A DNA stretch of 51,327 nt from NCBI GenBank assembly GCA_021822165.1, contig JAKARM010000004.1:2384-53710 (forward strand). Direction: 5' to 3'. The stretch's first letter is position 1; each line of letters starts with the position of its first letter. The notes beneath the pieces are model-generated. The model was not told where the DNA came from. It saw nothing but the letters and a program-made list of their open reading frames with translations, and made no database searches. The position numbers and the translations under genes are program-made. Below, one piece after another: positions 1 through 51,327 of this stretch. The stretch is from Microcaldota archaeon (GTDB taxonomy: Archaea; Micrarchaeota; Micrarchaeia; Micrarchaeales; Micrarchaeaceae).

Positions 1-32
1 ATGGGCGGCATGGTTTTAGGTGTGGTTGAACC

Positions 33-1061
33 ATGGAATCCGATCCCGCCGCGCGCAGAAAGGTCGTATTGGTCACCGGAGGTTTCGGCAGGATGGGCAC
101 CGCGCTCATAAATCGACTTCTCGGCCTTGGCTGGAATGTCCGTGTCCTGGACAGGCGGGAATCTGTGGCAAGGGAACTTCAGTCCCTCCCCGAAGCGGAC
201 CATTTCCACTGTGATCTCTCCTCTTCCTCTCCTGCTAATCACGATGCGCTTGTCTCCGCCTGCAGGGGTGCAGATATCATCTACCACCTTGCCGGAACGA
301 GCTACGGCCATGGCTCGTCGTACAAGAGGATGCTCTCCCTGAATCTCCTTCCAACCCAGAACCTGCTTTCCGCATGCTCGGAGGCGAATAGCGGCCAATC
401 CGGGCATGTGACGAGAGTGGTGTTCGCAGGCAGCACGTCCGTCTACGGGCACGGAAGGCCCGGCGAGGTCCTGGATGAAAGATCTGCCACAAGGCCGAAA
501 AGCATCTATGCGAAGAGCAAACTCCTGGCGGAGGAAGCGATAAAGGCTGCGGTAGAGAAGGATCCATCCTTGAAATATACGATACTCAGGATAACCGCAA
601 TCTACGGCAAGGGGTATGACGAATCGTTCTTCAAGATTTTCCGCATGCTGCGCAGCGGGAAATTCAGGTATCTCGGAGACGGCAAAAACCACCTTACTCT
701 AGTGAACATAGAGGACGTGGTCAACGGAATGGTCGCTGTTGCGGAGAGCAGCCGATGCGAGAACAAGACCTACAACCTGACGGACGGGGAGTCTCATACT
801 GTACGGGGCCTTATCGAGGCAGTTTCTGCTGAAATGGGGATGGAGCCGCCGACGAAGCATGCGGGCAGGATTATCGGAAAACTGCTTGCCAGGTTCTCCG
901 GGGCGACCTCCGACGAATTGGACTTCCTCTTCAGCGACAGGGTGGTAAGCACGGATCTGATACGCAGGGATGCTGGTTTTATCCCCTCCGTTCCCATCAC
1001 GAAGGGGATACATGACCTTGCGGCGAGGTTTGCGGATTCGGAAGCGCAGGATAAGGGATAA
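33..1061 (+). CDS. NAD-dependent epimerase/dehydratase (extended SDR)
   Basis: The 342-residue protein has the Rossmann nucleotide-binding motif GGFGRMG at about residues 16-22 and the SDR catalytic pair in YAKSK (Tyr about 159, Lys about 163). Its length and the C-terminal substrate-domain pattern fit extended SDRs such as UDP-sugar 4-epimerases and sugar-nucleotide dehydratases. It probably acts in the cytosol on a nucleotide sugar, but the substrate cannot be read from sequence. The ATG is the first in-frame start after the window edge. No operon partner is visible: the next gene is preceded by its own AT-rich promoter region. Confidence 0.85.
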   Translation: MESDPAARRKVVLVTGGFGRMGTALINRLLGLGWNVRVLDRRESVARELQSLPEADHFHCDLSSSSPANHDALVSACRGADIIYHLAGTSYGHGSSYKRMLSLNLLPTQNLLSACSEANSGQSGHVTRVVFAGSTSVYGHGRPGEVLDERSATRPKSIYAKSKLLAEEAIKAAVEKDPSLKYTILRITAIYGKGYDESFFKIFRMLRSGKFRYLGDGKNHLTLVNIEDVVNGMVAVAESSRCENKTYNLTDGESHTVRGLIEAVSAEMGMEPPTKHAGRIIGKLLARFSGATSDELDFLFSDRVVSTDLIRRDAGFIPSVPITKGIHDLAARFADSEAQDKG

Positions 1062-1183
1062 CATCTCCTTTCCTCCTACCGCCTGTTTTTAATTCTTATC
1101 CGTACCAACTGTAATATTGCATTATTATCCGGATTTGATTTTCGATTGTGCATCCCGGGCACTGTCCGCGGATTGGTGATATC

Positions 1184-3340
1184 ATGGTGAATGGAGTTGA
1201 ATTGACCGTTGCAGGGGCGCTCGTTACTGACGACGGAAGGGGTATCGCAAGGATAGATTCGAAGGCGAGGAAGCTCCTCGATGTCGTTTCGGGGGACATA
1301 ATAGAGATAAAGGGCAAGAGGCGGTCCACTGCCGCAATAGTCTGGCAGTCCCACCAGCAGGACGAGGGGCTGGATTTCATAAGGATCGATGGCTACATAA
1401 GGCAGAACATAGGGGTCGGGATAGGCGACAAGGTATTCATATCCAAAGCCGATGTCGTGGATGCCGAGAAGATAGTGCTGGCCCCGCCCCCCAACCAGAA
1501 ATCTCCCGTGTCGCCCGATTTCTCCGGGTACGCGAAGGGGAAGCTGGAAGACAAGCCCCTCATCAAGGGGGACGTGGTCCCGGTCCCCATGTTCGGCTAC
1601 GTATTCAACTTCGTCGTAGCCCAGGTCCTGCCGCACAAGGTGGTCAGGGTTACCAAGAACACCGAGGTCGTGGTGAAGCCCGAGCCCGTGTCGGATTCGA
1701 TGGTGAAGATAGGGGAGGTGCATTACGAGGATATAGGCGGGCTCGACAGCGAAAAGAGGAAGATACGCGAGATGGTCGAGCTTCCGATAAGGTATCCTGA
1801 GCTCTTCGAGAGGCTCGGCATAGAGCCCCCGAAGGGAGTGCTCCTCTACGGCGCGCCCGGGACAGGGAAGACCCTTCTCGGAAAGGCGGTGGCCAACGAA
1901 AGCGACGCCCATTTCATTTATGTGTCGGGGCCCGAGCTGGTGAGCAAGTTCGTCGGTGAGAGCGAGGAGCGCATGCGCGAGCTCTTCAACGAGGCGAAGG
2001 AAAAGGCGCCGGCCGTTATATTCATGGACGAGATCGATGCGATAGCCCCGAAGAGGGAGGAGGCGACCAACGAGGTCGAGAGGCGCATGGTCTCGCAGCT
2101 GCTTACCCTGATGGACGGGATGAATTCAAGGGGGCAGGTGATAGTCATTGGCGCGACGAACAGGCCCAATGCGATAGATCCTGCATTGAGGAGGCCAGGC
2201 AGGTTCGACAGGGAGATGGAGATAGGCGTGCCGTCGAGGGGCGCGAGGAAGGAGATACTCCAGATCCACACGAGGAACATGCCTCTCGCCAAGGATGTCC
2301 TGATAGATGAGATATCTGACATGAGCCACGGCTACACAGGGGCGGATCTTGCCGCGCTCGTGCGCGAAGCGGCTATGTCTTCGCTCAGGACGATAATGCC
2401 GAAGATATTGGACATGCGATCCGTTCCGAACGAGCTCCTAATGGGCATAACCGTGAACAGGAATGATTTCCTTGACGCGTTCGGCAACGTCCAGCCCAGC
2501 GCGCTCAGGGAGGTCTTCATAGAGAGGCCCAACCTCCACTGGAGCGATGTCGGCGGCCTGGAGAAGGTGAAGGAGCAGTTGAGGGAGGTCGTAGAGCTTC
2601 CGATAAAGGATCCAGGCGCCTTCGAGAGGATGGGGATCCGCCCGGTAAAGGGGCTGCTGATAGTCGGCGTCCCTGGCACCGGCAAGACGATGCTCGCCAA
2701 GGCTGTGGCTACTGAAAGGGAGGCGAACTTCATATCCGTGAAGGGGCCGGAGATATTGAGCAAGTTCGTCGGCGAGAGCGAAAAATCCGTAAGGGAGATA
2801 TTCAGGAAGGCCAAGATGGCCGCCCCATGCATAATATTCATAGACGAGATCGATGCGATAGCCCCGTCGAGGGACAATAGCGCCAACGACTCCATGGTCT
2901 CGGAGAGGGTCGTTGATACGCTGCTGACTGAGATGGATGGGCTGCAGGAGCTGAAGAACGTCATAGTGATAGCCGCATCGAACAGGCCCAATGCGATAGA
3001 CCCCGCTCTGCTAAGGCCCGGCAGGTTCGACAAGATAATAGAGATCCCGATGCCGGACGAGGAGACGAGGCTGGCGATATTCAATGTCCATACCAGGCGG
3101 ATGCCTATCGCTAAGGACGTCGATCCCTTGGAGATCGCAAAGCTCACCGCAAACTACACCGGCGCGGAGATAGAGAACATCGTCAGGGAGGCAGGCATGA
3201 ACGCCATAAGGGCGAAGAAGGACGCCGTCCACAGGCAGGATTTCATCGATGCCTTGAAGGAGGTGAAGCCGGCCATCCCACGCGAGATGAGCGAAAGGGT
3301 AAAGAGGTTCAAGGACGAGCCGGAGAACATGTACAGGTAG
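1184..3340 (+). CDS. cdc48: CDC48/VCP-type AAA+ ATPase
   Basis: Hexameric ATP-driven unfoldase that extracts or unfolds proteins for degradation. The order is a CDC48 N domain (residues about 1-170), D1 with Walker A GAPGTGKT (about 223-230) and Walker B VIFMDEIDA, then D2 with Walker A GVPGTGKT (about 496-503) and IIFIDEIDA. Both P-loops replace the usual second Pro (GPPGTGKT) by Ala or Val. The protein ends in Met-Tyr-Arg, which fits the HbYX (hydrophobic-Tyr-any) tail that docks AAA rings on the 20S proteasome, so it may serve the proteasome directly (inference). I chose ATG 1184 over GTG 1148 because GGTGAT lies 3 nt upstream and the N domain starts there. Confidence 0.95.
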   Translation: MVNGVELTVAGALVTDDGRGIARIDSKARKLLDVVSGDIIEIKGKRRSTAAIVWQSHQQDEGLDFIRIDGYIRQNIGVGIGDKVFISKADVVDAEKIVLAPPPNQKSPVSPDFSGYAKGKLEDKPLIKGDVVPVPMFGYVFNFVVAQVLPHKVVRVTKNTEVVVKPEPVSDSMVKIGEVHYEDIGGLDSEKRKIREMVELPIRYPELFERLGIEPPKGVLLYGAPGTGKTLLGKAVANESDAHFIYVSGPELVSKFVGESEERMRELFNEAKEKAPAVIFMDEIDAIAPKREEATNEVERRMVSQLLTLMDGMNSRGQVIVIGATNRPNAIDPALRRPGRFDREMEIGVPSRGARKEILQIHTRNMPLAKDVLIDEISDMSHGYTGADLAALVREAAMSSLRTIMPKILDMRSVPNELLMGITVNRNDFLDAFGNVQPSALREVFIERPNLHWSDVGGLEKVKEQLREVVELPIKDPGAFERMGIRPVKGLLIVGVPGTGKTMLAKAVATEREANFISVKGPEILSKFVGESEKSVREIFRKAKMAAPCIIFIDEIDAIAPSRDNSANDSMVSERVVDTLLTEMDGLQELKNVIVIAASNRPNAIDPALLRPGRFDKIIEIPMPDEETRLAIFNVHTRRMPIAKDVDPLEIAKLTANYTGAEIENIVREAGMNAIRAKKDAVHRQDFIDALKEVKPAIPREMSERVKRFKDEPENMYR

Positions 3341-3440
3341 TTTCCATCTCCTCCAGCTGCCATCTCTCCCGGCGGTTTTTATCCTGTCTATCGGCGGAAA
3401 CGGGGTTTCCGACCCTCTCTTCCGCCATGTTTCGGATAGG

Positions 3441-3450
3441 TTTATATAAT
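3441..3450 (+). promoter_or_regulatory. TATA box of the S6e gene
   Basis: TTTATATAAT lies in the AT-rich gap after cdc48 and about 90 nt before the S6e start. It implies a leader of roughly 60 nt, long for this window. Confidence 0.5.
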
Positions 3451-3529
3451 TGCACATATAAAAGTATCTAATAGCACGGGACAGCATTGCTGGCAGCTGC
3501 CTATCGCATTAATCTACAAAAGTGATTTG

Positions 3530-3907
3530 TTGAAAATCGTATATTCTGACGCAAAGACTGGGAAGAGCGCGCAGGTGGAGCTGAAGCCGGAGGCTTCGGT
3601 CTACCTATTGAACAAGAGGGTGAGCGAGGTCGTCGACGGTTCGCCATTCGGGCTGACGGGCTACAAGCTCAAGATAACAGGGGGCAGCGACGACAGCGGC
3701 TTCCCGATAAGTCCGAACGTGCACGGTTCCATGAAGACGAGGGTCATAAGGACGAGAAAGAGCGGCAAGCTCGGGAGGATAACGGTCGTAGGAAATGTGA
3801 TCACCGCCAATACCGCCCAGGTGAACATGGTCATCACCGAGTACGGCAGCAAGGGCGTCGAAGAGATATTCCCGGAAAAGGGCAAAACGGAGGAAAAGAA
3901 GGAATGA
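3530..3907 (+). CDS. rps6e: Small ribosomal subunit protein eS6 (S6e)
   Basis: Ribosomal protein of the archaeal 30S subunit. The product begins MKIVYSDAKTGKSAQVEL and contains the family core with DGSPFGLTGYKLKITGGSD and GFP, at about 125 residues as expected for archaeal S6e. Two TTG codons are adjacent (3527 and 3530). I take 3530 because GTGAT ends exactly 3 nt before it, the spacing seen at other genes here. It is followed after about 30 nt by aIF2-gamma, a common archaeal neighbour, so the two are probably co-transcribed. Confidence 0.93.
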   Translation: MKIVYSDAKTGKSAQVELKPEASVYLLNKRVSEVVDGSPFGLTGYKLKITGGSDDSGFPISPNVHGSMKTRVIRTRKSGKLGRITVVGNVITANTAQVNMVITEYGSKGVEEIFPEKGKTEEKKE

Positions 3908-3939
3908 GAGCCAACCCTGTTCCTCCATTGTGATTCCAG

Positions 3940-5166
3940 ATGAAAAACGATAATACCGATGGCATAAAGCAGAGCTCCTTCAACATAGGCACCCTCGGTC
4001 ATATAGACCATGGCAAGACCTCGCTGGTGCGGGCGCTCACCAACGTGTGGGCGGACAAGCACAGCGAGAGCCTTAAGCGCAACATGACGATAAAGCTCGG
4101 CTATGCCGACATGATCATACGCAAATGCAGCGGTTGCGAGGGCAGCAGCGCCTATACCACAATGGAGAAATGCCCATCATGCGGCACAGAATCCAAACCT
4201 CTGATGAGGGTGTCCGTGCTTGACGCCCCGGGCCACGAGACCCTTATGGCTACGGCGATAGCTGAGGCGAACATAATAAACGGGCTCCTTTTCGTAATCG
4301 CGGCGAACGAGCCCTGCCCCATGCAGCAGACGAAGGAGCATCTCATGGTGATAAACCTGCTGGGGATAAAGAACGTGCTGATCATCCAGAGCAAGATAGA
4401 CATCGTCGGGAAGGCTGGCGCCATAGAGAGCTACAACCAGATAAGGAAGTTCGTGAAGGGCAGCGTGATAGAGGATGCGCCAATAATACCCGTGATGACC
4501 AACTACGGTATAAACATAGACGTGGTGCTTGATAAGATCGCCAACATGCCGAAGCCTGACTTCGACCCTAATGCATCTCCGAAGATGTACGTTGCAAGGT
4601 CGTTCGACATAAACAGGCCCGGCATAGAGGCTTCCGACATGAGCGGCGGAGTCATAGGCGGCACCCTCATAAGCGGGAGGCTGAAGGTCGGGGACGAGAT
4701 AGAGATAATGCCCGGCATATTGGTGCAAGGCCAGAAGAAGAATGTCTACAAGCCGATAGTGACCGTCATAACCGGGATAAACAACGGCGCCGACGACATG
4801 GATGAGGCCCTGCCGGGCGGCCTCATAGGCCTTTCCACGGAGATCGACCCCTCCTTCACCAAGGCGGACGGCCTTGTCGGCAACATCGCCGGGAGGAAGG
4901 GCGAGCTGCCCGAGAGCCTGAGCAAGATCACCATGAAATACCACAAGCTGAACAGGGGGGACCTGCAGGAGGGCGCGATGTCGAACGGGGAGGCATTGAT
5001 ACTCAGCGTAGGGACGGCCACCGTCGTAGGGTTCGTCAAGAGCGTGAAGCGCGACAACGTCGAGCTGGAGCTCAAGAAATCCGTGCCTATAGAGAAGGGG
5101 CTGAAGATCGCGATCATGAGGAATATCTCGCAGCGGTGGAGGCTTACGGGATACGGGATCTTCTGA
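3940..5166 (+). CDS. eif2g: Translation initiation factor aIF2 subunit gamma (GTPase)
   Basis: GTP-binding core of the archaeal eIF2 heterotrimer that carries Met-tRNAi to the small subunit. The G1 loop is GHIDHGKT (residues 20-27), G3 is DAPGHE, and a zinc-knuckle Cys pair set (CSGC...CPSC) follows switch 1, all typical of this family. The G4 motif reads SKID where NKxD is usual, so the base-contacting Asn is Ser; this is worth noting although the rest is normal. Its 408 residues match the family. It lies just downstream of S6e. Confidence 0.95.
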   Translation: MKNDNTDGIKQSSFNIGTLGHIDHGKTSLVRALTNVWADKHSESLKRNMTIKLGYADMIIRKCSGCEGSSAYTTMEKCPSCGTESKPLMRVSVLDAPGHETLMATAIAEANIINGLLFVIAANEPCPMQQTKEHLMVINLLGIKNVLIIQSKIDIVGKAGAIESYNQIRKFVKGSVIEDAPIIPVMTNYGINIDVVLDKIANMPKPDFDPNASPKMYVARSFDINRPGIEASDMSGGVIGGTLISGRLKVGDEIEIMPGILVQGQKKNVYKPIVTVITGINNGADDMDEALPGGLIGLSTEIDPSFTKADGLVGNIAGRKGELPESLSKITMKYHKLNRGDLQEGAMSNGEALILSVGTATVVGFVKSVKRDNVELELKKSVPIEKGLKIAIMRNISQRWRLTGYGIF

Positions 5167-5229
5167 AGAGAGGTGCGTTAGATAACATTCACAGGCATAT
5201 TCAATCCGGCATCGGCGTCACTGGATGTA

Positions 5230-6207
5230 GTGTCGGCTCTCGTGATAGCGTTCATACTCGGGCTGGTGCATGGCGTTACCCCTGACGAGCATACATGGCC
5301 CATAACCTTTTCATATGCGGTCGGGAGCGCAAACCCAAAGGGCGGCATGAAGGCGGGGCTCATATTCTCATCGGGATTCACGATACAGCGCGCCATACTT
5401 TCCGAGGCGGCATTCTTCTTCTTCGCCATGACTGGCATATTCCTCTCGGCGGTCACCTTCGGCATCACCTACATCCTTGTCGGGTTCGCGATGGCCGTCG
5501 CCGGGTTGTACATAATGAACAAGGGGAAATACCTGCACTGGCATTCGCTGGAGAGCATCTTCGGGTCGATATTCCTCCTACACCCTAGGAAGGGCGACGA
5601 GCATGGGGAGCTGAGCCATACGGCCAACCCGATAATGCATTCGGACGACGATGGCGGGGATTTCAAGCCGGTCCCTTCCAAGCTGGCGTTTGTCCATGGC
5701 TTGATAGCCGGGTTCGGGTTCGGCCCATTCGCGTTGGTGGTCTACACGATCCTGGTGCCAGTAATGGGTTCGCCCTATCTCGCCTTCCTGCCAGGGCTGC
5801 TCTTCGGGATAGGGACCATGGTAATGCAGATATTGTTCGGCGGGGCGGTCGCCACATGGCTGTCGAAATCGAAGGGGCTGAGCGAAAAGGGGGTCGCATA
5901 TGTAGGCAAGAGCATAAGCTCGTTCGTGCTCACATACGGGGGGCTGGCATTCATGCTTGGCGGGATGTCTGTCCTATATTATCCCCAGCTGCTCAACTAC
6001 GGGATAAACACCGGCATAAACATACCCAACCTGAACAGCATAAACATCGGTTTCATAATGGTGATATTCGTGGTGTTCGCAGTCGGCTCCGTCGGATACG
6101 TATATGCGATACGCAATGCAATCCGGCTCGGGTATTCCGACAGGCCCCGCGGGCGGGGGCCGCCTGGACCTGCGGCGAAGAGGCATGCGAAAAGAGGGGC
6201 CAGATGA
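5230..6207 (+). CDS. Polytopic membrane protein with HX4DEH motif, NicO/SafE-like
   Basis: The 325-residue hydrophobic protein has about seven to eight membrane segments and a charged cytoplasmic tail rich in Arg. The first segment contains HGVTPDEH, close to the HX4DH signature of nickel/cobalt exporters (NicO/RcnA) and the related UreH/SafE fold. A second Gly-Phe-rich segment (GLIAGFGFGPFALVVYT) is also typical of that fold. The likely role is transport of a metal ion or small anion; the substrate is unknown. The start is GTG 5230. A stop lies in frame at 5179, so only a short N-terminal extension from a rarer start is possible. Confidence 0.6.
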   Translation: MSALVIAFILGLVHGVTPDEHTWPITFSYAVGSANPKGGMKAGLIFSSGFTIQRAILSEAAFFFFAMTGIFLSAVTFGITYILVGFAMAVAGLYIMNKGKYLHWHSLESIFGSIFLLHPRKGDEHGELSHTANPIMHSDDDGGDFKPVPSKLAFVHGLIAGFGFGPFALVVYTILVPVMGSPYLAFLPGLLFGIGTMVMQILFGGAVATWLSKSKGLSEKGVAYVGKSISSFVLTYGGLAFMLGGMSVLYYPQLLNYGINTGINIPNLNSINIGFIMVIFVVFAVGSVGYVYAIRNAIRLGYSDRPRGRGPPGPAAKRHAKRGAR

Positions 6208-6270
6208 TCAAGGGGCATGCCAGAACCGGCCTGGTTTAATGGAAATGTCGGGATAGCTCAAGGCGGTTTT

Positions 6271-7245
6271 ATGGAAATATATAACATTACCCATTCGGCG
6301 GATCTTGACGGTCTCGGGAGTGCAGCCATGCTCATCGGGACATATGGGGTCAAAAAAAGAAACATATTATTCGCGGACTACAACGATGCGAGGTTCGATT
6401 ACCTGGTGAAAGAGATAAAGGCCATCGCCCCGAAGGGAAGCATATTCATCATCTCCGACATAAATATAGACAAGGGCCATAAGGGCCTTTTCCTTGGGTT
6501 GCTCTCATACCTGAAGGAGAGGGGCAATACGATAATCTGGCTGGACCACCATTCATGGTCCCCCACGAACGTGGCCGCGATGAAGAAGTACTGCAGCCTG
6601 ATGGTTGTCGGGGAGAACGCGGATAATTGCGCGGCCCAGCTCGTCCACAAGATAATGTGCAACGGATCGAAGAGGTACTCGAAGCTTGCGGCGATGACGC
6701 ATTTCGCCGATTTCAACATAAGGTCCAAGAGGTACGATCCCGTACTGAAGAGGATAGCGTTCGCGATAAACAACATCAACAACAGGGGCCCTGGAGCTTC
6801 CGACCCCTTGTTGAGGGAGGTGGCAGGAGCGATATCAAAATACGATTTCGGCGCAAAGGTCATAAAGTCGCATTATGACGAGTATGTAAAGGACTCAAAG
6901 AAAAACCTGGAGAAACTTTCCAAAAACATCTTCGCCTTCGATACCGGCAATATCGTCGTTGGGGTGGGCTTCGGAAGCGGGATACACACCAACGCCGCAG
7001 CCGAATTCATAAAAGATAGGACAAACGCGGCGATGACCCTCTATGTCAATACCGCCAAGATGCAGGTCAGCATGAGGTCCACCGACGGCATCGACTGCAT
7101 AAAGCTTGCTTCAAGGGAAAGGGGCGGCGGACACCCCAAGGCAGCAGGATTCCCTGTGGAAACAAAGGCCTTTAATATTCTCGACAGCAAGGGGAAGGGG
7201 ATGTTTGTCGCGCATGTAGAGCGCCTGGCTCGAAAATTATATTGA
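6271..7245 (+). CDS. DHH-family phosphoesterase
   Basis: Metal-dependent phosphoesterase of the DHH/DHHA1 type, a family that degrades short oligonucleotides or cyclic dinucleotides. Visible motifs in order are HSADLDG (metal ligands near the N terminus), SDINID, the namesake LDHH, and the C-terminal RERGGGHPKAAGF of DHHA1. Length is 324 residues. ATG 6271 is chosen over GTG-type starts further upstream because the family N terminus begins at MEIYNITHSADLDG. The DUF192 gene follows after 12 nt, so the two may form an operon. Confidence 0.85.
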   Translation: MEIYNITHSADLDGLGSAAMLIGTYGVKKRNILFADYNDARFDYLVKEIKAIAPKGSIFIISDINIDKGHKGLFLGLLSYLKERGNTIIWLDHHSWSPTNVAAMKKYCSLMVVGENADNCAAQLVHKIMCNGSKRYSKLAAMTHFADFNIRSKRYDPVLKRIAFAINNINNRGPGASDPLLREVAGAISKYDFGAKVIKSHYDEYVKDSKKNLEKLSKNIFAFDTGNIVVGVGFGSGIHTNAAAEFIKDRTNAAMTLYVNTAKMQVSMRSTDGIDCIKLASRERGGGHPKAAGFPVETKAFNILDSKGKGMFVAHVERLARKLY

Positions 7246-7257
7246 TAGGGTCGGGAT

Positions 7258-7731
7258 GTGAAGAGAAGCCATCTATCCATATACGCCTTGCTGCTGGTAT
7301 CAGCCATCGCATTCGTGATTTTCATCATCATGGCCTTCGGCAGCCATGTTCCGCCTTCCTACCCCACCGACTTCGTGGCGGGCGGAAGGGCCTTTAACAT
7401 AACAGCCGTAGCATCGAATCCCGCCGAGTGGGAGCACGGGCTCATGAACGCCACCGTTACGAATTCCACCCTGATGGTGTTCCTCTTCCCCAATGCCTCT
7501 GTCTACTCTTTCTGGATGTTCGATACCCATTATCCCCTCGACATAATATGGATCCTTGACGGAAGGGTGGTCTACATAGCCAGGGGTGTGCCGCCCTGCA
7601 TAGGCGAACCCCCGAGCAGCTGCCCTCTCTATACTCCGACCTCTGCCGCAAATGTCGTTGTCGAGGCCGAGGGAGGTTTCGCCGCAAGGAACAACATATC
7701 TGTCGGAGAAAGGGTTTCCCTGTCGGGATGA
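7258..7731 (+). CDS. DUF192 family protein, membrane-anchored
   Basis: The 157-residue protein starts with one hydrophobic segment (about residues 7-24) followed by an extracytoplasmic DUF192 domain. The domain is recognised by MVFLFP..., FWMFDTHYPLDIIWILDGRVVYI and the closing segment rich in Val and Gly. DUF192 proteins are small beta-barrels of unknown biochemical role, often exported. The start is GTG, 12 nt after the DHH gene. Confidence 0.8.
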   Translation: MKRSHLSIYALLLVSAIAFVIFIIMAFGSHVPPSYPTDFVAGGRAFNITAVASNPAEWEHGLMNATVTNSTLMVFLFPNASVYSFWMFDTHYPLDIIWILDGRVVYIARGVPPCIGEPPSSCPLYTPTSAANVVVEAEGGFAARNNISVGERVSLSG

Positions 7732-7762
7732 AATAGGAAAAGAAGGAAAAGAGGACAACAGG

Positions 7763-8155
7763 CTATTTGGCTATGACTATCTGTATGGTGCTTACCTTTG
7801 ACCTTGTCCCGTCTTCGTTCATGAGCTCCTCGGTCGCCGTGCTTATGCTTTTGTCCATCAGGTCTGGCAGGAACCTGTTCTTGACGATCTCCTTGACATC
7901 CACAGCTTTCGATATCGTCTTGCCCCTCGCCTTTATGGTTACCTCGCTCATTCCGTTGTTGAACTGGGTGATTACAGCAAGGACGTAATTCATGGTGGGC
8001 TTCTTCCCGATGTAGACCTTATTCTCGCTTGATTCGCCCTGTCTTTCTATCCCCCTCTCGCCGGGCTCTGCCTCGCTCCTCCCTCCGGGGCTGCACTCCT
8101 CGCATTCCTCAGCACCATCCATATGCCTATGTTCCTCTCCAGTGTAGTCGCTCAT
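7763..8155 (-). CDS. alba: DNA/RNA-binding chromatin protein Alba with acidic N-terminal extension
   Basis: Residues about 44-130 match Alba throughout: [15 protein letters not shown], the dimer and nucleic-acid-binding loop [14 protein letters not shown], and VKNRFLPD. Alba dimers coat chromosomal DNA and RNA in archaea. The first 43 residues are not part of the family. They are acidic, with a Cys pair (CEEC) and many Gly, Ser and Glu. The start is secure because AGTGAT lies 3 nt before the ATG. The extension could modulate DNA binding, carry metal, or be disordered; its function is not known. Confidence 0.92.
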
Positions 8156-8218
8156 TTTATCACTTGTTTTTGCCGTTAACCTTCCTGACTTTTACCGGGA
8201 TTTCGGTCGCCTACTTTA

Positions 8219-9151
8219 TTAAATTTTCGTGCTTATAGCTTTAAACCTTTCGGAACTTTCGCATATCCTTTTTATCTCGCTGTCTACGTCGAAAGAGGCT
8301 CCCATCCCGTTCATGTTGTGCAGGGGGTGCGCGATCGAGATTTTGCCGAGCAGCTCGATCTCCTTTTCTATCCCGTGGCTCTCTGCGGCGGCGCCCTCCG
8401 CGTTTACCGATGCCATGACCCTGCTCAGCACCTCCTCCGAGAGCTCCCTAAGCCTGTCCCGCGGTATCCTCCCTTCCGCGACTATCCTCCGCGCCTCCTC
8501 AACGAGCCATTCCGAATCCTCGTCATCGTCGAACGCCTTGCCAAGGGACCTCATAAATTCCGATGATGTCCTGTAAAATGCCCTGTACAACATCTGCCCT
8601 ATAAACGCATACGAATGTTTCAGCAGTATGTTGGTCGCCACCGCCCTCTCCTCCCATTCCCTGAGATTGCCGATGTAGTCGAATACCCCCATCATCGCCT
8701 CGGAGGGGTTTTCCTCCCTTTTCCCGAAGCCATCGATGATGTTCTTTATGGCCCTCGCATGCCCCTCGTCCATCTCGGCAAGTTTCCCGAAGTGGTAAGG
8801 GTATTGGGCATGTCCGTATCCCGCCGTTTCCGCCGACCATTCCCTGTATATCTGGGAGAGCCTTTCCTCCCCGTAGAGAAAGGCGCCCAACAGCCGCGTA
8901 ATCGACGGGGTTTCAAACGTTACGCCGTTCGGGAGCTTGACGTGGCTCTTCGTAACCTCGCCCTTCTTCCTCCCCGTCTCTATAAAGCTCACCGCATGCT
9001 TGATCGCGGTAACGGGATTCCTCTCCCATCCCCCGATATACTCGCATATGTAGGGCTTTGTCCATTTCGGGATGTTGTATTTTTCCAGTATTTCCTCCAC
9101 TACCGGATCCGACATGCATTCAGTTTTCATCGCCCTCTTCTCGATCATCAT
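8219..9151 (-). CDS. Uncharacterised helical protein, possibly ferritin-like
   Basis: A 310-residue, mostly helical, soluble protein that I do not recognise. The middle part has paired helices with GEERLSQIYREW, EMDEGHARAIKNI and EWEERAVATNILL. The arrangement is reminiscent of ferritin-like four-helix carriers, but a full set of Glu/His ligands (two ExxH) is not evident, so the assignment is weak. ATG 9151 or 9148 is chosen because GGTGAGG lies just upstream. The gene sits between alba and the ABC operon, both on the same strand. Confidence 0.55.
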   Translation of the reverse strand: MMIEKRAMKTECMSDPVVEEILEKYNIPKWTKPYICEYIGGWERNPVTAIKHAVSFIETGRKKGEVTKSHVKLPNGVTFETPSITRLLGAFLYGEERLSQIYREWSAETAGYGHAQYPYHFGKLAEMDEGHARAIKNIIDGFGKREENPSEAMMGVFDYIGNLREWEERAVATNILLKHSYAFIGQMLYRAFYRTSSEFMRSLGKAFDDDEDSEWLVEEARRIVAEGRIPRDRLRELSEEVLSRVMASVNAEGAAAESHGIEKEIELLGKISIAHPLHNMNGMGASFDVDSEIKRICESSERFKAISTKI

Positions 9152-9210
9152 CCTCACCATAGCCTGGCGGCTTTGAATATAACTCTGTAATAATTTTTAT
9201 ATCTTGCCAT

Positions 9211-10842
9211 TCACCCCTTTTTCCCCTTTTTGGCAAACACCAGGTATGCTATCGCCATGATGGCTATAACGGCAACGCCGTACACCCAATAGCTGTTTTT
9301 GTCGCTGCTCGAGCTTCTTGCCCCAACGGCTGCATAGTAGTTGTTTGACGAGGTGTACTGCTGGTTAGCACCACCGTTAGCCTGCCTCCACTGCTCGTAC
9401 AATACCACCGGGTAGGTCCCGGCATTGCCCTTCGTATCCACGCTGACGTAGAAGGTAACGTTCGTGGATTCGCCGGGCAGCAGCGTATTTACGTAGGCGT
9501 CAGGGTTTACCGCGGTTATCGGGTATATGGACTGGAGGCTCAACGACACCTCTTCGGCCGCTTCGTTTCCGGTGTTGCTTATCGTGAATGTGACCGGTAC
9601 GTAGGTGGCCCCTGGGTAGAGATTCCCTGATTCCGACGTGACATTGAAGTCCGCGGATCTCTCCACGTTGACCGGTATCGAGCTGTTTTCCGTGATATTA
9701 TCTGCATGGTTCGCCGTCTGGTACCTCAGCGCCACAAGCAGGCCCCGTGCCGTGCCCCCGCTTCCGTTGTCGGCCGAGATGAAGAGGTTTTCCGTAATCG
9801 ATGCCCCTGCCCCAAGGCTGCCTATGAAGAAATCCGAGGGTCCCCCTACCGTTATGCCGTTTCCGCTGTCGAAAGAGGCAGAGATGTTCTTCGCTTCGCC
9901 GTTCCCTATGTTCTGTAGGAGCACAGCCAGCGTTTGGTTATGGCCTATGTAAAGCTGCTGCGGGGTGGCTCCCTCTATGCTTGCGACTATGTCCGGCTTG
10001 TTGATCGCGACTTCGATAGGTACTGATATGTTTTGGTCCTCCCTGTCGCCGAGCTGTGTCGTGTAGCCAACATCGAAGTTGAGGTAGTGCCTCCCGGAGC
10101 TTATATTTTCGTTAGGCTGGAGGGTGAACGAAGAGGGGGCAGCCCCTCCTGCAGGTATTGCCCCGACAGAGAGGCTGTAAGGCCCTATCGGTGTAAAACC
10201 TGGCGAGTTCGCCATTGTGACCGTGACATTGCTTGCCATATCGGTTCCCGTATTAAGTGCGGACACCTCCATGGTGAACGGCACCCCAGGCTGTATCTGC
10301 TGCGACGCAGATGCGGAAAGGGATATCTTTGGGGTGCCATAGACGTATATGTTGATCGGCATGACGGATTCTGCCGGCAGGTTCAGGTAATTAAACCCTG
10401 CCTGGTCCGTCTCGTAGGTCGCCACCACGTCTATCGTATATTCCCCCGCAGCAAGCTTGGATGGTATGTGCAGCCTGTATGTCAGCTGGTTGTACCCTAT
10501 CCCCCCGTATAGCCCGCTTCCTACCGCGTTGAGCATCACCACGGATCCTGCCGGCGAGACGTTTATTATGGGATTTTCGCTGACAAGCTGTACGTTGACG
10601 TTCTGCAGCTGGCTCGAATAGGAGTTGAACAGCTGGAAGGATACGGTTATGTTATCCCCGCTAACGACCGGCTGCGGCGACACCCTGAGATTCATCATCG
10701 AGAGCGCATTGTTGGCGGTTATGGTCTGCCCTGCAGATATATATGCAACCGGCAGTATGGCAACCATCATCAACAGCACCGAAATCATAGCCCTTCTCTT
10801 TTTTTCCCTATCCATTTTATCAACCATCCTAAACATGATCAT
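9211..10842 (-). CDS. Exported CARDB/COG1361-like surface protein with C-terminal anchor
   Basis: An N-terminal signal segment (RAMISVLLMMVAILPVAYIS) precedes several Ig-like repeats of about 110 residues, each with patterns such as NxGNxxAxNVxxxL and PGESTNVTFYV. A single C-terminal membrane helix (YWVYGVAVIAIMAIAYLVFA) ends in a Lys-rich tail. This is the COG1361/CARDB type of cell-surface protein. The start overlaps the permease stop as ATGA, so translation is coupled. The open frame continues 58 codons upstream inside the permease, but that part is a shadow. It probably works with the ABC transporter ahead of it. Confidence 0.8.
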   Translation of the reverse strand: MIMFRMVDKMDREKKRRAMISVLLMMVAILPVAYISAGQTITANNALSMMNLRVSPQPVVSGDNITVSFQLFNSYSSQLQNVNVQLVSENPIINVSPAGSVVMLNAVGSGLYGGIGYNQLTYRLHIPSKLAAGEYTIDVVATYETDQAGFNYLNLPAESVMPINIYVYGTPKISLSASASQQIQPGVPFTMEVSALNTGTDMASNVTVTMANSPGFTPIGPYSLSVGAIPAGGAAPSSFTLQPNENISSGRHYLNFDVGYTTQLGDREDQNISVPIEVAINKPDIVASIEGATPQQLYIGHNQTLAVLLQNIGNGEAKNISASFDSGNGITVGGPSDFFIGSLGAGASITENLFISADNGSGGTARGLLVALRYQTANHADNITENSSIPVNVERSADFNVTSESGNLYPGATYVPVTFTISNTGNEAAEEVSLSLQSIYPITAVNPDAYVNTLLPGESTNVTFYVSVDTKGNAGTYPVVLYEQWRQANGGANQQYTSSNNYYAAVGARSSSSDKNSYWVYGVAVIAIMAIAYLVFAKKGKKG

Positions 10843-11933
10843 ACCCTTTCCTTGAATACATTCATCCCTATCGCGAACATCACCAATGCGAACGCAATCA
10901 GCACCCCTACATCGGTCGCCATCGCCCCGACAGGATAGTACCCGTCCATCATGACGTACCTTATGCCGTTTATCGCGTATGTCAGCGGGTCTATCACGCT
11001 TATCGGGTAGAGCCACGACGGGAGCGCAGATGTCGGGAAGAACGCACCCGCCAGGAACCAGAGGGGCAGTGTCACAGCCTGGCTCATGAGGGCATAGACC
11101 TCTATCCTGTCGACGAAAGAGGTGAGTATTATGGTGATGGATCCGAGCCCGACCGCGACAAGTGCGCTAAGCAGCAGTATCCATGCCAACCCATACGCCC
11201 CCATCGCTATCTTTGCCCCGAACACCAGCCCTATCACTATCGCCACGATTGCGGAGATCATCGCCTGGCTCGCCCCAGAAAGGATCTTGCTCAGCACTAT
11301 GGAGATCTTGTCTATCGGGGCTATGAAGAAGGTCTTCAGGTTCCCCGAAAGCCTGTCCGTTATTATCGATATGCCTCCGCTGAACATGGCGGCCATGGCG
11401 ACGGCCATTATTATGACCCCTCCCACCAGGAAGGTTGTATAGCTTCCCTTCGCCGCAAACGAAGGCGTCGCCACCACGTCAGCCTGTTGCTGTACTTTCG
11501 ACGCCCCCGCCCCCATGGACGATGCAGTGCTTTCTATGAACGGTATTGCGCTCAGGCTGCTGAATTGGCTGGTGGTGTAGTATATCATCACGCTCGGATT
11601 TCCATTACTGTCCAGTGGGAAGGACGGCGATATTATCACCATCATGTCCACCTCCCCGCTCTTCAGCATCGCCTCCGCATTCTGCTGGCTTGTCACCCCC
11701 TTGACGCTTACGGACTGGCCCCCCAGATCGCTTATGAATTGTACCGATGCGGGATTGTTCGCATAGTTCACTATGGCGATCGGGACATGCGTGGCGGTAT
11801 TGCCCAGGGTGCCGAATACCAGTATTATCAGGAATGGGAATATGGTGGCCCTGGCCATGTTCTGTTTTATGTTCCCGAAGAATATTATCATCTCCCTCTT
11901 GTACAGCGTCAGCGTATCCGAAACGGTCCCCAT
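10839..11933 (-). CDS. ABC-2 type transporter permease
   Basis: The 364-residue membrane protein has one N-terminal helix, an extracytoplasmic domain of about 140 residues, and five C-terminal helices including LPLWFLAGAFFPTSALPSWL and INGIRY, the signature of ABC-2 exporters of the DrrB/YhgE type. It lies 5 nt downstream of the ATP-binding subunit and overlaps the exported CARDB gene by 4 nt. Substrate unknown; drugs, lipids or peptides are typical for the family. Confidence 0.88.
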   Translation of the reverse strand: MGTVSDTLTLYKREMIIFFGNIKQNMARATIFPFLIILVFGTLGNTATHVPIAIVNYANNPASVQFISDLGGQSVSVKGVTSQQNAEAMLKSGEVDMMVIISPSFPLDSNGNPSVMIYYTTSQFSSLSAIPFIESTASSMGAGASKVQQQADVVATPSFAAKGSYTTFLVGGVIIMAVAMAAMFSGGISIITDRLSGNLKTFFIAPIDKISIVLSKILSGASQAMISAIVAIVIGLVFGAKIAMGAYGLAWILLLSALVAVGLGSITIILTSFVDRIEVYALMSQAVTLPLWFLAGAFFPTSALPSWLYPISVIDPLTYAINGIRYVMMDGYYPVGAMATDVGVLIAFALVMFAIGMNVFKERV

Positions 11934-11937
11934 GCCC

Positions 11938-12930
11938 TCACCTTTTGCCCCATCCTTCGCTGAATGCGGATTTCTGCGTCCCTGTTGCCGTATCCCTGAA
12001 GCTCGCCCCGGTGAGCTTTATGAAGACATCATCCATTGTGGGAAGGTGCATGCTCACGGCAAGAACCTGCAGCTTCTCCTTGGAAAGCATGTTCACCACG
12101 CCTGTGAACGTCTTCATCGTGTCCTTTTCGAGCACTGATGTTATCCTGTCCCCGTTGACCACCAGCTTGAGGCCGAATCCCGACTTGAGGGCGCGCGATA
12201 TCCTTTCAACATCGTTGAGCCTTGCGGTGATCTCCAGCACGTTGCCCTTGCCGACAATGCCCTTGAGCTCGGAGGGGGTTCCTATGGCCTTTATCACGCC
12301 GTGGTCTATGATGGCTATCCTGTCGCACAGCGCATCCGCCTCTTCGAGGTACTGGGTGGTGAGTATTATCGTCACCCCCTCCCTCTTGAGCTTCCTTATG
12401 TGGTCCCACATGTTGACCCTGTTCTGGACGTCAAGCCCCACCGTCGGCTCGTCGAGTATGAGTATCTTCGGGTTATGCACCATCGTATTGACCAATGCCA
12501 GCCTCCTCTGCATCCCTCCCGAGAATAGGCCGGCCCTCTTGTCCGCGAACTGCGTGAGACCGGCGTCCTCCAGTGCCTTCCCTATCCTTCCGTCGATTTC
12601 CCCTCTGTCGACATGATAGAGTTCGCAGAAAAGCCTGATGTTCTGCCTCGCTGTCAAGTATCCCTCCACTATGGTCTCCTGCGTCATCAGCCCTATGAGG
12701 TTTTTCACCTCGTTCTTATACTCTGCATTGTCCTTGCCCCTGATGGCAATCTTTCCGGACGTCTGCGCTATTAGGCCGAGAATCATGTTGATTATCGTGG
12801 TCTTGCCGGCGCCGTTTGGCCCCAAAACCCCGAATATCTCCCCCTCCGTTATATCCAGGCTTACGTTGTTGACTGCCGTCATGTCCCCAAACGTCTTTGT
12901 CAGGTTTTTTATTTCGACGGCATTGCGCAG
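11938..12930 (-). CDS. ABC transporter ATP-binding protein
   Basis: ATPase of the ABC-2 exporter. Walker A is GPNGAGKTT, the signature is LFSGGMQRRLALV, Walker B is ILILDEPTVGLD and the switch His is present in this family position. The first ATG (12882) lies too far inside the domain. The expected first strand and A-loop aromatic (VEIKNLTKTFGD) are coded upstream in the same open frame. No ATG or GTG exists there, and the best candidate is CTG 12930 with AGGTG 5 nt before it. The coding region therefore probably starts between the PadR stop and 12918. The C-terminal 100 residues form the usual DrrA-like extension. Confidence 0.88.
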   Translation of the reverse strand: MRNAVEIKNLTKTFGDMTAVNNVSLDITEGEIFGVLGPNGAGKTTIINMILGLIAQTSGKIAIRGKDNAEYKNEVKNLIGLMTQETIVEGYLTARQNIRLFCELYHVDRGEIDGRIGKALEDAGLTQFADKRAGLFSGGMQRRLALVNTMVHNPKILILDEPTVGLDVQNRVNMWDHIRKLKREGVTIILTTQYLEEADALCDRIAIIDHGVIKAIGTPSELKGIVGKGNVLEITARLNDVERISRALKSGFGLKLVVNGDRITSVLEKDTMKTFTGVVNMLSKEKLQVLAVSMHLPTMDDVFIKLTGASFRDTATGTQKSAFSEGWGKR

Positions 12931-12938
12931 ATAAACAC

Positions 12939-13361
12939 CTATGCTCCGAACGCCTTGAATTTCCTGCTTATCCCCTCCATCCTCTTCCTGTACGGCTTGA
13001 GGGAAGCCCTGTCCTTGTTGTAGAGATCCTGGAAATAGAGCGCGTAGCTCTCAACCTCCCCTATCATACCTTCGATCGTGCGCGGCGTCCTGAATAATGC
13101 ACCGAGGTTGTGCATCTCCTCCCTTCCCTTTTCGGTTATCTTATACTTCCCATCCTTCCTCTTGACGGTAAAACCCTCCCTTACCGCCTCCTCGAGCAAA
13201 GGGTATATTGACCCGGGGGAAGGTCTCCACCACCCCATGCTCATCCTTTCGAACTCGTCCATTATTTCCATCCCGTTCTTCGGTGATTTTTCTATAAGCC
13301 ATAACGTGAGTGGTTTCAGCCATCCCTTCTTCATGCCAGCGGACTTGAACCTGCGGTACAT
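12939..13361 (-). CDS. PadR family transcriptional regulator
   Basis: A winged-helix repressor of the PadR type: KPLTLWLIEKSPKNGMEIMDEF...GWWRPSPGSIYPLLEEAVREGFTVKRKDGKYKITEKGREE, then a C-terminal dimerisation helix region. PadR repressors commonly control an adjacent exporter and sense its substrate; here an ABC exporter follows directly. ATG 13361 is preceded by GGAAGAGG. ATG 13400 is an alternative and would add 13 residues. It is the first gene of a four-gene operon (padR, ATPase, permease, surface protein). Confidence 0.85.
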   Translation of the reverse strand: MYRRFKSAGMKKGWLKPLTLWLIEKSPKNGMEIMDEFERMSMGWWRPSPGSIYPLLEEAVREGFTVKRKDGKYKITEKGREEMHNLGALFRTPRTIEGMIGEVESYALYFQDLYNKDRASLKPYRKRMEGISRKFKAFGA

Positions 13362-13419
13362 GTTTATGTCCTCTTCCTGGCAAAAATCTACATTTCCCAT
13401 CCCATCAGTTATCGGTTTC

Positions 13420-13453
13420 CCGATATCGGATATTAGATAAACACCAATAAAAA
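13420..13453 (-). promoter_or_regulatory. Promoter with palindromic operator of the padR-ABC operon
   Basis: On the minus strand a TATA-like TTTTTATT (13446-13453) is followed by the 10-bp perfect palindrome CCGATATCGG (13420-13429), at the distance where transcription should start. A repressor bound there would block initiation, so this is a candidate PadR autoregulatory site (inference). Confidence 0.45.
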
Positions 13454-13586
13454 CCTTTTGCCGCGACCGCTCCCTCCCCTCTTCCAATAGCGCAAACTGC
13501 CCGGCCGCATCGGATCGGGCAGGTATGGTCTTCCACCATCCACTACCATCTTTTTATAGTTGTGCAGAGTTATAGCTTTTGATAGG

Positions 13587-14585
13587 ATGGAGCAGCAGAA
13601 CGAGAGGCGCATGGTCTCGATATTCGCACTTGTCGGCGGTTTCATCGCCCTTCTGAATACCCTCTATTATATGGAACAGCTTTCCTACACGGTCGGGGTT
13701 TATGACGGGATCGCAACGACGGTGCAGAGCTATAACCTTACCGCATCGGCCCAGCTGCTCAGCCTCATATCCGGAAAAACTACCTTGACGCTCGCCCTCT
13801 ACATCACATACCTGATGCTTGCGCTCTCCCTCTTTGTCTTCGCGATAGGGGTATCGTGGTTCACCGCAAGGTCCTACTCGAAGCTGGAAGGGGCCTCCCT
13901 GCTGCTGGCATCCCTTGTCTATGCCTCGACAATGGCCCTTCTGCAGTTCAGTTTCAGCTTCAACAGCCAATTTTCCGGATTCTACCTGGGATACATAGGA
14001 AGTGCAATAGTCTTCCTTTCGGCTGCCTATGCATTGATGAAGTTTGAGAGGCCTTCCACGTTCAAGAGGGCCCATCCCATATCTCTAAATCCCGATACTC
14101 CCTATACGAACATGGCTGTAATATCGACAAGGCTGATGGGCAGAATGGCCGGCGACATAAGGATCCTCGACCCGCACTTCGACAAAAAGGCGTCGGACAA
14201 CCTCCTGCGGATGCTTGGCAGGAACAGCGGCAGGTTCAAGACGATAAGCATACTTACCAAGATGGACAGGCTGGGGCGCGATTTCTCGAAAGGGTTCTCG
14301 GATTTCAAAGAGGAGCTCCAGAGCGGCGGGATCACCATAGAGATAAGGGTGATTGATCCGGACAAGGCGTCGGAGCAGCACGAGCGTCTGATAATGGACG
14401 GCAGGACGGCCTACAAGATCCCCCCTTTAAACATAATAAATGTGAAGAGCGAGCACATTGTCGGTATAAATTACAATGAGGCATCCGCGAGGTTCGAGAG
14501 CCTCTGGTCAACGGCTACAAAATATGAGAACGCAAGAAACTCTGCCGGGAAGAAAAATGCAGCATCCGCCGACAACAAAGTTTAG
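13587..14585 (+). CDS. Membrane protein with cytoplasmic PLD-like domain
   Basis: A 332-residue protein with four N-terminal membrane helices (to about residue 150) and a soluble C-terminal domain. The latter reads IRILDPHFD...ISILTKMDR...IEIRVIDPDKASEQHERLIMDGRTAYKIPP. His-x-Arg-x(3)-Asp near GRTAYKI resembles the half-site seen in phospholipase-D-like sensor domains, without a clear HKD pair. Enzymatic activity is therefore doubtful and a binding role is possible. ATG 13587 is preferred over 13560 because GATAGG is adjacent and the upstream codons look non-coding. Confidence 0.6.
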   Translation: MEQQNERRMVSIFALVGGFIALLNTLYYMEQLSYTVGVYDGIATTVQSYNLTASAQLLSLISGKTTLTLALYITYLMLALSLFVFAIGVSWFTARSYSKLEGASLLLASLVYASTMALLQFSFSFNSQFSGFYLGYIGSAIVFLSAAYALMKFERPSTFKRAHPISLNPDTPYTNMAVISTRLMGRMAGDIRILDPHFDKKASDNLLRMLGRNSGRFKTISILTKMDRLGRDFSKGFSDFKEELQSGGITIEIRVIDPDKASEQHERLIMDGRTAYKIPPLNIINVKSEHIVGINYNEASARFESLWSTATKYENARNSAGKKNAASADNKV

Positions 14586-14691
14586 TAGGATGGGCAGGAA
14601 AAACCATGCCGTTCACGGACGGGAATCTCACCGGGGCTGTCAAATACCTTGGGATGGGGCCCTGTTTTCTACATCTGAAATGATGGTTGCC

Positions 14692-15354
14692 TTACTTGGC
14701 TCTGTCCATCGCTTTTCTTATCTCAGCCTCTTTCTCCGGCATCTTGTATTCCATTGTAATCCTTAAGGCATCGAGGTAGGCCTTTATTACATTCTTCCTC
14801 TCATTGCCGTTATTCTTGTTATCCTTTATATAACTCCCATACGCCTCAATAAGGGGCTTGGCAAACCTCCCGGAATCCTTTTCCCTATTAAATCTTTCAG
14901 AAGCTACAAGGCCTCCTTTCAGGGCCATTACCTCTTCCCAATCAGATGCCTTGCCCGATCTATGCATACCAAGCGCATAATTTGCAACGCCTATTAATTC
15001 CTCTGCAAAGGTCTTCCCCCTGGCCGGATCATATCTTTCCGCCATCAGGAATCCCTCCATCGCCGCCTTCCTTGCAATCCTCAGATTTCCCTTCCCCGAG
15101 AACCCCTCGCTTTTCGCATAGCCGACGAGCTCCTCGCAGGAGTCCATTATTTTCTTGGCCACTGGGGCAACCATCGTTGTGTACCCCCCGCCCTCCACCA
15201 ATCTAAGCTCTTCCTTCGCCCTCTTGATGGTGGCCAGAGCCCCATCCGGTGATCTCTTAACGGAAATGCTGCCAAGTTCCTTCGCCAATATCCTGTTTAT
15301 CGCATATTCGCTCTTTATCTCTTTCTCTCTCTTTATAATGTTTTTTGAATGCAT
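14692..15354 (-). CDS. Uncharacterised helical protein
   Basis: A 220-residue, charged, all-helical soluble protein with no recognised family. Repeating Ala-rich helix pairs suggest a TPR-like or helical-bundle scaffold. ATG 15354 is chosen since GGGTGA lies 5 nt upstream. Similar size and style to the protein at 19453-20058, but I see no convincing alignment between them. Confidence 0.6.
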   Translation of the reverse strand: MHSKNIIKREKEIKSEYAINRILAKELGSISVKRSPDGALATIKRAKEELRLVEGGGYTTMVAPVAKKIMDSCEELVGYAKSEGFSGKGNLRIARKAAMEGFLMAERYDPARGKTFAEELIGVANYALGMHRSGKASDWEEVMALKGGLVASERFNREKDSGRFAKPLIEAYGSYIKDNKNNGNERKNVIKAYLDALRITMEYKMPEKEAEIRKAMDRAK

Positions 15355-15454
15355 ACGGTTCACCCAGTGGTCTTTTTATCTGTCCGGGCGATATTTAATG
15401 TTTGCCGGGACAACCCCCCAAAACATCCCTCTCAAATTAAGAGAAGGGCTGGCA

Positions 15455-15826
15455 TCAATTCCCCCAAAAACTGAACGAGAACCCCCCGTTATTGCCGTAA
15501 TAGTTGCCGTATGATCCATATCCTACATAGCCGTTGTTGCCGTTGAAATAGTTGCCGCACACGTTATACCCCCAGCTTCCTGTGCAACCTCCCATCCCGT
15601 AGCCATTCCCGTTCGCATAGCCTCCGAATGAGTTGTACCCGCTGTTGCCGTTGTATGTGCTGCCGTACCATCCGTACCCGAACGAACCGTATTGCCATCC
15701 CGCTGATGCTATCGGCGTCATCAACAGCATGCTTATGGATGCGATGCCCAAGAGAATCTTCACCGGCACCTCCCAGGCTGAAAATGCCTTCATAACCATG
15801 CCAAAAACTTTATTTATCGTTTCCAT
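15455..15826 (-). CDS. Secreted Gly/Tyr/Asn-rich low-complexity protein
   Basis: A signal peptide (VKILLGIASISMLLMTPIASA, likely cut after ASA) is followed by about 80 residues made almost only of Gly, Tyr, Asn, Ser and Phe, in units such as GYGS, GNGY and NGNNGY. Two Cys (GGCTGSWGYNVCG) could form a disulphide. Such composition is typical of surface-adhesive, amyloid-like or glass-type low-complexity proteins. No family is recognised. The ATG at 15826 is preceded by GGGAT. Confidence 0.65.
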   Translation of the reverse strand: METINKVFGMVMKAFSAWEVPVKILLGIASISMLLMTPIASAGWQYGSFGYGWYGSTYNGNSGYNSFGGYANGNGYGMGGCTGSWGYNVCGNYFNGNNGYVGYGSYGNYYGNNGGFSFSFWGN

Positions 15827-15951
15827 CAAAATCCCACATATCTATTGCGGGTTTTTTCCTATATAAGCCTTTTCTTTCCCTTTGACAAACGTCATATGTG
15901 GGATAAGTATTAAAATAGGAAAAGAGGGGGCGGCATCCCCCTTGGAATGAA

Positions 15952-16287
15952 TCACTTTGAATATTTTTTGGCGTATTCCCCTATCACAGGCATCATTATG
16001 TCCTCCCCCTTGCTTGCGCTGTAGCCCACGTATAATCCATATACCCATAAAATTAATTCCAGGATCCCTCCGACGGAGTAAAGTGCCCCGTAAGCATACC
16101 CGCCAACTATCGATATGGCGGTTATCACCACTCCGAGCATGATTGCCTGCATCGCATGGAACCTCATGTTCTTATCATCCTTCTTTACGAGGAACACGAT
16201 CAACCCCGAAATCCATGTGAATACGTATGTCCCTATATATAATATCGGATCCCTTCCCCCCTTTTTCTTTTCTGTCGCCATAATCAT
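15952..16287 (-). CDS. Small membrane protein, DUF4870/Tic20-like
   Basis: A 111-residue protein with three membrane helices. The segment YVFTWISGLIVFLVKKDDKNMRFHAMQAI matches the conserved core of DUF4870-type small membrane proteins (KNxFVRFHAxQ). Function unknown in the family. Start is ATG 16287 or, two codons later, 16281. Confidence 0.65.
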   Translation of the reverse strand: MIMATEKKKGGRDPILYIGTYVFTWISGLIVFLVKKDDKNMRFHAMQAIMLGVVITAISIVGGYAYGALYSVGGILELILWVYGLYVGYSASKGEDIMMPVIGEYAKKYSK

Positions 16288-16323
16288 CCATTACATATGG
16301 CGGGATAAGCATAAAAATCCAGT

Positions 16324-17703
16324 TTATACCATCCTTTCCGGGTCAAGGTACCTGTCGATCTCCTTGCCGTCAGCCACCCCCTCCTCCAAGGCGATCTCTC
16401 TCACGCTTTTCCCCGTGAGGTATGCCTTCCTTGCTATCTTGGCGGCATTTTCATATCCTATGACGGGGTTCAGCGCCGTAACCCTCGATATGTCCATCTC
16501 GAGGTTCCTGCTTGTCCTTACCTCGTTGGCCTTTATGCCGTCGACGCATTTCATCCTGAACGCCGCTATCCCGTTCGACAGTATCCTTATCGAGAAGAGG
16601 AGGTTGTATGCAATGACCGGCATGAATACGTTAAGCTCGAGCTGCCCTGCCCCAACCGCATGCCGCACGGACTCGCTGTTCCCTATCACCTGGAAGCATA
16701 CCATGTTGAGCATCTCTGCCATGCTGGGGTTCACCTTACCCGGCATTATCGAAGAGCCGGGCTGTACCTCTGGGAGAAAAAGCTCCCCGATCCCCGTTCT
16801 GGGCCCGGAGGCGAGGAGCCTGAAATCGTTGGCTATCTTCCCAAGCATTATGGACGATTCAGCCAGCGAACCCGCAAGCGCGAGCTCCGATATCGGATTC
16901 TGCATCGAGGTAAAAATGCTTTCGGACTTCCTGAACTTATATCCCGTGCTTTTATTCAGCTCCCTTATTGCCATATCCCGGTAGGCAATGCCGGCGTTGA
17001 TGCCTGTCCCGACCGCGGTGCCGCCGAGCGGTATGGCGAGCAGATGGTTTGCGGACTCTTCCACCCTCTTCCTTACCGACGCCACACCTCCCTCGTATCC
17101 TGAGAATTCCTGTCCCAGCCTTATGGGTACTGCGTCCTGCAGGTGGGTCCTGCCGGTCTTGATTATGTGCCTGAAGGATTTCGCCTTGCCGCCGAGCGCC
17201 TTCTCCAGCCCCTCCATGGCGGGCAACAGCTTCTCCCTCACGGCCCTGTAGGAAGATATGTGCATCACCGTATGGAATGTATCGTTGGTCGATTGGGACA
17301 TGTTGACGTCGTCGTTCGGGTGGACTATCCTATAATTCCCTCTCCTGCCCCCCAGTATCTCTATCGCTCTGTTCGCTATCACCTCGTTGAGGTTCATGTT
17401 CGTGCTTGTCCCGGCCCCTGCCTGGAAGACGTCCACTACGAACTCTTCCCTCAATCTCCCTTTCATGATCTCCGTGCATGCCCTCGCTATTGCCCTTCCT
17501 TTCCTCGCGTCGAGCTTGCCGGCCGCCATGTTCGCAGCCGCGGCGGCCCGCTTAAGCTCCGCGTATGCCGCTATGAAATCCTGTTCCACTGGGATTCCGG
17601 ATATCCTAAAGTTCTCCACGGCTCTCTGCGTCTCCGATCCGTAATAGGCATCCTTCGGCACCTTCACGCTCCCTAGCACATCCCTTTCCAATCTGTATGC
17701 CAT
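16324..17703 (-). CDS. fumC: Class II fumarase/aspartase superfamily lyase, probably fumarate hydratase
   Basis: A 459-residue lyase that interconverts fumarate and malate, or aspartate and fumarate plus ammonia. The N-terminal DVLGSVKVPKDAYYGSETQRA, the central LGGTAVGTGIN, and the catalytic loop GSSIMPGKVNP are all present. MPGKVNP and TQRA favour fumarase (aspartase usually has MPAKVNP and HTLRA). AGQLELNV and the KCVDGIKAN region are intermediate, so aspartase is not excluded. ATG 17703 has GGGGAT upstream. The gene is monocistronic and faces the PRC-barrel gene. Confidence 0.85.
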   Translation of the reverse strand: MAYRLERDVLGSVKVPKDAYYGSETQRAVENFRISGIPVEQDFIAAYAELKRAAAAANMAAGKLDARKGRAIARACTEIMKGRLREEFVVDVFQAGAGTSTNMNLNEVIANRAIEILGGRRGNYRIVHPNDDVNMSQSTNDTFHTVMHISSYRAVREKLLPAMEGLEKALGGKAKSFRHIIKTGRTHLQDAVPIRLGQEFSGYEGGVASVRKRVEESANHLLAIPLGGTAVGTGINAGIAYRDMAIRELNKSTGYKFRKSESIFTSMQNPISELALAGSLAESSIMLGKIANDFRLLASGPRTGIGELFLPEVQPGSSIMPGKVNPSMAEMLNMVCFQVIGNSESVRHAVGAGQLELNVFMPVIAYNLLFSIRILSNGIAAFRMKCVDGIKANEVRTSRNLEMDISRVTALNPVIGYENAAKIARKAYLTGKSVREIALEEGVADGKEIDRYLDPERMV

Positions 17704-17907
17704 CTTATCCCCGGATATGGTAAACAATCTCTATGAACGTTTAAAATATCGTTGGTTTCTGGCGCCGCGGGATAACCGCCGCAATCGCGGCTGCGTGTTG
17801 TCGGGAATCCCATATCCCTGCCAGCCATGGTTCCAGTAAACTTCTTTGCGCCATATTCTACAAAAAATATATAAATCCCACCATGGATAAGATTTATGGT
17901 GACTAGT

Positions 17908-18201
17908 ATGAACATATCCGACCTGTATAACAGGGATATCTACACAGATGGGGGGCAGTTTCTCGGCGAGGTAAAAGATGCAATAGTTGACCTGGAGAAA
18001 GGGGAGATAGGCAGGCTATTGATGTCCGAGTGGAGGGGCAAGAGCACCGACGAAACGAGGAAGATGCTTCAAAACAAGAGCGTGCTCTTCAAGAATGTAA
18101 GGAACATAGGTGACGTCGTGCTCGTGACGGTGGCGGGCCAGGCAGCCAAGGTTCCTGAACACGAGATGAGCAGCGAATACAATGAAATATCAAGGAGATG
18201 A
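17908..18201 (+). CDS. PRC-barrel domain protein
   Basis: A 97-residue single-domain protein with the PRC-barrel pattern: LYNRDIYTDGGQFLGEVKDAIVDLEKGEIGRLLM near the N terminus and KNVRNIGDVVLV at the end. Small archaeal PRC-barrel proteins bind other proteins or RNA; some are linked to CdpB cell-division factors. ATG 17908 has GGTGA 5 nt before it, so it is favoured over ATG 17896. A TATA box (AATATATAAA) lies about 35 nt upstream. Confidence 0.8.
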   Translation: MNISDLYNRDIYTDGGQFLGEVKDAIVDLEKGEIGRLLMSEWRGKSTDETRKMLQNKSVLFKNVRNIGDVVLVTVAGQAAKVPEHEMSSEYNEISRR

Positions 18202-18327
18202 TCCTTGCGGGGTCTGCCCGCCATGGGCAGGTCCCTCTTTTTTTCGGCCCATACGCGCTTGATCTGCTCTTCCTGCTGTTGTTCCATCACCTGTTTTAAT
18301 TATTGCCTGCCATGGATAAGTGTTTGA

Positions 18328-19389
18328 ATGTGGTCTGTAGATTATCTGTTGTACAAGTTGCGCATGTTTTTCGACAAAGAGGTTGTCAAGATAGGCTTCG
18401 CCCTCCTCTTCATCCTTGTTTATGGCACTTTCTCCGAGCTGTATCTTGAACGCGGCACACTGGCGGCTACCATAAATACCCCCTTCGAAAGCTTCTGGTT
18501 CGTGATGCAGACGATAACAACCGTTGGCTATGGGGACACCGTCCCTGTAACCGTTCTCGGCAAGATAAATGCCATGCTGATAATGGTGCTCGGGATAGGT
18601 GTGCTCGGGCTGTTTGTCGCGAGCATGGCAAAATGGATGGTGACTGACGTGGTATTGAAAAAATCCGGTTATAAAAGGACAAAGATGAAATCGCATGTCG
18701 TGATATGCAATGGGGGGGTGAAGGCGCACAGCCTTATCGACCACCTTTCGGCAGACGGGATTTACCGTCTTGTGCTGCTCTCTGTTTTGGAGAGCCAGCC
18801 ATCTCCGAAAGCGGAGTATATAAAGGGCAGCTGCATGAACCAGGAGGATCTGGAGCGGGCGAACATCTCCTGTGCAAAGACCGTGGTGATACTGGCCGAT
18901 ATCCTCACGAATCCCGACGAGAGCCCCGAGGCGGTAGACGCTAAAAGCATACTCGGAATCATGAATGTGAGGAAGCTCAATACGGACGCCCATGTGCTGG
19001 TCGAACTTCTTAAGCACGAGAGCATAGCCAACGCCATGGACTCCGGCGCAGACGAGGTGGTCCTTGGAGAAACACTTACCACCAACCTTCTCGTGAAAGG
19101 AACCCTCCATCCCGGCACGGTGCCCCTGTTCAATATCGTCCTGTCCCCCGAATATGCGGAGGGGATATATGAAGCCAGGCTGCCCGGCTGGGCGAACGGA
19201 AGGAGCTACAGGGAGATTATGGACTATATGCTGAACATGAATGTCACCCCAATAGCCCTCAGAAACCAGAAAGGGCTGAAGATAAACCCGAAGATGAGTG
19301 CGAAAATAGACCACAGTTCCATACTTTATCTTGGCGACCACGAAATAACTTTCGGCAAGAACCCCTGGCACCCCGACGGCAAGGGCTGA
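18328..19389 (+). CDS. Potassium channel with RCK-like regulatory domain
   Basis: A two-helix K+ channel subunit, 353 residues. Helix 1 is about residues 20-40, then the pore helix and selectivity filter TTVGYGD (64-70), then helix 2 (NAMLIMVLGIGVLGLFVASMAKW). The C-terminal part has two RCK/TrkA-like subdomains with alternating strands and helices (HVVICNGG, VVILADI, EVVLGETL). The usual dinucleotide fingerprint GxGxxG is replaced by CNGGVKAH, so NAD binding is unlikely and the gating ligand may be a metal ion, as in MthK (inference). Confidence 0.85.
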   Translation: MWSVDYLLYKLRMFFDKEVVKIGFALLFILVYGTFSELYLERGTLAATINTPFESFWFVMQTITTVGYGDTVPVTVLGKINAMLIMVLGIGVLGLFVASMAKWMVTDVVLKKSGYKRTKMKSHVVICNGGVKAHSLIDHLSADGIYRLVLLSVLESQPSPKAEYIKGSCMNQEDLERANISCAKTVVILADILTNPDESPEAVDAKSILGIMNVRKLNTDAHVLVELLKHESIANAMDSGADEVVLGETLTTNLLVKGTLHPGTVPLFNIVLSPEYAEGIYEARLPGWANGRSYREIMDYMLNMNVTPIALRNQKGLKINPKMSAKIDHSSILYLGDHEITFGKNPWHPDGKG

Positions 19390-19452
19390 TTGGCCCGGTT
19401 CCGCTTCCTTATCTTGGAAAGGGTGCAGTGCCGCGAGATAAAGGCGTTTCTT

Positions 19453-20058
19453 TCAATCCTTCCTGAGCGAGTGCCCTATATTCCTGCTTGCCCTGTCAAA
19501 CAATTCCCGCATCGTCCTGTTGATGTTTTCATTCACGTCCAGTATCTGGTAGTACCTTCCTTCAGCCACGCAGTTTTTTATCTCCTCGGCATAGTACTTG
19601 ATCGCTTTGTTTATGAATTTTTGGTATCTGGAAACGTCCCCGCATCTGTCGAAAACCACTCCCGCATCTTTGGCTACCGATGCTGCAGCGGAGAACCTCT
19701 TCTCCCTTGCTATTTTCTCCAAATCCGATTCGACCTCCCTCTCCAATTCCAATATGAAATGCCCTCTCTCTTTTTCGGTTCCGTATCTCACGCAAAACCC
19801 TATCAGGTCCCCATATGCCGATATCAGTCCGAATATCGGCGTATTGTATACTCCCTGTTTCATCCTGCTTATCTCTTCCGTATGTCTTGAGATTCCCATT
19901 TTGAAGAATCTTTTTGCCTCGATTTCCCTGCCTTGACCTCTCGCATCCTTGGCAGCTTCCCCCGCCATCTCAGAGGCTTCCCTCTCCCGCCCCTGTGCCT
20001 TCAGGCTTTTTATTTTTTCCATGAAATATGCAGAATCTCTATTCTCTCTGAATGGCAT
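19453..20058 (-). CDS. Uncharacterised helical (TPR-like) protein
   Basis: A 201-residue all-helical charged protein with repeated motifs such as AKRFFKMGI, AASVAKDAGVVFDRCGD and YQKFINKAIKYYAEEI, which suggest degenerate TPR units. The family is not recognised. ATG 20058 has a perfect GGTGAT 3 nt upstream; the longer frame to 20136 runs into AT-rich promoter DNA and is not used. It is the last gene with core-like composition before the AT-rich accessory block. Confidence 0.6.
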   Translation of the reverse strand: MPFRENRDSAYFMEKIKSLKAQGREREASEMAGEAAKDARGQGREIEAKRFFKMGISRHTEEISRMKQGVYNTPIFGLISAYGDLIGFCVRYGTEKERGHFILELEREVESDLEKIAREKRFSAAASVAKDAGVVFDRCGDVSRYQKFINKAIKYYAEEIKNCVAEGRYYQILDVNENINRTMRELFDRASRNIGHSLRKD

Positions 20059-20180
20059 TTTATCACCTAGCAGTCTGTTAACAGAATAGCTTTCTCCTGA
20101 TATATATAATTTATGAGGTGTGGGTTGTTTGTACAATCTTTAAATATCATAATAATTGAAGCATATTATAGTTGATTAAA

Positions 20181-20732
20181 ATGGTAGTTGCATCAGCACA
20201 AAGAAGGACAAATGCTCCGTCAGGGACAATTGAGGTAACACCAGAAGTATTCATCTCATCAAAGGCTGTAAAAAGCGCAGATGTCGAATTTCAAGTTCCA
20301 AGAGGTTTCAGAATTGCTCATCCCGAAGAAATTGCTGCAAGGTATAAAACAGATCCAAAGTTCAAAAAGAGGATGGATCGCCTTTCGGACTGGGTTTGGT
20401 CAGATAAAACAGGGTGGGATCTTTCTGGTCCTCATAGTACAGATGGAAAAGGCAGGTTTACAAATATAACGGAGGACCAATTCAAAGACCTCGATGCCAA
20501 GGATAGAAGCTGGCATTATCCAGGAACGGGCCGCGTGGTTCTCGAAGGTTACGGAAGTTTCAGGAGGTTGCTTGTCTCCGCTGGCGGGTCGCCTGACGGT
20601 ACTGCGCGGGTAGCTTATGTTGCCACAGGAGAGGGCGCATCGAAATCTGGTACTTCGCATGCCGACTTAAGAGCACTTGCGAGGGGGACTGATCAAAGCG
20701 TTGCTAAACTTGAAACAGACAGCAATGTCTGA
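20181..20732 (+). CDS. Uncharacterised protein at the island edge
   Basis: A 183-residue soluble protein rich in Asp, Trp, Gly and Ser. I recognise no domain. The middle has the unusual aromatic stretch DWVWSDKTGWDLSGP and the C-terminal third is Gly/Ser/Ala rich. Codon use leans towards A/T-ending codons in the first half, unlike the preceding genes. A TATA box (CTTTAAATA, 20138-20146) lies about 35-40 nt before ATG 20181, giving a nearly leaderless transcript. Expression is plausible; function unknown. Confidence 0.55.
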   Translation: MVVASAQRRTNAPSGTIEVTPEVFISSKAVKSADVEFQVPRGFRIAHPEEIAARYKTDPKFKKRMDRLSDWVWSDKTGWDLSGPHSTDGKGRFTNITEDQFKDLDAKDRSWHYPGTGRVVLEGYGSFRRLLVSAGGSPDGTARVAYVATGEGASKSGTSHADLRALARGTDQSVAKLETDSNV

Positions 20733-21007
20733 AGTTCTAGAGACTATGGGGTGTTTGGTAAGGTCAGCATCAGAACTGATGAATGACTATCTGGTTCTTT
20801 CTTATTCTTTTTTACTCTGGTTTGCTTGAGAAATAAAACTATTCGAATTACTCGCATAAGCGAGGATGAGGTAAACGGTATCTAGAAAGAGATCCTGATT
20901 AGTATTATAGCACTACCTAAAAGTTTTACAATAAACCATAGAGTTCCGTTATTATAAAACTTCGCATGAATCAAATTCTTTTCCTTCCTCCTATTCTTAT
21001 GATCAAT

Positions 21008-21298
21008 ATGTTGGAAAGCGACCCCAACATTCTTGGCGACCTGTACAAAAACTGCAAGGATGCGAAAGAGAAGATACGATATGCTGCATTGTACGCAGTA
21101 AGTAGAGGAGATGACGTCAGGACTGTTGCAGATATTATTGCTGTGAAAGAATCAATGGTGTAGGGTTGGATACACAGGTGGGAAGCGGAGCACATAGTTT
21201 CAGACAAACCGCGTAGCGGCAGTCCTCCAAAACTGACAGGGGAGGACGAAAAGGAAATAAAGGACGCCAGCACGTTCAGAGCTTCGTTCCTTACGTAG
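21008..21298 (+). pseudogene. Fragment of IS630-like transposase with in-frame TAG
   Basis: The frame from ATG 21008 reads through a helix-turn-helix region (KEKIRYAALYAVSRGDDVRTVADIIAV) to a TAG at 21161. In the same frame it continues GWIHRWEAEHIVSDKPRSGSPPKLTGED, the standard N-terminal DNA-binding segment plus linker of IS630/Tc1-type transposases. A second stop follows at 21296 and no DDE catalytic domain is present. The gene is thus both nonsense-mutated and truncated. TAG most likely replaces a Tyr codon. Confidence 0.7.
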
Positions 21299-21711
21299 GC
21301 TAACGACCCAACGGTCTTCAAGCTGCCACCAGCACGGCTGATTTTGCGGGGAGTCAAAATCAGCCTTTACGCCGCCATGTCCTACAAAGTAGCCGCAGCA
21401 GCCGTAGCCCGCCGTGCGACATCCACAGATGTCTTTAAAGGCGGGCGTAGGCTGCAAAGCGGGAGTTTCTCTACATGAAACTCTAACATGGACTGCTCTA
21501 ATATTGATGTGCAGTAGTCCCTCGACAAAAAAGGTGGTTTTTGGGCTGTTGTCAAGACTTTTCTCTACATGAAATGCACAGGTCATTTAGAGAAACATGA
21601 ACCGTGTAGAGAAATGCCAAAATAATGAAAAGGCGGCTGCCGCAGGGACTATCTACTGAGCGAAACATTTTATATATGTAACTACTATATAATTACAGCG
21701 TACAGCGACAG
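21299..21711 (+). other. Gene-free stretch with short repeats and HicBA promoter
   Basis: No intact gene is seen in about 410 bp. The 15-bp sequence TTTCTCTACATGAAA occurs twice (21466-21480 and 21560-21574), and its first nine bases recur inverted at 21606-21614. One broken plus-strand frame contains Cys pairs and a tail that could be the remains of a TnpB-like protein, but it has several stops and I cannot prove it. The TATA box TTTATATATG at about 21669-21678 probably serves hicB. Confidence 0.4.
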
Positions 21712-21921
21712 ATGAATTTTATGCGATTTAGAGTCTTGATAGAGAGAGATGGGGATGGCATCTATGTGGGCAAGGTACCTGACCTGCCGGGATGCGCTAC
21801 CGAAGGCAAGACCAAGAAGGAACTTATGAAGAACATGAAGGAGGCCATACAAGCTTATATGGAATCTTTGAAGAAGCACGGCGATCCTATCCCTGTGGAA
21901 TCGGTGCAGATAAGTGTCTAG
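21712..21921 (+). CDS. hicB: HicB-family antitoxin (short form)
   Basis: Antitoxin partner of the HicA mRNA interferase. The 69-residue product shows the HicB fold signature: FRVLIERDGDGIYVGKVPDLPGCATEGKTKKELMKNMKEAIQ, with PDLPGCATEG diagnostic. It lacks a C-terminal DNA-binding domain, as in short archaeal HicB proteins. It overlaps hicA by 8 nt. A second start at 21721 is possible. Confidence 0.85.
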   Translation: MNFMRFRVLIERDGDGIYVGKVPDLPGCATEGKTKKELMKNMKEAIQAYMESLKKHGDPIPVESVQISV

Positions 21922-22171
21922 GCTTATACCTCTTGATTATGACAAGGTCATAACGGTTCTCTCTAAAGTAGGCTATGTTGTAAACCATCAGAAAGGAAGC
22001 CATATCGTAATGCACCTTGACAAGAAGGATAGGTACACTAAATTATTTGGAGATAGAAGACCAGAATATATGATAGTAGTTCCTGCCCATAAGCCGATAG
22101 GCAGGGGCATGGTAAGGACTATCATGAGCGAGGTTGACTTGTCAGTTGACGAGTTCAATAGCTTGGCGTAA
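21914..22171 (+). CDS. hicA: HicA-family mRNA interferase toxin
   Basis: An 85-residue double-stranded-RNA-binding-like toxin that cleaves mRNA. The conserved GSHIVM carries the catalytic His, and VVPAHKPIGRGMVRTIM matches the C-terminal HicA motif. The start is GTG overlapping the end of hicB. Here the antitoxin gene precedes the toxin, opposite to the classical hicAB order but common for the short HicB form. It ends 9 nt before the left 448-bp repeat, so the pair may stabilise the adjacent island. Confidence 0.88.
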   Translation: MSRLIPLDYDKVITVLSKVGYVVNHQKGSHIVMHLDKKDRYTKLFGDRRPEYMIVVPAHKPIGRGMVRTIMSEVDLSVDEFNSLA

Positions 22172-22179
22172 CCCTAACT

Positions 22180-22627
22180 TTTAGCTTAAAGCAATATTGC
22201 ACTTAAACGCCCACTTTCTAAATATTAATATGTGATATAAACGTACCAATATATTAAAATTCTATTATTTTAAGTTAAAATTAAGCTTATAAAATTTCAG
22301 GTCATTTACATTATTTTTATGTTTTATAATGCATGATTATTGAAATTGACCTAGTATGGCCATAGTTTGTTATCCTAATCCTAAGAGCAAATGTCTGTTG
22401 GTTATTTGTAATCTTTAATAGCAATTTGGGCGTTACATTTACTATACAGAATCATGTTGTATTAGTATCAAACGATAACCATATGGCCTGTGATCCATTT
22501 TCCTCTATCTAAGTACAATTTCTTATCTTCCATATAAGAAGAGCTGCTGCCGTTTGTGCATTTATAAATTACGTAGGGAACTGCACACGCTTCTCTCGTA
22601 AATCCTAGATGCTCCCACCGGGATTTG
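22180..22627. repeat. Left copy of 448-bp perfect direct repeat (candidate att-containing end)
   Basis: Identical base for base, as far as I can read, to 28437-28884 (offset 6,257). The right end (22611-22627) is the last 17 nt of the tRNA-Glu gene; identity stops inside the T-loop. The left end carries, on the minus strand, the first seven codons of the dikinase gene (VQYCFKL), after which the sequence switches to the end of hicA. It thus contains the promoter and truncated 5' end of a lost second copy of that gene. Confidence 0.9.
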
Positions 22628-22998
22628 CTTGAAAACAGAATTCACCAAGGATATACGATGCAATAAAGCAGAAATAGTTTAACAGCATTAAACTTGAATA
22701 ATTTTGTATGTTCTGATTTTTATTATTTTGGTAGAAGACTCACAAAATAAGATAGAATAATAAATGTTATTTGTTTACACATTTGACTGTTGAAGGAAAT
22801 CTTATTGAAATATTAAATCATTATTAACCAAAGGTCTGGTGAGAAGGTTAGAACCACATAACATCCTATTGGTCTCAATAGTCTAGGATTTAGAGTGTTT
22901 TAGAGTTTTCAATGTTGGGCGTTTACTATTAAAAACCCATGTGATTTTCAAAAGCAAAGGTATATATAAATTTAGAAAAATTGATATATCGTGATTGC
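22628..22998 (+). promoter_or_regulatory. AT-rich upstream region and promoter of the peptide-radical SAM operon
   Basis: About 370 bp without a convincing gene. TATATATAAA (22961-22970) is a strong TATA box 29 nt before the small-peptide start, so the leader would be only a few nucleotides. GGGCGTTT at 22917-22924, about 40 nt above the TATA box, also occurs next to the dikinase start and once more in each 448-bp repeat, making it a candidate shared regulator site. Confidence 0.5.
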
Positions 22999-23100
22999 AT
23001 GGTACGTAAACTGAGTAGTATAAACAAAATAGTAGATAAAATTCTGAACGAACCTAAAAAAGTACATAGGATATATGACCTATGGAGGGGGCGCTCATAA
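22999..23100 (+). CDS. Short peptide, candidate radical-SAM-modified (RiPP) precursor
   Basis: A 33-codon frame that is below usual gene-calling size. GTGAT lies exactly 3 nt before the ATG, matching the strongest ribosome sites in the window, and a TATA box is correctly placed upstream. The peptide has a basic, hydrophilic N-terminal part (MVRKLSSINKIVDKILNEP) and a short C-terminal tail with aromatic residues (HRIYDLWRGRS). That layout, leader then core with Tyr, Trp and Arg, next to a radical SAM/SPASM gene 38 nt downstream fits a ribosomally made, enzymatically crosslinked peptide. No Cys is present, so thioether products are excluded; carbon-carbon or similar links would be expected. Inference, not proof. 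Confidence 0.5.
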   Translation: MVRKLSSINKIVDKILNEPKKVHRIYDLWRGRS

Positions 23101-23138
23101 GCGTTACTTTATTATATTTATAAAATATCTGTGGATAG

Positions 23139-24395
23139 ATGTACACTATACAGCAATTAGAGGAAACTAATTCTACTGTTAGCAAATCTATTTGGAGGAT
23201 TTCAAAATCCAGTAAATTTGTCCCTAACAGCGTCTCGATTATTGTAAAGCTGACGAATAGCTGCAACTATGGATGTAAATATTGTTATATATCAGGACCA
23301 TTAATAAGTAGTGACAAAAAGGAGTTTAGCAACCACAAGTACTTATCCGACTTGTATAATAAGTTAGCAAACAGTAAGACCATAAAGTATGTAAATCTAA
23401 TCTCTCACGGGGGAGAACCACTTTTACTTGGTAAGAAGTTCTTTAAAGACATGATTAACGTTCAAAAAGAAATACTTAAAGATAAACAAATAGTTAGTAC
23501 CATACAAACAAACGGTTCATTAATTGATGAAGAGTGGGTCGAATTCTTTAAAAAAAACAATTTTCATGTTGGGATAAGCTTAGATGGACCTGAAAACTTA
23601 CACAGGGAACAACGACCTTCGTTATCTGGGGACTCTTTTGAACAGACAATTAAGGGGATACAAATTCTTCAGGAAAATGGTATAAAATTTCATTGTCTTT
23701 CAGTAGTAACAAAAAAACTTATTACATACAATACGGAAAATCTGTTTTACTTCTTTTTAGATAATGGTATAAATAGTTTTGAGTTCTTGCCGCAGGATTC
23801 AGTTATAGATAGCAACGGCAACATATTGTCAGAAGACATATATTTCACAAATGAATATGCGGATTTCATTATAAAATTATTTGATGTATGGTATGAACAT
23901 AACGATCCAAATGTACATATATTACTTTTCGAAGATATAATAAGAACGCTTTTAGGGAATGTAACAAAGAGCTGCCAAATTGGCAAAGGCATGTGCGCTA
24001 ATGCTGTTTTTACTTACTACCCAGATGGTACGCTCCAACCATGTGACAAGTTTCCTAGAGCTTACGATAATTCAGAAAATCTAATTACAAAGTTGTCAGA
24101 AGTGAACTCTTTTGATGACGTTTTCACTTTGGATAAACAAAAATCTGCTATCTTGAGTCAAGTTAAAAGCTTCAAGATGTGTGATGGTTGCCCATGGATA
24201 AAGAAATGTAGGGGTGGATGCGTATTCGATAGATATATGTATTTCAGATTAGGTTTAGACAAGACAAATACCTTTAGAGATTGCCCTACATACAAATTAT
24301 ATGGTCACATTGCCAAGCGTTTAATGGAACTTAAAGTAATAAAACATAACCTTGAGCCTTCGCTTTATGATAAAAATGATAAAATGGTGATTTAA
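23139..24395 (+). CDS. Radical SAM/SPASM peptide-maturase-like protein
   Basis: A 418-residue enzyme. The radical SAM [4Fe-4S] site is CNYGCKYC (C42, C46, C49), followed by the SAM-binding GGEPLL. The C-terminal SPASM domain has the full Cys pattern: C286-x10-G-x4-C302, then C348-x2-C351-x5-C357-x3-C361 and a last Cys near 383, able to hold two auxiliary clusters. This architecture belongs to anaerobic sulfatase and RiPP maturases; no sulfatase gene is nearby, and a small peptide lies directly upstream. Its codon use is AT-rich, unlike core genes. GTGGAT precedes ATG 23139. The stop overlaps the next start (TAATG). Confidence 0.85.
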   Translation: MYTIQQLEETNSTVSKSIWRISKSSKFVPNSVSIIVKLTNSCNYGCKYCYISGPLISSDKKEFSNHKYLSDLYNKLANSKTIKYVNLISHGGEPLLLGKKFFKDMINVQKEILKDKQIVSTIQTNGSLIDEEWVEFFKKNNFHVGISLDGPENLHREQRPSLSGDSFEQTIKGIQILQENGIKFHCLSVVTKKLITYNTENLFYFFLDNGINSFEFLPQDSVIDSNGNILSEDIYFTNEYADFIIKLFDVWYEHNDPNVHILLFEDIIRTLLGNVTKSCQIGKGMCANAVFTYYPDGTLQPCDKFPRAYDNSENLITKLSEVNSFDDVFTLDKQKSAILSQVKSFKMCDGCPWIKKCRGGCVFDRYMYFRLGLDKTNTFRDCPTYKLYGHIAKRLMELKVIKHNLEPSLYDKNDKMVI

Positions 24396-24923
24396 TGACA
24401 ACCAAGAAAACAAAAAGTCCAAAGATGGCAAAAGAGGAGAGTTTATAAGAAAAAAAAAGAGAAAAGAGAAACAAATTTTGCAGGAGTTGAATTACCTAAA
24501 GGGATAAAACTAAAAGGAATGGAGTTTGTAGGATTTGACTTTAGAGACGCAATAATTCAAGATTTAGACCTTTCTGGCTCAGATTTTAGCTATTCATATC
24601 TTAGGGATATTGATCTTAAAGGCTCAACGATTAGAGGTTCGATATTCAAGTGTGCTGGTGTGAGGGGTGGAGACTTAGAAAGCATGGGTGCTACTGATAC
24701 TGTGTTTGAAAGCGCTTATATGTGTGGAGCTTATATAAAAAACGCAATCTTTAAAGATGTTAAAACAGATAACGCATTTCTTAGTGGTACTTATTTTGAA
24801 GCGACTGATATAAGGAGGATGTTCGGTCTCGACACAGCTCACGGATTAGAATCTATAGTATTTAGGCAGACTATCGTGACCGATGAGCAAAAAAGTCAGA
24901 TAGAATTAAGAAAAGCCAGATAG
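24395..24923 (+). CDS. Pentapeptide-repeat protein, apparent frameshift near the start
   Basis: From ATG 24519 on, 134 codons encode a right-handed pentapeptide-repeat helix (FDFRDAIIQDLDLSGSDFSY and similar A/S-[D/N]-[L/F] repeats). In the same frame the repeats already begin upstream (NFAGVELPKGIKLKG), where no start exists. A perfect GGTGAT lies 3 nt before ATG 24395, which overlaps the radical SAM stop, but that frame ends at TAA 24446 after 17 codons. Removing one T near 24442-24444 would join both into about 175 residues. So the gene is frameshifted, mis-sequenced, or recoded. Pentapeptide proteins such as McbG and Qnr protect gyrase from toxins, so self-immunity is a plausible role. 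Confidence 0.7.
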
Positions 24924-24933
24924 AATTAAGAAA

Positions 24934-26457
24934 CTTAACTTCGCCACTTTAAGTAGCGAAGTCTCTAATCTTTTGACCTAACCTGATTCGCCAAATCAAC
25001 TTTACCCGCGCAGATTGAGATTTTTATCTCCGTATTTGAGGGGAAAGTCACCCAAAACCGCCCTAATTGGCGGTGAAAGATTGCTTACAACCCTGATTCT
25101 GAATGCGTTTTGCGGGTAAACTACGGTAAGTGTCAAATTCCCAAGGTATTTTTTGAGTAACTTGAAATTTTTGACATCAGGATTCTTGCATAAATTCAGT
25201 GTCAAATTTATTATGGCAGTCGCGAGGAAACAGATGAATAATGCACCAATTATTGCATATTTATTCCAGTGCCTGATTGGTCTGATTTCTCCACCTTCCT
25301 TCATTCCTCTTATGAACTTTTCCGCAACATCCCTTTGTTTGTAAAGTTCGAGTATCTTGCGCGGTTCGGCATCCAAGGAACTCTCGAGAATGAAGAATCC
25401 CTCTATCCCTGTTATGTAAGGAGTGTGTATGTCTGCGAGAGACCGTTGAATTTCGGGATAAAGACCAATCCACCCCTCCTTTGACGGAAACATCTGAATT
25501 GCCTTGTGCCGCTTCGCCTTTTTAATGAGTTCATCGCCTTTCGTCATCCTCTTCTTGAACTTCGAGTCCTTCTTGTGTAGTTGGTCTTCGCAGAGTTTCT
25601 TCGAGAAATAGATGTAAAGGAATTCGCCAGGACGTTTTGAAGGTTTCTTTGCAGACAAATATCCGACTCCGTTGCAGTCGAATTTTTCACATTCCTTGTC
25701 AAAACTTTTTATGAGATTCTTGTATGTACCGACTTTCTTCGGTTTCAAAGTCAGGTAATTCAAACCTCCTTCGACTATTGTGTCCTTCACTTTCGGGGTG
25801 TTTGCACCGCAGTCAAACATCAAAAGCGATCCTCTATCAAGAATCTTTGTGCAGACTTTCAGCATCTCTCTCATATGCGTCTTATCCTGAACATTTCCTC
25901 TCTGTATTGTCAGTGCAGACGGTATTTCGCTTATTCTTGTAGAGATTCCCTAGGTTACTTGTTTCTTGTTAGGCCTATGGTCTCTCGAATATCCATGCGC
26001 TGCAAACTCCGCCTTCTTGCCTTCGAAATACGAAGAGGAGAAATCCGAAATTTGGATCTCGTCTATCAGTCCATGACTTTTGATAATCTCTTGATACCTC
26101 TCAAGAAGGATAGGAAACTCCCTGCCAACTTTTTGCAATGTCTTATAAATTGATCTTTCTGCAATACTGTCATGGATTCCGAGAAGATCAAATCTTTCAT
26201 CGGAAGACATTGACAATATTCGGTGCACGGATACTGCGTCGTCCATTCTGTTGCAGATGAGAAGTTTTACTGCACCGACGAAATTTCGGATCTTGCCTCC
26301 TGCTTTTCCGAAGATATACCCGATATCAAGCCATAATCCGATTCTATTTTATCTGTTACTGCTATACTACCTAATGGTAGTGTTACGTTGTCTCTCATTT
26401 TATCACAAAAACGATGAGACAACACTACCTTTAAAGGTTTAATGTGGTGAGGTTAAG
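24934..26457 (-). mobile_element. IS4/IS1634-type insertion sequence, inactive
   Basis: A 1,524-bp element with imperfect 20-bp terminal inverted repeats: CTTAACTTCGCCACTTTAAG at 24934-24953 and CTTAACCTCACCACATTAAA read inward from 26457 (16 of 20 match). It is flanked by the 7-bp target duplication TAAGAAA (24927-24933 and 26458-26464). The only gene is a broken transposase on the minus strand. A 25-nt hairpin with arms ACTTCGC/GCGAAGT lies in the left end. Confidence 0.8.
25002..26398 (-). pseudogene. DDE transposase of the IS4/IS1634 type, two inactivating changes
   Basis: The product shows ISDFSSSYFEG and GYSRDHRPNKKQV (first catalytic Asp), LLMFDCGANTPKV (second Asp), and YKQRDVAEKFIRGMK, the Y-x2-R-x3-E-x6-K signature of IS4-type enzymes. 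Translation should start at ATG 26398 (GTGAT 3 nt upstream), but the frame shifts near 26330: the first segment reads MRDNVTLPLGSIAVTDKIES, while the rest is in another frame. A second lesion is an in-frame TAG at 25950-25952, probably from a TTG Leu codon. No active transposase can be made without suppression of both. Confidence 0.82.
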
Positions 26458-26524
26458 TAAGAAAAATCACAAAACAGAACAGTTTGTTGTAAGGACAGGA
26501 GCACAATTAAGAAATGAGAAATAG

Positions 26525-28459
26525 TTAATATTGGTTTTGTTTTATTTTCTTTATTTTTGTTGCAAAGCTCAGTTCAGACGTAGCCTTTTCATAAACTAGT
26601 CCATAATCTCTTTTTGCAATATTATATATGCTGTCCATTAATTCTACTATCTCGCCACCCATTCCATGAACTGGGTGATTCTTTTCTATTACTATCTTGT
26701 CTATATAATTTACAAGAGTTTGGCTCTTATTTTTGTCATCAGCGAATATATCTTCTATACAGTCACGGAGCATTACATTTGATGGTATAGTCCAATAACC
26801 AAAGGAATACAAAGAAAGTTTTAGAGCTTTGGATAAAGTATTTTTGTCTTCAATTACATATTGGTTTAACAGATGTTTTGAATCGTCATAGTAACTAGAG
26901 GCTATTTTAAGATAATAGTTTACCTTTTTATCTATTTTTTCAATATCCTTTGTCCTAGTAATTTTTGCAGCTTCTAAAACTTCTTTTCTTATTCTCTTGC
27001 TCCTTTTACATACCTCGAACAATACAGAATATCTATACCAAACTTCTGAACCGCCATCTAGTATAGGTAGGTTGTACTTTTTGTGCAACGCTGCAATTAT
27101 AATATTTAGGTTATCTCCAAGTGATTGATGGTAATGTAATGTAATGTTATTATAATCCTTTTCGATTATTGCAATCTTGTTCCGATATTTGAATATGGAA
27201 AGTTTGTCTGTGTCAACATATGTGGCCTTACGAACTTTTTTTATAACTAATTCTTTTCTGTTAGGAAGCGTAACTTTTCCAGTATCGCCATCAATACAAA
27301 CTTCTTCATTATTTTTTATTATGGTGGATGCCTTTTCTACACCAACCACACAGGGAACTTTATACTCTCTTGACAGTATTGCAACGTGTGAAGTTATCCC
27401 GGCAGGCTCTAAAATTACTCCTCCAAACTCCTTTATTATATAAGAATCATCAAGAGGTAATTCACCAGCAACAAGCAACCTGTCCATACCTTTTATCATT
27501 TCATCTATATTGGCCTTAGGATCAAATATTACAGCTTTGCCGCATACGCTTCCGCTGCTTGCTGGAAATCCACCAAATTCCATGTTGCTAGATCTTAATG
27601 GAACTTTAGCAGTCAATTTTCTAGCTTGAAGAAGTATCGGGCCGTTTGCTGAATAAGCCCATTCAATATCTAATGGAAACATTATATGCCCTATCTTTTC
27701 CATAATGGATGATAAGTCTTTAATCTCGAAATCAAAGAGAACACTCTTTTCACTTTCGGCCTTATATCTTATTATTTCTCTAGTTTCTTTATTAATTATG
27801 TATGTATCTGGTGTTTTTGTTCCTGCAGTTACGCCCTCAGGATTATTAGAAACTGCTTCTATCACATAACGTTTGCTATTGTTTTCATCAGAATTGAAAA
27901 AGAAACCTACGCCATATTTAGAATTTAAAACCATCTCTTGAACTATGCAGGCCATTTTTACGTTTTTGATTTCTATTTTATTTTCTGCCATATACTTTAC
28001 TGCACGGGGACTAAAAAGAGAAAAGAAAACTTTTTTTATAGCATTTTTGACATCTTTCCTATCTAAATTTAAAAGTGTATCAAATCTACCAGCAAAGCTC
28101 ACATTAGGTAAATCTTCACATGTTGCAGAACTTCTTACTACAAAAGGCGGTTGCAAGTCCTTTATAGAATCTTCTATTTCTAAGCTAATTTGATCGTTTA
28201 TTACCAACTTTTCTAAAAGTTCCAAAGTTCTTTTATTATATGTATCTTCTGTTATTTTACTTTTAACGAAATTCTCCACGCAATTTAGCAACTCATCAGA
28301 TATGGCTTTGTTATTTATAAACTCGCTATATGCATCTGTAGTTACTACTATGCCATTTGGAATTTTAGCATATTTGGCTGTCAAGGATAGATTGTATGCT
28401 TTATTACCAATCAATCTAGCTTTTCTTACTGTTTTATTTAGCTTAAAGCAATATTGCAC
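26525..28459 (-). CDS. PEP-synthase-like dikinase with unusual C-terminal half
   Basis: A 644-residue protein. Residues about 10-290 are a PPDK-type ATP-grasp domain (RLIGNKAYNLS at the start, FVVRSSATCEDLPNVSFAGR, and DIEWAYSANGPILLQARKL). Residues about 300-400 are the swivelling phosphohistidine domain, with catalytic His in EPAGITSHVAILSRE and CIDGDTGKVTL. The PEP/pyruvate TIM barrel is missing; about 240 helical residues of unknown type replace it. It therefore probably transfers phosphate from ATP through His to an acceptor other than pyruvate. Rifampin phosphotransferase is an example of such reuse. The start is GTG 28459 inside the right 448-bp repeat, probably leaderless. AT-rich codon use. 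Confidence 0.75.
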   Translation of the reverse strand: MQYCFKLNKTVRKARLIGNKAYNLSLTAKYAKIPNGIVVTTDAYSEFINNKAISDELLNCVENFVKSKITEDTYNKRTLELLEKLVINDQISLEIEDSIKDLQPPFVVRSSATCEDLPNVSFAGRFDTLLNLDRKDVKNAIKKVFFSLFSPRAVKYMAENKIEIKNVKMACIVQEMVLNSKYGVGFFFNSDENNSKRYVIEAVSNNPEGVTAGTKTPDTYIINKETREIIRYKAESEKSVLFDFEIKDLSSIMEKIGHIMFPLDIEWAYSANGPILLQARKLTAKVPLRSSNMEFGGFPASSGSVCGKAVIFDPKANIDEMIKGMDRLLVAGELPLDDSYIIKEFGGVILEPAGITSHVAILSREYKVPCVVGVEKASTIIKNNEEVCIDGDTGKVTLPNRKELVIKKVRKATYVDTDKLSIFKYRNKIAIIEKDYNNITLHYHQSLGDNLNIIIAALHKKYNLPILDGGSEVWYRYSVLFEVCKRSKRIRKEVLEAAKITRTKDIEKIDKKVNYYLKIASSYYDDSKHLLNQYVIEDKNTLSKALKLSLYSFGYWTIPSNVMLRDCIEDIFADDKNKSQTLVNYIDKIVIEKNHPVHGMGGEIVELMDSIYNIAKRDYGLVYEKATSELSFATKIKKIKQNQY

Positions 28460-28884
28460 TTAAACGCCCACTTTCTAAATATTAATATGTGATATAAACG
28501 TACCAATATATTAAAATTCTATTATTTTAAGTTAAAATTAAGCTTATAAAATTTCAGGTCATTTACATTATTTTTATGTTTTATAATGCATGATTATTGA
28601 AATTGACCTAGTATGGCCATAGTTTGTTATCCTAATCCTAAGAGCAAATGTCTGTTGGTTATTTGTAATCTTTAATAGCAATTTGGGCGTTACATTTACT
28701 ATACAGAATCATGTTGTATTAGTATCAAACGATAACCATATGGCCTGTGATCCATTTTCCTCTATCTAAGTACAATTTCTTATCTTCCATATAAGAAGAG
28801 CTGCTGCCGTTTGTGCATTTATAAATTACGTAGGGAACTGCACACGCTTCTCTCGTAAATCCTAGATGCTCCCACCGGGATTTG
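28437..28884. repeat. Right copy of 448-bp perfect direct repeat
   Basis: Same sequence as 22180-22627. It spans the first codons and promoter of the dikinase gene, about 400 bp without a convincing gene, and the last 17 nt of tRNA-Glu. Two GGGCGTT motifs are inside (28463-28469 on the minus strand and 28685-28691 on the plus strand). A minus-strand open frame continues from the tRNA T-arm to 28725 but is probably chance read-through. Confidence 0.9.
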
Positions 28885-28941
28885 AACCCGGGTTTTAAGG
28901 TTGAAAGCCTCACGTCCTTGGCCGGGCTAGACGATGGGAGC
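28868..28941 (-). tRNA. trnE-UUC: tRNA-Glu, anticodon UUC
   Basis: Read on the minus strand, the acceptor arm GCTCCCA pairs with TGGGAGC. The anticodon arm is TGAGG-CTTTCAA-CCTTA with anticodon TTC (Glu, codon GAA), and the T-arm is CCGGG-TTCAAAT-CCCGG. No intron and no encoded CCA. The first 32 nt overlap the end of tmk on the same strand. The 3' 17 nt are duplicated at 22611-22627, making this gene the likely integration site of the island. Confidence 0.95.
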
Positions 28942-29605
28942 CCCGATATCTTTCTAGTATCCTCATTATCTCTTCGCTTATGTCCTCTACTTCCCTGTTT
29001 GCATCTACTATATGGCAATTACTATTGCTTTTTGAAAGTTCTCTATAAATCTTTCTGACTTTGGCGAGGAAGTCCACTTTCTCGAAAAGTTCCGTTGTAT
29101 CCACCGCATTCCTCTTATCCATCTCTATGTCGTTATACCCGTACTTTATCGATTGGCGTATAAATTCCAGCGCCCTCCTTCTGACCCTCTTTATCGCGAT
29201 TTCGGGATCTATGTCCATTACGAAGGTGATGTCGGGTTTTACGAACCTGCTATTGACTTCCACCAGCCATTTCCTGTCCAGCCCTGCCGCAGAGCCGTAC
29301 GCGATTGTCGAGTATATATACCTGTCCGTTACCACGGTGGTGTCGTTTTCCACTGCCGGTGCGATGACTGTGCCTATGTGGTACGCCCTATCGGCGGCAA
29401 AAAGCAGCTGCAGCGAATAGGGGTCGAAATTATCCTCTTTCTCGAGAACCTTCCTTATTATTGTGCCGATCGGTCCGTCCGTCGGCTCGTTCGTCAGCAG
29501 CGTCCTGCCTCCCTCCTTTTTCAGCCGCCGGTATAGTATCGCAGCCTGTTTGCTCTTGCCGGATCCGTCTATCCCTTCGAAAGCTATGAACAAGAGGAAC
29601 ACCAA
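28910..29605 (-). CDS. tmk: Thymidylate kinase
   Basis: Phosphorylates dTMP to dTDP. Walker A is GIDGSGKS, the DR motif is DRYIYSTIAYGSA, and FEGIDGSGKSKQ and NEPTDGPIG are typical of the family. 231 residues. The last ten codons (ending SHRLARPRT) are encoded by the 5' half of tRNA-Glu on the same strand, so the natural protein tail is tRNA-derived. RNase P cleavage of a shared transcript would remove the stop codon. Start is TTG 29605 (GTG 29602 and TTG 29593 are alternatives). Divergent from dcd, which fits shared control of dTTP supply. Confidence 0.92.
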   Translation of the reverse strand: MVFLLFIAFEGIDGSGKSKQAAILYRRLKKEGGRTLLTNEPTDGPIGTIIRKVLEKEDNFDPYSLQLLFAADRAYHIGTVIAPAVENDTTVVTDRYIYSTIAYGSAAGLDRKWLVEVNSRFVKPDITFVMDIDPEIAIKRVRRRALEFIRQSIKYGYNDIEMDKRNAVDTTELFEKVDFLAKVRKIYRELSKSNSNCHIVDANREVEDISEEIMRILERYRGSHRLARPRT

Positions 29606-29663
29606 ATGCTATTGCTTGATAACCTTTATTAATCCTGCATTGTTAAATTCAGTTGTGATTGTC

Positions 29664-30200
29664 ATGGTGCTTTCGGATTATGATATACATGGGATGATAC
29701 GCGACAGGCGGCTGGTCATCAAGCCTTTGGGCAAGGATTCGATAAGGGAGAACGGCGTCGATTTTCGCCTTGCGAACGAGATAGCGCACCATAAGGAGTT
29801 CGGCGACGACTTCATACTCGACCCCATGAACAAGGAGCATATAAGCTCCTGCTATAACGTCGTGAAGAACCCCAAATCGATGGTGATCGCCCCCTACGAG
29901 CAGACGCTCCTTTCCACCCTGGAGTTCATAAGCATGCCTGACGATGTCGCCGGTTTCGTCGAACTGAGGAGCACGTGGGCGAGGCATGGCCTTTCGATGC
30001 CGCCCACAATAATAGATGCCGGGTTCAAGGGGACGATAACTCTCGAGGTCGTGAACAACGCGCCCTACAAGATACTTCTCCGCCCAAGGCAGAGGTTCGC
30101 CCATATCGTGTTTATAAGGACATCGAGCAAGGTGCTAAGCAAGTACTCGGGCTTCTATTCCGGGCAGAGGGGGATAAAGCTCCCGCAGCCGGCGAAGTAA
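29664..30200 (+). CDS. dcd: dCTP deaminase (dCTP deaminase/dUTPase family)
   Basis: Converts dCTP to dUTP on the route to dTMP; some archaeal members also hydrolyse dUTP. The 178-residue protein has FVELRSTWARHGLSMPP and TIIDAGFKGTITLEV, the conserved catalytic and trimer motifs, and GFYSGQRGIKLP at the C terminus. ATG 29664 has GTGAT 4 nt before it; the longer upstream frame lies antisense to tmk and is not real. Whether it is monofunctional cannot be decided here. Confidence 0.92.
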   Translation: MVLSDYDIHGMIRDRRLVIKPLGKDSIRENGVDFRLANEIAHHKEFGDDFILDPMNKEHISSCYNVVKNPKSMVIAPYEQTLLSTLEFISMPDDVAGFVELRSTWARHGLSMPPTIIDAGFKGTITLEVVNNAPYKILLRPRQRFAHIVFIRTSSKVLSKYSGFYSGQRGIKLPQPAK

Positions 30201-30252
30201 TCTCCTCCTCATCCTCTTTTCCTGCTGTTCCTAAAGGTATTTATATTTATCT

Positions 30253-30284
30253 GAATATATAAACATTTACTTAAGTAAATGTTT
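30253..30284 (+). promoter_or_regulatory. TATA box and 24-bp perfect palindrome ahead of the DNA-transfer operon
   Basis: GAATATATAA (30253-30262) is followed directly by a perfect 24-bp palindrome at 30261-30284 with half-site AAACATTTACTT. It ends 14 nt before the first start codon of the operon and covers the expected transcription start. A dimeric repressor bound there would switch off the whole nine-gene unit (inference). Confidence 0.65.
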
Positions 30285-30298
30285 GTGTATGTGGTTAT

Positions 30299-30712
30299 AT
30301 GAAGATAAATGACGATACTTTCGCTTGGGTGCTGCATGGGGTGCATGCCTTCTCTGCAGACGCATGGATATTTGCAAGGTATCTCCTGTTCCCCGCCTTC
30401 GCCCTGGCGCTCCTTGCGGCAAATGCCAATGCGGCATCCACGCCCCAGATAATATCCCAGCTAGTCTCCATCAGGTTCCTCCTATCCCAGCTCGGCCCCG
30501 CCCTGAGCGCCATCCTCTTCATCATCGCAGGCATATTCTATTCCGTAGGGCAGATGCTCCCCCCTGACAAGAAGGCGAATTTCCATACCGCCGCCATCAA
30601 TATAATAATGGGCGCCATCGTGGTCGGGGTGCTCAGCGCCGCATCGACCTCGCTGGCCCTGGCATCCACGCACCTGCTGAACAACATAACCCAGTCGAAC
30701 ACGAGCGTATGA
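30299..30712 (+). CDS. VirB2/TrbC-like pilin-type small membrane protein
   Basis: A 137-residue protein. An N-terminal signal-like helix ends in Ala-rich ANANAA (possible cleavage). Two more helices follow (LLSQLGPALSAILFIIAGIFYSVGQML and INIIMGAIVVGVLSAAS) with a short charged loop PPDKKANFH between them. This hairpin layout matches VirB2/TrbC pilins and the CedA1 subunit of archaeal DNA-import pili. No sequence identity is claimed. First gene of the operon, under the palindrome-bearing promoter. Confidence 0.65.
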   Translation: MKINDDTFAWVLHGVHAFSADAWIFARYLLFPAFALALLAANANAASTPQIISQLVSIRFLLSQLGPALSAILFIIAGIFYSVGQMLPPDKKANFHTAAINIIMGAIVVGVLSAASTSLALASTHLLNNITQSNTSV

Positions 30713-30723
30713 GGTGAAACGGC

Positions 30724-31764
30724 ATGGCGCAATTCTTTTCCGGGGGGTATTCCATCGCGATAACTCTTGTAGCGATAATGGTTTCCGTAGCAGGGATCAT
30801 TTTCGGGATAGGCTACTCGATGGACGACCGGCGCCTGAAGGAGCTGGGGCGGGCGGAGCTCTACCAGGCGATAATAAACGGCGTGATCGTCGGATCCCTC
30901 CTCCTCGCCTTCGGCACCAACGGGATTGTTCCGTCGCTTATGAATTCCTCGGTCTCCAATCTCGGTTATTCGGCCTGCCCTCCCTTCATGCAGTCGAACA
31001 AGGCAATATGTTTTGCCAACGACTACCTTGTCGGTGCCTATCCTGTCACTATATCCGGCAAGGAATACCCTTCGATATCTGAGATCTCCGTCGGCCTGCT
31101 GCTGCCCCTTGCGACATTGTATACCCTGCTCAGCGTCATATCCTCGATCAAGCTTAATCTCGACGTGGCGGTGATAGGGTTCTCCGGCGCGCTCTCACCC
31201 CTCCTTTCGCAGATGCGCTATGTCATGGAAGCGATAACGTTCGCCATCATAGGGGTATTTGTGCAGGACATACTCCTCAAGTTCATAGCTGCGACGGCGG
31301 TCCCGGTGCTCCTCCCCCTCGGGATCCTCCTCCGCACCTTCTATTTTACGAGGAGGCTCGGCGGCACCATAATCGCGATTGCGATAGGGCTTTTCGCGGT
31401 CTTCCCGCTCACCTACCTGCTCGACGCAAACCTCGTCACGACCTATGCGTCGTACACCACCCCGGCTTCAGTAGATTCCATCACCGCCGCCGCAAATGGC
31501 TCCTCAGCCTCGATCATCGGCAGCCCCAGCCTGACCGGGAACGCAATAGGGCAGGGGGTGATAGGCCAGCTGACCGGCGCGCTTTCCTCGCTGATACAAT
31601 CCGTAGAGGGGCTAATACAGAGCCTACTGCTCACCGTCGCCATGCTCGTCGTCGAGGTCTTCTTCCTCCCTGTTTTCAGCATAATCCTGACAACAGTATC
31701 TGTAAGGGAGCTTGCGCGGATACTGGGCTCCGAAGTGTCATTCGCAAGGTTCGATGTGTTCTAG
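30724..31764 (+). CDS. CedA/VirB6-like polytopic channel protein
   Basis: A 346-residue integral membrane protein with about eight helices. The segment PLGILLRTFYFTRRLGGTIIAIAIGLFAVFPLTYL resembles the conserved core of archaeal CedA-type proteins, which are distant VirB6 relatives. An extracytoplasmic loop with two Cys (SACPPF...AICFAND) may form a disulphide. Such proteins form the membrane channel for DNA import or conjugation. It lies 12 nt after the pilin gene and 9 nt before the next. Confidence 0.65.
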   Translation: MAQFFSGGYSIAITLVAIMVSVAGIIFGIGYSMDDRRLKELGRAELYQAIINGVIVGSLLLAFGTNGIVPSLMNSSVSNLGYSACPPFMQSNKAICFANDYLVGAYPVTISGKEYPSISEISVGLLLPLATLYTLLSVISSIKLNLDVAVIGFSGALSPLLSQMRYVMEAITFAIIGVFVQDILLKFIAATAVPVLLPLGILLRTFYFTRRLGGTIIAIAIGLFAVFPLTYLLDANLVTTYASYTTPASVDSITAAANGSSASIIGSPSLTGNAIGQGVIGQLTGALSSLIQSVEGLIQSLLLTVAMLVVEVFFLPVFSIILTTVSVRELARILGSEVSFARFDVF

Positions 31765-31773
31765 GGTGTGCAT

Positions 31774-32517
31774 ATGGGCAAAAGGGAAAATATCTATTAC
31801 GTTTCCATCGCGGTGCCGCTGGCCTCCTTGGCATTCGGGTTGGTCCTCAAGAGCCCCCTGCTCGCCTCCCTTTCGGTGCTCTCGGCCGCGGTGTCGCTTG
31901 CCGTATATAATTTTTGGGATGCCATAGAATCGGTCGCTTTCCGACACACGGGCATGGTGCACAAGGCCGGAAAATACGAGCTTATGGGGGACAGGGAATC
32001 CGCCGTGAGGCTTGCCGAGGGCCGCTATATCGCGACCTCAGCAGCCCTCCTCAATCCTTCCCCGAAAGGGAAGATAACCCGCGACGATCTCGAAGGGATA
32101 ATATCGCGCCTCAATGTGCCGTTCAGGTTCTCTGTCCATGTGGAGAAGCTCGACCTCGCCGGCCTGCTCGACGAGCTGAAGACAAGGCGCACCATGAAGG
32201 AGCTGGCGATCTCGCGGATGGGGGCGTCAGCATCTTCCAACGCCAGGGCGAAGGCGGACAGCCTGCGCCGCGAGATAGAGCAGATCTCAAGCGACATCGA
32301 TGCCGTCTCATCCGGGGGCACCCCGCTCGCCCTTGCCTATTACCTGGCGACCTCTGCGGCGTCGTCCAGCCGCGCCTACGCAGAGAGCGAGGCTAGGCGC
32401 AACCTCCTCTCTGTTGCAGGGGCATTCGATTCTGTGACCGGCTCCCGTTCCAACCTGCTTTCGGGGGAGAAGCTCGCATCCCTACTGAACTACGATTCCG
32501 ATCCGGTGAGCGTATGA
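31774..32517 (+). CDS. VirB3/VirB4 N-terminal-domain-like membrane protein
   Basis: A 247-residue protein. Two closely spaced N-terminal helices (residues about 8-50) form a VirB3-like hairpin, and the rest is a soluble domain containing FRFSVHVEKLDLAGLLDELKTRR and a coiled-coil-like segment (KADSLRREIEQISSDIDAV). This pattern is like the non-ATPase N-terminal half of VirB4/TraC proteins (for example with a VirB3 fusion). Its end overlaps the ATPase gene by 4 nt (ATGA), so the two may be a split VirB4. Start is ATG 31774 or GTG 31768. Inference from architecture only. Confidence 0.5.
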   Translation: MGKRENIYYVSIAVPLASLAFGLVLKSPLLASLSVLSAAVSLAVYNFWDAIESVAFRHTGMVHKAGKYELMGDRESAVRLAEGRYIATSAALLNPSPKGKITRDDLEGIISRLNVPFRFSVHVEKLDLAGLLDELKTRRTMKELAISRMGASASSNARAKADSLRREIEQISSDIDAVSSGGTPLALAYYLATSAASSSRAYAESEARRNLLSVAGAFDSVTGSRSNLLSGEKLASLLNYDSDPVSV

Positions 32518-33611
32518 CAACAGAGAGGATATCGAATACGTCGGCGCTGAGCATGCATATGGGGCTCTTTCCGATGTCTGAACCCAAATCTGCATTCTTG
32601 GAAGGGATGTATATCGGCAGAACGGCGAATTACCGCCAGCCCTTTTTCCTCAATGTTTCAGACCTGCTGAACCCGCATATGGCTGTCGTAGGGATGAGCG
32701 GATCCGGGAAGAGCTATCTCCTCAAGGGGTTGGTTTCCAGGGCGCAGGCCTATGGCGGATGCGGGATCATCATAATCGACTGGAGTGGGGAATATGAGGG
32801 GATTGCCGGGGACCTTGGGTTCGGGGACCTCCCTCCATGCGCAGATCCCGGCGCATTCGACATAAGGGGGGCGTACATAGCGAGGCTCTCGCGGATAAGG
32901 GATATCCCCGCCAGGACGGAAACCGCGCTTTCGGCGCTCAGATCCCTTTCGCGCTTCCTCCTCGCATCCCCTCCCGGCGGCGGGCTGAAGGCATTCATCA
33001 TCATGGACGAGGCGTGGAAGGTGCTTGGCGGGTCCGAGCTCTCGTGGTTCTACAGGGAGGGCAGGAAATACGGGATCGGGGTGATCTCGGCGACGCAGAT
33101 GGTGGGCGACATAGACAACGAGATCATGGCTAACTCATCCACGATCATCCTCTTCAGGCTCCGCAGGCGCAATGATTTCGCGCCGCTGATAAATGCCAAC
33201 CTGATATCAGAAGGCGATGCCGAGCGCCTTTCCTCCCTCGACATCGGCAGCTGCATGGTCTTGCTTGCATATGGCGGGCGCGCCGATTCCGGGAAATTCT
33301 TCATAGGCAGGGTGGAAGGCCCCTGCCAGTCATGGTATTCGATAGATGGTGGGATTATGCAATTGGCTATTTCGGGAAAGAGGTTCAAGGATGCGACCGG
33401 GGCGCTTGGCATAGGGGGTGATGCGAAGGCTTCTATAATCCGGGCGGTTGAGATGAACGGCAACCGTATAGATCTCCAGTCACTAGTGCGCCTGCTCTGC
33501 GATGCGAATGCGGAACGGTGCGATGTCGTTGCATACCTGCGGGAGATCGGATTTGACGACAGGACCATATTGGAGTCCTATGGTGGTTATGATGCTGCAA
33601 AGGCGAAATAG
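32514..33611 (+). CDS. HerA/VirB4-type DNA-transfer ATPase (first)
   Basis: A 365-residue P-loop ATPase. Walker A is GMSGSGKS after NPHMAVV, Walker B is AFIIMDEAWKVL, and GVISATQMVGDI supplies the sensor region (Gln after the strand) as in VirB4, TraC and HerA. A DWSGEY motif follows the second strand, a hallmark of this FtsK/HerA group. No membrane helix. It probably powers pilus assembly or DNA movement with the upstream domain protein. The C-terminal 70 residues are helical and unassigned. Confidence 0.8.
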   Translation: MTTERISNTSALSMHMGLFPMSEPKSAFLEGMYIGRTANYRQPFFLNVSDLLNPHMAVVGMSGSGKSYLLKGLVSRAQAYGGCGIIIIDWSGEYEGIAGDLGFGDLPPCADPGAFDIRGAYIARLSRIRDIPARTETALSALRSLSRFLLASPPGGGLKAFIIMDEAWKVLGGSELSWFYREGRKYGIGVISATQMVGDIDNEIMANSSTIILFRLRRRNDFAPLINANLISEGDAERLSSLDIGSCMVLLAYGGRADSGKFFIGRVEGPCQSWYSIDGGIMQLAISGKRFKDATGALGIGGDAKASIIRAVEMNGNRIDLQSLVRLLCDANAERCDVVAYLREIGFDDRTILESYGGYDAAKAK

Positions 33612-34278
33612 CGGCGGCAGGCACCTCCTGCATTCATCGTTTACCGCACGGATCGGGCTTGCATCCCCCCTCCCCTCGCTGGAGCAGAGGATGAGGTCAA
33701 ACCCGCTCCTCAAGCAGCTATCCTATGGCACCATGTTGAGGTATTTGGTCGCAGATATCGATATAGGGGATGGCGGGTTTCCCGTTCTCGAGGTGTACAA
33801 GAACAGGATCGTATACTCCTTCGCCTATCCATCCGGGCCCGGAAGGGGGATATACGCCTCCAACCTGCTGAAGTTTTTTTCGCTGCTCTCCTATGCGGGG
33901 GACATCGTGGCTGTCGACATGGGCTCACTATATCCATATATAATCGATTCCCTCTCGGGTTACATCCCATCTGTCGGCAGCAAGGGTTGCCAAGGCGACT
34001 GCAATTTCAGATGGGTGGAATCCCGCATGAGGTCGGCCGCGAGCGCCAACCTCTATCTCTCCAATCTTTCCCTCAACTTGATGTCGCTCATCGATTCGGC
34101 CGAGGGGAAGGCCCTGCATTACCGGCGCCTCTATCACGAGCTGCTCTATGCGGCCTCCGCGGAGAAATCCGCAGCCGGCGCCGCCCGTTTCATCAGTTCC
34201 CTTGGGGTCGACGCTGCAGAACACAAGGCCGAAGCGGAACGCCTTTTTTCCGGAGCCTCCGGCGAGGTGGGCAGATGA
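33580..34278 (+). CDS. Uncharacterised protein of the DNA-transfer operon
   Basis: A 232-residue soluble protein without recognised domain. It contains LLKQLSYGTMLRYLVADIDIGDGGFPVLEVYKNRIVYSFAYP, a beta-rich segment, and a helical C-terminal half. Starts at ATG 33580, 33589 or 33592, overlapping the ATPase end, and its own stop overlaps the next start by ATGA. The tight coupling implies a role in the same machine. Confidence 0.6.
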   Translation: MVVMMLQRRNSGGRHLLHSSFTARIGLASPLPSLEQRMRSNPLLKQLSYGTMLRYLVADIDIGDGGFPVLEVYKNRIVYSFAYPSGPGRGIYASNLLKFFSLLSYAGDIVAVDMGSLYPYIIDSLSGYIPSVGSKGCQGDCNFRWVESRMRSAASANLYLSNLSLNLMSLIDSAEGKALHYRRLYHELLYAASAEKSAAGAARFISSLGVDAAEHKAEAERLFSGASGEVGR

Positions 34279-35267
34279 GGCACTCGACCATTGCGATTGC
34301 GGCATTGATCATAGCCGCCGCGGCGCTTCTGGCGGTCCGTTCCTTTCCCGCATCTGCTTGCTCCAGCCTCTGCGTGACAGTATTACATAGGCAGGGCGAC
34401 CTCGTGGCAACGGCTGTGAGATATTCGGGCGCCCCCCTCTCCGATTCCCTGTTCTACGTAGCCGAGAACGGCCGTACCTTTTCCCTCAGGACAGGGGGGA
34501 ACGGCTCCCTTTCTTTCTACGCTCCCCTCGGAATCGGGTTCAACAAAATAAACTTCTCCTACGGCGGCTCCGTCTCCGAAGTTTCCCTGTTCTCCCTGGC
34601 CGGGTATTCCGGTTTCCTCTATCTCTTCCTGGGCGCCGCGGCATATCTTCTTGCAAGGCGTCTTTCAGAATCCGGCCTTTTCTGGGAAAAGGTATACATA
34701 AGCTACGAGGGGGGTCCGCTTTCGCGCCGCAGACCGCCGCTGCAGGGTATTTCTGCCGGAGAGATAATGGCATTGGCGAGGTCGGATGCGGACAGGAACA
34801 ATGCCGTGCCCGGCCTGCCGGTCACGCTGCGCCAGGCGCTCAGGGCGGTTTCCATCTTGCGCGATGCCCCTTCCGGCGGGCGCAAAATATATGAAGAGGT
34901 CGTCTGCTCCCTCTCCAGGGCAGGATACCGCGTATCAGGGAATGGCGCCGTGGTGGATATATCAGGCGAAAGGCAGCCGTACGATATTGCATCGGTGACC
35001 GCATACGAGCGGATGATGTCGGGCCTCTCCCCCTCCGGAAAATTTTTGCCTCCCCTGCCCCTGTCGTCCATCTCGGCTGATGGTTCGCAGTTCTCCTCCA
35101 TGCTCAGGCGTGCAAGAAAAAGGCGCATGCCTGCCCTCCTCTATGCTGAAGACTTCCGCGCATGGCGTGCCGCCGGCGGGATGGTGCTGCTTCCCTATGG
35201 CCCTGGCCCTCTCCTGTTGCTCGCCCGCCTGTCGGGCTTCTATTCGGTGGTCCAATGCTGGGAATAA
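34275..35267 (+). CDS. Membrane-anchored protein of the DNA-transfer operon
   Basis: A 330-residue protein. A signal-anchor (IAIAALIIAAAALLAVRSFPASA), an extracytoplasmic Ig-like domain of about 70 residues, a second helix (YSGFLYLFLGAAAYLLA), then a cytoplasmic domain of about 200 residues with no recognised family. Translation is coupled to both neighbours (ATGA before, TAATG after). A scaffold linking the outer pilus to the inner ATPases is conceivable. Confidence 0.6.
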   Translation: MRHSTIAIAALIIAAAALLAVRSFPASACSSLCVTVLHRQGDLVATAVRYSGAPLSDSLFYVAENGRTFSLRTGGNGSLSFYAPLGIGFNKINFSYGGSVSEVSLFSLAGYSGFLYLFLGAAAYLLARRLSESGLFWEKVYISYEGGPLSRRRPPLQGISAGEIMALARSDADRNNAVPGLPVTLRQALRAVSILRDAPSGGRKIYEEVVCSLSRAGYRVSGNGAVVDISGERQPYDIASVTAYERMMSGLSPSGKFLPPLPLSSISADGSQFSSMLRRARKRRMPALLYAEDFRAWRAAGGMVLLPYGPGPLLLLARLSGFYSVVQCWE

Positions 35268-35437
35268 TGCGCTCCATCGCCCCCATCTCATTCGCGGCCA
35301 GCCTGTTCTTCGCCAACATCTCCTCCATCATGCTCCTCTCCCATGATAGGGAGGGGGAAGCGATGAAGCGGCACGGCGCCCTCTTTTATGCATCGATCGC
35401 GCTCTACCTGCTCTCCCTCTCGCTGCTGGTGGTATGA
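35267..35437 (+). CDS. Small two-helix membrane protein
   Basis: A 56-residue product with two membrane helices (SIAPISFAASLFFANISSIMLL and ALFYASIALYLLSLSLLVV) and a charged turn (SHDREGEAMKRHG). ATG 35267 overlaps the upstream stop (TAATG); a longer frame from 35255 adds only four residues. Its size and shape resemble CedA2 or VirB3, without sequence proof. Confidence 0.6.
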   Translation: MRSIAPISFAASLFFANISSIMLLSHDREGEAMKRHGALFYASIALYLLSLSLLVV

Positions 35438-35733
35438 TGTTCGACAACATAATGGGGCTGTATGGCGGTTCGCGCAGCTATGGATGGGTGGCGCTGCCTA
35501 TCTTCTACACCCTCGCCTATTCCTTCATCATCGCCGCCCTGTGGATGGCGTCAGGCTTTTCCATACCGCTCCTTCCTGCCCTCCTCGCCTTGGCCGCAGC
35601 ATTCGCAGCCCACGCCTTTTCGGCCAGGAGGGAAAGGGCGAGGATTTCTCCCAGGATGATGTCGCGTCTGCTCTTGGTCTCTGCGTTTTCGGTGATCGTA
35701 TGCCTTACCTACCTAATATTGCTGCCCCGCTGA
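35434..35733 (+). CDS. Small three-helix membrane protein
   Basis: A 99-residue protein with three membrane helices and a basic loop (SARRERARISPRMMSR) that should face the cytoplasm. Its start overlaps the previous gene (ATGATG around the stop). Family not recognised; the position suggests an inner-membrane component of the transfer complex. Confidence 0.6.
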   Translation: MMFDNIMGLYGGSRSYGWVALPIFYTLAYSFIIAALWMASGFSIPLLPALLALAAAFAAHAFSARRERARISPRMMSRLLLVSAFSVIVCLTYLILLPR

Positions 35734-35738
35734 AGGTC

Positions 35739-37955
35739 ATGAGGATCGCTTCATCGCCCCTCACCGGATTCGGCGGTCCGCAGTTCTTCGAATGCATGGG
35801 CAGGAGCCCTTTCGCCCTCCTCTACGATTTCCCTTCTAAGACGACGAACCTCTGCGCTTCCCCCAGCGGAGGAAAATTCGACATGCTGTCGAATGCGGTG
35901 CCTGGGCTTGCCTTTTCAGATCCGGATCCCGGCGTCGGAAGGGATATCTATGCTTCAGTCCTTATGCCCTACCGGAGCGTAAATTCAGCCCCAGGGGCGC
36001 TATTCTCCGACATCTTCGATTCCAAGAGGGAAAGCGGTTCGGTCTCTGTGCTGTTCCTCCCCGTCACCCTGTGGGAGATGGGCATCGTCAAGAGGGACAT
36101 TGAGCGCATACTGGAGCAGCATGAGGTCCGGGTGACCTCCTCCGTCAGGGACTCTCTCGGGATGCGTTCCAACGTCTCCTCCCAGAGGGAGATCTTTGCG
36201 GGCTCGGAGGAGACGCTCCTCCTCACGGAGATGTTGGAATCGATGAACGCTTCGGCCCTCGGCAACGGTCTAGCCTACAAGGTATATCTCGCGGCCAGCG
36301 ACGAGGAGGCGGCAGGGTATCTCAGGACCCGCATAATGGTTCTCGATGAAAAGCGCATCCGTTCCCCCCTCTGCCTGCTGGAGCCGGAGCTAGGGAAGAT
36401 GTTCCAGATTCCGCTCGGCCAGGACAATGTCAGGGCCTATCTCAATGCTCATGGGAGGTCCAATGTCATGCATCCCGTCAGCACGGTCATGCATTCCTCG
36501 ACAGGCGGGATCAGGGTCGGGACGTTCATGAAGCAATCCCTCTACGATACCGGCATGCCGGTATCCATAGAGAATTCCACGATGAACCTCGGCTTCATGA
36601 TAACCGGCCTTCCGGGTTCCGGCAAGACGCGGGAGGCGATGGCAATACTTGATTCCGCGCTCGGGGCCAAAATCCCACCAATGGTCGTCGTAATATCCCC
36701 TACCGGCGAATGGGACGGCTTTGCAAGGTCTCATGGCATGTACCTGCTCCGCATGTTCGAGGACAACGTTCCAATCAATTTCTTCCGGTGCCCCAGAGGG
36801 GTCAAGAGGGAGAAGTTCTATGAATCCCTGGCGATGATGCTCGCCTCCGCCTCCGACGCCGGCCCCTACCGCAACCCTATGGAAAAATGCATGCTGAACG
36901 CATTCCGGTCAGAATATTCGAAATCCTCCGAACCGGGGCCCCAGGATCTCTACGGCGCCGTCGCGGAGTCTGTGGTGAGGTTCCATGCGAAGAGGACGAA
37001 CACAGGGGTGAAGTATACGAAGCACGGGGAGAACATCATGTCCGCGCTTGAGAACCTCCGGGGGCTGCTCGCAAGGAGGGAATATTCCACGAGGCTCGGG
37101 GTCGTGTTCGAAGAGCTCCTCGGGAAGGGCATCGTGTTCAACATGTCCTCCGCAAGCACCAAGATGAGGCCATACATATACGCCCTCGTGCTGAACCAGC
37201 TCTATTCCATCGCCGATACATTCGATACTTTCGGGGACAACGAGCTGAGGCTCGTGATATGCATCGAGGAGGCGCACAACATCTTCGGCGAGGAAGATTC
37301 GGCTGCGGTGGAGGACATAAAACAGAGGATACAGGATTTCAGGAAGCGCGGCGTGTCCCTGGTGCTGCTGACCCACAACGCCGTCGACATCGATCCGGGG
37401 GTGAGGAGGCTGTGCCAGCTGAAGCTCTACATGAAGCAGTCCCCCGAGATCGCCCCTGCCGCCGCGAAGGAGCTCGTCTTCTCGCATGCGGACAGGGATT
37501 CGGTAGAGGCGAAGATGAAGCATCTCAACTCGCGCATAGGCGCGCTCAACCACATCGTCAAAAACGGTGACGAAAAGGAGGCGCAGGACACGATATTCAT
37601 AAGGACCGCCGACTATTCGGACCCGATCCCTTCTCTCTCCAGGGCAGATCCGCTCCCCGATTACATGCGCAACGCTTCCATAATCCCGGATGCGGTGATC
37701 GTCTCGAAGCTCTTTTTCGCGGCGCGTCCGGAGGAAGGGAAAGCGAGAAGGCGCACATCCATGCGCGCCCTGGTGCTTTACATGGGATCCACCATCGCCG
37801 AGCACGACATAACCGCCATCGTGGACAAGGAGCCGGTATGCCAGGAGCTGATATGCGGAAGGAGGTACACGATCGAGATCGTGGACGGCAAGGGGCGCAA
37901 GCTCCACGAGCTCGATGTCGATTCCGCTCCTGAGATAACCATTGCCGTGGGTTGA
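35739..37955 (+). CDS. HerA/VirB4-type DNA-transfer ATPase (second, CedB-like)
   Basis: A 738-residue protein. The first about 280 residues form a domain without clear match. Then follow Walker A GLPGSGKT, Walker B LRLVICIEEAHNIF, and KRGVSLVLLTHNAVDIDPGVRR as sensor and arginine-bearing segment, typical of HerA/VirB4/CedB ATPases. CedB powers DNA import in Sulfolobales. ATG 35739 has AAGGT close before it; the frame is open 117 codons further upstream but that overlaps two other genes. Last gene of the operon, convergent with dnaJ. Confidence 0.8.
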   Translation: MRIASSPLTGFGGPQFFECMGRSPFALLYDFPSKTTNLCASPSGGKFDMLSNAVPGLAFSDPDPGVGRDIYASVLMPYRSVNSAPGALFSDIFDSKRESGSVSVLFLPVTLWEMGIVKRDIERILEQHEVRVTSSVRDSLGMRSNVSSQREIFAGSEETLLLTEMLESMNASALGNGLAYKVYLAASDEEAAGYLRTRIMVLDEKRIRSPLCLLEPELGKMFQIPLGQDNVRAYLNAHGRSNVMHPVSTVMHSSTGGIRVGTFMKQSLYDTGMPVSIENSTMNLGFMITGLPGSGKTREAMAILDSALGAKIPPMVVVISPTGEWDGFARSHGMYLLRMFEDNVPINFFRCPRGVKREKFYESLAMMLASASDAGPYRNPMEKCMLNAFRSEYSKSSEPGPQDLYGAVAESVVRFHAKRTNTGVKYTKHGENIMSALENLRGLLARREYSTRLGVVFEELLGKGIVFNMSSASTKMRPYIYALVLNQLYSIADTFDTFGDNELRLVICIEEAHNIFGEEDSAAVEDIKQRIQDFRKRGVSLVLLTHNAVDIDPGVRRLCQLKLYMKQSPEIAPAAAKELVFSHADRDSVEAKMKHLNSRIGALNHIVKNGDEKEAQDTIFIRTADYSDPIPSLSRADPLPDYMRNASIIPDAVIVSKLFFAARPEEGKARRRTSMRALVLYMGSTIAEHDITAIVDKEPVCQELICGRRYTIEIVDGKGRKLHELDVDSAPEITIAVG

Positions 37956-37969
37956 CGCCTCTCAGCCTT

Positions 37970-39076
37970 TCAGAAGACCCCGAATTTCTTCTTCGCCCCC
38001 TTCGAATCCAGCTCCATGAATCTCCTGACAAGCTCCTCCTGCTCGCCGTTGACGTGCTTCGGGACATCTACGACGACGCTGACTATCTCGTCCCCCTGTC
38101 CGCTTCTGTTGAAGTGCGGCATTCCCCTCCCTTTTATGAGTATGATCTCTCCGTTCTGCGTGTTCTTACCTATCCTTACCTTTTCCTCCCCGTAGAGGGT
38201 CGCTACCATCACCTCCCCTCCTAGTATTGCTGTGTAAAACGGTATCCGTATCGTATGGTGTATGTCATCTCCCTCCCTTTCGAACCTTCTGTCCTCCCCT
38301 ACCTCGACGTCTATATAGAGGTCGCCCGTTCCTTCCGACCCATAGTTGCCCATCCCCCTTAGCCTAAGCCTTGTGCCGGTCGCTATCCCCTTTGGGATGT
38401 TCACCTTCACCTTCTCGTCGTCCATCACCCTTCCCTCGCCTCTGCATACGTGGCATGCCTTTTCCGCGAACTTCCCGGTCCCGCCGCACTTGTTGCATGT
38501 GGATATAGTCTGCATCATGCCAAATGGGGTCCTGTGCGTGGTCTTCATCTGGCCTGTCCCGCTGCACTTGTCGCAGCGTGAGACCTTGCTTCCCCTTTCC
38601 GCGCCGCTCCCTTCGCAGTTGCCGCACAGCTTAACATGCCTGACCCTTATCTCCCTCTCGCTGCCCTTTGCGGCCTCCTCGAGCGACACGCTTGTTTTGG
38701 CAAGGAGGTCGCTCCCTACGTCCCGGCCGCCCCCTCCGAAGCCGAACATGCTCCCAAATGCGCCCTGCCCTCCGAAGCTTCCAAAATCGAAACCCATGCT
38801 CCTGAGGACCTCCTCCATGTCGAAGCCCCTGAATATGTCCTCTTCCGTGAATTTGCGGTTGAACTGGTCTGGGCCATATGCGTCATACTGCTTCCTCTTC
38901 TCCTGGTCGCTCAGCACGGCATATGCCTCGTTTATCTCCTTGAATTTCTCCTCCGACCCATGCTCTTTGTTCCTGTCCGGGTGGTATTTGAGCGCGAGGT
39001 TCCTGTAGGCCTTCCTTATTTCGTCCTGGCTTGCGCTCTTGCCTACGCCCAGGACCTCATAATAGTCAACGCCCAT
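37970..39076 (-). CDS. dnaJ: Chaperone DnaJ (Hsp40, type I)
   Basis: DnaK co-chaperone. J domain with HPD (KYHPDRNKE, about residues 30-38), a Gly/Phe-rich linker, four CxxCxGxG zinc repeats ([32 protein letters not shown]) and C-terminal substrate-binding domains. 368 residues, normal length. Third gene after grpE and dnaK, 39 nt downstream of dnaK. Confidence 0.97.
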
Positions 39077-39115
39077 CAGATACCAACCGCTTTATCGATC
39101 TATCCTCTCCTCCGT

Positions 39116-40957
39116 CTACTTCTCCACCTTGAATTCCGCATCCGTCGCGCCTCCCTCACCCCCTGGCGGCTCGGGCGGCGGAGTCCCTGACTCGCCAGGC
39201 GGGGGCTGGGATGGGCCGCCTCCTATCTTGCTGCCGAGCTCCTCCAGCGCGCCCTTCAGGACCTCTACCTTCCTTTTCACCTCCTCCATGTCCGTGCCCT
39301 TGAGCGCCGCCTTCACCTCCTCATTGGCTTTGCCGACCTTTTCCAGCGTCTCCTTGTCCGCCTTGTCCTTAAATTCTTCCATGCTCTTTTCCGCGGTGTA
39401 GGAAAGCGCCTCCGCGCTGTTTCTTTCCTCTATGCGCTCCCTTTCCCTCTTGTCCTCCTCCTCGTGCATCTTTGCCTCCGCCACCTTCTTCTCGATATCC
39501 TCCTTGTTCATCTTATGGGGTGCGACTATGTCCATGCTCTGCTCTTTTCCTGAGGCCTTGTCCTTCGCCGTGACATGCAGGATGCCGTTCGCGTCTATGT
39601 CGAAGGTGACCTCTATCTGCGGGATCCCCCTCTTCGCCGGCGGTATCCCTGTCAGCGTGAAGTTCCCGAGGTCTATGTTGTCCTTCGCCAGCGGCCTTTC
39701 GCCCTGCACTATGCGTATGTCCACGCTCGTCTGGAAGTCCCCTGCGGTGCTGAATATCTGGGATTTCTTCACGGGTATGGTGGTATTCCTCTCGATTATC
39801 GGGGTCGCTACCCCTCCGAGGGTCTCGATGCTCAGCGTAAGCGGCGTTACGTCGAGCAGGAGGATGTCCTTCACCTCCCCTGTCAGCACGCCCGCCTGTA
39901 TGGCCGCGCCCAGCGCAACGGCCTCCATCGGATCCACCCCTCTCTCCGCCTTCTTGTTGAGCAGCTGCTCCACGTACCTCTGCACTATCGGCATCCTCGT
40001 CGGCCCGCCTACGAGTATTATCTTGTCCACCTGCGTGACCTCGAGCTTGGCGTCCTTTATGGCCTGCATCACGGGCTTCGCGGACCTCTCCACTATCGGG
40101 ACGACCAGGCTTTCAAGCTTGGCCCTCGTCAGCACATAGCTGAAGTTTATCGGCTGGCTGTCGATGCCCTTCGCCAGGAAGGGGAGGCTTATCTCGCTCT
40201 GCAGCACCGTCGACAGCTCTATCTTCGCCCTCTCCACCGCCTCCTTGACCCTCTGCATCGCCTGCTGGTCCTTGCTGACGTCGACCCCCTGGCTCCTCTT
40301 TATCTCGCCCACGATGAACTCCATTATCGCGTTGTCCATGTCCGTCCCGCCGAGCTGAGTGTCCCCGCTCGTGGATTTCACTTCGAAGACGCCGTTCCCG
40401 AAGTCCATGATTGTGACGTCGAGCGTCCCTCCTCCGAGGTCGTAGACAAGTATCTTGAGCTCCTTCCCCGCCTTGTCTATCCCATAGGCGAGCGCCGCTG
40501 CGGTAGGCTCGTTCACGAGCCTCACAACTTCAAGACCCGCTATCTCCCCGGCGTCCTTCGTCGCCTGCCTCTGGTTGTCGTTGAAATAGGCGGGCACCGT
40601 TATTACGGCCTTTTTGACCTCCTCGCCGAGGAAGGCCTCTGCATCCTTCTTTATCTTCTGCAGGAGCATCGCGGAGAGCTCCTGCGGCTTGTATTCCTTG
40701 CCGTAGGCCTTGTATATATAGTCTGTCCCCATCTTCCTCTTGAAGGCATAGAAGGTCCCTTCAGAGTTCGCCACCGCCTGCCTCGCGGCCGGCAGCCCTA
40801 CAAGGTGCTGCCCGTCCTTCGTGAAGGCCACGTAGCTCGGGAACGCCTTGCCGTACAGCGACGCGCCCTCCGCGCTCGGTATGATCGTCGCCTTCCCTCC
40901 TTCCAGCACGGCAGCAGCAGAGTTCGAAGTTCCCAAGTCTATTCCTATTATTTTCAT
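39116..40957 (-). CDS. dnaK: Chaperone DnaK (Hsp70)
   Basis: ATP-driven chaperone, 613 residues. Begins [17 protein letters not shown]; the phosphate-1 and phosphate-2 motifs ([23 protein letters not shown]), [12 protein letters not shown] and the substrate domain with [14 protein letters not shown] are all present. The C-terminal tail is Gly/Pro/Glu rich and lacks the EEVD type end, as in prokaryotes. ATG 40957 has GGTGG 4 nt upstream, so the ten extra upstream codons are not used. Most archaeal lineages without this gene lack all three; its presence suggests ancient transfer from bacteria. Confidence 0.97.
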
Positions 40958-41026
40958 TCTTCCACCTATAAGCGCATAATACATCAATCGGTTCTCTATT
41001 TCTCTTTTTTTTCATCCTCTTTTTAT

Positions 41027-41635
41027 TTAACCTTCCTTCTTTTCTGGCCCCTTCGCATCCTCTTGCGGTGCCGCCCTTTCGGCCGCCACCACGATTGCCG
41101 CAGGCCTCAGCAGTATGCCGTTGAAGGTATACCCCTCCTTTACAACTTCCAGTATGGTTCCCGGCTTCCTCTCGCTTTCCTTCGTCATCATTATCTCATG
41201 GAGGTAGGGGTCGTACCTCCCATCCGCCTTTACCCTTTCAAGCCCCTCCTTTTTCATCGCATCGATGAAATTCGAATAGAGCATCTCCACGCCTTTCGAG
41301 AGGTTCTTGTCCTGGGATTCCCCCGACGCGAGCACGGCAAAGTAAAATTCATCGATGATGGGGAGCAGGCTCCTTGCAAGATCCGCCTTGGCGAGCTCCC
41401 TTGCGCTCACCGCCTCCTTCATCACCCTCTTCTTGTAATTCTCGAACTCCGCCGCCAGCCTGAGTAGGCGGTCCTTAGTTTCTGCGCAGGGATCCCCATC
41501 CTTGCGGGATTCCTCCCTTGCCTCATTTCCTGCTCCGCTCTCCTTCGCGGCTTCCCGGGCGCCCTCTTTGCTCTCCTTCGCGGGCTCATTCTCCTCCACT
41601 TTCGCACTGCCCTCCTTGCCAATCTCCTCATTCAT
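41027..41635 (-). CDS. grpE: Nucleotide exchange factor GrpE
   Basis: Releases ADP from DnaK. A charged coiled-coil N terminus (residues about 1-70, rich in Glu, Lys, Ala) is followed by the family core: LRLAAEFENYKKRV, LLPIIDEFYFAVL, and GYTFNGILLRPAAIVVA at the C-terminal beta domain. About 202 residues. ATG 41635 has GAGGTG 6 nt before it and overlaps the stop of the regulator gene. Confidence 0.92.
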   Translation of the reverse strand: MNEEIGKEGSAKVEENEPAKESKEGAREAAKESGAGNEAREESRKDGDPCAETKDRLLRLAAEFENYKKRVMKEAVSARELAKADLARSLLPIIDEFYFAVLASGESQDKNLSKGVEMLYSNFIDAMKKEGLERVKADGRYDPYLHEIMMTKESERKPGTILEVVKEGYTFNGILLRPAAIVVAAERAAPQEDAKGPEKKEG

Positions 41636-42059
41636 GCATTGCACCTCTTTTCCCCGTTCTTCTCGCGCGCATACCGGTAATCCTGTCGAATTCCATGGCG
41701 ATGTCCATCATGCGCTTCATCTCCCTCTCTATGTCATATTCTATCTCCTCTATCGCCTTGTGCATCTCCGATGCCCTCAGGTAGTATCTCCTGCCCCTCT
41801 TTACCACGAGGCCCGAATCTATGAACCTGTTCAGGTGGTAGATGACCGTGCTCCTGGAGAGGTTTATCCCCTCTCCCAGCTCCGAGCTCGTTATCCCGTT
41901 GCCCTTCCACGCCGCATCGGTGAACCTCCCGAGGATCTTCTCCTCGATGCCGCCCCCCTCCGCTCCGCAGAGCCCGAAAGCTATGCAGAACCACCTTATC
42001 ATGCTTTTGGGGTCGTCGGAATCCGGCATCTCCGTAAACTGTATGACTATCTTTCCCAT
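41628..42059 (-). CDS. Winged-helix transcriptional regulator of the grpE-dnaK-dnaJ operon
   Basis: A 143-residue protein with a winged-helix domain (GNGITSSELGEGINLSRSTVIYHLNRFIDSGLVVKRGRRYYL) and a helical C-terminal dimerisation segment (EIEYDIEREMKRMMDIAMEF). The fold resembles ArsR-type and archaeal heat-shock regulators such as Phr. It is the first gene of the chaperone operon and overlaps grpE by 8 nt, so autogenous control of heat-shock genes is the likely role (inference). TGAGGAA lies directly before the ATG; a TATA-like ATATTTAAA lies about 30 nt upstream. Confidence 0.75.
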   Translation of the reverse strand: MGKIVIQFTEMPDSDDPKSMIRWFCIAFGLCGAEGGGIEEKILGRFTDAAWKGNGITSSELGEGINLSRSTVIYHLNRFIDSGLVVKRGRRYYLRASEMHKAIEEIEYDIEREMKRMMDIAMEFDRITGMRARRTGKRGAMHE

Positions 42060-42447
42060 TTCCTCATATTGTTTATGTCGCGATATGTTTAAATATCTTA
42101 TGTTTTTTGCAATTAAATATTGAAATGTCGAATAAATTTAGACATATATGATGCATGCGCTTCCGCCAAGGCATAAGGCGGCGGCGGAACCATGCGGCAA
42201 GATGCAGAAAACATGGGGCCTGCCATTATACAAAAGTTCCACATCAATCGCTTCGCGGCAATAGTGCTGCTGGGAAGAAGGAAGGCGAGGGCCAGGCAAG
42301 CGATCCTGCAGGGATAAAATCACCTCCAGCCATATGCCTATCGGATGCGGACTTCATGGGCCTGTTTCCGCAGTCGCTTATTTATACTTATTTTCATAAT
42401 CAACTATATCCCTCTTTCTGCGCCCCTCTGTTTTGTTGCTGATTCAT
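42060..42447. other. Divergent intergenic region with GC-rich core
   Basis: AT-rich promoter DNA at both sides (for the regulator at about 42060-42150, for DNA polymerase at about 42370-42440) surrounds a GC-rich core of about 190 nt (42155-42340). The core holds a hairpin with arms TTCCGCC/GGCGGAA and, on the minus strand, a full GGAGGTGAT (42316-42324) with no standard start at the right distance. The open frames here look like chance. It could hold a small RNA; I recognise none. Confidence 0.35.
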
Positions 42448-44913
42448 ATGGACGATAAAAACGGCAGCCGCTTATCGATTGAGGGCTACCTGCTGGACGT
42501 GGATTATCTCCTCTCGGATGATGGCGCGGTAATCAGGCTTGCCATCAGGGGGACCGATGGCAGATCTTACGAGGTTGTCGACAGGGATTTCCATCCCTAC
42601 TTCTATCTGCTTCCATCCGGCGCGGTAAAGGCGGAAAGCATACGTTCCGCGGCGGAAGAGAGGAACCCCAATATAAGGGTATCCGTCATCGAGCCAACGG
42701 CCAGAAAGCTCGGGGGAAAAGAGCGGACATTTTTCCGCGTGGAGGTGGGGTCGCCCCTCTCCCTCCCGAGGGTGAGCGGTTCGCTTTCGGGCATGGGAAT
42801 ACCTTATGAAAACGACATCCCTTTTGCAAGGAAATACCTGATAGACAGGGAAATAGTCCCCCTCACGCTTTATACTTTCGATGTCGAATCCTCCAGTGCG
42901 GGCCTCACTCTTCTATCAGCCAGGAAGTCGGATTCCGAAGGCGACGATGTCCGGAAGCACCTCAAGGTCCTCTGCTTCGACATCGAGACCTACAACCCTG
43001 TCGGGATGCCGAGGCCGGAGAAGGACGCGATAGTGATGATAAGCTACTCATACAGCGCGGAGGGCGTGAGGAGGAGCGGGCTCATCACCTTCAAGGAGAT
43101 CCCCCTCAGCAGGCACAGGGAGACGATCATCGTCGAGAGGGACGAGCGTTCGATGCTCGAGAGGTTCGCGCTGCTGCTCAACGAGCTGGACGTAGACATA
43201 ATATCCGGGTACAATTCGGCGAACTTCGACATCAAGTACATGATAAACAGGTCAGCCGCCATCGGGATGGAGCTCAACCTCAGCCGCTTCCGCGGGGAGA
43301 CATCGCTGGAGAGGCACGGGATGGTGGACAAGGTGAAGATAGGCGGGAGGATACACCTCGACGTATACCAGATAGTCAAGTTCATCGTGCTCGTCGGCGC
43401 ATCGGAGAGCATACTCAAGCTCGACAGCTACACCCTCAGGAACGTATACGAGGCGATAAGCGGGGACAAGAAGCTGAGCATAGACAGGAACGACGTCTAT
43501 AGGATGTGGGACGGGAGCGGAGAAGAGCTGGCAACCCTTGCAGACTACTGCATAAGCGACTCCCTCTCCCTCCATGCGGTCTATGACGTGCTGGTACCCA
43601 TAACGTTGGAGCTTTCCCGCGTGACCGGCAATGTGCCTGGCGACGTGGCGGTCTCCACGACCAGCCAGCTGGTGGAGTTCATGCTGATGCTCTATGCGCA
43701 CAGGTACGGGGAGATAGTACCAAACAAGCCCGACGACAGGGAGATAAGGGCGCGGCAGCTCCTGCCCTACGAGGGGGCCTATGTGAAGACCCCAAACCCC
43801 GGCATATACGAGAACATGGTTGTCCTCGACTTCAGGGGGCTGTACCCCTCCATAATCATCTCGCACAACATAGACCCCTCGTCCATCTGCACCTCCTGCG
43901 AGGATTACTTCGAGTCCCCTACCGGCATCAAGTTCGACAAGAAAGGCAGGTACATCTCCCCCATGATCGTGAAGATGCTCGTGGAGCAGAGAAGCAGCGT
44001 GAAGAAGCTCTACAAGAAGGACCCGGAGAACATAGTGCTCGGGTCGAGGTCGCAGGCGCTGAAGATCATAGCGAACTCCTTCTACGGGTACCTGGGGTAT
44101 GCGCGGGCGAGGTGGTATTCGCGCGAATGCGCATCGAGCGTCACCGCATACGGCAGGCAGTACATACAGGGCGCGATAGCGAAGGCCGAGGAGAGGGGGT
44201 TCAGGGTGCTCTACAGCGACACCGATTCCATAGTGATGCTGCTCAACGAGCATACGAAGGAGGAGGCGCTTTCCTTCATGGGCGAGGTCAACTCCTCCCT
44301 CCCTGAGATGATGGAGCTGGAGCTCGAGGATTTCTACAGGCGGGGGCTGTTCGTCGGGAAGAAGAACGAGAAGGGCGAGGTTACCGGGGCGAAGAAGAAG
44401 TACGCCTTCATATCCGAGGGCGGGCATATAAAGATAAAGGGCTTCGAGCTCGTGAGGAGGGACTGGTCCAAGATCGCGCAGAGCACGCAGAGGCAGGTGC
44501 TCGAGACGATACTGAAGGACGGCAGCGCGGAGAAGGCGGCGGAGATAGTCAAGGAGGTCGTGAAAAGGCTGAAGGCGGGGGAGGTGCCGCTGTCGGATTT
44601 GGTGATAAGCACGCAGCTCGGCAAGAGCATAGAGAGCTACGACGGGAAGTCCCCCGAGCTCTCCGCCGCGAAGAAGGCGATAGAGAAGGGGTTCAAGACG
44701 AAGGAGGAGGTGGAGCATTCCGTGCTCGGGTATGTTATAACCAAGGGCGGGCAGACGATATCGGACAAGGCCCTCCTCTACGGCATGGCGAAGGACTACG
44801 ACCCAGACTACTACATAAACAACCAGGTCCTCCCAGCCATAATGAGGATACTGAGGGAGCTTAATTTCAATGAGGAAGAGCTAAAAGGGCTCGGCAAGCA
44901 AAAGAAGCTGTGA
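42448..44913 (+). CDS. polB: Family B DNA polymerase
   Basis: Replicative DNA polymerase with 3'-5' proofreading, 821 residues. Exonuclease motifs: LCFDIETY (Exo I), GYNSANFDIKYM (Exo II), YCISDSLSLH (Exo III). Polymerase motifs: DFRGLYPSII (A), KIIANSFYGYLGY (B), YSDTDSIVM (C). All catalytic Asp residues are present. The N-terminal domain is about 170 residues. ATG 42448 is preferred to TTG 42433. The methionine aminopeptidase gene follows after 4 nt. Confidence 0.96.
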   Translation: MDDKNGSRLSIEGYLLDVDYLLSDDGAVIRLAIRGTDGRSYEVVDRDFHPYFYLLPSGAVKAESIRSAAEERNPNIRVSVIEPTARKLGGKERTFFRVEVGSPLSLPRVSGSLSGMGIPYENDIPFARKYLIDREIVPLTLYTFDVESSSAGLTLLSARKSDSEGDDVRKHLKVLCFDIETYNPVGMPRPEKDAIVMISYSYSAEGVRRSGLITFKEIPLSRHRETIIVERDERSMLERFALLLNELDVDIISGYNSANFDIKYMINRSAAIGMELNLSRFRGETSLERHGMVDKVKIGGRIHLDVYQIVKFIVLVGASESILKLDSYTLRNVYEAISGDKKLSIDRNDVYRMWDGSGEELATLADYCISDSLSLHAVYDVLVPITLELSRVTGNVPGDVAVSTTSQLVEFMLMLYAHRYGEIVPNKPDDREIRARQLLPYEGAYVKTPNPGIYENMVVLDFRGLYPSIIISHNIDPSSICTSCEDYFESPTGIKFDKKGRYISPMIVKMLVEQRSSVKKLYKKDPENIVLGSRSQALKIIANSFYGYLGYARARWYSRECASSVTAYGRQYIQGAIAKAEERGFRVLYSDTDSIVMLLNEHTKEEALSFMGEVNSSLPEMMELELEDFYRRGLFVGKKNEKGEVTGAKKKYAFISEGGHIKIKGFELVRRDWSKIAQSTQRQVLETILKDGSAEKAAEIVKEVVKRLKAGEVPLSDLVISTQLGKSIESYDGKSPELSAAKKAIEKGFKTKEEVEHSVLGYVITKGGQTISDKALLYGMAKDYDPDYYINNQVLPAIMRILRELNFNEEELKGLGKQKKL

Positions 44914-44917
44914 TTGC

Positions 44918-45817
44918 ATGGATGCTGGCACTATAGACATGAAGGTCCTGGAGGAGGTATGCAAGGTCTCCTACCGCGCGCTCGAGAGGGCGAAGGGGGA
45001 AGTGAAGCCGGGCGCAAGGCTGCTCGACGTGGCTGTCTCGCTGGAGGACTACATAAGGGGCGAAGGGTATGGCCTCGCCTTCCCGGTCAACATCTCGCTG
45101 AACAGCGAGGCTGCGCACTACACCCCATCCTACGACGACGAGAAGGTCTTCGGGGAGGATGTCGTCAAGATAGACCTGGGCGCCGAGAAGGAGGGGGTGC
45201 TGGGAGACTGCGCCGCGACCATCGACCTCTCCGGGAAGAACGGCGACCTCACAGAAGCATCCAAGCTTGCGCTCGACAACGCCATCGCATCCATAAAGGC
45301 GGGCGTGGAGATAGGGAGCATAGGCGCAGAGATAGAGAGGACTATAAGCTCCTCCGGCTTCAACCCTATAATGAACCTCGGGGGCCACGGGATAGGGGTC
45401 AACGATCTCCATTCTGAGCCCTTCATACCTAATTACGACAACGGGGATGGCACCCTTCTCGAGGAAGGGATGGTCATAGCCATAGAGCCATTCGCGACCA
45501 CCGGCATCGGCTCGGTGGTGTCCGGCAGCGTGCAGGAGATTTTCTCCTTCGCGGGGGAGGCTCTTTTCAGGTCGCTTGATGCAAGAAAGCTCTACGGGGA
45601 GGTGAAGTCGCATTATCCCCACAACCCCTTCGCGCTGAGATGGGTGGCAGGGCTCTTCGGTTCTAAGTTCAGCCTTTACGCAGCTGTCAACGAGCTCCTG
45701 CGCGCCGGCGCTATCGTGCCGCATCCAGTCCTTGTAGAGAGCAGTTCCGGTGTCGTCTCGCAGCACGAGGCGACCGTGGTCGTGGAAAAGGGGGGGTGCA
45801 GGGTCCTCACCGCATAG
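44918..45817 (+). CDS. map: Methionine aminopeptidase, type II
   Basis: Removes the initiator Met from nascent proteins. The metal ligands are visible: KIDLGAEKEGVLGDCAATID (two Asp), NLGGHGIGVNDLH (His), GMVIAIEPFATTG (Glu), and SQHEATVVV (last Glu). The insertion of about 60 residues between the third and last ligand marks the archaeal/eukaryotic type II enzyme. 299 residues. ATG 44918 has GTGAT 3 nt upstream, inside the polB stop region, so translation is coupled. Confidence 0.95.
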   Translation: MDAGTIDMKVLEEVCKVSYRALERAKGEVKPGARLLDVAVSLEDYIRGEGYGLAFPVNISLNSEAAHYTPSYDDEKVFGEDVVKIDLGAEKEGVLGDCAATIDLSGKNGDLTEASKLALDNAIASIKAGVEIGSIGAEIERTISSSGFNPIMNLGGHGIGVNDLHSEPFIPNYDNGDGTLLEEGMVIAIEPFATTGIGSVVSGSVQEIFSFAGEALFRSLDARKLYGEVKSHYPHNPFALRWVAGLFGSKFSLYAAVNELLRAGAIVPHPVLVESSSGVVSQHEATVVVEKGGCRVLTA

Positions 45818-46023
45818 CGGCAGCCCTTTTCCGCGATGGAAGGCGGAGGAGGTCTCCCCCCTATCCCCTCCCCTGGAGATCTTGGTCTGCATGCGCAAGC
45901 ATGCCCAAAGGGCGGCAGGGCCAATGTCGCGATTCCTCTCCAAACCATGCCATGGCCACCAAATCCGGACCCTAAATCTGCGATACAAATAAATATTTTA
46001 AAAAATAATCCTCTCTTGATCTA

Positions 46024-46716
46024 ATGGTTTCCGTAACAAATAATACAACCCGTAGTGCAACTCGCAGTGTGAACTTCGGCTCCGATGCCGGCCTGAATCG
46101 CGATATGGGGAATGGCGGCCATCTTGCCGGGAGGGGCCGTGACCCGCTTAAAAGGCTGCAGAACGGGATCAACAAGGTCATGAAGCGGGAGGAGGAATAT
46201 GGGAAGATCGTGAAGGCGATCGGCATACCTGAAGAGAAATTCATGCATATCGATTCGCTCCATACGATATCGCCCGCCACCCTCAAGAGGTACTATAACG
46301 CCAATGTGGGGTTGCTGAGATGCGATCCCTCTGAGAGGGCGTCCGGGAGGGGAAGCATAACGGCAAACCCTGCGCTTCTCAGCATATCCCCCGGCAAGTT
46401 GCTTTGGAACCTCCAGTACATGGAGCACCTCGGCATAAACCTCCAGGAGGACACGAGCCCGAAAAGCTACCTCCTAAAAGGGCATTTCCTCATGACGACC
46501 CCTATGACGAAGAGGAAGAAGATCGCATTCATGCTCAGGGAGATGACGGATTACAGCAAGTCAGACCGCGACGGGAAGAGGCTCATAATTGAATCCCTCT
46601 ATCAGGTGGTACGGGAGAACACCAGTTATCTCGGCCTCTCGGAGAAGAGGATGATGGAGCTGAAGGAGAAGATAAAGTCGAAATTCGAGGCTGCATACAG
46701 GGGCATGCATGGATGA
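46024..46716 (+). CDS. Uncharacterised helical protein with mTERF-like segment
   Basis: A 230-residue basic helical protein. The segment NPALLSISPGKLLWNLQYMEHLGI followed by HFLMTTPMTKRKKIAFMLREM resembles the mTERF repeat (Pro-x-Leu-Leu, helix, then LGI), a nucleic-acid-binding fold known from organelles. Two or three repeats could fit. The resemblance is by eye only. A TATA-like AATATTTTAAAA lies about 25 nt before the ATG, so the transcript is probably leaderless. Confidence 0.55.
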   Translation: MVSVTNNTTRSATRSVNFGSDAGLNRDMGNGGHLAGRGRDPLKRLQNGINKVMKREEEYGKIVKAIGIPEEKFMHIDSLHTISPATLKRYYNANVGLLRCDPSERASGRGSITANPALLSISPGKLLWNLQYMEHLGINLQEDTSPKSYLLKGHFLMTTPMTKRKKIAFMLREMTDYSKSDRDGKRLIIESLYQVVRENTSYLGLSEKRMMELKEKIKSKFEAAYRGMHG

Positions 46717-46817
46717 ATGACATTATCCGTGCAACAAGCGAGGATGCATTCCGGGCGGCAGGCGCGAAAAATAGGGGTTCCGCCGGCCATTTCTGGCGTT
46801 AATAGAAAGGCGATATA

Positions 46818-47570
46818 ATGGCAATCACGACAAAGGAGAGGAAAGGTGTAACAGACGAGATTTTTGCAAGAAGTTCCATCTCGGCCAAGATGCGCATGGC
46901 CGAGACGAAAGAGCTCACCCCCGGACAGATCGGGCGCGGCCTCTCTGATGAGAGCAGCAGGGTGAGGGGGGCGGTAGCAAGGCATCAGAAGTTGGCGGAA
47001 GAACAGATATCCCTGGCAGCGGGTGACGACAGCCCCCTTGTAAGGAAATCGGTCCTGGAGCACCATAAGCTTGCCCCTGCCGGAATCGACAAGTTGCTCG
47101 CTTCCGAGAGAGATATCGGCGTCCTGCAACGGCTGGTAAGGCACCAGGTCCTTTCGGAGAAACAGGTAGATCTGATTCTTGGGGGTCCCCAGCTGCTTAG
47201 GGAGAATGCGGTGGTTTGGCAGAAGCTAACCGCGCGCCAGACCGAGGAGGTGATTGCCAATGGCAACGAGCATATAAAATGGCTGCTGGCATTGCATCAA
47301 AAGCTGGAAGGGTTCCACATCGCCTCCCTCCTCTCTGAGAAGAGTTCGCCTATCAAGATAGCGGCCATAAAGAGGAATGCCCTCTCCTCCACGCAGTTAA
47401 CCATGATGCTGGAGGACAAGAGCGAAAATGTCAGGGTTGCCGTGGTGGAGTACCAGAAACTTAACGATTTCCATCTCGCCAAGGCGCTGCATGATCCCCA
47501 TTGGAAGGTGCGCATGGCCGCAACGCTCCACAAGGGGCATAATGCGATTGCCACCTTCATGAGGAAATAG
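46818..47570 (+). CDS. Protein of eight tandem 26-residue helical (LRV/HEAT-like) repeats
   Basis: A 250-residue soluble protein. After 30 residues comes a regular series of eight units of about 24-27 residues, each of the form L-[ST]-x2-Q-[IV]-x3-L-x5-x-[IV]-[RK]-x-[AS]-[VA]-x3-[HQ]-x-K, for example LTPGQIGRGLSDESSRVRGA and LAEEQISLAAGDDSPLVRKS. This is a two-helix solenoid similar to leucine-rich-repeat-variant or HEAT repeats, which act as protein- or nucleic-acid-binding scaffolds. No enzymatic domain. Followed by a T-run terminator. Confidence 0.7.
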   Translation: MAITTKERKGVTDEIFARSSISAKMRMAETKELTPGQIGRGLSDESSRVRGAVARHQKLAEEQISLAAGDDSPLVRKSVLEHHKLAPAGIDKLLASERDIGVLQRLVRHQVLSEKQVDLILGGPQLLRENAVVWQKLTARQTEEVIANGNEHIKWLLALHQKLEGFHIASLLSEKSSPIKIAAIKRNALSSTQLTMMLEDKSENVRVAVVEYQKLNDFHLAKALHDPHWKVRMAATLHKGHNAIATFMRK

Positions 47571-47574
47571 GACC

Positions 47575-47582
47575 TTTTTTTT
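47575..47582 (+). terminator. Oligo-T transcription terminator
   Basis: Eight T residues start 5 nt after the stop codon of the helical-repeat gene. Archaeal RNA polymerase stops at such T-runs without a hairpin. Confidence 0.55.
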
Positions 47583-47743
47583 CCAATAGGCTCCGCCAGC
47601 GGCATCTGGTGCAAGCCACCATCTAAAAATTCCTGGGTGCGGGACCTTTTCTGGCGGGATAAAATACCCCTTTTCAGGGACAATCCCTGCCTGCAGCATA
47701 ATCTTAAATACCATGTACGGCACAGATATAATGTGGGATATTT

Positions 47744-48820
47744 ATGGTGACGATAAAAAAGGAAGGGAAAGCCAGTGCCGGAAAGGAAGCGGCGCAGTCG
47801 TCAAGCGCAGGCATGAAGGAGGTAACCCAGGCGTGGATCGACGAGACGAGGGCATACGCCGAGAAATATTCGTGGGCAAGGGCAGCCCTGGATAAGGAGG
47901 AGTTCGCATCATTGAAGAACGGGGATCTCGATTTCGCCTCGGCGAATGCAGTGCACGGAAAGCTTCTTTTGGCATGGTCCAAGAATACAAGGGGGCTCGA
48001 GACTTCGACGAGGGAGCTCATACGGGTCGCAGTGCTTTACGGGGATTACAAGGCTCTCACAATCGCCAGCGAACAGTCATGGAAATGGTTCAATACTGTA
48101 ATAGAGAAAAGGGAGAAGGAAGCGGCTGCGGATGTTGATGCCAAGATGGTTCCAGCTTCTGCAACGGAGGAGCTTGCCCCGCCCCCCCAGCCGGTCACGG
48201 CGGAGGTCGAGGAGCTTGCCGTTCCTCCGCCTGCCCTCACCGAAGAGATGGTGGAGGGCGCAGCTGCCAAATCGGAGGATAAGGGTTCAGGCGGGGATAA
48301 AAACCGTAAGCCAGCCGGCCATGCGGTGTCAAAGAAGACAATAGTCGCTGCGGTAGCGGGCGCCGTCATAGGTTCGCTCGGGACGATCTATTCTGCAAAC
48401 TACCTTGCCAACTTCCACTCCTCTTCTGGCACCCCTGTCTCTCTGACTGCTGAAGCGCATGGGAAAGCGGGCAATCCAATCGCAGCCGCCGTGGCGAAAT
48501 ACCTTTCCGCGGCCCATCCGGCCGTCAAACATGTACAGGAGCGGCCCGCGCCAGTCAGATATTCCAATACTGCCGAGAGGCCTCAGGTTTTCAGCCAGCA
48601 GGCGCAGGAATACAATTACAGGCTCAACGAATACCAGAAGCAGCAGAGATGGATAATCAGGCAGCAGATGTACATGCAGCAGCAGAGAATGGCGTGGGAG
48701 GCGAGGATGCAGCAGAGGAGCATGGAGTACAGGTTCATGGGGTATGCGGGGGCTACGATCCTGCAGGCTCAGATATATCATGCCTACCCTGGATTCTACT
48801 ACTATAACAATGGCTGGTGA
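47744..48820 (+). CDS. Membrane protein with Pro-rich linker and Gln-rich C terminus
   Basis: A 358-residue protein. A helical cytoplasmic domain (residues about 20-130), a Pro/Glu/Ala-rich linker of about 60 residues, one membrane helix (TIVAAVAGAVIGSLGTIYSANYL, about 200-222), then about 130 outside residues. The last 90 are rich in Gln, Tyr, Arg and Met (YQKQQRWIIRQQMYMQQQRM) and end in an aromatic tail YPGFYYYNNGW. No family recognised. The outside part may interact with the envelope. Confidence 0.6.
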   Translation: MVTIKKEGKASAGKEAAQSSSAGMKEVTQAWIDETRAYAEKYSWARAALDKEEFASLKNGDLDFASANAVHGKLLLAWSKNTRGLETSTRELIRVAVLYGDYKALTIASEQSWKWFNTVIEKREKEAAADVDAKMVPASATEELAPPPQPVTAEVEELAVPPPALTEEMVEGAAAKSEDKGSGGDKNRKPAGHAVSKKTIVAAVAGAVIGSLGTIYSANYLANFHSSSGTPVSLTAEAHGKAGNPIAAAVAKYLSAAHPAVKHVQERPAPVRYSNTAERPQVFSQQAQEYNYRLNEYQKQQRWIIRQQMYMQQQRMAWEARMQQRSMEYRFMGYAGATILQAQIYHAYPGFYYYNNGW

Positions 48821-48860
48821 CAGGGCGGTTTTCCCGCCTCCCGCCGCCATCCCGGCAGGG

Positions 48861-49154
48861 TCAGAACCTGTATTTCAGGTTGTCGTCCATCATTTCCGGG
48901 TTCCACATCGGATCCCAGCTCAACTCAACTTCCACCTCTCCCTCCCCTATTATATCCTTGAGCCTTAGTTGCACGTCCGCAAGGATGAGGCTTATCACCG
49001 GGCACATTGGGGACGTCATGGTCAACTTTACCCTAACGTTTTTCCCCCCTGTTATCCTTATCCCCTGTATCAGCCCTATCTCCACTATATTGGCGTCAAG
49101 CTCCGGGTCCTTGCATTTACTGAGCGCAGAGACAACATCGTCAACCGTAAGCAT
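48861..49154 (-). CDS. DUF59/MIP18-family iron-sulfur assembly protein
   Basis: A 97-residue single-domain protein: VDDVVSALSKCKDPELDANIVEIGLIQGI near the N terminus and VKLTMTSPMCPVISLIL with the conserved Cys. This is the SufT/PaaD/MIP18 fold that helps mature Fe-S proteins. ATG 49154 marks the family start; the open frame to 49391 is a shadow across the promoter region. Probably works with Fe-S enzymes such as the radical SAM protein, though that is general. Confidence 0.85.
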   Translation of the reverse strand: MLTVDDVVSALSKCKDPELDANIVEIGLIQGIRITGGKNVRVKLTMTSPMCPVISLILADVQLRLKDIIGEGEVEVELSWDPMWNPEMMDDNLKYRF

Positions 49155-49356
49155 ATAATGGACCTGTGAGGGGAGGTTTATCCGATTCCGGCGGCGAAGC
49201 CTTTGAGCTTCGGCTTTCCTGCCGTATATTACGAATTTGTTCAATACGTATATATAACCTTTTTTCCCATATACCGATATCCAGTTACCTTTAGCGGCGA
49301 GGATTGCAGCAGTTCCGGATCCCGCCCTGTTTATCGGTCTGGGGTGCCATAAAGGT

Positions 49357-51246
49357 GTGCCATTGCACGATAAAAATATCTTGAATGCCAAGGGGGCAGA
49401 ATACTACAGGGGCATCGGATTCATGTGCGGCCTGGAAATACATCAGCGTCTTGCCACGGACAAAAAACTATTCTGCTCCTGCACTGCCAACCCTGTTGCT
49501 GGCGCAGTCCCAGTCGGCGGAGTTGATAGGTACCAGCGCGCCGTGGCCGGAGAGCTCGGGGCGATAGACACCGCCACGAAATTCGAGAGCTTGAGAGGGC
49601 AGCGTTTCAGGTATAGCATATTCGGCAGGAGCACCTGCCTTGTGGATATAGACGAAGAGCCGCCGCACACGGTTAACCCGGAGGCGCTGAAAGTCGCCCT
49701 CTCCCTTTCAAAAGCGCTAGGAATGGACATAATCGACGAGCTGCAGACAATGCGCAAAGGGGTCGTAGACGGGAGCGACCCGAGCGCATTCCAGAGGACC
49801 ATCCTCGTCTCTATGGGCGGGTCGGTCACGCTCAACGGGAAGAGGGTCGGGGTGACGACGATGTCGCTCGAGGAGGAATCCAGCGGGATAGGCGAAAGGG
49901 CAGGGGATGCCGTAACCTACCTCACGGACAGGCTCGGCATCCCCCTCGTCGAGATCGATACCGACGCCACGATAGGCACTCCGTCAGAGGCAAGGGAGGT
50001 CGCTTTGCATCTCGGCACCCTCCTAAGGATGACCGGGAAGGTGCAGAGGGGGATAGGGACGATAAGGCAGGATGTCAATGTGTCGATAAAAGGGGGGGCG
50101 AGGGTCGAGATAAAAGGGGTGCAGGAGCTCGACCTGATGGACGCCTTCATAGAGAATGAAGTGGAGAGGCAGCAGAAGCTCATCGCCATCGCAGCAAAGC
50201 TGAGGGCGAATGGCGCAACCACCGGCGAAATCAAGGAGGTCACCGCGTTATTCGAAGGAACCTCCGCGGGGGTACTGAGGTCGAGCCTGGACAAGGGCGG
50301 GTCGCTGTTCGCATTTCCGCTCTCGGGTTTTAAAGGGCTCCTCGGCAGCGAGATAAACCCAAAGAGGCGCCTGGGCAGCGAGATTAGCGATTATGCGAAG
50401 GTCGCGGGCGTCGGAGGCGTGCTGCATAGCGACGAAGACCTTGCGAAGTACGGGTTCGTGGATGCAGAGGTTGAAGCCCTGCGGAGATCCCTTTCCATGC
50501 GCGAAGGCGACTCTTTCATAATCGTGGCCGGCCCTGAACGGAATGCGCTTCCTGCGGCAAGGCTGGCGAAGGCGAGGGCAGAGGCCTCTCTCGACGGTGT
50601 GCCCTCCGAGACAAGGGCTGTCCTTAGCGTGGAGCTCTGCACCACAAGGTTCATGAGGCCTATCGCCGGCGGATCGAGGATGTATCCCGAGACCGACGTC
50701 CTCCCTGTCGTGGTCACGGATAAGATGTCGGCCGATGCGGCCCTGGATATGCCGAGCATAGAAAAGGAGAAGGCCTATCTCATCGGGCTTCTCGGCAACC
50801 AGCAGCTCTCAGAGATGCTCCTCCTCTCCCCGAGGCTCCCTATTTTCAAGGAGGTCTCCAAGGGGAGGGACCGGGAGAACAGCAGGTTCGTGGCCAACGT
50901 CGTCCTGCAGAAATTTACCGAGATGAGGCGCGGCGGCCTAGACGCAGATTCCATCCCCGTTGCGGAACTTGTGGAGGTGTTCGATGCCTATCGCGACGGC
51001 ATAGTGACAAAACAGGGCGTGGATGAACTCCTTAAGGCTCTGGCTGGCGGAAAGCGGCCTGTGGGCGACGTGATAGAGGACGGCAACCTGAAGAGGATTT
51101 CGGGGGAGGGACTGAGGCGAATTGTCGAAAGCGAGCGCCTGTCCTCCGGTTCCGCGGACGCGCTGCGCAGGGCCGTGATGTCCAAGTACAAGCTGAGGGT
51201 GGATGGGGAGGAGCTCAACGGCATAATAGAAAAAATGGCGTTATAA
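49357..51246 (+). CDS. gatE: Glutamyl-tRNA(Gln) amidotransferase subunit E
   Basis: Archaeal-specific GatDE component that activates Glu-tRNA(Gln) for amidation to Gln-tRNA. 629 residues. GLEIHQRLATDKKLFCSC at the N terminus with the Cys-rich loop, DIDEEPPHTVNPEAL, TMSLEEESSGIG, QDVNVSIKGGARVEIKGVQELD and a C-terminal AspRS-like insert and helical tail are present. The start is GTG 49357 with AAAGGT just before. Its partner gatD is not in the window. A hairpin follows the stop. Confidence 0.95.
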   Translation: MPLHDKNILNAKGAEYYRGIGFMCGLEIHQRLATDKKLFCSCTANPVAGAVPVGGVDRYQRAVAGELGAIDTATKFESLRGQRFRYSIFGRSTCLVDIDEEPPHTVNPEALKVALSLSKALGMDIIDELQTMRKGVVDGSDPSAFQRTILVSMGGSVTLNGKRVGVTTMSLEEESSGIGERAGDAVTYLTDRLGIPLVEIDTDATIGTPSEAREVALHLGTLLRMTGKVQRGIGTIRQDVNVSIKGGARVEIKGVQELDLMDAFIENEVERQQKLIAIAAKLRANGATTGEIKEVTALFEGTSAGVLRSSLDKGGSLFAFPLSGFKGLLGSEINPKRRLGSEISDYAKVAGVGGVLHSDEDLAKYGFVDAEVEALRRSLSMREGDSFIIVAGPERNALPAARLAKARAEASLDGVPSETRAVLSVELCTTRFMRPIAGGSRMYPETDVLPVVVTDKMSADAALDMPSIEKEKAYLIGLLGNQQLSEMLLLSPRLPIFKEVSKGRDRENSRFVANVVLQKFTEMRRGGLDADSIPVAELVEVFDAYRDGIVTKQGVDELLKALAGGKRPVGDVIEDGNLKRISGEGLRRIVESERLSSGSADALRRAVMSKYKLRVDGEELNGIIEKMAL

Positions 51247-51256
51247 TCTCCCATAT

Positions 51257-51285
51257 GGCTGTCTGCCATCCAGGCAGACGAAGCC
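51257..51285 (+). terminator. Hairpin after gatE
   Basis: Stem GTCTGCC/GGCAGAC with 5-nt loop, extended by GGCT/AGCC across a 2-nt bulge, 10 nt after the stop codon. Probably a 3'-end structure or terminator; the following sequence is cut by the window end. Confidence 0.45.
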
Positions 51286-51327
51286 TCCCAATTCCGCTAA
51301 TCCTCTCTTGTCGTCTGCACCTTACAG

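Follow-up and report, generated by a model that had tools for sequence, protein, structure and literature searches.

The stretch of DNA analysed here, 51,327 nucleotides of a contig from a Microcaldota archaeon and hereafter called the window, carries nine open reading frames packed between positions 30299 and 37955, preceded by a promoter/operator region. The features are as follows:

Promoter/operator, 30240-30298, + strand: a TATA-like stretch, then a 24-bp palindrome
g1, 30299-30712, + strand: 137 aa, VirB2/TrbC/T4SS pilin
g2, 30724-31764, + strand: 346 aa, polytopic membrane protein, probable VirB6/CedA-like channel/platform
g3, 31774-32517, + strand: 247 aa, two-helix membrane hairpin and VirB4 N-terminal-lobe-like domain
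g4, 32514-33611, + strand: 365 aa, FtsK-HerA superfamily motor ATPase
g5, 33589-34278, + strand: 229 aa, conserved soluble accessory protein
g6, 34275-35267, + strand: 330 aa, accessory membrane protein with an N-terminal signal/TM
g7, 35255-35437, + strand: 60 aa, two-helix membrane protein
g8, 35434-35733, + strand: 99 aa, three-helix membrane protein
g9, 35700-37955 or 35739-37955, + strand: 751 or 738 aa, second motor ATPase with a CedD-like core

All reading frames lie on the + strand, where neighbours either overlap or lie no more than 11 nt apart, in agreement with the single packed operon of the original prediction. The promoter/operator belongs to this operon, although the original prediction had let it begin at g1. 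For g3, an alternative GTG start at 31768 is possible. We call g1 to g9 real genes because homologues in the same order (g1 to g5 and g9, often g6) occur in dozens of Micrarchaeota loci. The named relatives belong almost throughout to Candidatus Micrarchaeota, which bears out the earlier guess of a DPANN archaeon, and the housekeeping-type context around the operon speaks for the chromosomal location that had been proposed.

Conservation across related genomes, which had been put forward as a check, was clear. The pilin gene g1 is present in 214 of the 295 genomes of the phylum and in 80 of the 96 good genomes, and g1, g2, g3 and g4 follow one another in 75 of 80 named loci, where the median distance between neighbours runs from -4 to +4 nt. 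This distribution bears on whether the operon could be a resident or decaying integrative conjugative element, as its homology to conjugation proteins and a low-GC stretch (21-30 kb) with a tRNA-Glu just upstream might suggest. We consider this highly improbable: the operon is found in most genomes of the phylum, with a fixed gene order and varied housekeeping-like neighbours, and its GC content matches that of the remaining window, whereas that of the low-GC island does not. Relaxase family PF03432 was found in none of 60 related genomes, which agrees, for this one family, with the earlier remark that no relaxase is nearby. Searches of plasmids and viruses gave no relatives of g2, and viral contigs none of g9; on plasmids, g4 had only distant DUF87 matches. 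Proteins of plasmid pNOB8 did not match g1, g2 or g3, and only its two DUF87 ATPases matched g4. With regard to a coupling protein (VirD4/TraD), a 610-aa DUF87/TrwB-like ATPase is encoded elsewhere, and no gene near it was recognised as a transfer gene.

As predicted, g1 encodes a VirB2-like pilin. In profile searches, 23 of 25 members of its family matched PF18895 (T4SS_pilin, best 4.8e-7) and 18 of 25 matched PF04956 (TrbC/VirB2, best 2.8e-5). The protein has a signal-peptide-like N-terminus, followed by two hydrophobic helices; the loop between them is positively charged, with a net charge of +1 or +2 in 77 of the 77 sequences scored. By motif match alone, [AVSTG]x[AG] stands ahead of the mature core in 74 of 78 sequences (strict AxA in 33 of 78), and cleavage at this motif would leave a mature protein of about 91 aa. 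A homology like that reported between CedA1 and CedA was sought for g1 and the g2 N-terminus and gave no signal (probability 0.3). A sequence-profile search of the PDB with g1, g2 and g3 gave no relevant match.

The identity of g3 came from its structure model (pLDDT 89.1). R388 TrwK/VirB4 chains fill ranks 1-5 of the Foldseek matches in the PDB (prob 0.96-1.00, best E 5.8e-3), in line with the VirB3/VirB4-N-like protein announced for this position. Its membrane hairpin occupies a VirB3-like position. The next protein, g4, matches DUF87 (4.5e-14), is without an N-lobe of its own and resembles the C-terminal half of VirB4/CedB. The CedB model was matched by 25 of 25 members of the g4 family (best 2e-25), under the curated cut-off; g4 itself scores 47.6 bits against an equivalog cut-off of 700, which no protein in its own genome reached. 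Since g3 provides an anchor and a VirB4 N-lobe, and g4 a matching VirB4/CedB-type motor, the two look like a split VirB3-VirB4.

Profile matches identify g4 and g9 as the two HerA/VirB4-superfamily ATPases of the original prediction, and profile comparison shows g9 to be homologous to g4 (probability 97.5). The g9 family keeps Walker A GLPGSGKT, Walker B EEA and QDFRK, and ahead of the ATPase core about 275 aa form an additional N-terminal domain; homology of this domain to g3 was sought and gave no signal (probability 0.2). The CedD model was matched by 9 of 17 family members (best 6.1e-10), under the cut-off, with 24.8 bits for g9 against an equivalog cut-off of 600. Among many VirB4/HerA models, CedB scored best for g4 and CedD for g9; both were matched over short stretches only and far under the cut-off, and HerA models match g4 and g9 too. 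The latter matches would also suit a group of HerA-type DNA-repair genes lying among unrelated membrane proteins, and HerA ATPases with NurA partners had been named from the start as a sign of such a case. NurA was found in 0 of 60 related genomes, with 7 control genomes positive in the same search, so that a repair function in this form is refuted; given also the constant linkage to a pilin and a VirB4 N-lobe protein, we regard it as next to impossible.

The CedA/VirB6-like channel proposed for g2 stands in part. Its context (between g1 and g3 in every case), its topology and the top Foldseek match of its model (pLDDT 76.5) argue for it, that match, R388 TrwI/VirB6 in the PDB, being weak (E 0.2, prob 0.66; found again at rank 9), whereas Pfam and NCBIfam profile searches gave no match. 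We take g2 to be probably a VirB6/CedA-like channel. A PDB profile match to an ABC transporter (E 0.002) was judged to reflect membrane composition. Among the remaining genes, g5 keeps its position in 64 of 75 loci and found no family in a Pfam search, and g6, with a probable second TM segment, keeps its position in part of the family. No homologue of g7 or g8 was detected in a homologue search; a gap of similar size between g6 and g9 in relatives is the sole hint of equivalents.

Ahead of g1 lies the perfect 24-bp palindrome AAACATTTACTTAAGTAAATGTTT (30261-30284), with the core TTTACTTAAGTAAA at 30266-30279; even with up to 3 mismatches allowed, the operator 20-mer occurs once only in its own genome. 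With at most 2 mismatches, the core precedes g1 in 56 of 76 relatives, compared with 16 of 1039 control genes. With at most 3, it precedes g1 in 69 of 76 cases, a type IV pilus ATPase operon in 27 of 30 and control genes in 34 of 1039; these counts are not independent, since this window supplied the consensus and the loci are relatives of one another. The boxes are paired, 19-20 bp apart. The pilus operon encodes class III prepilins along with a T2SSE ATPase. The genome to which the window belongs has this operon too, with a degenerate operator box (3 mismatches). A winged-helix gene, found in 55 of 60 genomes, is conserved beside the pilus operon and in one genome directly adjoins g1. By analogy, the operator common to the candidate DNA-transfer operon and the type IV pilus operon appears to mirror Ups and Ced, which cooperate in DNA exchange in Sulfolobales (PMC11868833).

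Ced (Sulfolobales; CedA, CedA1, CedA2, CedB, CedD, CedE) has in common with the operon a VirB2-like pilin, a polytopic channel candidate and two HerA/VirB4-superfamily motors (PMC11868833, PMC9905601), together with a chromosomal location and no relaxase nearby. Ced works with Ups pili (PMC11868833, PMC9905601); the g1-g9 operon has an operator motif in common with a type IV pilus operon. The differences are that the signal sequence of g1 looks cleavable whereas CedA1 is unprocessed, that the N-lobe of the motor sits on a membrane protein of its own (g3), that g5-g8 are extra, and that every model score falls far under the Ced cut-offs. The Ced/T4SS-like label originally given therefore holds for descent from a T4SS, but not, on the CedB and CedD scores, for Ced in the strict sense. 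In Ted (Thermoproteales; TedA, TedB, TedC) a signal-bearing VirB2-like pilin adjoins a VirB6-like gene, with a VirB4-like motor nearby (PMC9905601); here a pilin with a signal-peptide-like N-terminus adjoins the candidate VirB6-like gene g2, likewise close to a VirB4-like motor. Ted has one such motor, whereas here there are the split g3+g4 and g9, and no ParA, Rad50 or HerA helicase gene was seen adjoining g1-g9. As for R388 (TrwK/VirB4, TrwI/VirB6, TrwM/VirB3), its VirB4 N-lobe is resembled by the g3 model with its hairpin, and its VirB6 is the best structural match of g2; g1-g9, in contrast, has VirB4 in two polypeptides and is without outer-membrane complex, relaxase or plasmid. The machine is very probably T4SS-derived.

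A second, paralogous system is present in these genomes. It contains five or six VirB6-like proteins in tandem and a paralogue of g5, and its motor was found in 40 of 40 good genomes; some good genomes without the g1-g9 system (e.g. G018, G019, G005, G006, G001) keep it.

The whole is best explained, with a probability of about 0.58, by a domesticated machine on the chromosome that derives from type IV secretion (conjugation) systems, has no relaxase, is activated jointly with a type IV pilus and passes DNA. Signal peptidase would cut g1, which would then polymerise out of the membrane as a two-helix pilus; the lumen of this pilus would carry positive charge, and g2 would be the putative channel or platform. 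By docking the g4 motor, g3 would do jointly with it the work of a single VirB3-VirB4; g9 would be a second motor, as in the CedB/CedD pair, and g5-g8 accessory. The winged-helix regulator, acting on TTTACTTAAGTAAA operators, may turn on the operon and the type IV adhesion pilus together, so that cells would first stick together and then pass DNA, like Ups and Ced in Sulfolobales. The cell would take the DNA in and recombine it. DNA is somewhat favoured as the cargo. Against this explanation count the lack of any DNA-processing gene among g1-g9 and the good genomes that keep the second system but not this one.

A serious rival, which we hold to be possible rather than probable, is that the T4SS-derived machine is directed at a host and delivers protein, or takes up host DNA or nutrients, in ectosymbiosis; the common operator would then turn on an attachment pilus and a delivery machine at host contact, and the co-regulated type IV pilus suits attachment equally well. 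The counterpart is the MPF-FATA-derived T4SS of Patescibacteria, ultra-small host-dependent cells, which is likewise chromosomal, mostly relaxase-less and equipped with VirB2-like pilins, and components of which were found to be essential for epibiotic growth (PMC12102498); as systems so similarly reduced serve host-dependent growth, the cargo here could be protein. VirB4-like domains also occur in nanohaloarchaeal giant proteins proposed to act on hosts (PMC10266531). The g1-g9 machine differs from that of Patescibacteria in being archaeal, with another gene set, a split VirB4 and no VirB1-like or VirB8-like gene recognised. Against host-directed delivery, the motors score best with models of the DNA-importing CedB and CedD, and none of g1-g9 stood out as an effector or adhesin gene.

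Returning to DNA exchange, Ced and Ted are described from Thermoproteota (Crenarchaea) only in the literature found, and we found no description of a g1-g9-type machine in Micrarchaeota in the literature searched. We suggest tentatively, at somewhat less than even odds, that Micrarchaeota run two chromosomal T4SS-derived machines, which together would serve this host-dependent phylum as a general apparatus for contact-dependent exchange of DNA, among siblings and/or with a host. The g1-g9 machine would be the fast-evolving, pilus-bearing one, under one winged-helix regulator with the adhesion pilus, and the second a highly conserved core with tandem VirB6-like proteins. With a related machine in most genomes of a DPANN phylum, domesticated conjugation would reach further across the archaea, and genome-reduced symbionts would have a route for genetic exchange or host interaction. 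Because the operon and an adhesion pilus appear to be under a common switch, as in the Sulfolobus system, DNA exchange in the tiny, host-associated Micrarchaeota would be directly testable, and the common operator offers a simple test, in which one regulator and one motif would govern two appendages.

The nine open reading frames of the operon (g1 to g9, 30299-37955) lie where the original prediction had placed them, and neighbours overlap or are separated by no more than 11 nt. The source genome, 784 kb and 89% complete, in which the window is positions 2384-53710 of contig C24, has named relatives that are almost all Candidatus Micrarchaeota. Elsewhere in the window, housekeeping genes were recognised by eye, among them DnaK/DnaJ, a family-B-like DNA polymerase and an eIF2-gamma-like GTPase. 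A low-GC island at 21000-29000 (genes of 0.32-0.42 GC, against about 0.5-0.6 around) contains radical-SAM-like, pentapeptide-repeat-like and PEP-utilising-enzyme-like genes, ends near a tRNA-Glu (28867-28941), and is possibly an integrated element.

The assignment of g1 as a VirB2-like pilin was borne out at the level of its family, PF18895 (T4SS_pilin) matching 23 of 25 members and TrbC/VirB2 18 of 25, while the window's own g1 alone remained below the cut-off (E 0.0024). In all 77 proteins scored, the loop between the two g1 helices carries a net charge of +1 or +2. In the AlphaFold model of g3 (mean pLDDT 89), two long helices at the N-terminus accompany an alpha/beta domain. R388 TrwK/VirB4, as single chains or in complexes, took the top five places when Foldseek compared this model with the PDB (best E 5.8e-3, probability 0.96-1.00). 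At 10-12% identity, this match between a predicted structure and VirB4 is remote but specific. For the channel candidate g2, profile searches found no sequence family; its model, of lower confidence (pLDDT 76.5), matched R388 VirB6 weakly, at ranks 1 and 9 among the PDB structures.

The motor g4 contains DUF87 (4.5e-14). The CedB model matched g4 in 25 of 25 members (best 2e-25), HerA and VirB4 models likewise matched members, and the window's g4 scores far below every cut-off. CedD was the best NCBIfam model for g9, a second motor, which aligns with g4. HerA paired with NurA had been named as the refuting case; NurA was found in 0 of 60 relatives, though the source genome has a further HerA-like ATPase (contig C36, 610 aa). 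The relaxase family PF03432 was also found in 0 of 60. The pilin and VirB4 parts show that the system is T4SS-derived, and by strict tests it is not Ced; we therefore conclude that it is a variant of T4SS-derived systems.

Genes g1 to g4 occur together in 75 of 80 named loci found through g2, some of which are truncated by contig ends; of these 75, 64 also carry g5 and 38 have g9 close by. The pilin profile gave a match in 214 of the phylum's 295 genomes and in 94 of 125 genera; among the 96 good genomes 80 had a match, while several lack the pilin. The plasmid search gave no relative of g2, and the viral contigs searched contained neither a g2 nor a g9 relative.

A paralogous, T4SS-like gene set is present elsewhere in the source genome (G000):

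G000, contig C7, 1-7282 (locus L050): six tandem g2 paralogues (VirB6-like)
G000, contig C1, 14107-20326 (locus L051, 4108-10327): two g3 paralogues (VirB4-N-like), a 512-aa g4-like motor and a g5 paralogue

In another genome, G018 (locus L056), both gene types form one locus, of which the stretch examined includes five g2 paralogues; a gene resembling topoisomerase VI subunit B, recognised by eye, lies near it. Among 60 relatives, each of the 40 good genomes has the 512-aa motor (63-73% identity, against 27-36% for aligned g4 proteins); these archaea thus have a conserved core system and a faster-evolving, sometimes lost, pilus-bearing one (g1-g9).

Immediately upstream of g1 is a perfect 24-bp palindrome (30261-30284), whose 20-bp core has no second occurrence in the genome even when 3 mismatches are allowed. 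The 14-mer TTTACTTAAGTAAA was found at 2 mismatches or fewer upstream of g1 in 56 of 76 relatives, against 16 of 1039 control genes, and at 3 mismatches in 69 of 76 against 34 of 1039, several matching control genes appearing to share intergenic space with g1. A second box, where found, is usually 19-20 bp from the first; at one mismatch, 12 genomes had 0-3 boxes each. Several non-g1 boxes sit between a secretion-ATPase operon and a highly conserved, divergent gene of 108-112 aa:

Loci L171-L173: pilus operon encoding class III prepilins and two membrane proteins besides its type II/IV secretion ATPase (T2SSE, 1e-17 to 2e-25)
G000, contig C29, 2146-8864 (locus L238): the source genome's pilus operon and winged-helix-like gene, with a degenerate box (3 mismatches)

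By its gene content, this operon encodes an archaeal type IV pilus. Among 30 of its upstream regions, the box was present in 16 at 2 mismatches and in 27 at 3 (mean best mismatch 2.0, against 4.8 in shuffles). Weak HTH matches and its own sequence hint that the 108-112 aa gene may encode a winged-helix protein; it directly adjoins g1 in genome G056, and its link to the box, by position, is putative. A gene resembling ATP-dependent DNA ligase is convergent to it in two genomes (L172, 2944-4731; L175, 4359-6152).

In Sulfolobales, the Ups pilus gathers cells and Ced moves DNA (PMC11868833, PMC9905601), and because of this parallel we favour, as leading reading, that g1-g9 would be a machine for DNA exchange. 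The main rival, host-directed delivery, draws on a parallel with Patescibacteria (PMC12102498). A literature search, with many subscription journals and all preprints outside its scope, found no description of such a system in Micrarchaeota.
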